Shown piece by piece: positions 1 through 64,000 of a DNA stretch of 64,000 bases (position 1 is its first letter; every line of letters begins with the position of its first letter). Location of the stretch: positions 15,331,001 through 15,395,000 of the forward strand of contig NC_053406.1 in assembly GCF_016859285.1 (NCBI RefSeq). The letters are read 5' to 3'. The notes beneath the pieces were generated by a model that saw only the letters and a list, made by a program, of their open reading frames with translations, was not told the DNA's origin and ran no database searches. Both the position numbers and the translations under genes were made by a program. Source of the DNA: Xiphias gladius (taxonomy: Eukaryota; Chordata; Actinopteri; Istiophoriformes; Xiphiidae).

Positions 1-1928
1 TAAACTGAATGAAGAGAGGCAGTATCACCCATCAGCTGTTGGTGGTTGCCCTTATGTGCCAAAATGAAAGTAATGTGCCAGTGAAAGGGTAGAAGAAGAA
101 GCCAGGAGGCCATTGCAAGCCAAATGCAAGTTACAAAACATTACCGAAACCTTTTATGAGGCATATAAAATATAAACATATTTTTTGTACACCTGAGAAT
201 GAGAACAGTTCCGTCATACAAACCAAACGCCAAATTATTTTGCAATATTAAAGCATTGCAGTGATTTTACTAATTTCTTAAAGAGTAGGCAGCCTTCTAT
301 TTTCTTTTATTGATTAGTTATTTTCTGACGACAGCGCTTCATGGAAACATTTTGTTTAAGACCTGTTTTATCGGGATGTAGCGCAAGTGTCTCCGAGCCT
401 CGTGGTGAAGTGTGTGAGGTCTTCCTACCTTGTAAAAAAAGAGTAGCAGTTATACAGACCTCTGAGATTTTTGGATTGGATTATTTTGTTACCTAGGCCT
501 AAAACATTAAGAGGTACATTCTGAAGGAGTAGCAAGCAAGAAGATAAATTAAAGAGACACTGATTTGCAGTTCTCTGAGAGACAGAACAGAAAAACAATT
601 TTGTTTTGGTTCCCAGATTTACACCACCCGACAGTGCTCTTTGTTTCCTCTGCCACACAGTCGTTAGCTGCTGACACAAAAATGCAGGACCAGAATTTAG
701 GGTTTACTCTCACTTCTGACCTTTTACCTCTTGCCATTCTTATCAAGGATGTAACTGTCCTCAGTAAATCTAGCTTGTGTCCTCACAGCCCAGTGGTCAA
801 ACAAGGAAGTGGGCATTCTTGTGGATGTGGGTGTCAGGGGAATAGGGACATCCATGATGATTTAACTGCCTGGCTTTGGCTTAGTCTGTGTGATGTGTTC
901 GCTCACATGAAACAGGTCTGGGCCACGCAATTGTCTGGTCAGCAGAGAAAAGCCTGCGTGGCTGACTCAGTCCCCTGACTGATGCCACAGTCTAATCTCT
1001 GGTGCAACAAAAGATAAATGGAGAATTGTATGTGTTTACACAGACTCAGCGAAGAATCCTACAGCTTACACACCGAGTTCATTCAGATGACTGGAAAAAC
1101 TGCTGGAAAAGCCCCAAGTACATACTGACGCATGGATTAATGGACAGTAAGGTAGTAAAACAGCCAGGTAGTAGAACAGTCAGAATTTATTCTACAGCAT
1201 GTGTTTTGTATTTTAACTAGTTTCCCATGAAACTAGGTCATGGCTCATGCACAGCTTCGTCCTGCAAGACTACAATTTTGGAAAGCCTGTTGATAAAACA
1301 CATACACACATATACACACAGACACCCCACACACTCTCACACATGCAAGCGTGCACGTGCGCACACACACAGTGCCCTTTTACCTTAACCCCTGAAAGAG
1401 CGCATGCTGGGAGGATTCTCCACAGTGCAATCTGGCCTGCGACAGTAGTGAGGAAGAGAAGGAGAAAAAAAATGGGATGAAAGTAGGACACAGAGAAAGA
1501 CATGTTTCTTAGTTATGGCCAAAAGTCTACACCCATCTTTTCATGTGAATTTTGCAGAACACACATGGAGCAGAAAGAGCTTTTCAGAAGTGGCTCCAAG
1601 ATGCCCTTGGAATGTTAGAATGAACAAGAGAAAAAGGATTGCATTAAGCTCTATCTATTTCTACTCCCATCCCTGTAACATGACAGTGGTCAAGTCAAAA
1701 CAGGCTCTGAGCAGAGCACAAACATTTACAGGGCAGTAACGTTGCAGACAACAAACACTAGATGTGTTTTCTCTCTTCTCTGTGCTGCTTTGCAAGCTGA
1801 ATATTTTATCAGTTTTGATCAACATTCCTGTATATGTCTTTTTCACATGCTTTTTACCTGATGAGTGACGATAAAACTAGATAGGAAGACTTAAGTTGGA
1901 TCAAATTACCTTTTGGTCTCTCAAAGCA
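1..1928. other. Gene-poor stretch at left edge
   Basis: I see no supportable gene here. Open frames are short, lack recognisable domains and have no chain of splice-compatible exons. The stretch holds an imperfect CA-rich run at about 1296-1368. It may be downstream flank or intron of the unidentified minus-strand gene whose putative last exons lie at 1929-2741. Confidence 0.5.
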
Positions 1929-2741
1929 TTAGGATTTGTTAGGCCACCAGTGCATATCTGTGATCCATGAATTGCAGAGCGGTTGAAGCTGTGGGAGGTA
2001 GCTGCACATTTCACATAGATAATGTGGGTCTCTGCAAATGACAATTCTCGTAACTTCTCAATGACTCTAATAAAGGTGATTGGATTAGCAAAGCATTTCA
2101 TTGTTAATGATTCATTAAACTGAACACACATAATGCAACTCTGAGTTCACTCTAAAACAAACTGTAGAAAATGAAAACGAAGAATAAATGATCAGATTTC
2201 TCTGGAACATCAGAGATAAATAAAGGGAACATAACAAAAAATGAAAATCAAAGCACCTATATGTGGGATATGACCATTTCTAGCTTTGTCGCCCCTCTGT
2301 GGTAGGGTCAAAGAAAGACCCCATGGACCTTTCTGGTGATCACTTGTCGCCAAGATTAGGTAAGTTTTCTACAAACAATAATTAATGTGTCGAAATAATA
2401 ATAAGAAGAATATTATAATCACATAAAAATCCCGAACACAGTGGCCTTTCCACATGATGGGTTCCACTCAGTCTGTGAAAACGACTGAATAATGTTCTCT
2501 GTGGCTCCAGGTGGAATTTACCAAAGTTTGATCAAATCTGACATAGGATATCTCGGCCTCTGCTTCAAGTTGGAATATTCTCTTTTAAAACTGTTCCTGT
2601 GAGTCTCTTAATGTTTTAAGATACTCAATCGCTAGAGTCCCCCTGTAATCAGCAAAACGCTCAGGATCATCAAAGAACATGGAGTTTTTTTCTTGGCAGA
2701 TGGTTTGCTGGTGGCAGTGCTCAGCCATTATTTCTCCTGCA
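1929..2741 (-). CDS. Candidate last two exons of an unidentified gene
   Basis: Two minus-strand blocks look like the 3' end of a spliced gene. The first, about 2741 down to 2627, follows a TTGCAG acceptor and reads through residues EIMAEHCHQQ and FDDPERFADYRG before a possible GA|GTATCT donor. The second, 2031 down to 1929, follows TTTGCAG and reads DPHYLCEMCSYLPQ, then HWWPNKS and a stop. The phases agree: two bases are left over at the first donor and one leads the second exon. I do not recognise the protein. No upstream exon could be placed with confidence, so this could be a pseudogene fragment or chance. Neighbours expected from human synteny next to HEPACAM, such as CCDC15, or near PDE9A were considered but could not be matched from memory. 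Confidence 0.35.
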
Positions 2742-4595
2742 AGCCAATGGAAATGAATGTATAAAGTCACTAGTAACGGGCCTGTCCAATTACACCATGT
2801 TAGGATATAATAAAATAATATAATAAAATAACAATAGTTACTTATTTGTTCAGAGGTCAAAAAGTCCAGAAAAATGCCAGAAAAATTCCACATTATGAAG
2901 ACGGTTTTTTAGTCTCAAATTGAACTGTATGTCTTTTGAAGGTCCAAAATTTCGCTTTGGACGTTGTTTTTCCATGTAGGAAAAACAAAGTCATAAAGGA
3001 GCGTTTCTGAAAACTGACGTGTGCAGTAAGTAAATAAACCACTATGTTGAATGCAAATCCGCTTGATTATGTACCAAAGCCCTGATTAAATGTCGGAGCA
3101 AAACTGCCACACCCGCTGTTGCATGCCAAGGTCTGATTTCATGCAAGCCTAGTGAAAGAAAAATTAAACACTTGCTTGTTTAACCACCATCAAAGTGCCT
3201 TTGTAATAGATACAGTATTCACTTTCCCGCCCATTGAAGTATTGTGGCAGTTTAATGTAATGTGACACTCAGGCTCAAGGCAAAGAGAATGACTAAAGGG
3301 TTTGAGATATCAGTTGCCTTAATTAGCGTCACGAAAACATCTAACAGTCTACTGAGCAGCAAGTTCGCAGGCGGTGTGGATGCTCACTCTGAGAGATTCA
3401 TCTCTCGATGTCGTAACTGGAAGGAGTGTCGGAGGCACTCAAAGGAAAATCTGCATGATGGGCCATGTTGTCAGTCACTTACAGAGAAGATAAAAAACCA
3501 AGCATCGTAACAAACCTTGTGCATTTTAGTTCCCATAAACAATTACGACAGGAGGAGAGACCGAAATATAATCTAATGTGCAGTGCACATTGTCCCAGCT
3601 TGTTGGTAAGAAAACCCTTCTATTTGTATGTAACTATGCTTTAATCAGTTGCCATCCAGCTGGGTGCTGTGCAGTATCCTTTTATGATTTGACAGCATGT
3701 TGTTCAGTCAAAGCATTCCTGTAGGTTAATGTCAACAAAACTCTGTAACGCTATGTGGAGAAGGTGATGGGTAATTACATTCATTCAAACAACACACGCA
3801 CTCATGAATGTTTATTCACTTTCTCTTATCTCAGCTGTGACAATAACATGTGGTCTACCGATTTCTTTTCTTTTTTTATTGCTTTGAGATCATCAACTTA
3901 CAAGTAGGATTGCAGTAGTATGCACACAAAAGACAGTATTAATCCAAAAGAAGCCGTTAAAATGTGAGTAAATAGTGAGATTTCTCAAATGAAGCTATAG
4001 ACTAGAAGAGTGAAACTGAAGTTTAATAATTCTCCTATTTGATCATTTGAATGAGCAAACAAACCTAAACAAAAAGATGCGGTATAAATGATGTCTTTGG
4101 TGATTCATACTGTGCATTACTCTGTATTATTTCATCAGAGCTATGTAGGTGGTATTTGATGTGTGTGAGATGAGGCCTGCAGGTAGAGGCAATAGCTGCT
4201 CCGGAGTAACTGGAAACACGCCTGCCATAAAACACAGTAATAAAAACACATCGGAGTATGGCTCAAAGGGACGCTGTGGAGAGAGAGGGGGGCGTGGTGC
4301 AGGCTGAGATAAGTGGCACCTTTGGGTGGTACACAACTAAATAACTAGTCATATTTCAACACATGTTGACTGTATTCTAGCCCTCACGTCCAAAATCTGG
4401 CAATAAAATGCATTTCAAACAGAGCAATGGGCTGAGAAGTCGTGCACAACTGCAATGTCTGCACAACAGTTCATGATGTGAAAATCATGCAGCCTTACAC
4501 ATGAGGTCAAATAAAGCATCTGTCTGTATTGTCAAAAGGGAGGAGAAGCTGGACTGTTATGTGAGACAGAAATATGTCAGTTTTTTCGTCAGTTT

Positions 4596-4758
4596 TTGAC
4601 TTTCTTTGATATCAACCTTAACCATTTCCATGGGATTTCCTTCTTTTTTCTTTCTTTCTTATCTTCCTTCATTCTTCATTATTTCTTTGTAGGCCATTGA
4701 CCTTCTATACAGCCGAGAGCTACACACTTGCCAAGACTTTCTGACACTGAACCAATTT
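4596..4758 (+). repeat. Direct duplication, copy 1
   Basis: About 160 bp nearly identical to 7080-7241, same orientation, 2.5 kb apart, with a few substitutions and a small indel in a CTTT-rich part. Both copies contain a pyrimidine tract ending TTTGTAG, followed by an open frame that begins AIDLLYS and continues through ELHTCQDFLTLNQ. It may be a duplicated exon-like fragment or part of a dispersed repeat. No gene was found that uses it. Confidence 0.8.
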
Positions 4759-7079
4759 AGCTTTTCAGATATAAAGTTTCAGGTATGGCGTGGTGTTGAT
4801 ATGACATCCAATTTACCCATATAAAAACATCTTCCATTGTCACGAAGCATTAACGTCCTCAAAATCACTGTAACGTTTTTAACATTCAAATGCTCAACGG
4901 TAGGCAGGTCGGTTGTCCTGCACTGAGTAAGAAAAGGAGTTTGGAAAACAGTTATTAAGTTATTCAGTTCTGTTGATTTAGTGTGAACAGATGATGCTTG
5001 CATTTACTTGCTTGACTTCATAATAGCTGAAAAAAGACGCTATAAGGAACTGAATCCAATAATCACAAGGGAAATGTTACCACAGTGAGCTGAATAGGCA
5101 CTTGCCATGATATGTTACGATGTCTGTGCGTTAAGATATGTTTCAGTAATCAACAGTAACATGACAAGGCACCAGCTACTGGCTTTTTCTGGATCTTTCA
5201 ACTACACCACATGGTCCTCATCAGTGAGCATTTCAGAACGGATGAAAAGTCCTGAAAATGCTGTGAATGAAACCGTAACAGCCTCTGAGCTTGCATGGCA
5301 ACAGATCCATCTCCACGGCAGCGGAGCAAACTCCATCTGCCCATGAGGCCTGTGTAATACGGCTGAAGGTTCCAGAAAGGCGAGGTTGGGATTGTTTTGT
5401 CCAGCTACTGTTTCTGGTCAGGAAGGAGCTTTCATGTTTATCTACAGTTGTATGCAACAAGTCACATGGAGATATATTTATGCTAATATGTTGTATTATT
5501 TGTATTATAATCACTATATTTGAACAGCTATTTATACTGTTACTGAAGTCCATCTGCAACTCAAGAGAACTTGCCTCACTCTATTGTTTTAAAACTCCAC
5601 TGTCTGATCATCGTTTGGTTCTTATGGCTCATTTAAATTGCACAAGTGTATTATTAACTTTTTTCTAACAAACCTTGGTCAGCATTTGTTGTTTTTAAAT
5701 CTATTTGTATTACACATAGTGACTCGAATCACTGTCGATGAACAGTTACCCGTTTTAAGATAGAAGACACTCTGTAATGTGTGTTGTCTAACCTTTATAT
5801 ATAAGGAATCACAGGGTGTGTCAGAGGAACAGACATACAAAGCACAGTTTTACATATATTGTGAGATATTAAAACATATTGTGTAACATCTTGAACACTA
5901 TTTGCCCCTACATGGCTTTATTTTATTAAAAAGTGTAAGCGAATACACTGTGTTGGTTTAATGAACTGCTCATTGTGCGTGAACAAAAAAGTAAAGGTGC
6001 AAAGCTGCTTTACTTTTTCGAAAACACTCAGAGCACCATGTCAGTCAAAAATGTATTGCTACAGTGAGGTGAACACATCCCACTTTTGTGCATTTTATTT
6101 TTTCTACTGGGAAAATTGGGAAAAAATAAATAATTGTTTATTGTTTGTGGGCAATATTTTCCAGAACCTTTGGTCCATGAGGCCAATTCTGCAGCCATTG
6201 TATATTTTTTAAAATGCACGGTAATCAATCTCAAAATGAGGTTTTAAGTTAATTTTTGGAGAAACTGGTCCTTCAGACTCATGAGGCGCTATGAAAAAAA
6301 AAAAAAAAAGAGTAGAGAGAACAACGTAAATACCATAAATATGCCCAGAGGTCAGCAGGTCCCTCTCTGTTACATCCAGTGCAAAAGTCTAAGTCAAAGT
6401 TCAAGATATGCCACCTTGATGCCTAAGTTTAGTTCAGTATGTAGCCAAGCAGTCTGTCTCTTTTCTCTCTCCCTCCGGCTCCATCTCTCATCTTCAGAAC
6501 GCAACCCAGAAGGACTTCACTCGTGGCCTCACTCGTGTTTTTTAAAGTCTTTCCTGAATTTGATCACAAAAGAAGACCCCTGCAATAAAAATAAGAACTG
6601 GGATTAGGCAGAGAGACTCAACTCGACCTTCAGGAGGAAAGTTGAAACTAAAACTAGTTTTAAATAGCAAGTCAATGACAGATAGCTGTGCTTAGATCAG
6701 CACAAACCATTCATTATCATCCACTTCAGTGTACATGGAAAAAAAAAATGTCTCTGATTGAAGTCGCCACAGAGCCGTGAGTGAGGATTGACTTCCCTGT
6801 GTGGAAAGTCAAAACTTAATCAGACTCTAGTGGTGACTTCATTGCATTTCTGTGGAAAAGTTCAATGTAAAATGACAGAAAAGAGGTTATAGTTTCAAAT
6901 CATGAGCAGAAAAATGCTGTATCAGTGACAATTTCACCACTTTGTTTTCAGCTTGTCAGTCATGATGACAGCAAAATAAAACTTCAGAAATCGAAAGGAA
7001 CTAGAATATCAAAAATCACATTATTTGTTACTTGCAAATTGTGGTTTACTTATTTAATTGCAATGTTTTTATTTAATTC

Positions 7080-7241
7080 TTGACTTTCTTTGATATCATC
7101 CTTAACGATTTCCATGGGATTTCCTTCTTTTTTCTTTCTTTCTTATCTTCTGTCTTTCTTCATTATTTCTTTGTAGGCCATTGACCTTCTATATAGCCAA
7201 GAGCTACACACTTGCCAAGACTTTCTGACACTGAACCAATT
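7080..7241 (+). repeat. Direct duplication, copy 2
   Basis: Second copy of the block at 4596-4758. The similarity ends abruptly at CCAATT on the right, after which the sequences are unrelated. In this copy the acceptor-like TTTGTAG and the following open frame are also intact, with one arginine-to-glutamine change in the reading (SRE to SQE). Confidence 0.8.
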
Positions 7242-7825
7242 CTGCTTGGGCCGACTAAAACGGGACTAAATTGAGATAAAGAGAATCCAAAGTGATGAAA
7301 GTGCCACGAATTCCTAAAGGTCTGGCTTTTGTAGTTAGAGTTCAGTATAGAGGAGTGTTGCTGTGGAGCGGCCAGAGAGAGGCAGAGGCAGAGAGCACTC
7401 GTGACACTAACACTAAACACCAAAGCACAGCCGAAGAGTCAGTTACTTTTACTTACACAGATACCACTGCACTCACTCACTGCAGAGTTTACTTCTTCTT
7501 CCCGCCTAATGACATATTTTCAGTTTTTTTCTTCTGTGCCTCATTGAACAAAAGACACACCTTTATGTTAGCAAGTGGTTTGATGCGTGTGTGTATGCAT
7601 GTGTGTCCATGTTTGTGGGTGTATGTGTGTGAGCCCACCATGTGAAGCAAATTGCATAACTGATAATAGTGTTTTGTAGCCCCAGGTAAAAAGGTTAAAT
7701 GACACTGTGCAAGTCAACTTGAATTTATTATTATTTTTTTTTTTAGCTTTTTCTCGCTGCAGTTAGCATGTATTACTGCCAGTGTTTAAACCCCTTACAT
7801 TGTGATCTCCGTTTAAATTCCCCAA

Positions 7826-7943
7826 GCAAATTGGCATGTTTGCAAACTCGCAAATTGGCATGTTTGCAAACTGGCAAATTGGCATGTTTGCAAACTGGCA
7901 AATTGGCATGTTTGCAAACTGGCAAATTGGCATGTTTGCGACC
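7826..7943. repeat. 24-bp tandem repeat (minisatellite)
   Basis: Four full units of 24 bp starting at 7826, 7850, 7874 and 7898, then a partial fifth from 7922. The unit core is AAATTGGCATGTTTGCAAAC and the units are almost identical. Because 24 is a multiple of three, the array is open in more than one minus-strand frame. That is a consequence of the period and not evidence of a protein. Confidence 0.95.
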
Positions 7944-8454
7944 ATAAAGAAGAGTCACTTTTAGCTTTGTTTACTGTATGTGTGCGCAGGATCGAACCAC
8001 TCTTATTCCCAGCCTCATTAGGGGCATTCCCTCAGGTCACAATATAAAGTTTTCGCTGTTTTCACTGTAGAAGTCACACAAAAAAAGAAAAAAAAGAAAA
8101 AAAAGTCATAACAACAATAATGCTCCGATTTTGTGATTATTTTACTAGAACTAAAGTGTAAGAATTTCATTCAGATTCGACTTCTTCAATCTACTGAACT
8201 TCATGGTGCTTGTAGCATTACATTTCTAAATTCAAAAGCACAAGCTTATATCAAAAGTTCAACATCTTGGGAAAATAATATTTTCTGGCAGAGAATTAGT
8301 AAAAATGTACTTTTAAAAATGTCATTTTGCTATTTAATGGGGGGTTATGTACACGACTATTCCTTGACTTGGACCAGTAACTTCCTGGAGTCTATGCTGG
8401 TTGCTTCAGGGGTCTAAGGATAGAAATTTTTGTATGTAAAAGATATATAACTAA

Positions 8455-8720
8455 AACTGAATTGACTTGACTTGCCTGCAACTAGTCAGAGCCAAGAAAT
8501 AGTATGGCACAAGACCCCCCAAAATTGTCAAACTTCAGTTTTTGTACAGATTAAACAAACAAGTGTTAATTAGTAAACTTTAGAGGTGCTAATAGGTAGA
8601 TTTTGTTTGATTTTGCTATTCTTTGACAGTGCAATGCTACCTGTTTCCCTGTGTTTCTAGTCTTTATGCTAAGCTAATCGAACTGGCTGCTGGCTGAAGC
8701 CTTACACTCTGTGTACACAG
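8455..8720. mobile_element. Dispersed fish repeat (SINE/MITE-like fragment)
   Basis: The segment includes the phrase AGTCTTTATGCTAAGCTAA, preceded by ACCTGTTTCCCTGTGTTTCT. From general knowledge this phrase recurs in many percomorph genomes within a short non-autonomous element. No open reading frame for a transposase is present. The boundaries are approximate and the class is uncertain. Confidence 0.55.
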
Positions 8721-9067
8721 GAGGCCTAGCATGAGCAGCATGTTATCAGAGCAGTAGCAGCAGCTTCAGTACTCCCTCTGTGTCTTTGCAGGACGTAGCC
8801 AGACACACCACTGAGTGTAGATCACCCAATCTTTGGCAGCGCTCAGAGCCCCGCACACAATCACAGTCATTATTTGTGTTAAAGAGAAGAAAATAGATTT
8901 GAAGCATAAAAAATTCACTGAGAATTTTGACAAATGTGGAATATTGGCTAGAATTTAACATAAAGATGTGTAGGTTTGAGCTAAGCTTGACCGTGCATCG
9001 TGCCCACCCACTCCCAAAACCCCACCCACTCATAGATAAATAGATAGATTGATAGAATAGGTTCTAC

Positions 9068-11461
9068 CTCTGTCATGGCATCATCAATCTGTTTGAGCTC
9101 CTCATAGTGGTCACGAGAGTCTCTCAAAGGTTGAACCATGATCTCCTCAATCTGAGGGAAAAGCTGTTGGAAAACACCACAGTATGAACCTTACCTGTTA
9201 ATCAAAGAGAGCGTGTTTGAAATAGGCACACATCCGTGAGGACATAGTTCTACCTTCATGACTGTTTCAAACATTGGAATGAGGACAAACTTGATGAATC
9301 CAATTTGAGCAGTGGGTTTAGTGACTTTGTCTCTGTCCATGAAGGGAGCCACTGGGAGACCCTCAGACTTCTCCCTGTCACTCTGGAAAGCACATAAGGG
9401 GAAATATTGTCATTTGATCCATTGTGCTGAGTCCTTCCTTCAAGAAGACGACATTAGATCATGGATTTAGGGGTAAAAGTGAAGGCTTTAGTTGGGGTCA
9501 CCTGCATGAAGTACTCCTCCAGTAGACAGTCCACCCATGGCTCGGCTACCTCAGTTGGCCTCACCTCGTTGGAAATATCACAGCACTTGATCAAAACCAT
9601 CTTCAGCTGAAAACACAAACATGCACATGTACAACACAGAAACTACAGTACAAAGAATCCTATTCATCATTACAGTAACACACACAGATCTGTATTTCTG
9701 TGACTGCTTTCCCAAATACACTTACAAATACAATCCCTTTGGCTTCTGCTGATTACAGCACACACAATGGATAAGGACCCATTTGTTTTGAGGTCAGATC
9801 TTGTATGCACAGGACAGTAAATAGCTGGATGTCAGGCGGAGATGCAATGTGATCTTGTAGGCATAATGTATACATACACATGTCACATGCTCTTCATTGG
9901 TGAAGTCGAAGTTGTCCACTTTTTGCTTAAAGGAGTCTAGTATCTCCCCGTGTCTGGCCATGTCAGTGGCCAGAATGAGGGTGATTATTGCCTGAAAATA
10001 TATCAGCAAGATCAAAGCTTGTATGAAAGGTTTGCATGCCATTTGCTTACATTTAAGTCATAAACTCAAAACAGTCTTCAGATTAATTGTCATGAAAAGT
10101 TCCTTGGATACCTCTGTCCTTACTTAAGCACTACACTGCTTAGAAATTAGGGTTTTAACTGCACATTTCACCTGACGGATCAGTTTGAAAGCCTCAGGAT
10201 CCACATTTGCAAAGATATTGCACTCAGGAAGAGAAAGGATTTGGAAGGCCACAGCACAGTGATGGTTCTCCAGCGGAGATATGTCATTGTAGCGCACTGC
10301 CAGCTCTGTGCGGGCATTGATTTGGTACCTGATAGGTGGATGACAAATGATGAATGAGGGATTGCTAGTATTTTCTCATGGAGTTTCCCTGATAAGAGAG
10401 GTCCTCGCCTGCCCAAAACTCCCACCAACACCAACAACATGATAATCTGAATCAGCGTGTTTTCATACCAGAACTCTCACCATGCTGAACTAGTTTCACA
10501 GTTCATCGACAACAGTGTTTCGCAGAGGATGTCAAAACATACTGGGGGTCAATGGGCATCTTCACTGCTCTAACTGTCAACACCCCTACAGACAGGATAA
10601 TGAGTCTTACGTGTTGTTGTAGCCGGGGTGGTCCAGGTCATGACACACTGCAGCTGTCATTAAAATGCCCATATCTGTGAGAGTCAGCTTCTCCTGGACA
10701 ACAATGTAAAGAAATGGTGTTATCAGAAAATGCAAAACGTTCAGTCTGGAAATTCATTGTTGTGTTTAGCCATTCAGAACTTAACCTAATCTGTCAATTA
10801 CTTTGCAAAAATTGCCAGTTAAATGGTGGATAATTCACTTGATTGATGTCCTAGACGTGCATGAACACACCCCATACTCAAAAACATACAGTTTACCTGT
10901 AGGTTGCAGAGGTGAATCATGCCATACATCATCTGGCTAACACAGAAGCAGTGACGAAAGTTGTGGAAGGGGTTGTTACGGTAGTTCTCCTGAATTGCCA
11001 ACTAGAGGACAGAGAATTATTCATTCAGTGTGCTCGCTGCAGAATCTTAAATCTAAGGTCTTTCTGACCTTTTGATTTTTTTGTAATCTGTGTCAGAACA
11101 ATGAAACTCCTCTTAGCCAGACCTCTGCTTTAATGTTAATATCTTGTGTGAAATCTGGACCATGTGCATTGCAGTGTATAGTATGTCCTTTATTGCTCTA
11201 ACTTTACCAGCCAGCGTTTGAGTGTGATGGGGTTCATGTTGAATTCCTTCACTAGCCCCAAGTCATGGTACATGTACTCCAGACAGCTCAGCATCTGCAG
11301 CAACAAAGAAAGAGAAAGGAAATCAGTCATTCGGATAACATGGGATGATAATGACTAAATAGAGTTGAGTGGCGATATCAACGAACCTCATTGTGTTCCC
11401 AGTGCCAGACGTCAAATGTTGGCTTCTTCAGCGCCTCAACAGTCTCCTGAGACAGTGTGTA
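9068..11461 (-). other. pde9a: PDE9A exons 9-17, catalytic domain
   Basis: Exon borders in transcript order: 11387-11461, 11208-11294, 10897-11001, 10611-10693, 10172-10328, 9878-9991, 9502-9606, 9254-9382, 9068-9163. Exon 11 carries HNFRH and exon 12 carries HDLDHPG, the two halves of the metal site. Exon 13 reads [12 protein letters not shown], exon 14 [12 protein letters not shown], exon 15 [15 protein letters not shown] and exon 16 [15 protein letters not shown]. The last placed exon ends DDAMTE in phase 0, where the mammalian protein continues LQKK. The residual C-terminal exon in this species is short and divergent. Confidence 0.93.
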
Positions 11462-14400
11462 CTGTATATGCCAAATAGAAAAAAGTCGTCACAACATGAA
11501 AAGAAGCTTTAGATAGTCAGAAATTAGTTTTGTCTAATAGTGCAGAAAGGATCTATCACAGTGGACATACCTTTGGGTAATTAGGGACGTCTCGTCTAGG
11601 AGTGACCTTCTTCCCATCGTCTGAGAAGTTGTACTTGCACGGACAGTTTACTCTGAGGAAGGAAGAGAAAAAGCTTGAGGAATTTTATTTGATTATGATA
11701 TTACATTTGAAATTTAGTATCTATGGCTGTGGTATTGTCAGGAGTATAGTGGTCTTAGGTCTAACTACATTTCACCTGCCACCAACTCTTGAAGTCATCT
11801 CATCTCGTAGCTTCTTCAGATCATTTTTACACTTCTCAATCTCCACCACTTTCAAGCCCTCCACTGAAACACAATGACAAGTAAAATGTTTCCACTGGAA
11901 TCGTTTCATGACGTATTGATATCACTGCTTGTAGTGCTTTGAAATAGGGTTTCCTGTAAGATCCTCTCAGATACACTGTAGAAAATGTACCACTCACATT
12001 CCACTCTCTTCTCCAGCATGGCTAGCCTGTTGGTGACCTCGGTCTTCAACTCATTGATGCGAAAGGCTCTATGAGAGAAGAGCGAATCACAGGGATAGAA
12101 ATGATATAATATAATAAGAAGATAATGACATAATAAAACTGGAATGGGACAAAATGCAAAATGAATGACAAAGGTGAAAGAACTTGTTGTTTAGTATAAC
12201 TCGCCTCCATTGGTTGCAGCATGTATTACCAATGAAATGCACCAGTGTCTGGTATGTGTGTGAGTTATGTGTAAGGGTGGGGAAGGGTAGGCCACAGCCA
12301 TGACATAACATAAACAACTGAGGTGTTACCTGCTGAACTGCTCAGCCACCTGGGACAACACGTTCTGAAACATGTCCTCCTTCTCTGCAGACATAAATGC
12401 AATGTGTATTTATGTATAAATCATTGTCAACAGCAGTCGCGTTGTCAGGTTTGGGATTTTCAAACTCATTGTTACTTTCACAGATGTGTTGCTGATGCAT
12501 GAATGTATGTGTTAGTTAGCTTGTTTGAGTAAAGGACAACACAGACAGTTTACCTCCAAGCTGACCAGTGGACAGAGGGACAACTTTGTACAAAGAGCTG
12601 TGAGGACAATAGATGTGCAATTATTATTATTCCTAATTACCAACATCGCCCTAAAAATATCTTTACAGTGATTTTTTAGAAATATTTACAGTCATATCCT
12701 TTTAAGTTTTCAAACCCCTATAAAGAGTTGACAAAACAATCTCACCACACAGCTCACTGAGTACCTGATCTGCTAATATGATTGAAAGCTCCTGAGCAGT
12801 TACTCAATGAACTTGTGGTGAGACTGTTTTTTCAACTACTGTTTCCGAGGTCAAAAATGAAACCTCGATCTCAATTTATAAAGACTGAAAAAACCAACAA
12901 ACAAACAAAGCCTCTGAAATGGGGCAGAGATTTTGAAAAAGATGACGTAAGTGCAATGTTATCATGTGTTTCTATACAAATACAATATTATAATGCAGGT
13001 ATGTTACTTTGGAGAGTTGGTGGGCATGGTGGGATCTATGGAGACCAAGGCACCTTCTGGGTCCACCATCATGATGGCAGTGTTCCTGCCGTGAAAGGAT
13101 GAGAGGAAAAATGAGAAAAGTTGAACCACCTTAGTTGTAACCAATCCCCTTTAACTTTTACACTATTTCTTGAACAATAAATTTTTTTTTGAAAATAAAG
13201 TTATTTGGACTTTTGTTCCCAGGAGCGAGACAATGTTTAATATGACATTAGAGTGAAACTCTAATATTTTATATCTTATTTTATGCTATGAAAGTTATTT
13301 ATAATAAAAAAAAAAATTATAGTATACACATCCTTGTTTCTACTGGGCTAATTTTTGGCATTTACAATATTTTGTTATTCATTATTATATAATTAGATCA
13401 AAGCGCGCTATTTGCAGTTAAACCTTCCTCTTCAGATTGCAGAGGGACAGAGAAGGAGGGAAACATACCAACTGCAAGAGCTGCGTATAAAAAGTTTATC
13501 TTCCTTAATAAAGGCAGATGACTACTAAATCTGGTTTCTAACATTGTCTGCTTTGATGTTCATGACTAATGGAATACGTTTGTCTGATAATTACACACAC
13601 AAGTGCTCCTTGTATGTCAGTCCATGTGCACCTCCTCAACATGTTTTTGTATCTCTATTTATCATAGTGTGCCATGACCGCATGATAGTCTTGCTGTGTT
13701 GTTTGATATTTTTGTGCAGTTTTTAATGAGCAAACAAATAGACAAGCCAGGAAAACAAAACAACAAACCTGGGAATGTTAGATGAGGAACACAGAAGCTC
13801 CTTGATGTCACATGGACTGCAGTGACGACTGAACAGCACCTGTGAGATACACGGAGCTCTTTTGGTAATTTCTTAATTTAGTTTTAATTTACAGACATAT
13901 GATGGAAAATGATGGCTTCAGATTTATAATGAATGAATTGGTTTTTTTGCAATGTTGTCACTTGGTACTGGTATTAATTACTGACATGTCACATGTGCAC
14001 TCTGTGTCTGTATGGTTTCCAAAGGCACACCTGCACATAAACAGCTGCTATTTAAGGCCTCGGTGTTCAGACGGGGTAGGAAGGTGATCAAATTTCATGT
14101 GTTTTTTAGACAACCGAGTCACATGGGAGCCTAAAGTAAGGGGTGGTTTTTTTTTAAGGCTGAATAAGGTCAAGTCAGCAGAGAGACCGTTGTGGGAAAG
14201 AAAAGGACAGCTGGAGTGTGAAAGTTCATGGAGGTCTTGAAGACAGCAACATTATCCACGCCTGTCATGCGAAAACAAATCAACTCAGTTTACAAGACTC
14301 AGTGCACTGCATGACCTGTATACAGTGTGCAAAATCTGTCTACAAGGGTTTATAGCCATTTATAGCAAGAGTGGGCGCATGTACGCTAAGAAAAAAATGT

Positions 14401-15631
14401 GATCTTACATCTTGAAGCGAGCAGGTGTAGCAGACAAACATTCAGACACGGGCCGTGGGCTCGGGCCTCTTGAACAGACATGTGTCATCGCCAGCTCTGT
14501 ACTTGAAGCACACTACATCACCAGATGAGCAAGTGTTTCATTTATCTCTATCTCAGTATGTTTGGAATGCTGAAACACGAAACCCGAGCCTGAAGCCATT
14601 TGCCACGACTATTTAAACGATCAAAAAACTTTTGGTCTCTTGTCGTTATTGATTAAAAAGCTGAAATAAGTGAGTGTTATACTTAATTTTGCATTCCACA
14701 TCTTTTCTTTTCTTTTTTTTATTTTATTAGTGGCTTAATTGCTGCTTCTATAAACCTAAGTGTGACGAAATACGTAAAGATCTAAATCCATAATTTCACT
14801 CATACCCCGAGCTGTTAACAACAGGTGTTTGGTTCTGTCAGTAACACCTGTAGGGAAACTGCTCTGCATCACCGTCTAATTTTAGCTAGTCCCCAGGTGA
14901 GTTTAGTCCACGGGGTTTAGTCCACGGGGAATACTTGTGAGTCAAGAAGGTGAATTAAAAACTGGACCATTTAATTGCCATAGTTAAATTTGTTCAAGGT
15001 TGCTGATTTTAATTAAACTCCTTTATCAACCCTGATTCATGTCTTAAAATAGTTCTAACAGTGACAATTATTAACATATGTTTGTTTTTTTTCTCCCATA
15101 AACAACCCATGTAACAGAAATTAAAAGCTTTAATTGTGATTTCTTTTCTGCAGGTTGACACATAATCCATGCGCAAACACAGTAATGATTAATATAAGAA
15201 ATAATCTAAGTGTTTTCAATGTCTGTACTGTATATCTATTTTTACAATAAGTGTCACAGAATACAGTTAACATCTTTATAACCACATTATTGAAACATTG
15301 AATCTGTATATTGTAAAGCTGTACCTTAAATTTGTATATATCCAATGTATCCAAACCTTAATGAATCCATATTTACTGGCACTTTTACTAGCAAAACTGT
15401 TTTACATTTCTATGAAACTCATTAACTTCTTTTTCAGACTGGCCCATTTCAGACAACCCACGTTACACCTCTAATAAAATGGGGACACTGAACATGATTT
15501 TAGCAATGTAAACAATAAAAGAGACCCACGAATCAAAATATTTCCACTGGAATTGGACCTACCTTTTGCACCTTCCCATCCACATCTAGGTAAATGGTTT
15601 TGGGGGCATAGGAGGAGGAGCTGGAGCCCAT
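9068..15631 (-). CDS. pde9a: PDE9A, high-affinity cGMP phosphodiesterase
   Basis: Hydrolyses cGMP to 5'-GMP in the cytosol and near membranes, limiting natriuretic-peptide and NO-cGMP signals. Seventeen coding exons on the minus strand join in phase to give 503 residues; the last short exon is not placed. The start is MGSSSSSY (ATG at 15631), matching the family's MGSGSSSY start. The catalytic HD-type domain occupies about residues 190-490. Metal ligands are present: H253 and H257 in HNFRH, HD at 293-294 in HDLDHPG, and D403 in KCCDIS. The invariant glutamine that orients the purine is Q454 in TAQIGF. The length agrees with human PDE9A2 (533 residues). No stop or frameshift interrupts it, so the enzyme should be active. 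HEPACAM lies 5 kb upstream on the same strand. Human PDE9A is on chromosome 21, not beside HEPACAM. Confidence 0.95.
11571..15631 (-). other. pde9a: PDE9A exons 1-8, N-terminal region
   Basis: Exon borders in transcript order: 15563-15631, 13769-13839, 13008-13085, 12554-12597, 12330-12384, 11998-12068, 11776-11863, 11571-11652. Running phases all match (69, 140, 218, 262, 317, 388, 476, 558 cumulative bases). Exon 2 reads [18 protein letters not shown] and exon 3 includes [12 protein letters not shown], both recognisable against the mammalian protein. Exons 5-7 form a predicted helical region ([36 protein letters not shown]-like) that precedes the catalytic domain. Exon 8 uses acceptor TTTCCTCAG and reads VNCPCKYNF. 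Intron 1 is 1.7 kb; the others are 0.1-0.7 kb. Confidence 0.9.
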
Positions 15632-16860
15632 GTCGACCTCCCTCTCCTCTCTTACACACCTGCAGAGATTCTGGCTTGGAGCCCTGACTGACAAACCTGA
15701 AGAGCCCACGATCAGGGTCTTTTCCCGAGGTAAACAACACTGGGTAAACAAATAAGTGGAGAACACACATTTTTTCAGTATATTCATTCAGGTGCGGCTA
15801 AGTTTAATGCCTCATAAAAACAATAAAACATGACATAAGAAAATAAAAAAACATCAGCAAATGAAGCAAAATTAATTACATAATTCTCATGTTTTTGCCG
15901 TTGCCAATCTCCAACAATTAAAAACACAACAGGAGTACAAATGCAAAACATTACCAAGGAAAATGTAAACTCATGTACAAAACATGATAGATAAACTGGC
16001 TCCACGATGCAATCAAGTAGTAAAACATTCACCTTCAATAAAAAAGAAAACATGATTATATATATTTATACATATAGTACATTTAAAAAAATCAAAGTCA
16101 AATTAATTTATGAAAAGCAACAGCACATCTGTTAAACTCACAGTGTCAGCGATGCAGCTTCCCCTGTGGAGACTGGAGGTAATGTCCCAGGTGCTGAGGA
16201 TGCAGCTGACTCACATGCAGACACTCTCAGACACAAATGCACCTACGCAAAGGGAACGCTATGGGGTAGAGAGAGAGAGGCTGTGGATGATTGAGAAGGT
16301 GAGGAAGGGTATGTGTGTGGGAGCCAGAGAGGGTATGGAGTACTACGAATATAACTGGCACTCTTACTGGTTGCCATGGGACTGTTACTATGGAAAAAAA
16401 AAAAAAAACAACCCTAACATCTTAAGTGGTGCAGGGCTTTTACCTATGCTGACCACAGACGTCTTATCTACCTTAGACTGGTTCACTGTATCTCATAGGA
16501 AAAACACATAAAGGCATTATGGCTTTATCAGATACTGAATATAACTTGTTTACTAAACAGCTATCTGATTGAAACATGGCTACAGAATTATATTATACCT
16601 GTGTTCTTCTGAAAACAGCAATCATTATTTGCCCAAAAGGCACACAGTGCACAAACAAAACACTGATTAGAGCACTCAACAATACATGAAAATTATATAT
16701 TATACGGGGGACTCCACTTCTAACTAAGGGGGCCCCTAATTTCGAGTGGCTTTGTTCTTTCTGTCAGCCAGTGATTTGCATGAGTGCTGCATTTATATTG
16801 ACATGTGTGTGTGTGAAAGTGCGTTATGTTCATTTGATATGTATTTGTGTTTGTTTTCTA

Positions 16861-16984
<124 letters not shown>

Positions 16985-17130
16985 TGTTACCCTCCGCAGT
17001 CTGCTCATCCACTCCACTGTTGAGAACAGGTCTAGCAGATGGTTTGGTCAGATGCGTTCAGCAAAACACTTGAAGAGATTTCAGAGTGTATTTTATTTTT
17101 GGCATGAATTTATAATTGAGCAAGGACAAT

Positions 17131-17133
<3 letters not shown>

Positions 17134-17179
<46 letters not shown>
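17134..17179. repeat. (AT)n microsatellite
   Basis: Pure AT dinucleotide run of about 46 bp, 150 bp after the GT tract. Confidence 0.97.
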
Positions 17180-17182
<3 letters not shown>

Positions 17183-17451
17183 AGAACACATGTTCTAATA
17201 ACATGTAGCATATTTCAGACACTGTTAAAAGATTTAAAGTCTAGATGTGTTTCATGCCAACGCAATCCTATGTATGTAGCCCAAGATCAAAAACTTGTCT
17301 CACTGGGCTTCACAGTGTGTACAAGACACAACAACCTCTGTCTTTAGACCCTCGATTTGAAGAAGAAATACTTCACAAAAATCCTTAAAGGGAAAAAAAG
17401 GGAGAAGCCTCCGGAAGACTAACGGAGGAAGGATTTCTCTTCCACAACAGC

Positions 17452-18225
17452 AGTGGTGGGAGAAGTACTCAGATCCTTTACTCAACTAAAAGTAGCAATA
17501 CTTATTGCAATTGAAAAATCCTGCAACATTCTGCAACATTACATAAGTATTATCAGCAAAATACCCATTCTGCAGAAAAATGTTATTGATATATTATGTA
17601 TTACAATATTAAATCGTTAATACTGATGCATCAGTGTGTGAGAAGCATGTTACAGCTGCAGCAGGTTGAGGTGGAGCTCGTTTGAACTGCTTTATATACA
17701 GTTAGATATTCCAGTCTGGTGGTTCCCAACCTAGGGGGTGGGCTCCTCCAAAGGGTCACAAGATACATCTGAAGGGCTGCTAAATAATGATTCAAAAGGA
17801 AGCAAAGAAAAATAAACAAAGTGCTGCCCCACAAACCTGCATTGATTTTTGACTTTTTCTCAAGATTGTTGGAATATATTAACTTTTTGGGCCTCAAACA
17901 GTTTTTTAAATGAAACCATTTGAGAAGCCAGCAAGGTACAGACATCTGAAACATGATGAAGGGCCCACGACTAGGGGGAACCACTGGTTTAATCTTTAAT
18001 TAAGCAATTTGTTTTATAAACTTATTATATGTTTTAATGTGATATTGTAATATGAAAAGTAACCAGTAAATGTATCTGGCAATTAAATGTGGTTGAATAA
18101 AATTTACAGTGTTTGCCTCTGAAACATATTGGAGTAGTACAAATTCAGAGTCACTAAAGTAGATATACTCATGGAGTACAAGTGTCTTGAAATTGTACTG
18201 TAGTACAGTACTATACTAAATGCAC
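17452..18225. mobile_element. Degenerate MITE-like element
   Basis: It begins GTGGGAGAAGTACTCAGATCC, followed by CTTTACTCAACTAAAAGTAGC, a terminal motif widely repeated in fish genomes as a short non-autonomous DNA transposon. The other end is recognisable only as AGTAC-rich sequence near 18160-18225. It has no transposase frame. A second, unrelated inverted-repeat element (17717-17987) interrupts it, so this copy is the older one. Confidence 0.6.
17717..17987. mobile_element. Nested inverted-repeat element (hAT-like MITE)
   Basis: About 270 bp bounded by TGGTGGTTCCCAACCTAGGG on the left and CTAGGGGGAACCACTGG on the right, which are inverted repeats of each other. GTGGTTCCCAACC termini are typical of hAT-superfamily non-autonomous elements. 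No coding capacity. I could not make out a clean 8-bp target-site duplication. Confidence 0.65.
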
Positions 18226-20681
18226 AGACATGCCAGTAATGTTCAGAGTAGCAGTAGTGGAATTGTGCCAAAACAGAATGAAAATATTAAGTAAATAAGG
18301 TACATAATATATAACATGTGAAGTAAATATTAAGTGTTACATGTAATAAGAATTTCAGGCAAAATGTAACACAGTTTTGAGTAAAGACTGTGGATCAGAG
18401 AAGACATCAAGTAACTTCTTTCTGCCACAAAGAACTAGTATGACATTAGCCACAAAACTCTTCTCTTCTTCATTTGTTTGTTGACCCAGATCGAGACCAA
18501 GGCCAGGGAATTACCTGCTATGGACCACTGCCAGGTCCTGGCCTAGACACAAAAAAGCCGAGATAAGAGCTTTCCATCAATAAAGTCACCCTCTTCTACT
18601 GGGAATTTCACATCAACAGGCTGGTGTGAACAAGGACGTTAGTGAGAAGGCTCGACCGGGCAGGAGGAGGAGGTAATTAATTAGTGATGGAGAGCATCGT
18701 ACATTATCTCTATTCAACTCATAGGATACCGACTCCCCACACACTTACAGAGACACAGACACATACACACATACTGTATGCACACGGATGTGATGCTGCT
18801 CCCCAGAGTCTAATTACTGCCTGGCCTTCCAGGCTCCTCTGCCACGCCGGAGAAGAGGTGGAACATGATGGGACAGACTGTATGACTAACATACAAAATG
18901 TGAGATCAAAATAGACTGAAATCAGTGTCAAAGCTCGATAAGAATGATCGACTCCCAATATCTGAGGACATTTAATTTTCCAATTTCTGCAAGCCACGAG
19001 GGACGGTGGCTTGCTTGCTGGTGCTTGTGTGTACCCATGATGCTGTATGTGTATTCATGAGTCTGTGTGCCAAGGAACAAATGGTGTTTCAAATAGAACA
19101 AAGACCACAAAGCCCAGATCAAAACAGGCGGATCTGATTTGCTTATGCAACCACAAGACTCATCACACCTTCAGTGCCGGAAGATACAATTCAGGATAAA
19201 AGCAATAAATAAAATCATGCAGATTTTCATGACAAAAGATGTCCAGCTGGTTGTCTGGAGGGGAACACATTATCCTGATAATAGCGATGGACTGGGCCAG
19301 AGTTCAGCACATCCTTTTAATCTTTAATCTTTTTGGTCTTTTTATTCCAGGCTCTCTGTCAGTGTTTTTGCGCCATGGAAAAAAAAAACAGCATGCAGTG
19401 TAGTCAGAATAACATAAACCCCACATTAAGTAATTATTACGCCTATGCATAGATGCAGTTGCCAAATTTTCAGGTACAGTTTTTCAATAAGTGATTAAAA
19501 ATAGCAAATCATTTGGAGGCTCCATGATTGAACTGAATGGCCTGCATTAATTCAGAACTGACTGACTTGAGTGCACATAATAGCCTCTTGACATTCACTT
19601 GCTCACATTTTCTATGATAATTATAATTTCGAATATTTTCTTCTTGTTGATGATCAAGGTATAACTGTGGGTTTGAGCATAGCTTGATCCTCACTGACCT
19701 GCAAATGTCAAGTAATTGAAGAGTAAGAGGCACTTTGCCATTAGTTAACCATGTCCTCTTTAGGTAAAGCAAGGAGGTTAAAGTCATTACACAGTCATTA
19801 CACATTGAAAGCATAAAACATAACCTTGCACAATATACTCCAAAATGTCATATGTCAGCAGCTACACTTAATGGATTCAAAAAAAGTTTATGAAATGGGG
19901 TAAAGGTGCATATACAAGTAAATCTATCTCTTTGGAAGTTTTCCCCGACAAGTGTGCATCGAAATAGAGTATTTTAAGGAGATGTATGGGTGACACCTAA
20001 TGGACGAGACAGGAACTACGCTCACAGAACATAAACCAAAAGATAAAAGGAAGGTTTGTGGCATCATGACTTTGTTGGATGGTGTGCATAACAAAATATC
20101 ATTATAATATTAAAAATAAAAATATTACAATGATGACAAACTACAAACTATTTAAATTGTTTTATTACCTTAGGTTATACAATGACCTAATGTAGAATAA
20201 GAATTCAGTTTGGGGTTTAATTCTTAAAAGGGAAAAAAAAACAAAAAAAACAAAAAAAATGAAACAAAACAGAAAAACCCCTCAACACAATTAACTTATA
20301 TATGTACAGGCATTTATCAAATGTTCCCAGTAAAATTTGTATTGCAACAAGAAGCAAAATATATACCAGAGCTCGAAATTCTTTACTCTCTCTGCATCAT
20401 ATACATGAAATACTACATGCTGACAGGATATAATTTTTCATATCACAGTACATCATCAAAGAACTACAGAAATATCGTGCATAGCCAAAGAGAAATTGAT
20501 GATAAATAATGGAATATGACAAAGAGTTAGCTGAAAGGGAACTCATCTCTTCACCTAGTGCATCAAATCCATTATCCTCGTTATCCTCAGGATGCAACAG
20601 AGGAGCAAAAAACTATACATGTACTTTACATATCACAGAATGAAAGGATACATCCCAGGAATGTTGAGAATCGTGCAGTCG

Positions 20682-27688
<7,007 letters not shown>

Positions 27689-27872
27689 CTTGTGTCCTGG
27701 GCAGAGTCTTTCTCCCACTTAGTGAGCATGGTTTATCCACCCTGGGCACGTCTCGGCGGCTCAACACTCTCTCCACTGCCTGCCTGCCTGCGACACTGGC
27801 CTCTGCCTGATCACACTGAGCCCCACTCTCCTCACAGCACCCAAGTCAAAGCCAACAACAGCCAACTGTGTA

Positions 27873-27919
<47 letters not shown>

Positions 27920-30900
27920 TTGTGTGTGTATGTTTGAGTGAGACAGAGACATAGTGTCGATGAGCTCCCCTCTTCCACTCAACACTATAATTTCAGAAAA
28001 GGAGCTGAAAAAAAATAGAGTTTGCTTTTTGTGGTGGTTATTTATCTTAAATCAACTGTCATTTTTCAAAGCTTCCTCAAAAAAAAAGTGCTGTCTTTTT
28101 TTTCTTTTTTTGCTTTACACCCTAAGTAAACCATGAAAGTGTTGAATTAAACATTGAGTTGAGCTACTTTGCAAGAATTCCTGATGGAGGAAACTACTGT
28201 ACTTCAGCCAAAACTGCGGCTCTAAGAGGAGCCCACTTCAAGCTCTGAAATGTCTGAGCTTGAAAAACAACTCTCTTCCCCCTTCGTTGGCCCACTTATG
28301 TCACATTGTCAAAACTTCTCCTCTGGACTGGAGCCTCACAATAAACTCACAATTTGTCTCTTGGCAACAAGCCCTACCGTTGACCCACACACAAACACAC
28401 AGAGCCTTGAAGCATTTTGTTGCTACGGCACCTGTCAGGTGCATGATCCATGGCACTGTACCTGGCTGAGAGCTGCATAAAGGAATAAAGATAACAAATA
28501 CAAGGAAACCAATAAAAAGAAAAGACTTGTACCTATTTCTCCCTCTAGATGGTGTAGAGGCTGCACTGAGACAGTGAACTGATGGAGTGTTGGAGAAATG
28601 AGAAATGTTTTGACGTTACAGTTGTGACGTGTGTTACCACTATCACTTTTGCTCTTTTTCTGTCCTGTCATTTCAATATCCAGTGTGCATGTGAAAAACA
28701 AAAACAAAAAATGAGTGCAACGCATGGGTCAGAAGGTGTAAATTAAACAAAAGGAAAACATCACGTGCGCTTCATCAAAAAGACAGGAAGTCTGACGATA
28801 AAAACAATGCTTGAGTACCAAAAGTCAAAATTCACTAGTATGAATTAAGGATTTTAGTGCTTTAGATCTTTCTCCTGACTTCCCATCTAACTTGGAGTTC
28901 TAATTTCTTGTAAGCTGCAATGTCATTTTTTATTAAATCAGACATGAACCCATGTGTAAAGTCCTCATATGTATATCAGTCATTTTTCGGAGATTAAGGC
29001 CTTAGTCTGTGTGCACTGAGGAGTCATTTGCTTTATAAGTCACCTCTCCCAGTTTAGGAAAGCAGCCTTTTGTTGAGTTTTTAGAGCATTTACTTTGACA
29101 ACAAAGGAAGGTTTTATGCAGAAGATGACACATGGTTGACAGAAAGCTTCAGGACTGTGGGAACAGCTGCTGCTCACCATCACTCTCCCAGAGCTCAGAC
29201 TCCCGTGTAGTCAGCCATCAAAGCCGAACCTCTCCCCTCCACCTCTGCCCTCGCTAGAAGCAGCACCTCCCTCTTCCTCTCATCTTCTAACACACTCTAA
29301 ATCAAGGGGGACGTTTCCCAGTCAATAGAGTAAGAGAGACGGGGCACAGACGGGGCCTGTGTGTCTCAGGCAGTCTGGTTGCATGTGGTATGACAGCAAC
29401 CATTGTCACATGTAGTCCAAAGCGAGACTGATGCCATCTCAGACATACAGATGTGACAAAATGTATCTTTACAATGTGACGCACCAGGATGCTGATATCA
29501 TATCCTCTATTTTACAGTGTGACAGATGGTGATCTATCAGGCATTGTTTATGCAGCTGTGGCAATAGAGCCCACTCATTTATATCCTCTCATTACTGCTA
29601 AGTGTATTAACAAATACTCTATCTCCTAAGATTGTGAGGCTACAGGGATAACAACTGGAAAGCGAATAACTGCGCCCCCTGCTGTTTTGTCCTGGCTTAC
29701 TCATCACCAATTATCACCCAGGAGTGAACAGAGATCCTCTTTCACTGACAAGCTGTCTGAGAGAGAGAGAACGAACCAGCCAAGTAGATCTTTCATATGA
29801 TCTACTCCTAAAATAGTCAACTTAAGCTTAACAAGTTGTAAAAGGAAGGGACAGAACTACTATTCTCTGGGAGGTTTAAGGCTACCATGTGCTTTACAAA
29901 CTCGCTCGCATGACTCACACGAGGACCTATTAAGACCCTCACTAACAGGATTTTCAGGCAAATTTTGTTTTTGCTTTTGAAAACATGTCTTTTTCCCACC
30001 TCTCAGAATTCAATCTACAGCACCAAGTGGGTGCTGTGCTATGTTTGGAGGTGTGCAGGATATTGATTGTTCACCCACAGTCATTAAAGAGACAGGAGAA
30101 CGTGGCCATGGCACCTCTGGGACTGAGTAGGAGAAAAGAGAGAATAGGTCCATATAAAACCCGTAGAGGATGTACGAGAGTGTGGCGGAGGAGGAATGTC
30201 AGCCTGAGAAGGAAGTGCTTTGCACTCTTGCTCTGCAAAAACCACTGAGAACAAGACTCATGTTGGTTGTCCTACCTCTAAAGCTGGTGACACAACCAAG
30301 AACCTGTGTATGTGTGTGTTCATTTGTGCATGAGAGTGAGAATGAGTGACTCCAGCCGGATCTGCATACTAAAGTAGGGGTTGTTATTTTCCTGTTTGAA
30401 AAAGGATGTGCAGTTGGAGTTTGTGCAGCGTGCTGTATGGCTCAGATGTGCGTGGGTGGGCTGAGTGGGTGCATTGAGAGACTGAAGATGCTCTAGCCTG
30501 CATCTCATAAAGTGAACAAGACTGCCCGGGCAAATGAAGCAAAAACTGTGTTATTCTTTTCTGATATTAAACAGCCTTATGCAATAAAGGTAGGTCATGT
30601 GTTGCAGAACACTCAACATCTACAAACATCAGTCTATGGTATAGGTGTTTATGATAATGTACCTGTCGAAAGGATGAAAAATAATTATAGTTTAATACAT
30701 ATGGACTGTGCAACTGTGTAAAATATAATTATTTTAATTGCCCTATCTAATAACTATTATTATTAGTATAAACTCAAGTAATTTGTCTAGTGTAACTAGA
30801 ATCTGTAAATGGTAGAAATGCAGAGTTCTCTATTATTCATTTACCATGAGATTTCTTGTGTAAGAGAGCCACACGGGAGACAAAACATTATTTCAGCTTC

Positions 30901-32020
30901 ATGGAAAAACCTGCTCTCTCCAATTAGCAGCCTTGCTTATGTTGCAGCAACAAACAAAAAAAAAGGCAGTTGTGGCTGCTCTGGTGTTGCACAACAATCT
31001 TAACTTTACCACCTTCAAGAACATAGAGGTGACAGGTGACAAAAAAGGTAGTGTTTGAAACCATCAGATCCTTAACTTGAATTAATGAAGTTTAAAACAG
31101 ACATTTCACCATATCTTTAAGGTGGATTTATTAGTGTAATGCCATGACTCTACAGCAAAGTCCAGCAAGGTACTATTCAATTAGTTCTAAAGCATGACAA
31201 CTCTGCAAACCGTGGAATGGAAATTTACACGTGATTTAACATGAGTCAAACAAGTCAAGTCAACAAGCATATTGAACCAGTGTCTCATAAGGTAAAGCTG
31301 TAGCAAATGCATCTGGACAAAAAGTGTAATTACTGCATGCTTACTGTTCTGGAAGATCAGATTTATAGAAAATGTTTGAACAGGTGAGAAGAGAACTTAC
31401 TTGTGTTCAAAAAGATAATCAAGGCAATTGCAATCTGAATGTTGTAACGTAGAATAAATAGAATATACATAGCTACTTTTCTTTTGATATTTTTGATTTT
31501 TTAATCATTTTTGTGAGCAAGTCAGATAGGTAAATCATAGTCAAAATACAAGCACATCAGAAAACAATGCAAAATAAGAAATGATTTAAGCCACTAGTTA
31601 CGCCAAGTCTAGTGCTGATGCATAAAAGGTTTATAGACAGATGGTATGAACTGATCCATCCAAATAAACCCTGTTTAGCATTTAGAGGACATTCATTTTC
31701 ACATTCACAGATCATCATCTAAAAACTAGCACACTACCAGAAGTTTCACAAGTACATGCAGTGAGTTGCAAATTCTGGGTCAAAGACATCAGTACTGATG
31801 AGACTGCTGGAGAAGCAGAGAAGGAGTGTTAAAGTTCACAAAATTCACATAACACACCCTCAAAACTGTTCTTTTTTTTTTACTGCTAATTTGTGTTGAA
31901 AAAGAAAATGACTCCTGGGGTAGAAAGGTGTGTCCGAAAGCCAGCCCAGTCGGCTTATGCCAGCCATCTCTCGCTACCTTGCTCCACTTCCTTCTCTTCA
32001 TCCAGGTCAGGACAGGGGTA
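27689..32020. other. Intergenic region between HEPACAM and NRGN
   Basis: No gene supported in 4.3 kb. Expected contents are the HEPACAM promoter and 5' UTR just right of 27688 and the NRGN 3' UTR left of 32021. A minus-strand AATAAA signal is present at 31127-31132. A GT run sits at 27871-27918, only about 190 bp upstream of the HEPACAM start codon. Confidence 0.55.
27871..27918. repeat. (GT)n microsatellite upstream of HEPACAM
   Basis: Imperfect GT run of about 48 bp, probably within the 5' flank or 5' UTR of HEPACAM. Confidence 0.9.
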
Positions 32021-35000
32021 TCACTGCTCTGGCACGGATGTGTCGTCTCTCTCTACTGCCCCCGATCCTCCTGTCTCTAAAAACAGAAATAAGCAAGGTG
32101 TAGGTAGGCACAGCAGAGCCTGGAAAGGACAGTTCCTGTGTATGCTCTTATCATCAAGGTTAAACGCTGTGATACATAGTCGCAAACTGTAACCTTACTT
32201 GTGGGTGGATCTTTTGTAAAAAAAAACTTGAAGAAAACTTTATATCGAGTTGCTACTTAAGGAGGAATCTTTCTATAATGCAAATGAATTCAAGTAGAAT
32301 TTACTTTTCTAAGTATTTTGCAATTCTGAGAACTTAATTCCTTGTGACTGCTGACATAACTGGTGAGCGCAAAAACCCACTTCTGTTGTGAAAAAGGGGT
32401 CTCCCCCATTGGGAGGGGCTCAGGATGCTCGGTTCCAATCTGACAGGTCCATTAATTCTGCTCAGCCCTCGGAAGCATATACTGTAACTGAAGCACCTGG
32501 AGCTATAAATACATCTCCTACATAAGCATGCAAGGCAGCCAGCAATTGGGTTACAGAGAATCATTGACATACATGCCTTGTGTCAGGCACATCCCCAAAG
32601 AAAATCTTGCTTTGTCTTACAGGAAAAGGTGTGGCCGAGCATCTAAAGCCTTCTCTTACTTCTCAAAAAACCTCTCTAATTCACACGTGCTTGGTGGTTC
32701 AGGCTCAAAACATATGATTTGAGCGGATATCTGATGTAAATGTGTGGTTGAGTTTTAAGAGTTTTATATTGTGCTATTGTTGCCTGGCTTTGGTTTGTAT
32801 AAGCATAAAAACAAATCTAAATGAAACCTTTGTTGAACTAATAGATGTGCCCCGGAGAACACAGCAAAACATTTTTGGATTAACTGAATTCTGAAACCAT
32901 TTCCTCCTCCAACGTTGTATAAAATAAAAATTGGAAAACATCATAACATTGTGAGAATATAACTTTTCTGGGAGAACCTGCCTCTCTCATGATTTACCAG
33001 CACATCTAGAGGCAGATTCATTTATAACCCCTTTAACAGAATTAATTGAAAGATTCAACCATCTGTTGCTGGAGAGCTCATGGAATAATTAAATGAGTCA
33101 TTCAGTTATGTTTTCTATCAATCACACTTGGTATAACCCATAAGGGCCTCAATAGGTGCATTTAATTATTTATCGCTTTTAAAATGGTTTCCTTTCCCAG
33201 TGTGTAAAATGGTAAATCATTTTGTGTTCCTGCATTATGCTCAAGTGTTCGGCTCTGAGGAAAGGTTATGGTCACAAGATTTTTCCAATTTCATCTCAAG
33301 ATGGGACACCCGTTAAACCAAAGACTAATACTCTACCAACAACATGGAGAATATCCTTAAAACATCAAACTAGGCAGCATTACTGTGCAGATTTGCATTA
33401 TGCCAAACATTTGCTTCCTTATCGTATATAAAATATAAAATTGCTTTAACTCCAAGTCTCACAAGACTCTGTTTATGGTCAAATAAGCAACTTATGCTCT
33501 CCATCACTTACCTTATATCACCTACTGTAGTTACATCTCCTGATGGGCGCCTCCGTTACCATCCTTATAGTCACTAGCCAGAATGCCCTCTTTAACGGCA
33601 TTATATGACCTACGCCTATCTCTTGGTTCTATACCACCGACCTGTGTCCCCCTGGCTGCCGTTGAACGCATCACCAGTGCTGCTCACCTCCTCCCCTTCT
33701 GCTTTGTCCTCCGGCTTCATCTTCTTACGGGTCATGTGACCACGGAAGCCGGCCTGGATCTTGGCAGCAGCCCTGTTGGCCTCAGGGTCATCCAGGGGGA
33801 TGTCCATGATGTCCTCCTCCTCCTGAGGTCGGCTGCACTCCTCCTGCTCAGAGGACCACACAGTGATGATTTCTCACAGTAGGACAGCAAATTAAATTAG
33901 CATATGGTGATTTTTTCTTCCTCAAACACTGGTGGGTGAATCTCATCATTAAAATATTGTGTTCATATTTTGCAAAGTTAATTCTATATGCTACAACACT
34001 GTCTTTTTGACAGCATGGGATGTGTGCTTGCTGCCGAGTAGCTAACTTATCTCGACTTAAGTGAGGCTCTCAAGAAGTCAATGACCTACATTTGCCTCCC
34101 TTGTTTGCACTCCCTTTCTCCTGTTGTCATATACTGTATAATACACTGCTGTAGAAAACATGTCTGAGTCAAACTATTTTGTAATGACTTACCATGGTCT
34201 GCTGTTTTTTTTTTGTTTTTTTATGGCAGACAGTGGACTCCCAAACTGAGCAACGGACATTTGAGGTCACTCATTATTGTTCATTACACCAAATAAAGAA
34301 ATCTGCTTTTTCTCTGAAGAAACAAAGAAGGTGTAAAAGATAGCTGCATGTTTGACTATCTATTAATAGCTAATGATTTTGATTTCACATAAACTGGCGT
34401 TATGGTTAAAAAAGGGTTAAGTTTAAAATCATCTTTCAAGGAAAAAAAAAACTTCTGGCCCTGCAACCTTTGGCTGAAAAGGATGACCCAGCAAAAATGC
34501 TACTGCAGTCAACACCAGCAGCTTATTCAGTGACTGAAAGTACAGCACCCGCTGTCCCAAAGGAAACGTGTGGTCAACAGAAGAGAAATTCTGGATTGTC
34601 ATAAAGTGTCAGTGGAATAGTGCCAAGGCTGTCGATGAGTTATGTAAACAGCTTTTCAAATTCTGTGGTGAACACAGATCAGCTACACCTCTTGCTTTTC
34701 TTATGGAAACAGACTGACATTTCACACAAAGGCAGCCTACAGCAAAGGCCCACTGTCATCCCACTACCTTGGTGAAGCAGTGCTTCATGTCTCCAGTGAA
34801 ACCCCTCCAGTGTAGGAGTGTGACCACCCACCTGCTCAGCCAGCATTCATTAGCCTCTGTGTCTGACTGCTCACTGAGCAGCCAGAATCCAGCTCTTTTG
34901 CAGCAGCAGAGATGCAGGGCTGCTTCACTGGATTGTGCCGGCTACACACCTTAATGTTTTTATTGCCTCAGGACTTAATAATGACTTAATATGACAGGCT

Positions 35001-35313
35001 GATTTGAAATATTCTGATGCACATTGCATGTAATACCATCCACCTATGATGAAAACGGCTTAATAAAAGGGTTTTATGTATTTGCCTCTCTCTGAAAAAT
35101 TGAACATTTGAGAGTCATAAATACACAAATGGTTAAGATATATTTTACTCTAATTAAGGGAAAAAAACAATCAACAGCACACATGGCAGTATGCAGTCTG
35201 AGGACAACCAAATACTAGTAAATACCATTAGTAATTAATAAGTGGTTAAAAATGAAAAAGAAAACCTAAAAAAAAGTTAATCTGAAGCTTTTACTTACAT
35301 TGTGACAGTCCAT
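32021..35313 (-). CDS. nrgn: NRGN, neurogranin
   Basis: Small postsynaptic protein that holds calcium-free calmodulin through an IQ motif. Exon 1 (35299-35313) encodes only MDCHN and ends in a GTAAGT donor; the human protein begins MDCC. Exon 2 (33688-33843) encodes 52 residues in phase 0, with the family signature [20 protein letters not shown] and then [10 protein letters not shown], followed by an acidic tail. The last exon is less certain. The best reading is 32021-32074, giving [17 protein letters not shown] and a stop after a TTTTTAGAG acceptor, for 74 residues (human 78). A different acceptor nearby would give a five-residue end, EDRGQ. An unusual point is that the serine in KIQASFRGH that PKC phosphorylates in mammals is glycine here (residue 37). 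SPA17 lies directly upstream on the same strand, as in human. Confidence 0.92.
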
Positions 35314-36037
35314 GTCTTACTCTCAGAGATGACTTCAGTCTTCAGAGAAGCTGACTTAGTATGACTTGTATACCTCAATTTCTATGTGGACTAAGCAAAG
35401 CTTTCTTTAAATGAATCTGGTATAAAAAAGATGCCTCACTGGCTCTTACTAACAATCACTGTATGTTCAGTAACACCCGCTCACGCACAGAGTGAGAGAG
35501 AGTAACATACAGTCAGGGAGAGAGGAAGGCAGAAAGAGGGAGGGATGGATAGAGAGACCTCCTACAAACATGACAGCGTGTGTTCCATCTTTTCAGTCTC
35601 ATTAAGTTGCTGACCTACTGTGTTCACATTACTGTTACAGACCTTTAACAGACCGGCAACAGGAACCGAGAACAGCCTAAAGACTGAGGAAGAGTAACTG
35701 AAATAGGCTGAATATGCAAACTATTTCATGACTGATTGAGTGATTTAAAGTTTGACAGTTTTGGAACAAGTGAAAATGATGCAAGTATTTAGTCTGGATA
35801 TTAATAAGGAACAGGCAAAGTGACTACCACATGGACTGAGCATCATAAAAACTTCATAAATTGCAGTGTTACAATCATAAACTCCACAAATGAAAACAGA
35901 TGACCAACATAGAAATACCATATAAAAGCCAGATGGTCATAAATAATAATAATTGCTGACTTTCAAATTCTACTAATAGCATGAAAATAAAAAAGTGTAA
36001 GCATCTTGGACTGTTTTACACTAGGAGGTGTTATAAA

Positions 36038-36043
36038 TTTATT
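36038..36043 (-). terminator. Candidate SPA17 polyadenylation signal
   Basis: Minus-strand AATAAA, overlapping the TAA stop of the proposed last SPA17 exon (TCTAATAAATTT). It supports a transcript end here but leaves almost no 3' UTR. Confidence 0.45.
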
Positions 36044-37569
36044 AGAGGCTGAGTGAGCAAACAGCCCTCTCCATCCCTCTGATCCCAGCTGGTATGGCCG
36101 CCCACACTCCTCTGCCAGCCTCAGAGACAAGACGGAGAGGGAGAGAAACAGAAAACATCAATTTATCTGAGTTATATCTCTGACATTAATGCTCTCCTGC
36201 TGGTTTGCTAACCAATCAAACAATATGTTAAGTTATCCTCACGCCCAATTTCACTAAGCCGACTTGCTTTATCAATCAATTCACTTTGTTAATTTGGAGG
36301 AATGATAACCACTGTGTAATTAAATTTACTGTAATCAATCATACTGCTGGTAGTCTGCTCATAGTAGACTAATCATTAGTATATGTAACACAATATTTAT
36401 CAACCTAAGATGGTTAGAGTATAGGAACATCAGTGTGGGCACTTGTGAAAAGTGAGTTAAAGGCATAAAAGTTCAAATAAAGACTAAACAATGCATCTGA
36501 GATACTGCAGCTAGGTCACTGTAAGAACAGATGGCCTATATACTGTACAGTTTTGTAATAGCTTTGTTTCAGCTGAAATAAATTCTGCCACTAAGCAAGA
36601 GTATACAAAGTAGCAGTTCATATAGAAATACAAAAGTGTGTTTTTAGTGTTTAACCAGTCAGTTAGAAACTGCTATTAAAGGTAGATTACTGATACAAAT
36701 GGTGCCTAGCAACTATCAGCATCACCATCTCCTATTAATTCCATGACGACACTAAAAGAGAGCAGGATGGTGAGGGGTTACCATGGTAACATCCTTAGTA
36801 CCCCTTCCTACACTCCTTCCATGCGTGTTTGGAACCCTGTTGGTCCAGACAAATCAGACGGGGCTAACTGTGACAGCAGTAAAAATGTTAAAGGCTAATC
36901 AACTAGACAAATTGTTCAATCTGTTTTATATGATGAGAGATTACCGAATTCAGTTTCAATCTGTGGAGGCTGTGGTGGCTCCCAAGAGGAGAGTGGATCT
37001 GGCACTAACAAAGCAACCGTATTACAGTTTTATGAGCATGCGGCAGAGTAAAAGCCTCAAACAGAATCTTGAACATGCCAGTATATGAACAAAGACACAG
37101 ATAATGCTGAACTTTAAGACTGAAACTGCAATTTCTGTATATTTCAGTCAAGACAATTCTGATTATGACCCTCTCTTTGACATTCCAAGTTTATCAGAGC
37201 AGCTACCATACGTCATCCACAAAATTAACTGTTTTGGAGATATTTTCAATTATCTAACCCCTAGAAAGCCCAGGGGAGAAAAAAACGTGAGGGCCACTGT
37301 TGTTTAGACTCATGTTTGAAGGGTTTATTTATATAGGCTAGAGACACCTCTGTCTGAAACTGTATGAACATTTATCCAGAGCCTGCTGATAAAAGTGGAG
37401 GAGATGTGGTGAGCTGCATTAGCCTCTATTATATTCAAATCATACAAGTTATGACAACAAATGGTAAGCAATCAAAAATGTTCATATGTACTGTAAGGGC
37501 ATATAAAAATGTGTGAAATACCATGCGTCACTGATGTATGTACATATATATATATATATATATATATAG

Positions 37570-37653
<84 letters not shown>

Positions 37654-40583
37654 CGTGTGTAGTATCATGTGCAATTTGCCCTCACATTCTCTAGCTACTG
37701 CAGCTATGGCAACGCACGCACACACATACATAAGAAGTGTCAAACTTTACCTTGTCACTACTGCCTTCAGGCTCTGTGGTGGCTTTTTCAAACCCAAGTG
37801 GCCTTTCTTCTCCTTGTTGGTCAGCAGCTGTCCCATTTGCACTACGAGTGAGGCTGATGCTCTCCTCTTCACACATTACATCACTCTTCTCTTGTATTTC
37901 AGAATCAATCTTTCCTTCTTTTATAACTTTCTCTGCTTCCTTTGATGTGACCTCGTTTTCTTCCACTGCATCCTCTGGCTGTAAATCTACCAGTGTTCTC
38001 TGATTCTCTTCTGGTAGATGTTGTGTACTTGCCTCTAAGGTTTCACTCTCTGCCTCCATTGCAGCCTTTGATGTACTTGACTGGAAATGATTTTCTGCAA
38101 CACAATCATCAATGTCTTCATCCTCCATCTCACTATAACCTCCTGTATGTATGTCCTCTTTGTCTTCTCCAGCCGTGTCTGTCGTCTCATCATCTTTAAA
38201 GCCAGGGTCATTTGACTTCATTTCTTCTTCTCTTATCTTCTCGTTATCTTCATTTGTATGATCGGCTTCATCCTCTGGGTTCTCTTTGTCTGCCTCGGTG
38301 GTGGGCTGATGTGATGTGCTGATGTTTTTCACACCTTCTCCCTTCTCATCATCATCACTGTCATTTAAATTTAAGTCATTTGTGTTCACCTTCTCCTTCA
38401 TTAGATCAGATGTCTCATGCTGACTTTCCATTTCCTCCCCTTCAGAGTTAAATTCTTTTTCAACTCCCTCCATTTCAGGTTCATCGTGGTGTTCTGAACG
38501 AGATAGAGCTTGGTCTGCTGCTACAGCAGTTACTTCCTTGGACTCTTTCTCCTGTTGCATCTCTAATATCTTGGTCTCTAAGACCTCTACTAAACCCTTT
38601 TCCTCTGGCTGTTTCTCCCTGACCTCAGTAATCTGCTGAGCCTCTGGAACATCTTCAAAGCTAATCTCAACCAAAGAATCCCTGTTTGGTACAGCCTTAC
38701 TATCTACACCAGCCTCAATATGAGCTAAAGTTTCATGTGTATCCCCAGAAGTTTCAGTCTCAGTTCCTTTCTCTTCCTTTGTTTTTTCTGCCTGTTCTTC
38801 TGCTTCTTGTTGATTGCCCTCAGGGGCTTCAAATTTAGATAGTGATGATTGTACAAGAGTTTCCTCAGGTTGGGGTTTTAAGCTTTCCTCTTCAATGGCA
38901 AGTGTATCATTTTCAACAGTGGCTCTTTTCGTTGTTCTCTCTGTTCCTCCAAGCTCTGTAGCACAAACGTCATCAGCCAATGACAGAAAGACCTCCACTG
39001 GTTCTTCAACTTCAAAATTGTTCTCTCCTTGTGAGTCTACATTCTCATTATGAACAACTGCAGTCTCTTTTTTATCACCTTCCTCATCTCCAGCCATTCC
39101 TAACTCCTGAGCACACACATCTACATTATAAACCCCACTGAATAATAACAAGTCAGTGGACTCTAACTCAGATAGAGGTACATCTTGGTCTGGACCATAG
39201 CTGCTATCGTTTTCGTTAACTGCCCTGTCAACTTGATCAAGTCTATTTATTGTGAGATGTTTTTCCTTCTCTTTCCCACTCAGTTCACTTGACTGTACAT
39301 CTGCAGCTGGAAGCCTGTTGATTGATTCCACTTCTGAAAGTCTCTTTTCCACTGAACTAATCTGTTTCCCTTTAATATCATGTTTTTCTTCTTCTTCTTT
39401 GCTTTCAGTTAAATCAACCTCTTCAGATACATTAGGTTGTGTGGTGGAAAGATTTGAGGCTTCTGCTGAATGACTTGATTCATCTTCAGTTTGGGACTCA
39501 TATGATTCTTCTCTAAAAAGTTCCAATCAAAATAAAAGATTTAATGTGAGAAATGTTCAGTATGACAAGGGGAAAATTTAAGTGACAACATAAATGAAAA
39601 TGATGCTTCTCCAAAACCATGCAATGTCATAATGCCTGTCACTGTGTTGTTGCAGCTGTACAATACATTCATATTCTAGTAGATACTACTGCATTTGCTT
39701 ATAACATCTGAACACATTATTTTAACAACTGTAGAGTGATTATTTTCTGGCATTTAAAAACTACACCTTCCATTGCTTGGACAATGCCTGTATATCCAAA
39801 CCCCAGAGCAGGTGTAGCTGCGAAGTTATTATGCAGGGATAATTGCAGTTTTATGACTATGATTGTATAGTCCTAAATCTGTCTCCTAATTTTCCTAGTC
39901 AGGACAAAAACCACAACCACGTCTACAGAAAACCTCACACTAAATGACTCCTGATGTGAACCTTTTAGTAATAAACATGAAAAAATAATATTGCATTCTC
40001 ATCTCCACTTGTCACTATCCTTTCCCTCATTTCATCATCTCCCTCTCCTGTTGATCCTCTTGGGTTTTGATAGCACATAGGGTGAGACTCACTTGGAAAT
40101 AGAGATCTCTGTTGCAGGCTCGTTTTCAGGACTAGCCTGTTGGGAAGAAAACAAACAACAAAGGTCTAAGGCTAAACAGAGACTCACTGATAAACAGAGG
40201 AAAGATTTAGAGGTATGCTAAGAGTAGTAGGCTTATATACTGTAGGAGGATTTCATACCCCAGTAGCCTTGAATGCAGGGTTGTTGTAAAATCTATCTTC
40301 CAGTTTAGCAGCCCACTCAGCGGGGTCCATGCCACTCTCTGCAAACAAAAAAAAAAGTAAATAATAATAATAATTTGACAGCAGTTAATCGCATTCGTCC
40401 CATTTTACAACATAGAAACTTGGAGCTACCTTCTCTTTGTTTGAGAAGTGCCTCGAAGTACTGTGCAGCATATTCAGGGATGTCTTCAGGCTGGTCTCGT
40501 AGGACTTCTCTGGCCAGTCCTTCCAGGATTGTACCAAATCCTCGCGGGACCCGCAGGTGAGTGTTGGAGAAAGGCACTGCCAT
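36042..40583 (-). CDS. spa17: SPA17 (Sp17) with a very long acidic insert
   Basis: Sperm-tail protein that binds A-kinase anchoring proteins through a PKA RII-type dimerisation/docking domain. Exons: 40430-40583, 40259-40338, 40093-40136, 37751-39512 and, tentatively, 36042-36119; cumulative phases agree and give 705 residues. Exon 1 begins MAVPFSNTHLRVPRGFG and holds the docking helices through QPEDIPEYAAQYFEALL. Exon 2 reads EWAAKLEDRFYNNPAF, matching the mammalian EWGSKVEDRFYNN. Exon 4 alone encodes about 587 residues rich in Glu, Asp, Ser, Thr and Lys, so the protein is more than four times the length of human SPA17 (151). The proposed last exon contains an IQ-like AAIPAGIRG with Gln replaced by Pro, and its stop overlaps an AATAAA. 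The IQ motif found in mammalian SPA17 is otherwise missing. NRGN follows 0.7 kb downstream. Confidence 0.87.
37543..37651. repeat. (TA)n-(CA)n compound microsatellite
   Basis: About 26 bp of TA followed by about 80 bp of CA, starting 100 bp downstream (in SPA17 sense) of the exon 4 donor. On the SPA17 sense strand it reads GT repeats then TA. Confidence 0.98.
37751..39512 (-). other. spa17: SPA17 exon 4, 1.76-kb acidic low-complexity exon
   Basis: A single uninterrupted reading frame of 587 codons with a clean acceptor (CTTTTTAG) and donor (AAG|GTAAAG). It joins exon 3 in phase 2 and leaves in phase 0. The sequence is dominated by Glu/Asp with short Lys-Glu stretches such as KEEEEKHD and REEEMKSND. 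No tandem unit is obvious, cysteines are few, and there is no membrane segment. It is predicted to be intrinsically disordered. A methionine just before the acceptor makes the frame look like a separate gene, but homology places it inside SPA17. Confidence 0.85.
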
Positions 40584-40988
40584 TTTTTCAAGATAAACTT
40601 GGGCGGTAACAAGAGATATCTGACCTGGAGAAGTTTGGCCTCTGTAGTTTATTTACCTTCTTCCGATGTTTAGCGTAGAATGGGAGAGAAGCTAACGTTA
40701 GCTGGGAACTTTGTAAAGAACATAATGTTAGCTTAACGTTTGTAGTTAGGGCAGCCGCACACCAATTAAACTGATTAATATATCTTCAGTAACATTTAAA
40801 AAATGTCAAAACATGAGTAATTCGTTGCACCTGTTACCTGATATTACTTTAAATTCGTACCCACCTGTACTTTTAAATGCTATAGCTAACAACAGTAGAC
40901 TTTTTGTTGATAACTGTTTCTAAGCGACGACTCTAACTACGGATACTGACAAGGCTCAAATGCTATAAAACTCACAAGAAATAATGTC

Positions 40989-40994
40989 TTTATT
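40989..40994 (-). terminator. Candidate polyadenylation signal of the ITIM receptor
   Basis: Minus-strand AATAAA about 150 bases after the receptor's stop codon and about 400 bases before the SPA17 start codon, a reasonable position for a short 3' UTR. Confidence 0.55.
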
Positions 40995-41142
40995 GGATAT
41001 AATTTCGGGTTCATTATACACATAACACACTGAAAGCAAACTATACAAGTACACATAAAATACCATTATTTAAAATAAAAAAAAAGACATATAACGTGTA
41101 TTAGCATGTATAGCGAAATCAGACGTGATTCCCTTCTCTCTC

Positions 41143-43836
41143 TCAGGCATATGTGATGACTGCATATTCCGAGTTGGTGCTCATCTTGCGGCTGACCTCT
41201 CTGGGCAGGGGGACATGCAGTCTGTCAGCTGATCGTGAGGCTTGCAGGTGAGACCTTGATTCATCCCCCCACCACTGGAGGGGAGGCAGAGAAAAACGTA
41301 TGTGGCATGTAGGGAATAGCAACCCTGGTCCTCCCCTAAAGCTCTTTAATAATATTATCAGTGATAGTAAAAGATAAATGTGGTTGTATTACATGGTATG
41401 TTTAAAAGTGACAGGAAGACACGGTAAGCCCCAACTTGTTTCAAAGCAATGTGTTGGTAGGTTTGCATTTTGACCTTGCAGTCTGCAAATATGCAGACAA
41501 CAAGAAAATCAATTTTTAAAAAAAAAGGAAAATCTGCTGAAAATGTGGTTAAAATTACACACTTTAATTCAATACCTGTGCAGTAAGTTCTACCGTCATT
41601 AAGGCTATGTTCAGGTTCTATTTAAACAGTTTTAGAGAGATGGTGATTCTTCACACTGAAAGGTGTTTCTAAAGTTTAGTCGAACCTAGTCGATATAAAC
41701 ACCTAAAATAAATAAATTAGTAACTGACCCGATGTCTGTTTATAAAAACACATACTTATGAAATGCGTACACACTTTATAATATACAAAATGACAAGACT
41801 CCCCATTTTTAAGTTTCTTGTTTGGCAAACCGGAAGTGACTGATACTCTCTACGTATGGTAGCTCCTTTGTTCACCTAAGCCTTGAGCTGGCTATAAAGC
41901 ATAGCCAAGTAACTGCTCATTAATTTAAGATGATATAATCTGGGTCTTCATTGTGCCTCCTTGTACACCAACAGCAATCAACTGTAACTGATAACCACAA
42001 CGTAGGCATTTACCAGCTTTAGATTTGTGATCAACTCTCAAGTCCCTCACCTCTTTTTGATCTCCGGAAGTCGAGTAGCCAACCTGAGTGAGCTCTGGTG
42101 TACTGACACCTCGGACAGTGATCATTATGTCAGCATATGGAACCTCAGTGTCACTCTCATTATCTGGATCAAAGAAATTATTCAATATATTAGTAATTGT
42201 TGGTCTTTGCATTGTAAACGGTGATTCTGAGTCACTTAGAAAAGATGTGTGGTATTACTCTTCCAGAGATCATCTTACCTGGTGTTGGAATCCTCAAAGT
42301 CACTCTTTCACTTTGTGTTGACAGTGACCCTGGGGAACATGACAGGTAAGAATGACAGGACTGCATTTTGAGGCTAAAATTCTTGCATTTCATATTTGAT
42401 ATTTTAAAGTATTTACCCTTCACTGGTGAGAGGACAGCGTGATATGGCAGTGGTGAGCTGAAACGGTAATGGATAAAGACATTGACTAATTAAGAATTTT
42501 GCAAAATCATTGCTGTGTTATTGAACAATGAAGTTTACCCAAATAGTCATTTGTAAATTGTACTCACCCTGACCTGGACACAACAGACTCCCCTGGAATG
42601 TGTGACATTGTTAATACAATGATGGAGATAAAATGTTATGTATTTTCTCAAGTTTTCTTAAGTGTATCTTCATAGTGTAATATTTTGCAATCACCTTTAC
42701 CATGCCAGCTCTGTCTGCTCCGGTTCAGACACAGGTAAGCGGCCAATGCTGCGAGCACCATGGCCACAGCAACGGTAACTGTTGCTAAAATCTTGATCCC
42801 AGTAAATTCTCCTGTTAAAATTGAAACAACAGTATTAACTTAGATTGCATTGGATTGAAAGGAGAACTTTTACTTGTCAGTTCCACATATAGATGCACAT
42901 AACTACACATAATACAGTCAAACATTATCTATGTTGATAAACTTAATATTCTGCACTGTTTCAAAGTGCCATCTCACCTCCACTTGAATCTTTTGGCTTA
43001 GCAGGAAGTGATGCTGAGAAATGTAAAACATAGTAAGCATTAATGAATTAAAAGTAATGTGATTTTGTAATATTTTATATCAGGTATTTTTTTAAACATA
43101 CAAGGTCCTTACAAGTTTCAGTTTTTGTTTCAGTCTTTGGAGTATCTGTCAAGTTTGGGGCTTTTGTTTGAGCTGAAAACAAACAATCGATAAACACTGA
43201 TATTAAATCTCCTTCTGACTTCGTAACATTTGTTTACTTGCTGCTTTCTTAAAGAACTGCCAAGGCAAGATCTATATATATCTTATATTGATTTTCACAT
43301 AAAAATGTTTATCTACCTTCTAGTTGCAGTAAAACAATGCGCTCAGTTTTCTGTGGAAGCTGAGGGTCATCTGTGTCTTGTGTGTAGCAAGTGTAGCTCT
43401 TCTTGAGATCTTCAGCAGACACATTTGACAGATGAAGCGATATTGTGCAAAAGCTGCCTTTGCTGAATATCCCATGACAGCCAGAGTTGTCTGATGCTTT
43501 ACTCCAGCAGCCACGAACAAATCCAGTGGAGCAATTATAGGTGCAGTTTAATGTAAGAGACTCTCCTAACGCTACAGTCAAGAAATCAGTGGGTATCTTC
43601 ATATTAACACAGCTCACAAAATCTGCAAAGAGAGGGAATTTGATTTACTTTACAGAAAAAAACATTATTTTACATCAAATAACAAGCATGACTTTCTAGT
43701 TGGGAGCATCATTGATGACATGTAAGTGTATTTAACACACTTAATTGCTAAAGTCCAGAACAACGACAAAGAGTATATAAACTTTACCTTGCGTCATCCA
43801 AAAAAAGAGCACTGCGAAGTGGACTGAGATCATCAT
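41143..43836 (-). CDS. Single-Ig-domain receptor with two ITIMs, unnamed
   Basis: Ten exons on the minus strand join in phase to 307 residues: 43788-43836, 43317-43622, 43113-43172, 42978-43013, 42701-42811, 42568-42592, 42417-42457, 42279-42329, 42051-42163, 41143-41274. Exon 1 is a signal peptide (ISVHFAVLFFWM). Exon 2 is one Ig-like domain with LTLNCTYNCSTG, GCWSK and SYTCYTQD, and more cysteines than the usual pair. A Thr/Lys/Pro-rich stalk follows, then a membrane span near residues 156-178 (ILATVTVAVAMVLAALAAYL). The cytoplasmic tail has two sequences fitting the ITIM pattern, VPYADI (Tyr236) and SEYAVI (Tyr301), and ends TYA. Such motifs recruit SHP phosphatases, which suggests an inhibitory leukocyte receptor. 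The Ig domain recalls Siglec/CD22-like or other fish immune receptors, but I cannot assign an orthologue. Minus-strand AATAAA lies at 40989-40994. Confidence 0.85.
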
Positions 43837-44758
43837 TGTTGCTGCCCGTTTTTCTGATTCCCGCTGCCTCGAAAAACAAGCAATCGAATAGCTTGTTCTC
43901 TTGGAGTTAGGTGATTCTTGCACCTGCAGGAAAATACTCAAATACCTAAAAATATGTACCAACCTTTGGGTACAGGAAGTGGTATACAACAGGATTTAGA
44001 GCTATGTAAAAATAATTCATAACTTTCCATTCATTGCACCTGACTTCCTGCAAAGTACATTTCTGTTGAAAGTTTAAAGGACAATAGCATATTCCCAAAC
44101 TGATGATACACCGATGACATACTAACATTTAAATTACCAAAATTTACTTACACATTAATACTGCAAAGCATACAGTTTGCACCTGGCTTGAGAAAAGATA
44201 CAGGACATGATAGTGCAGTTTGCACACACATCTGCACATGCACCACTGCTCACTCTTTGCTCGCACAGAGGATGTGGCTGATGTTCATTTCCAACTATAA
44301 TTACATCATTCATTTTAAATCCTCTGCCTTTGAAACAAAAGGGATCTTTTGTGATAAAGCAATCAATGCTATCCTAATTTCAATGATTCCAGAAATCTAG
44401 CTGATTTTTTTTAATCTTTCCCATATTTTATTTTCATTATAACCTCTAAATTAATTAGGTGGGTTTCATAAATAATTGAACTGATCCACAAACAGAGACA
44501 ATATCTGGGTTAGCTTTAACACATACTCATACATTATGAAAGTGGAAGGTACAGTTACAGAACATCATTGCACACCATTATCAGCTAGAGCAATCACCTG
44601 GGCATCACATTTCGTGCTCTTGTTTCAGTTTCAGTCACCGAGGGCCTCTCACTTTCATGCCTTTAAACAACCAGTCATGGTGGCTCAAACCAAACAGTTT
44701 TGAATGAAAATATGCTAATAAATGAAACAGAGTGGACTTGATTGGAGATTCAGTGATA
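43837..44758. promoter_or_regulatory. Divergent intergenic region, possible shared promoter
   Basis: The ITIM receptor starts leftward at 43836 and the GCC-repeat gene starts rightward at 44759, so one 0.9-kb interval must hold both 5' flanks. It is AT-rich with no evident CpG island. I could not identify a convincing TATA box or factor site for either gene, so the call rests on geometry. Confidence 0.45.
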
Positions 44759-47207
44759 ATGTGCTCATGGAAGGCATTGCATCTGTTCTGTTTTTCAGCT
44801 TCATGGTTTTTTCTGCTGCTGACACAATCTGGACTCGCCTCAGGTAAGAACAATGACTGTTAAAGGTTATGTAGTTTTTTACGGTACAACAAATTAACCT
44901 AATTCAAGAAGAAACCAGTTTGAAGACAGTCAAACATATTGATTAATGACAGACTTCTACACCATTCCTTACGTTAATTTATTTGTGTAAGAATCATCTG
45001 AAGGGAGTGCAGACCTCCTCGTCAGCCAAGAGACAGACCTTGATCAGTGCTCCGGAGGAAAATACTTTTCCCACCAACTTTGTTTAGAGTGTCCCTCTGG
45101 CCATTTGTAAGTCATCAAAAATCTTCGAAATTCTTGACTTGTATACCTTTGTGCATTAAGAAAAATACTTAGATCAGACTTTAGTATAAAAGGAGACATT
45201 ATTTTTGCTCCTTTGAGGAATCACAGGTAAGAATTTCAAATAAAATGTAAAAAATGAAGCGTGTTTAATATCATATATTTCTGTTGTATAGTTGTCCTGG
45301 CAATGTATCTGCACCTCATAGATGTCCAACAGGAACATTCAACCTCTACACAGGAAAAAGCAGTGTCAGTGACTGCAAGGTAAAAACACATCGTCATACA
45401 ACCTCAGTGCCTCCTAGACCTGTTTTGTGATGCCCTCATTTGAAAGCCAAAGAAAACAGCATATTTCACTTGTCTTTCTAGCAGTGAATCAGATTCGTAG
45501 ACCTTTTCTCGTGGCAGACATTTTGACTTGTCATAAAGAAGACGCTGCTCCAGTAGTTACTGCAATGCAACGCAGCATTTAATAATTTGTTACACGTGTG
45601 TTGATAAGTCAGAATGTCTGCTATGAAAAAGGTCTATTCACCCTTAGTTTCACTTCTTCCCTTCACCGTGTGCGTCTATACCTGAAATACCTCAATACCT
45701 CGAATACTTGATGCTAGGTCATGTCGTTGTCATTATGGTGTCTTTACTCATTTCATCCCTGTATGTTGCAGCCTTGTTTTCCAGGTCTGATCAGTTCAGA
45801 GGACAGAGTGGACTGTAGGCTGTGTCCCGCGGGTTTTTCATGTGACCCAGCCAATGGCATGCTCACTTTATGCACCCCAGGACAACATTCTCCTGAAGGG
45901 GTCCTTCAGTGTCTGACTTGCCCTGTAGACTCTGTCTGCACCTCTGGATTCCCTCGTAAGGTGACGATGGTAGCAGACTTTGTCAATTCCAGATACATCC
46001 TCCAAAAATGTTTTGTATCTGAGAAAGAAAAACTTCGACAGCACTTTGTCATTATAAGTGGTTGGTAAAGCTTGCCTTAGAATTAGAATTAATCTAAGTC
46101 ATATGCCCTTTCTCCTTGCTCCTTTATTGGTCTCTTATATGTGCCTTATAGTGTGAGCCTGGCAAGGAGCCTGGAGTAGATCACATTTTGTGTAATGACT
46201 GTGCCCCAGGCTTCTATTCCACTTTGTGTACTATCCAGTGTCTACAGTGTCCAGCAGGTAATGCAGTAATAAAAGACCATATGAAAGTGGATTTGAAATA
46301 AATCTGTTATTTTGTGATTATCAAGGCCCCAACAATTAAAACTGTGTCCTCCTTCTAACATAGGAAGTTACTGTCCAGATAGTGGGATGTCACAGCCTCT
46401 TCCCTGTCCTCCTGGTTGGTATTCCACACCTGGACAGACTTACTGCCGTAGATGTAATGATACGTCCTTATTGTGTGGGGGAGCTGTGGCCACCCCCTGG
46501 GGCCAACGAGCGCACAGATCTAGTCAACCCATCAACTGTCGTCCAGGAACATACAAAGACATGAGGGAAGAGTTACCATGTGTGGTCTGTCCAGTAGGTT
46601 AGTGTTTATAACTGCTTACTGCCATTTGCATTTCAGTTTTATTTCCTCCTGGAAGAAGCCATTTATTTTAGTATGTTTTTCTTCATCCCAGGTCATTACT
46701 GTGTAGGAGGTGTAGCTGTACCTTGTCCTGCTGGGACTTACGGCCCTAAAGGAGGTCTGCAGAGGCTGAGAGACTGCACAATCTGTCCAGCTGGTAGAGT
46801 GAAAAAACTTCTACATTTTATACTCACAGTTTCGCACCCAAAGATTATAATTTGCACAGAAAATCATATCACTCTATCCATAAACCTACCCAGTAAGTTA
46901 CAGTTTCTCAAGTCTAATAGGCCAGTTTTACTTAGCTATTTGTTTTGCGTGTCTTTACCATGATATCCTGTAAAAAAATGTTCTTATGACCTTTCCTAAA
47001 AATACTTTTCTCTAGGGTTTTACTGTCTGGAAGGCAGTTCACGGAGACCCACCTCCCAGTTCCTGTGCCCACAGGGCTATTATTGTGAAGAGGGCACTGC
47101 CATCCCTCACGGGTCACCTTGCCCTGCTGGTACAGCAGGGGAACAACTGGGTCAGACAAGTAAGGTGGCCTGTAAGAGATGTAGAGAGGGACGCTTTTGT
47201 CCTGCAG
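44759..47207 (+). other. GCC-repeat gene exons 1-8
   Basis: Exons: 44759-44843, 44992-45106, 45292-45379, 45772-45960, 46152-46257, 46364-46597, 46692-46793, 47016-47207 (residues 1-370). Exon 1 is the signal peptide. Exon 2 gives a short acidic lead (ESSEGSADLL) before the first unit, CSGGKYFSHQLCLECPSGH. Later units include TGTFNLYTGKSSVSDC and CPAGFSCDPANG. End phases are 1, 2, 0, 0, 1, 1, 1, 1. Confidence 0.88.
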
Positions 47208-47377
47208 GTAAGTCTTAGCACTAATTCATTGACTTCAATGGAACAAAAAATACTGAAATACTAATAAAATTGTGTAACCATAAGTAACTACAGCCGTACT
47301 TACATACGTACGATTTTAGAGGGAAAATGTTACTGCAGGATACGCTATACCCACTGTCCCATTTCGTATGTTATGCT

Positions 47378-47456
<79 letters not shown>

Positions 47457-50400
47457 CAGGCTCATCGGGTCCTGGCTTACCCTGTGCTCGGGGGAGATAT
47501 TGCCCTGCTGGCACCTTGGAAGAAGTGATATGTCCTCGGGGCACCTTCACTCCCCATCAAGGGGCAGTAGGTGAGTTTATAAACCGTATTTTTACTGCTT
47601 TATACTCACTACTCATCGAGTAATATTTCATATTCACAGTTGTTGATTTTCCACTTGCCTTTTATTTATAAGTAAAAATTAATCTTTGGAAAAAACAATA
47701 TGGTGGTATAGCAGTCTATCATAGCAAAACTCAGTGATAATACACAAATATAAGTGTTATTTAGTTACCATGAGGAACTGCAAGAGATGGATGCCAAGAG
47801 GTCAAAGAGAGAGAGCGTCTAATTTAGCAATAAAAAAACAATGGTTGATGGCAAGCTGAAGCTATGATTCCACTATCCAAACGATGATGGAGGGAAATAT
47901 GACTATATGCTATATGAGCAGTGAGTATTGAATAGAGGTAGATCACAAAAACTCCAACTCATACCTTTATATGAATCTAACAGACATCCCAATGAAGAAG
48001 ACCTAAAGTGTATTATAAACCTACATTCATCCTAGCATGGCACCAACATGTTTGTAACTATTTCCTCCAGGTGTTAAGGATTGTCTCAAATGCCCTGCTG
48101 GTTTTTACTGTCCTGAGGGGACAAGCGACCCTGTGCCCTGTCCACCAGGCTCCTTCAACCCTTTAGAGGGTCAGGATGAGCTGGCTGATTGCAGAGAGTG
48201 CTATGCAGGGAAGGCCTGCACACAGGTAGCTCTGAGAACCCCTGATGTGGACTGCATGCAAGGGTAAGTAACCTCTTCAGGTTCAAGACAAGGTTTCCTT
48301 TCTAGCATGCTTCAGTGATACTGCAATGATACTGTGTTTTGATGCTGTATATTTGCCCGGGTACTGAGACTTACACATTCATTAAAAAATTATCTTACAA
48401 AGGGATTTTTGCAGTCTTGCCTTTAATATAATTCTGTCTTGGCATTGTTATTCTATGATTTTGATCAGTTTGCCTGCATCCTATAGGTTTGTGTGTCCTC
48501 CTGGTTCCTCGAAACACAACGACCCAACCAATGCTTGCCCACCGGGGACGCTGAGCAACCGCACTGACCTCAGTGACCGCTCACAGTGTCAGCAGTGCCC
48601 AGCACGATATGCCTGTCTTCGAGGTGCCATTTATCTTTCACACAAAGACACGATCAGTTGGCCTTTAAAAGCACTGTCTGATATTTCAGAGCTTCACGAG
48701 AATGAATTCAATTGCCACTGGCTAATGGAGTAGGATGATGTGACAATATATAATTTGCCATATGAGTCAAAATGTACCTCCATAACCCTACATATATATG
48801 TAGTTTCATTGTGTGTTTTCCTACTGTATACCTAAAAGGTGCAGTATGGTTATATTAGACCCATTTTTGAGCTTACTTGACGGCTCTAGAGAAATGAAAT
48901 TCGCCATGACTGTTTCTACCAATTTGATCACTGTATCCAAATTAATAGTCATTTACTTTCCTAAAATTTTCTTGTTTGTTTAATGTTTTAAAAGCTATAA
49001 TAATAATTCCCAAAATATTGTCAAATTATAACACCATTGAGGAATTGGGTCAAAGATATAGTGATATTTGATTGTATCAGTATCACCTAGACCTACTTTA
49101 TATCAATAAAATCTATCGCTTGCAGCTTGTTTGCAAGTTTTCCCACCTTGACGCCTATATTATTTATGCTTTATCAGGAACTGGTGGTTTCCAGAGACCA
49201 CCACTCTCCTGCTTTGCAGGACATTATTGTCCCCCTGGAACTATGTTCCCCACCCAGTACAAGTGTCCTGTGGGGACATGGAATGGTCACAGTGGATTGG
49301 AAGCTGAAAGTGAATGTCGGCCGTGCCCACAGGGCTGGTACTGTTTGGCTGGGTCTGGAGCTCCATCAGGTCGATGCAGCTCAGGACACTACTGTCCTGA
49401 AGGTACACATGAGCATGAGATAAGTGGTAATATAGGTAGAATCTCTATTAAATTAATACATTTGTTTACTCCTGTAATTAGAAAAATCCAACACACAAAA
49501 TCCTTAAAGTAAATAAATGTTTTACTTTGCAAACTGTTGAAGAATAAATACAGCTTAAAATAAATGTATTTCATAAATACAATTTAGTTTCTCTTCCGGA
49601 GCTGTAATCATGAGTCATTCATGTAGATATAACAATGTCGATGTTGAATCAACAGGGACCGCATATGGCACCCAGTTTCCTTGCCCTGCGGGCACCTACA
49701 GCATGCGAATGGGAAACAGAGACAGAGAAGACTGCCTGATTTGTCCTGAAGGCTCATTCTGTCAGCAGGGCACCTCCAAACCTTCACCCTGCCCACCGTA
49801 AGCAGTAGTTGTGTGTTGACTAACTGCAGGAATATGTGAGAATGATGATGAAGTGGATGATGACATGGCTAGACCTTGCTATATGGGGTAAAATGAAGGA
49901 TAAAGCTGGTGTAATAAGTATGATTTAGTATATCCACTCTGTCCTGTCTTTCCCCAGCTCCACATTTCTCCGTCTGAAAGGAGGTCGGAGGCTGGAGGAC
50001 TGCTCTGCTTGCCCTGCCGGCTATTTTTGTCCCCACTCAGCCACTGTCAACCCCAGAGTGTGCGGGTCTGGCAGCTACTCTGTAAGGCCTCATCTATAAC
50101 ACAGTCCACTGTGACTGGTCAACTGACAGAACCAGTGGAAAGCAGAGCTTGTGTTTTAGTCTTGCCCTTCCATAGGCCATTCTGATTGTCCTATTTTTAG
50201 ATTAGCTTTTTCCGCCCACAGTGTCAGTGTTTTGCATTACTCACCATGTACGTACATCTGTCAATGTCAGCAAGAAGAGCAGTTAATTCTTATAATAGTT
50301 AATCTTTTGCTCTCAGTATTGGAGCAATATCAGTAATATTCCAGTTATATCCTCTTCTCCCTTGCAATTTAAGTCTGTGTTTTTCTGTGTCCCTCCCCCA

Positions 50401-53400
50401 TACTAGTTGATGTCTTTAACGTCAACTCTCTGAATCTTCCTTCACGTTCTCTTGTGTGTAGGACGAGGGCTCTGTGGAGTGTTCTCCATGCCTGAAAGGC
50501 CACTACTGCAGTAATGAGACCACTAGTGAGGAGGCCATGTTAAGCGTCATGGTGTGCCCCCCAGGCTTTCTCTGCTCTCAGGGTTTGGCCCGAGACCCTC
50601 AGCGCTCAGCCACCCTCTGTCCTCGAGGCTTTTACTGCCCTGGAGGAGGCATTGTGAGTCAGAGTACTATACCTACAGCAAAGGAAGAATTTTGTTGAAT
50701 TAATATGGGTTTCTTTTATATGTTTGAATCAATTTGGGATCATTAAACTACATGCAAATGTGATTTTCCTCATAGGATCCCAACCCCATTCCTTGCCCCA
50801 ATGGTACGTACAGTGAATTTCCAGGTCTCCGTGACATGAGTGAGTGTGTCCAGTGTCCTGAGGGGAAGTACTGTTACTCTGAGCAGCCTCGAGAGCAGCC
50901 TATTACCAGGCCTGTAAGATACCAAATAAATGAAATATACAGTGTTTTGAAGAACAAATATAGTGCATGTCAGAACCATTTTCAATGTAGTAATTATAAA
51001 TAATTATACAGTCATATACAGAGTATATGAGTATATACGAGTACAAAAACTTGTGTATTATCTTAATTTTTTTTTAGATATATAATAACATCAGTTGTAG
51101 GTGAACAATGTGCTTACAAAATAAATGAAACAATTGTCTTGAATTCTGTCATGCTTCAGACAGGGGTGTGTCCTGATGGGCACTATTGCCCGCCAGGGAC
51201 TGGATACCCCTATGCCTACCCCTGCCGGGCTGGCCAATACAGAAACAACACACTTGGTCACAGTGGAGAGGCGTGTGTTTTATGTCCATCCAGATATTAC
51301 TGTGGCAGACTAGGAACTCACACGCCCTTAGTCTGCCCTCAGGTACTGTGGGAATATCTGGCACTTTAAAATAAATGTTTTATTGCACGGATGAGACAGT
51401 GTAACTTTTTCATAGGTGTGCTTTCCACAACATATATCTGTTTCTTTCTCTCTGTCTCTCTTTCTCCGTCTGTCGCACTATTCATAGGGCTTTTACTGTC
51501 CAGAGGGGACCTCTACTCCAGAACCTTGTCCTGAAGGGACCTACAGCTCCCGCGCTGGTCTCAGTCATGGGTCCAATTGCACTCCTTGTGGCGGAGGCCA
51601 GTATTGCACTGGCGTGGGACTCAAAGAGCCCTCTGGAAGCTGCAAAGAGCGCTACTACTGTAGGGAGGGAGCCAAGTCTGCAGTACGAGAATGCTGTTTT
51701 AATAATTTATTAAGTGAAGGTTGTTAGTCATTAATTCTTAATCCTTTTCTTTATACATTTTGACCTCCATTAACTTCCATAAAGTGGTTGTGAGTCTTCC
51801 TGGTGTTCACAATTAAATTCAGTTAAATGAATGATAACGTCTTGAAGAATGAGGAGGAAGAAACTCACATTATGAGAAATTACATTGTTATGTATTACTT
51901 TCCATTGCTTGGAATGGGCATCTTTGGAATGAAATTATTCACTACAGTACACTTTGGCTTCTCTTTACATGTACGTACTGTGAATATGTCCAGACTCCAG
52001 TTGATGGTCCGACAGGAGGTTTGTGTCCAGCAGGGAGTTACTGCCCTCTAGCTTCTTCTACTCCCCTCCCCTGTCCCCCCGGCACCTTCAGCAATAGCTC
52101 TGGCCTCAGAGGACCTGAGGATTGTGTCAGCTGTCCACCTGGGTAACGTCACTCATAATCATAATCAATCAGTTATTTTTTTGCAATATGATTATTCTGA
52201 TATCAATGGATTTATATAAAAGGACTGTGTGAAACTGAGGCCTCTAGTCCGTGTGCCAATATATTTTTCTCCTTGCCAGTTTCTATTGCTTAGGTTCCAA
52301 CAACACCTCACCTTCAGGTCCTTGTTTTCCTGGTTACTACTGTACCGGTGGCTCAGCTTTGCCCGTTCAGAATGAAGCAGAAAAAGGTTATTTCACCTTG
52401 GAGGGGGCATTCAGGGCACAACCATGTCCTCTTGGCCATTTTCAAATGGTAAGAAATCATCCAAAGAGAATACCAAGTGCTGCTCTTCTGAAAGTGAACT
52501 GTTAAATACAGATAATGAGATAATACCATATTCAAGTTTATTCCCTTCTCTATAAATCCTCCACAGCATCGAGGTGCACAGTCATGTGTGGAGTGTCAGG
52601 GAGGCAGACTGTGTAACCAGACAGGCTCGTCCCAGGCACCACTGTGTCCCACAGGACACTACTGTCCTCCAGGGTCCTCTGTCGCTCGCCCCTGTCCTCC
52701 AGTCAGTATCTGTGTGTTAGTATGTGTGTGAGAATGTGGGTGTGTCTGTCTGTTTAGCTGCTCATCCTTGTTTTTCAGTCTACTTCTTATGTCCTTCTTA
52801 TGAGTCGGTCGTGTTTGCTGTATCTCTTATTTCTGCACACTAGCGTCCGGAGTTTCATCTTCCCTCTGTCAAATTCACATAATTAATAATGTAAAATTAT
52901 ACCATGTTATTATACAGGGTTCTTACTCTGACCAGCCTGGCGGTGTTGGTGTGCAGCACTGTCGGCCATGCGAGGCAGGTTGGTTCTGCAGCAGAGCCGG
53001 TCTCTCTGACCCCCAGGGTCTCTGTGATCCGGGACACTACTGCACCTCTGGAGCCTCCACTGCCTCTCCAGTAAGATGTAATGAATAACAGCTTTGGTAA
53101 CTCAGCTTCCAGCAGCTCATCCAAGAAGGAACTGATGTTTAAGTAAAAAGCAATTAGTATGAAACTGAAAGAGAAACATAATTACATTAAAACATTTTAA
53201 GAAGTGGTCAGTATAACAAAAACTAGTTACTCTCATGACAGTGTCTTTATATAAAGATCTGAGGTTGTGCACAGATGAGAGAATTAATACCTCATTCTAC
53301 AGATATTGAAAGGAATTTAATTCACTGTTATGCTTTGATGTCATATTAACAAATTGCTGTTAAAATGTACTTTTTGTTCACTCTATAATCATGTTTCATA

Positions 53401-56400
53401 TGTAGCAATATAACAGGAAACCTATAATGCCTTTCATATTAACCATGCTGGTTTCTGAATGATATACAATGATGGTGAAATGTTTGACATTTTGTCTACA
53501 ATGCGCTTGTTGATGATATATGCTTCTAAATTTGGTTTTGCTCAAGTGCTGTATTTTTTTCTAGCAGCTACAGAATATGAGCCAGTGGGAAGCAGAATGA
53601 AAAACATAGGGCAATTTAAAGAGGTGGAAATCCTGGTTATTAAATTGAATATTTCTGCTTTCTAAGTTAAAGCTGTGTAGTTGATTTGATGGCAGCCGTT
53701 CATTTCCCACACACTCAGAAAGTCTTTTTCTGTCAACTGATATGAATATGAATTTAGAGACATGTTTGGTTGAAGTTTGCAGAAGTTAAATAAATAATTG
53801 TTTTTCAGAAGTGTTTTTTGGATAAGCTGCGGTGCGTGGGAAATGAATGACAGCGATTAACTCAAACTGCCCACAGCTTTAACTTTTAAATGTCTAACCA
53901 GAACTGGAATCCAAAATGATCAAACTTCTTAATATTCAGATGGCTACTCCAACATTCCCACAGGTGGCTGTGTCCTCTGGCGGCATGTGTCCTGCAGGCT
54001 ACTACTGTCCACAAGGGACCAAGTACCCCCAGCAGCACCCCTGCCCTGAAGGAACCTGGAGCAACACTGTGGGAGCCCAAAACCTGTCCTCCTGCTGGCC
54101 CTGCCCTCCAAGACTCTACTGCAACAGTACTGGACTAAGCCAGCCCTCAGGAGTCTGTGATGCTGGTATGACAATTAGTTCTCTTATCTGTTTCATTAGT
54201 GATGGCAGATTTGATGTTTTCAAATATTAATTTTCATATTTAATTTTATGCATAGATAATGAGGTGAAAAGGTGAAATAAAGAAATAAAGTCATAATGAG
54301 AAGGGAGCATCATCACTTCTGTGGTTTACATAAGTACATTTTTTATCTACTGATTTATAGGATATTACTGTTCAGGAGGGGCCGTGTCTCCAATGCCCTC
54401 AGATGGACTGACAGGAGACATTTGTCCAGTTGGACACTACTGTCCGATGGGCTCTACTTCTCCTGTACTCTGCCCTGATGGAACTTACTCAGACACTAGA
54501 GGTATAGAAAAAATATCTCATGGATCTGCAGAATAAATTAGGTTTTAAAAATTAAAAATATAAAATGCAGGCAGCTTTTCATTTTTTCTTTCTTTCCTCT
54601 GGGATGTAGGGGCAGAAGTATGTGACGACTGTCCCTCAGGAACCTACTGTCTGTCAGGAGAAGGTGTCCAGCCCTGTCCAGCAGGACACTACTGTCTTGG
54701 TGGTGGTGTTGAGGGCATCCTGCCTTGCCCTCCTGGCACATACAGCCCTGAGTTGGGCCTCAGCCAAGTGGAGCAGTGCCTCCTATGTCCAGCAGGTGAG
54801 AGTATTGTCCCATGTTTTTCTTCAGTGCTCTGTCTGCAAGACACTGGAAAGTCCTCCTTAAAATGTTCAGTGAGCTGAATCGGATATAAATGCATTAAAT
54901 TCTGATTTATTTGCTGGATGAGTTGAAACCATTTGATTTTAACAAAGGCAATAATAGAAGGATTTATCACATTTAATTAACTGAATGAGGAATGTTTTCT
55001 GATGTGATAGGATTTGTTATAAACACCTTGATGATTTTCATGCCTTACTGTTACTGCAATGATGTTCTCCGTTATCATGCTTGGATAACAGGGCTCTACT
55101 GTGAGGACTGGGGTCTGTTTGCGCCTACTGGTTCCTGTCAGGCCGGTTATTACTGCATAGCAGGTACACATATATGATACTAGGACAGTTGTTGACTTTT
55201 ATGAGCAGACAACATGTCAGCCAGATGTCATATATTACTTGTAATCTAACATAAAGACCTGGTACTGTACAAATGTCTTTGTATTGCTAAACGGAATTGG
55301 ACAATTGAACCTAAATAAACTGTGCAACTTCCCAAGGCGTAAACTTTCCGAACCCAGATGGCAACTTCAGCACAGGGGTAGGAGGAGCATGTCCAAAGGG
55401 GAGCTACTGTCCTGAGGGCACCAATCTCCCTCTGGCCTGTCCACCAGGGACCTACTCTACCAGGTTGGTGGGCCAAAATGTGACGCATACATAATCCTAA
55501 GAACTTTACCATCTTTTTCTGAACTATGTAACTGTATATCTTTGTGTGTGTATGGTTGCAGTCTTCATCTGACAGACATCTCTGGCTGTAGTCCCTGTCC
55601 TGCTGGTCACTTCTGTGGTACTGCAGGTCTCACTAATCCATCTGGACTGTGTGAGGCAGGATTCTATTGTCCAGGGGGAGATTCAACAGCTACAGGTAAA
55701 ATTGCAAAATATTGACCTCTTATTTTTTTTTTTATGAGAAGTTAATTTCATTTGTGCTTGTGGGGTAATGCCACAGTAATTTATAACATTAATTCTTTCT
55801 GCAGCATAAACTTGGTTTGACCGTCATCAAATATCAACACAATGATTCAACACTTAATTAATCAATGATTATGAATTAAAGTATCTCTTAACTGAAATCA
55901 AGATAGTGCCGAATTGATCCAATATATAATGTGTGAATAGAAATCTTATGAATAGGCATCAGATAGAAGAGAAACCAATGCTGATAAATGCATGAAATCT
56001 GAATGTGTGAGGATGTTTTGTTGAATGAATGATGACTGAATTAATCAGGGTTTATCACAGGATTCATCATAATAAGGGGTGAGCAGTCATAATCTCAGCA
56101 ATTTACCACATAAAATAGTTTTTTTCCTCTCCAGGCTCAGAAGGAGGTCTTTGCCCACCAGCTCATTGCTGCCCTGAGGGCAGTGCTAGCCCAGTGCCCT
56201 GCCCAGCTGGAACCTACACTAATCTCACAGGCCAGTCACTGTGTTCCCGCTGCCCTGCTGGATACTACTGTCCAGAAAAGACTGGCAACTTCACCGAGTT
56301 CCCCTGTCCCCCTGGATTCTACTGCCCTGATGGTAGACTCACCCAAAACGCTATCAGTCACGGTTGTGTTTCTTCATTACTGAAGAACTTTGGCATATTG

Positions 56401-59400
56401 TAAATCTAGCATAGCCTCTAAAGAGGAGCCTCTTGTTGCACTGAAAGATTTTCTCTGATTTGGTAAAAAATTCTAGCATTTAAAACACCAACATGGCACG
56501 TGCCACCTATTTAAAATCTAATTGTATTATATGCACAGGTACTAGGCATGCCACTCAGTTTCCCTGTCCTCGTGGATACTACAACCCTGAGCCCATGACT
56601 CAGAGTCTGGACAGCTGCCTGCCTTGTCCTCCAGGACACTACTGTGAGAAGGAGAGGCTGACCAAAGTGTCTGGAAAATGCAAGGCTGGTCAGTAATAGT
56701 GTCTTGGTTGATTTCTACTAAAGATATGATCCCAGCCATACGGCTTAGTTTCTCAGTGTCCAGACTTTGTCCCCTCTGCAAGCCTATTTGTCTCTAGGGG
56801 CCGGCAAGCCAGTCCAATGCAGTCTGCGAGACTTTGGGGTCTCGCAGACAGCAGTTTTAAAATAATCCCACCTATATTATTTATTTATGTACAAAGATGC
56901 AAAAGAGCCTGGCTCAAAAATGCCAACCACAAAATGCATCCAAGTCTCAGGCAGATATTAGAACAGTGCCTACCTCGTTTATTAAGCCTTTTTCTCACTG
57001 ATGGCTCATCTCCCTCACTTTGCTCTGTATTGCTGTCTTCCTGCCCAGTTGAGCCTCTTGCTTTCACCCTGTGCTGAGAGAGTTATCATATGATGTCCAC
57101 AGTGATACTACAGAATATGTCAGGAGCAAATGTGTTTGTATAGTACAGAGACAAAGTCAAAACATCATTACATCACCTTCTTTGTCCCCCACTCTCTCTC
57201 TCGCTGCATTTTCTTCCACTCAGGTTGGTTCTGCGTCTCAGCAGCATGGAACTCGCAGCCTTTTGACCTAGACAATTACACAAACGCCAACTGTCTATGT
57301 CCAGCTACCTCCACAGGGGGGCGATGCCAGGTGGGCTTTTACTGCCCCTTCGGTAGCTCAGAGCCCCTGCCTTGTCCACCTGGATCCTTCTGTAACATTT
57401 CAGGTACTTGGACACTGATAATAAAATACCTAATCATCAATGGTTCGCCATGTGCTGTCGGGTCGCAAGAGTGTCCTGGCTTTCATTCCAACCAAACACG
57501 TGCATCTAATATCACAAATAAGTTCTCACTTAGAACCCTTAAACAGTGAAACTAAACATTTAACACCTACAGTTCATACAGACTGTGTTTGACATTCACT
57601 AATCTATTGTAATAAAGCATAAAAAGACTTTGAAAATGTACTGTAACATACTAAGATTGTATTTGAATGCATGGACAGACACATTACAATTTTTCTAATG
57701 AGTGAAGAGTGTAATATATTGTAAATGACTGAATATTGCTTTAAAAAATAACAAATGCATTTTACAATATATTTTAAATATGCTATTCCCTATGTTATAC
57801 AAGTATTAAAACTGCAGTATATGAAAAGTATACATGTGTTTTTGTCACATGATGATGATGTAAGTAATATTTTGAGGTGGATATATGGGTTTGGATTTAG
57901 ATATAGCTATTGTTTATCTGTTCTGGCCACTATATAAATCCTAAGATTATGAAGAATACAGGTCGTGCTAGAGTATAATATATGACGAGTGACAGAGTAG
58001 ATAAAACAACCCTGGAGCAATTTGATTCCAGGCCCCTTAGGGGTGCATTATTCTGCAGGAGGGGATGTCAGTCTCTACCCAACTTATACACAGTATTTTT
58101 GGGTATATATACAATACAAATAACAAATGTACTTATGTTGCTCAAAAGGTTTAGCTCTGCCAATGGGTCCCTGCTCCCCCGGGTATTACTGTGTAGGAGG
58201 AGCCACTGAGGCCAGACCAACAGATGGAGAAACAGGCAACATCTGTCCACCTGGGACATACTGTGGTAAGCCCTGATTGACTGCCTTGGAACTTTTTAAG
58301 CCTATTAATAGTTGTGTAGCAAGGTGGTTGATGAAATGGACTGTGCATTGGGTCCAAAGATGCCGGGCATAATAATTTTAATGTTTATAATTGAGTTTAA
58401 TTGAAAAAAAGAAAAATTCTTATCCATAGCTTTTGTTGTCTGCCACTCAGGTTTGGAGATCAAAAAAGGGGGTTAATCCGTGTCTATGTTATCAGACTCG
58501 ATATATACATTCTATTATAGTAAGTGGAGGACACTGCAGCTTTGAGCAGAAATAGATAGAGGATGCTGAGTGAAACCAAGACCATCTAATAAGTAAATTG
58601 TATAAACTGTATATCATAGACCAATACAACACAGTATAAGAGTCTGCAAAGTCCTATTGTATCTTACTTTATATTCAAAGCGCAGCTCTTTAGAATTGAT
58701 TGGAATTATTTTTTATAGCAAGAGGGCCCCAGCCTTTAACATTGCAGTTTTCTCCAGATTTTCCTATTTCTTTCCACAGACCAAAGACATGCAAATTAGG
58801 TGGACTGAGACTCGAAAATATCGATAACTATGACTCAGGTAGATTGGACACCTTAAATTACCCATTGGTATGAGTGTGAGTCATCTTGTCTCGGTTTATG
58901 TTTGTCTGTTGATAAACTGTTGACCTGTGTAGGTTGTCTCCACACTGTTTATTGTGACCATTCCGCCCCTGTCTCCTGCCACTCTCTATCTGCCCACCAG
59001 ATGTCCTCGGACTTTCCTCCCTGTCTCAGTCACCTGACTCCCCATAGCCACCTGCTTACCTGCCTTTCATTCCCTAATCACCCAGTAATGATTGCCACAC
59101 CCACCTCACTTGTTTCCCATTCCCTAATCAGCTCACACGAGAAATATACGAGCCTTATTTCCCCAGTCATTTGCCATGTTGTTGCCGCCCTGTTCCTGCT
59201 GTCTGCCTGTTTCTAAGCTATTATTATTACCATCTCGTCTAATAAAATTCCTGAACTTTTCTGGCCTACATGGTCTATGTCTGCATTTGGGTCCTCCTTC
59301 CTGTTGCCTTGTACAAATGGTGACTTCCCTTGTATAAGCAACAGTACCCTACAATACCCTGCATAGATATTGGTATGCAAGGAAAATGAACAGATTACTG

Positions 59401-62400
59401 AATGACTGTCTTCTACAACTATTTCTCTCTACAGCTGAGGGCTCAGGAAGGCCAGAGTTGTGTCCAGCTGGGACTTTCTCACCAGTGCCAGGTCTAACCA
59501 GTGAGGCTGGCTGTCAGCCTTGTCCCGTAGGGTTATACTGCAGAGGACCAGGTCTCAGGGCTCCGACTGGACCCTGCAGCCCAGGTCAGTCCATACATTG
59601 TTTCATGGATCACTAGTATTAATGAAACTTAAAATGTTTCTGCAAGTTATTTGTTTGATAAAAGTAATAGTGTTTGATGCATTCTTTGTTAAAGGTTCAA
59701 CCTCCTTTCCATCCTTTTACACTCCACTGCGTTGTGTCTCTTGACACCCAATAGGCTATTGGTGCTCTCCTGGTCAGACTGTGGCCACAGCTCTGCCATG
59801 TCCTCCCGGCCACTTCTGCCCACAGGGTAGTGCAGCCCCAGAGCCCTGCCCATCAGGAACCTACCAAGACAGAGAGAAACAGGAAGCCTGCACTGTCTGT
59901 GAGGCAGGTGGGAGTCGTCATCACTATTTTTTTTATTTTTTTTAACATTCTCAGCAGAAGCTTCTATTTCTTTTATTTTTTTTAAAAGACTTATTCAGGT
60001 CTTGTGCCATTTTTGTTTTGCTGAACAGGCTGTATTGAAAACAGCTCTCAAGCAACCCAGCTACTGCTTTATTTATTGAAGTTGATGGCTTGTTCACACG
60101 CAGGTGTTCGATTTATTATACTGCACTTTTCAAGTTTGTTGATTTAAAAATAAATACACATTTCTCCTCTTTCAAGGTTCCTACTGTGATTTCAGACTGG
60201 GCCTAGCCAACGCCTCTTTGCCGAGGCCATGCCCTAAAGGACACTACTGCCCTGCAGGTACAGCCCTGCCCAGCCAACACCCTTGCCCTATAGGTTCCTT
60301 TAACCCGAGACAGCGCACGGACAGCCCAGCAGGCTGCATGCCATGTGCTGCTGGACAGTACTGTCCTTCTCTGGGACTGTCGGAGCCGGCAGGTGAGAAA
60401 GAAAGATCTCTTCTCTTCATTCGTCTTCCATTTTTATTTATTTATTTATGTATTTATTTTTTATTTATCAGAATGAGGCTTGCCTTTTTCTGCTTTAAAT
60501 ATTTAAATGGAAAGTTCACCAAATTGCAAATAAACATTTTTTTTTCTCACTTGACTCTAGTTCAGATAGCTTTGAATTTACTGTATGTGCTAAGGTTTTA
60601 AGATCTATCTTAGAGACGGACATCTCTAAGCCAAAGAATACACAGAACTACAGTATTTGCACCAGAGGCAGGTCAAAAAATGTTTTTTTTTAAATTTGCT
60701 TGATGCGATTGTTTAAACTCAAATGTGGTGGCCTGTAGATGTATTTACATAAGCATTTACTGATAGTGTGTTGTAATGTACTTCTATAGGCCCATGTCAT
60801 GCTGGTTATTGGTGCAGAGAGGGAGCATCCTCTCCCAGCCCGCTGGATGGACTCTCAGGTTCCCTGTGTCCGCCTGGTCAATACTGCCCCTCAGGTTACT
60901 GGCTTTTTCACCCTTACTAAGCAACCAGCCCCCAGCAGCTGCTTAAGTGCTGCTATGCTGTTGATGCATGAAAGTTATCAATTTGCGAGGGGGGGGTTCC
61001 ATATTTTCAGAATAATATTTTTTTTAATCCAACGCTGATGCAGCTTGTTTTATAGGCTAATGTAACCAAATTTATACTGTGTGAGGCTATTAACATTCTA
61101 CCCTATTATATTCTAGGGCTAAAATGTTTTATTCATGCTAATTACCATTTGGTGGCCTACAGGAAGTTCTGACAACATTTATCTTGTAACTTTTGATACC
61201 GTTTTCTTTAAATTAATTTGTACACTTGTTCTCTCTGACTCTGGGCACTGACCCATGCTTTAAAAATGCTGCTGTAGGTTAAACTCTTCCTTGTCCTGCG
61301 TTGCTCAATGCTGCACGCAGCAGTGGTGTTTTTATAAGCGTGTCTCACTATTTAGTTGCACTTAAATTCTGCTTACAGTGTGTAAAACATTGTCGCAGTA
61401 TATTGTATAACCAAACCCAATAACTGCAACGTTCCTGTCTTCATTTAACAGTTTTCTGTTTAACGCAGTTGAAATGTGAGTTGGTAATTGATTCTCTATA
61501 GGCACCACTGCTCCCGTGGCCTGCCCTGAAGGAAGCTGGTCAAACACCTCAGGCCTGCGCAGCCAGGAGGACTGCAAGCCCTGTCTGGGTGGATTTTACT
61601 GTGACTCTGCCGGCCTCACTAAACCTAGTGGACCCTGCAGTGGGGGGTACACCAGAATCTGATTAAATAAATGTTACCTGTATTGTTATTTATTTTATCA
61701 CTTAGGTTTCAAAAGTAGCCATCACTGGTGCGCATAATATGCACATTGTATTTGTTTTAGAGTTTTCATGCCCTCATGTTTCTTATGCAGATATTACTGT
61801 GTAGAGAGAGCCGTCACATCCACCCCTACTGATGGAATTACAGGGGGACCTTGTCCCAAGGGTTACTTCTGTCCAGAGGGAACTGTTCAGCCTGTGCCCT
61901 GTGATCCAGGGACATATGTTGCTGTTACACATGCTACTCAATGTGAGCCCTGTGTGCCAGGCTGGTACTGTGTGTCTGGCACTCTGTACCTGTGTCCTGC
62001 AGGTTTGTGGTTTACTGTTTGTATGCCCTTGAAACTACTTTAAAAATATATTTTCAGTTGTATGCTAATTTTATGAAATTATCAAGCAAAATAATTGCTA
62101 AAAAAAAAGAGGAACAAACAATAATGATCAGTGAGAAAGATGATGCACTTAGCCAACAATTTTAACCAAAATTTTTGTTTAAATTTTTTACGCATTTCCT
62201 TGTGTGTGTTCTGTGGCCTGCAGGCTTTTACTGCCCTGAAAGAACTGGATTTGACTTGAGAAGCTGTCCAGGGGGAACTTACGGTCCTGACCCAGGCTAC
62301 TGGTCTGTCTTTCAGTGCAGGCAGTGTGATGCCGGCCATTACTGCTCTTCTAGAAATGGCACAGCTGTCACTGGACCATGTCAGGAAGGATATTACTGCT

Positions 62401-63814
62401 TGCATGGAAACACCTCTCCGCAACCTCTCTCACAGGCTGCAGGTGAACACGTGTTTACCAGACATGCACTGCATGTTCACAAATTCAGGAACTACAGTAC
62501 AGTATAGTCTAATGTAAATTGTCTAATGATTTTTTTTCTTACTAATATGTCATCCTTATAATTATCTGATGAATTGGTTCAGCATCAAAACTCCTATTTT
62601 GAGATGGTTGACAAAAGGCAGTTATGTTTCCTGTGCCTCTCACCAGGAGAGGGAGGGCCATGTCCTGCCGGTCATTACTGCCCCCAGGCCACCGTCCATC
62701 CTCTGCCCTGTCCACGTGGAACATTCTCCAACATCACCAAATTAGTCTCCCAGGTCACTTTGACTCAATATCACACTCTCGTAACCCCTTGACAATTTTT
62801 GAGAGATGTTTTTCCCCTCACAATTACTCTAAGATGGAACTTGACTGGAATCATCAAATATTTAGTGATTTTCTTTTTTTGTTTTGTGAATTGTGAAAAT
62901 TTGTATATGGACTTTTATATGGTATATGTTTTTTAAATACAGTACCTGCACAATTCAAGGTGTGTTGTAGAGAATTATATGGACCCAAAGTGTTCAATAT
63001 TAAATTAAATTGAATTAATTAGTCAATAAATAAATAATGAATAAAAGGAATAAATACAAACTATACAGTATATTCATTCAGACCAAAGCAACAGCCACTA
63101 ACATAACTGGCACTGCCCTGGTCATCTTGATTGGCAGACAAAACAGGCATTGGGAAAATGGCATTGTGAAATGAAAACAGACTTTGGAAAAAGGATATTT
63201 TGAAATAAAAACTGCTGTTAATGTGAAAAGAAGTGGGATAAAATGACATTTCATTTTTTTTTAAATTATTTCACCATTTCATTGTTAGATATTTGTTTGT
63301 ATTTATTTATTTATTTTCTTATTTATTTCATGTCTTATTTACTACATGGCTTATTTATCTATATTTTATTATATGATCATTCTTTAATATTGAACACTTT
63401 AGGTTCTCCATACAACATCATGTAGATGTCTATCACACTCTACTTTGGAAACTAGCTTATGGTCAGCAGCCCTGCTACACCAGCCTTATACAGTGTATAT
63501 ATACAGTAACATACAATATTTTCTCTTTTGTCGTGTCAGCCAATAAATATTTAATCCCAAATCGATGTTTCAATGAGGCACACTCTTTTTTACCATTTTC
63601 TTACAGCCTGTCTGTTTTTGTCTCCCCCCTCTTTTCTCTCTCTCTCATTTCCCCTCTCAGGAGGATTGCCAGCCATGTCTACCTGGTTACTATTGTGATA
63701 CCGTGGGGCTCTCAGCGCCTTCAGGAAAATGCTGGGAAGGTTTCTTTTGTCTGGGGGGTACAGATCGTCCTGACCCTCCTTTGAGAGACAGCCGTGGAGG
63801 ACCGTGCCCAAAAG
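44759..63814 (+). CDS. Giant GCC2/GCC3 cysteine-rich repeat protein, 3' end outside window
   Basis: Forty-one exons on the plus strand chain with matching phases at every junction, giving 6,325 coding bases, about 2,108 residues, without a stop. The start ATG at 44759 yields a signal peptide (LHLFCFSASWFFLLL then TQSGLAS); it is preferred over the ATG at 44767 because only this frame continues into exon 2. The rest is a near-continuous array of short Cys-rich units of the form CPxGxYCPxGT...CPxGT(F/Y)...L..C..CP. These match the GCC2/GCC3 or ephrin-receptor-like family, which also occurs in ephrin receptors and some EGF-module proteins. N-glycosylation sequons are frequent. No kinase, EGF, CUB or membrane segment is seen in the part present. 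I do not recognise an orthologue. It is probably an extracellular matrix-like or cell-surface protein. The final exon ends in phase 1 at GGPCPK, so the gene continues. Confidence 0.88.
47380..47456. repeat. (GT)n microsatellite abutting a 3' splice site
   Basis: Pure GT run of about 75 bp ending four bases before the AG acceptor of exon 9 of the GCC-repeat gene. It takes the place of a normal polypyrimidine tract. Confidence 0.97.
47460..50081 (+). other. GCC-repeat gene exons 9-14
   Basis: Exons: 47460-47570, 48071-48263, 48487-48623, 49178-49402, 49656-49797, 49958-50081 (residues about 371-681). Typical units are ARGRYCPAGTLEEVICPRGT in exon 9 and CPAGFYCPEGTSDPVPCPPG in exon 10. The acceptor of exon 9 is formed directly by the end of a GT microsatellite (GTGTGTGACAG). 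Exon 10 ends GG|GTAAGT and exon 11 completes the glycine codon. Confidence 0.88.
50462..53070 (+). other. GCC-repeat gene exons 15-22, phase-0 block
   Basis: Exons: 50462-50653, 50776-50913, 51160-51342, 51488-51682, 51994-52142, 52280-52448, 52567-52701, 52918-53070 (residues about 682-1119). Unlike the flanking parts, the introns here are nearly all phase 0; only the 19/20 border is phase 2. Units include CPRGFYCPGGG, CPDGHYCPPGTGYPYAYPC and CPTGHYCPPGSS. Confidence 0.88.
53964..58265 (+). other. GCC-repeat gene exons 23-32, phase-1 block
   Basis: Exons: 53964-54165, 54361-54501, 54610-54795, 55092-55163, 55337-55463, 55562-55695, 56135-56332, 56539-56688, 57224-57403, 58149-58265 (residues about 1120-1621). 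All internal borders are phase 1 except 27/28 (phase 2). Most exons are therefore symmetrical 1-1 modules, which can be duplicated or skipped without breaking the frame. Units include CPAGYYCPQGTKYPQQHPC and CPAGYYCPEKTGNFTEFPC. Confidence 0.88.
58900..59330. mobile_element. Possible solo LTR or retroelement tail in intron 32
   Basis: A C/T-rich segment unlike the surrounding AT-rich introns. It contains CCCATTCCCTAATCAGCTCAC, then GAAATATACGAGCC, AATAAAATTCCTG and the phrase GTCTGCATTTGGGTCC. The last phrase recurs in fish LTR-type repeats from general knowledge. The order of TATA-like sequence, AATAAA and then a short tail fits an LTR. I could not fix termini or a target-site duplication. 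Confidence 0.4.
59435..63814 (+). other. GCC-repeat gene exons 33-41
   Basis: Exons: 59435-59584, 59755-59907, 60177-60392, 60790-60894, 61502-61646, 61791-62002, 62224-62442, 62647-62753, 63661-63814 (residues about 1622-2108). Units include CPPGHFCPQGSAAPEPC, CPKGHYCPAGTALPSQHPC and CPAGHYCPQATVHPLPC. Intron 40 (0.9 kb) is the longest in this part. The GTGGTC donor after exon 41 is acceptable but not ideal, and the next exon is not in the window. Confidence 0.85.
60439..60470. repeat. (ATTT)n short tandem repeat
   Basis: About 30 bp of ATTT-type repeats inside intron 35 of the GCC-repeat gene. Similar T-rich stretches lie at about 59930-59985. Confidence 0.8.
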
Positions 63815-64000
63815 GTGGTCACATCCCTCCGAATTTAGACATCTGTAACTGATTTTTCGAAAAGTGAGAGAATTATCAAAAGATAATGCGTGAGTCAATA
63901 GAAAAACCATGGAGATAATGTAATCAGATACCTATTGTTTAGACAGGAAATGGCGGCAAAAAGCTATACTTTGCATCTCATGTAAGAAATACAAAAGAGA

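Follow-up and report, generated by a model that had tools for sequence, protein, structure and literature searches.

A candidate giant GCC2/GCC3-repeat membrane protein of Xiphias gladius and its one-unit sister gene

The last third of the window (the whole 64,000-nucleotide stretch of DNA analysed here) carries a dense series of cysteine-rich exons on the forward strand, which raises the question of whether these belong to a single gene and, if so, what kind of protein it specifies. The initial annotation had described a chain of 41 exons in phase, starting at 44759 behind a signal peptide and still lacking its 3' end at 63814. Using an exon-chaining script that scores GT-AG junctions, phase and codon use, a single forward-strand chain of 40 exons was obtained in the window; the script skipped exon 45013-45106, which was put in manually. 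The resultant chain has 41 exons and 2,095 residues without a stop, so that exon number, start and end agree with the initial annotation, as does the signal peptide; the earlier figure of more than 2,100 residues was a slight overcount.

An exon chain that continues beyond the window

An in-frame stop lies upstream of exon 1, at 44723. An alternative start at 44767 (MEGIAS...) was dropped in favour of 44759, which fits better because of the hand-added exon. The acceptor of that exon is weak (score -0.36) and its junction with exon 3 reads CPSGHFCPGN. The coordinates of the features in the window and of the sister locus are collected in the table.

Features of the window and of the sister locus (window numbering unless a contig is given)
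Feature	Coordinates	Strand	Remark
V-set exon	24574-25125	-	upstream of giant
RIIa exon, SPA17 type	40317-40652	-	upstream of giant
Weak Ig frame	43309-43644	-	V-set 21.6 bits, ig 21.4 bits, both under cut-off
Exon 1, signal peptide MCSWKALHLFCFSASWFFLLLTQSGLAS	44759-44843	+	phase 1 join to exon 2
Exon 2, first Cys unit (CSGGKYFSHQLCLECPSGH/F)	45013-45106	+	donor GTAAGT; hand-added
Exons 3-41 of chain	45292-63814	+	every one GT-AG, in phase
Exons 3-9	45292-45379, 45772-45960, 46152-46257, 46364-46597, 46692-46793, 47034-47207, 47460-47570	+	
Exons 10-16	48071-48263, 48487-48623, 49178-49402, 49656-49797, 49958-50081, 50462-50653, 50776-50913	+	
Exons 17-23	51160-51342, 51488-51682, 51994-52142, 52280-52448, 52567-52701, 52918-53070, 53964-54165	+	
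Exons 24-30	54361-54501, 54610-54795, 55092-55163, 55337-55463, 55562-55695, 56135-56332, 56539-56688	+	
Exons 31-36	57224-57403, 58149-58265, 59435-59584, 59755-59907, 60177-60392, 60790-60894	+	
Exons 37-41	61502-61646, 61791-62002, 62224-62442, 62647-62753, 63661-63814	+	
Exon 12 of 102, 8-Cys unit for structure prediction	49178-49402	+	in-frame 49180-49401
Stretch rich in ~78-residue, 8-Cys super-unit	51488-62753	+	
Exon 41 of 102, last within window	63661-63814	+	chain resumes at G000:C7:15395210
Sister gene	C7 about 15,575,500-15,597,173	-	some 150 kb downstream of giant

The chain was compared with chance in a control for which the script settings were kept the same throughout and the chain itself served to train the codon model. 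The region 44701-85000 scored 1,280 with 82 exons; its reverse complement reached 106, window positions 1-40300 reached 48 on the forward and 87 on the reverse strand, and 20 Markov simulations gave a maximum of 43 (mean 22). The self-trained codon model favours the real region; nevertheless the difference in score is more than tenfold, and the exon chain in the window is far above chance. When one residue is allowed to be optional, the motif C..G.[YFW][CS] has 64 occurrences on the forward strand of the window, 63 of these after position 44000, and four on the reverse strand.

A further 49.5 kb of the contig was examined downstream, where the repeat motif extends to about 84.6 kb (in continued window numbering, as below). 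The chain remains in phase past the window and reaches a stop at 93521-93523 (C7:15424523); the missing 3' end is thus found within 29.5 kb of the window's end. The end of the gene is less cysteine-rich and was modelled with a general codon model and hand corrections. The final model of what we will call the giant spans C7:15375759-15424523 and has 102 exons with GT-AG at every junction and 5,229 residues with no internal stop or frameshift; the window carries two fifths of the gene and of the protein. The introns of the model measure 69-1,235 bp, 63 of the 101 being in phase 1, and the locus, which had initially been viewed in the frame of a mammalian one, is not mammalian-looking; such short introns and an assembly of 690.8 Mb suggest a ray-finned fish. 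Several script products were not retained: exons 72658-72684 and 77432-77461, which are phase-neutral and show no sign of the repeat, were dropped, read-through variants at 63607 and 66834 were discarded, and the exons from 87581 onward, a product of the Cys-biased codon model, were superseded by the general-model version.

At the 3' end of the gene there is a 977-bp tandem duplication (93457-94433 and 94434-95410 on G000:C7, 99.8% identical), which looks recent; the duplicated segment comprises the terminal part of the last exon together with the adjoining 3' flank.

The repeat unit, its family and its fold

The super-unit follows the pattern C..CPxGxYC...GL..PSGxC..GYYC...G..CPxGxYCPxG....PCPxGTYS, in which the eight cysteines are invariant across 11 chosen copies. 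Among 24 units of 69-82 residues the mean identity is 41% and the maximum 57%, and the eight best pairs are all non-adjacent, so that the duplications look old. With a profile of the unit, 64 stretches of the array are recovered at a domain E of 0.01 or less. In an earlier model 39 of the 80 repeat exons were 1-1 symmetric, and phase-1 introns typically accompany extracellular modules that have spread through the duplication of exons. The array would have grown by repeated exon duplication, mostly with phase-1 boundaries, from a one-unit ancestor resembling the sister gene described below. It is extremely improbable that the array is decaying or non-expressed; the 102 exons and 5,229 codons of the giant run without frameshift or stop, and the cysteines of the chosen units have remained invariant in an array whose units have diverged so far.

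The assignment of the units to the GCC2/GCC3 family (PF07699), which the initial annotation had made from the sequence, holds at the level of Pfam. The window part (2,061 residues, before the added exon) matches the profile with 42.7 bits in six stretches, above the cut-off of 23.1, and 2,210 residues further along the array (2091-4300 of the final model) match with 46.3 bits in seven stretches; the giant therefore passes the gathering score in both array parts scanned. When ten single open frames were scanned, PF07699 was found at E of 1 or less in six and at the cut-off in none. The rest of the genome yields 16 PF07699 matches, at most three of them close together, with none at the giant locus; three strong matches apiece lie at G000:C2, C12 and C18, which we take to be the pattern expected of SCUBE-like genes.

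The predicted fold of the exon-12 unit (pLDDT 80.7) shows a weak resemblance to Cys-rich regions of algal MST1, of ELAPOR1 and CaSR, and of Eph receptors, and TNFR is also among the neighbours. These neighbours, together with the PF07699 matches, could suggest that the giant is an Eph-, SCUBE-, ELAPOR- or TNFR-type signalling receptor with an enlarged Cys-rich part. We regard this as quite unlikely, as the unit profile matches no PDB chain at E of 0.1 or less and the pieces scanned with Pfam gave no match to a ligand-binding, FN3, kinase, SAM, CUB or EGF family. Eph receptors have ephrin-binding, FN3, kinase and SAM domains, whereas none of these was matched in the three pieces searched, namely residues 1-2061 and the last 985 residues of an earlier model and residues 2091-4300 of the final model (the N-terminal residues altered by the added exon lie outside them). 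SCUBE proteins and SVEP1 carry CUB, EGF, sushi or VWA domains next to the GCC module, and no CUB, EGF, sushi or VWA domain is among the Pfam matches of the same pieces. The solved chain of ELAPOR1 (9vqm) is about 800 residues long, against 5,229 for the giant.

MST1 is a Chlamydomonas mastigoneme protein (8wa2, 9b4h) with no sequence match to the giant's units, and the likeness is one of fold, compared for a single unit. Its 678 Cys-rich residues carry 26 disulfides, extend over 26 nm and form filaments by pairing; Ig-like domains and a polyproline helix are also present, and it is by way of MST3 that mastigonemes are attached to the membrane (PMC11015965). Ig domains such as those of MST1 have no match in the scanned pieces of the giant.

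Base, membrane helix, tail and sister gene

The predicted protein consists, in order, of a signal peptide (1-28), the array (to about 4244), a base, a membrane helix and a tail. The array, of some 4,200 residues, has 451 cysteines, 68 GCC2/GCC3-type (PF07699) units that start with CxxC, and 44 NxS/T sites. It had been described as almost the whole of the protein; the module does dominate, but the complete protein adds a base, helix and cytoplasmic tail that together make up about 985 residues after the array. Reading the 3' sequence for a membrane anchor revealed one transmembrane helix, at 4606-4624 of the final model, followed by a tail of 605 residues; in an earlier model one helix near the C-terminal end accounted for all eight of the most hydrophobic 19-residue windows. 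The base is encoded at 85093-87792 in continued window numbering. A furin-like sequence, RPRKRRD, begins at 4449, around 155 residues ahead of the helix.

The base and tail gave no credible match to Pfam or PDB sequences, and 518 tail residues gave none to NCBIfam. Pfam gave weak rows only (TPR_NAA35 0.1, Cob_adeno_trans 0.16, MGAT4A_C 0.27, CENP-H 0.48), and the few PDB sequence rows, at E of 0.36 to 1, look like chance. A cupredoxin-like fold for the base, prompted by the GD...F / G.Y.F pattern, was unsupported in Pfam, PDB-sequence and literature searches. A viral structure library gave none of 33 at E of 0.001 or less, and scans of viral and prokaryote contigs gave 2 and 20 pattern-matching stretches, none of them confirmed.

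Searches of the genome with parts of the array pointed to a second locus. A 349-residue stretch gave at least 51 matches, 50 in the giant and one at C7:15596297-15596440 on the reverse strand, and a 230-residue stretch gave at least 42, all within the giant; the counts are lower bounds because the search scores the best candidates only. The giant is accompanied by a one-unit sister, the nearest ends of the two models being about 151 kb apart. The sister model, which is rough and in which several exons are doubtful, begins with a signal-peptide exon ending ..LPCKP, joined in phase 1 to a single GCC unit (two unit-profile stretches, 32.3 and 5.9 bits); a giant-type base, a membrane helix and related parts of the tail follow. 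With a one-sequence database and composition correction off, blastp aligned it with the giant at 116 bits (E 5e-30), with a second tail stretch at 3e-6. The bases are 36% identical over 136 alignment columns and share the motifs NP..CL..GD...F and LYN.N...D.GAFR. The GCC unit, base, membrane helix and related tail unite the two genes as a family.

The two differ in that the sister has one unit against the giant's 68 or so, and in that its tail is longer and contains DPxTG-like repeats, which were not seen in the tail of the giant. Pfam matched none of these repeats (DPxTG...P..G), and nothing credible emerged from the PDB sequences. The RKRR site of the giant was not seen in the sister's model. 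Among the candidates scored, 885 sister residues gave 25 genome matches, 16 to itself and 9 to the giant, and the last 985 residues of the giant gave 20, 19 in the gene and one in the tandem copy just behind it; no third family member was found among the best candidates in these own-genome searches, which leaves two loci. A ZP-N gene and a TPR gene, the latter presumably TTC12-like, flank the sister.

The sister locus bears on whether the giant is one gene. The chaining script joined neighbouring genes into one there, so an open chain is by itself no proof of a single gene, and two or more adjacent genes, such as one for a secreted repeat protein next to another for a membrane protein, might have been run together in a model built from sequence with a few weak junctions. 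This is nonetheless very improbable: all 102 exons are in phase with introns in the range given above, the most hydrophobic windows coincide in one near-terminal helix, and the sister itself places unit, base, anchor and tail in one protein.

What the protein may be

The explanation we favour, and consider probable, is that of an intact single gene for a giant type I membrane protein, in which an exon-duplicated, disulfide-stapled rod would serve as a long adhesion tether, a surface hair or a stand-off receptor. If its cysteines are paired, the array would stand off the cell surface as a stiff rod roughly 160 nm long, a figure obtained by scaling MST1 by length to some 4,200 residues; the tail would signal or dock. 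A furin-type protease may cut the rod from its anchor at RKRR, allowing shedding. Alternatively, shedding at this site could be the main purpose, the array being a matrix or mucus protein released as a free polymer and the anchor a mere maturation form. The position of RPRKRRD ahead of the helix is consistent with this, as is the pairing of MST1 Cys-rich domains into filaments (PMC11015965), but the RKRR site was not seen in the sister's model and the long, sister-related tail argues for a lasting membrane role. We consider the free polymer unlikely.

It is distinctly improbable, if conceivable, that the two genes form an undescribed vertebrate family in which the giant is a single-chain mastigoneme-like hair of 100-200 nm, perhaps on cilia or sperm, whose length is set by a unit number tuned through exon gain and loss between species. 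The idea of cilia or sperm comes from the neighbours, as the giant adjoins the SPA17-like RIIa gene and the sister the TTC12-like TPR gene.

The suspicion that the protein is undescribed was upheld in that no credible match to a characterised protein emerged from Pfam beyond PF07699, PDB sequences or, for 518 tail residues, NCBIfam; neither the giant nor the sister matched a named family other than that of the repeat. No giant vertebrate GCC2/GCC3 protein is named in the titles and abstract openings found, mostly in non-subscription literature, or in the available parts of PMC4224354, PMC6993872, PMC12716839 and PMC11015965; the related papers found deal with the evolution of Eph receptors, with GCC2/GCC3 proteins of apicomplexans, with matrix domains and with receptors of choanoflagellates. 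An unnamed predicted orthologue is likely to be present in other fish annotations.

With a single membrane pass, the giant would rank among the larger such proteins of vertebrates. With the giant and an ancestor-like sister in one genome, it becomes possible to test how a giant extracellular rod could grow out of a receptor with a single module; the pair also contributes a base and a tail that matched no described family. If the giant is indeed a surface hair or tether, the fish cell surface would have a structural element that is new.

Of the surrounding features, the RIIa exon presumably belongs to a SPA17-like gene, and the weak Ig frame between it and the giant is possibly a small Ig receptor gene. 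A fragment at about 96.8 kb, considered as a Tc1-type transposase, had no Pfam match and was set aside. Further downstream, at 102-106 kb, there is a V-set exon with a later hydrophobic stretch, which we take to have the look of a sodium-channel beta subunit.
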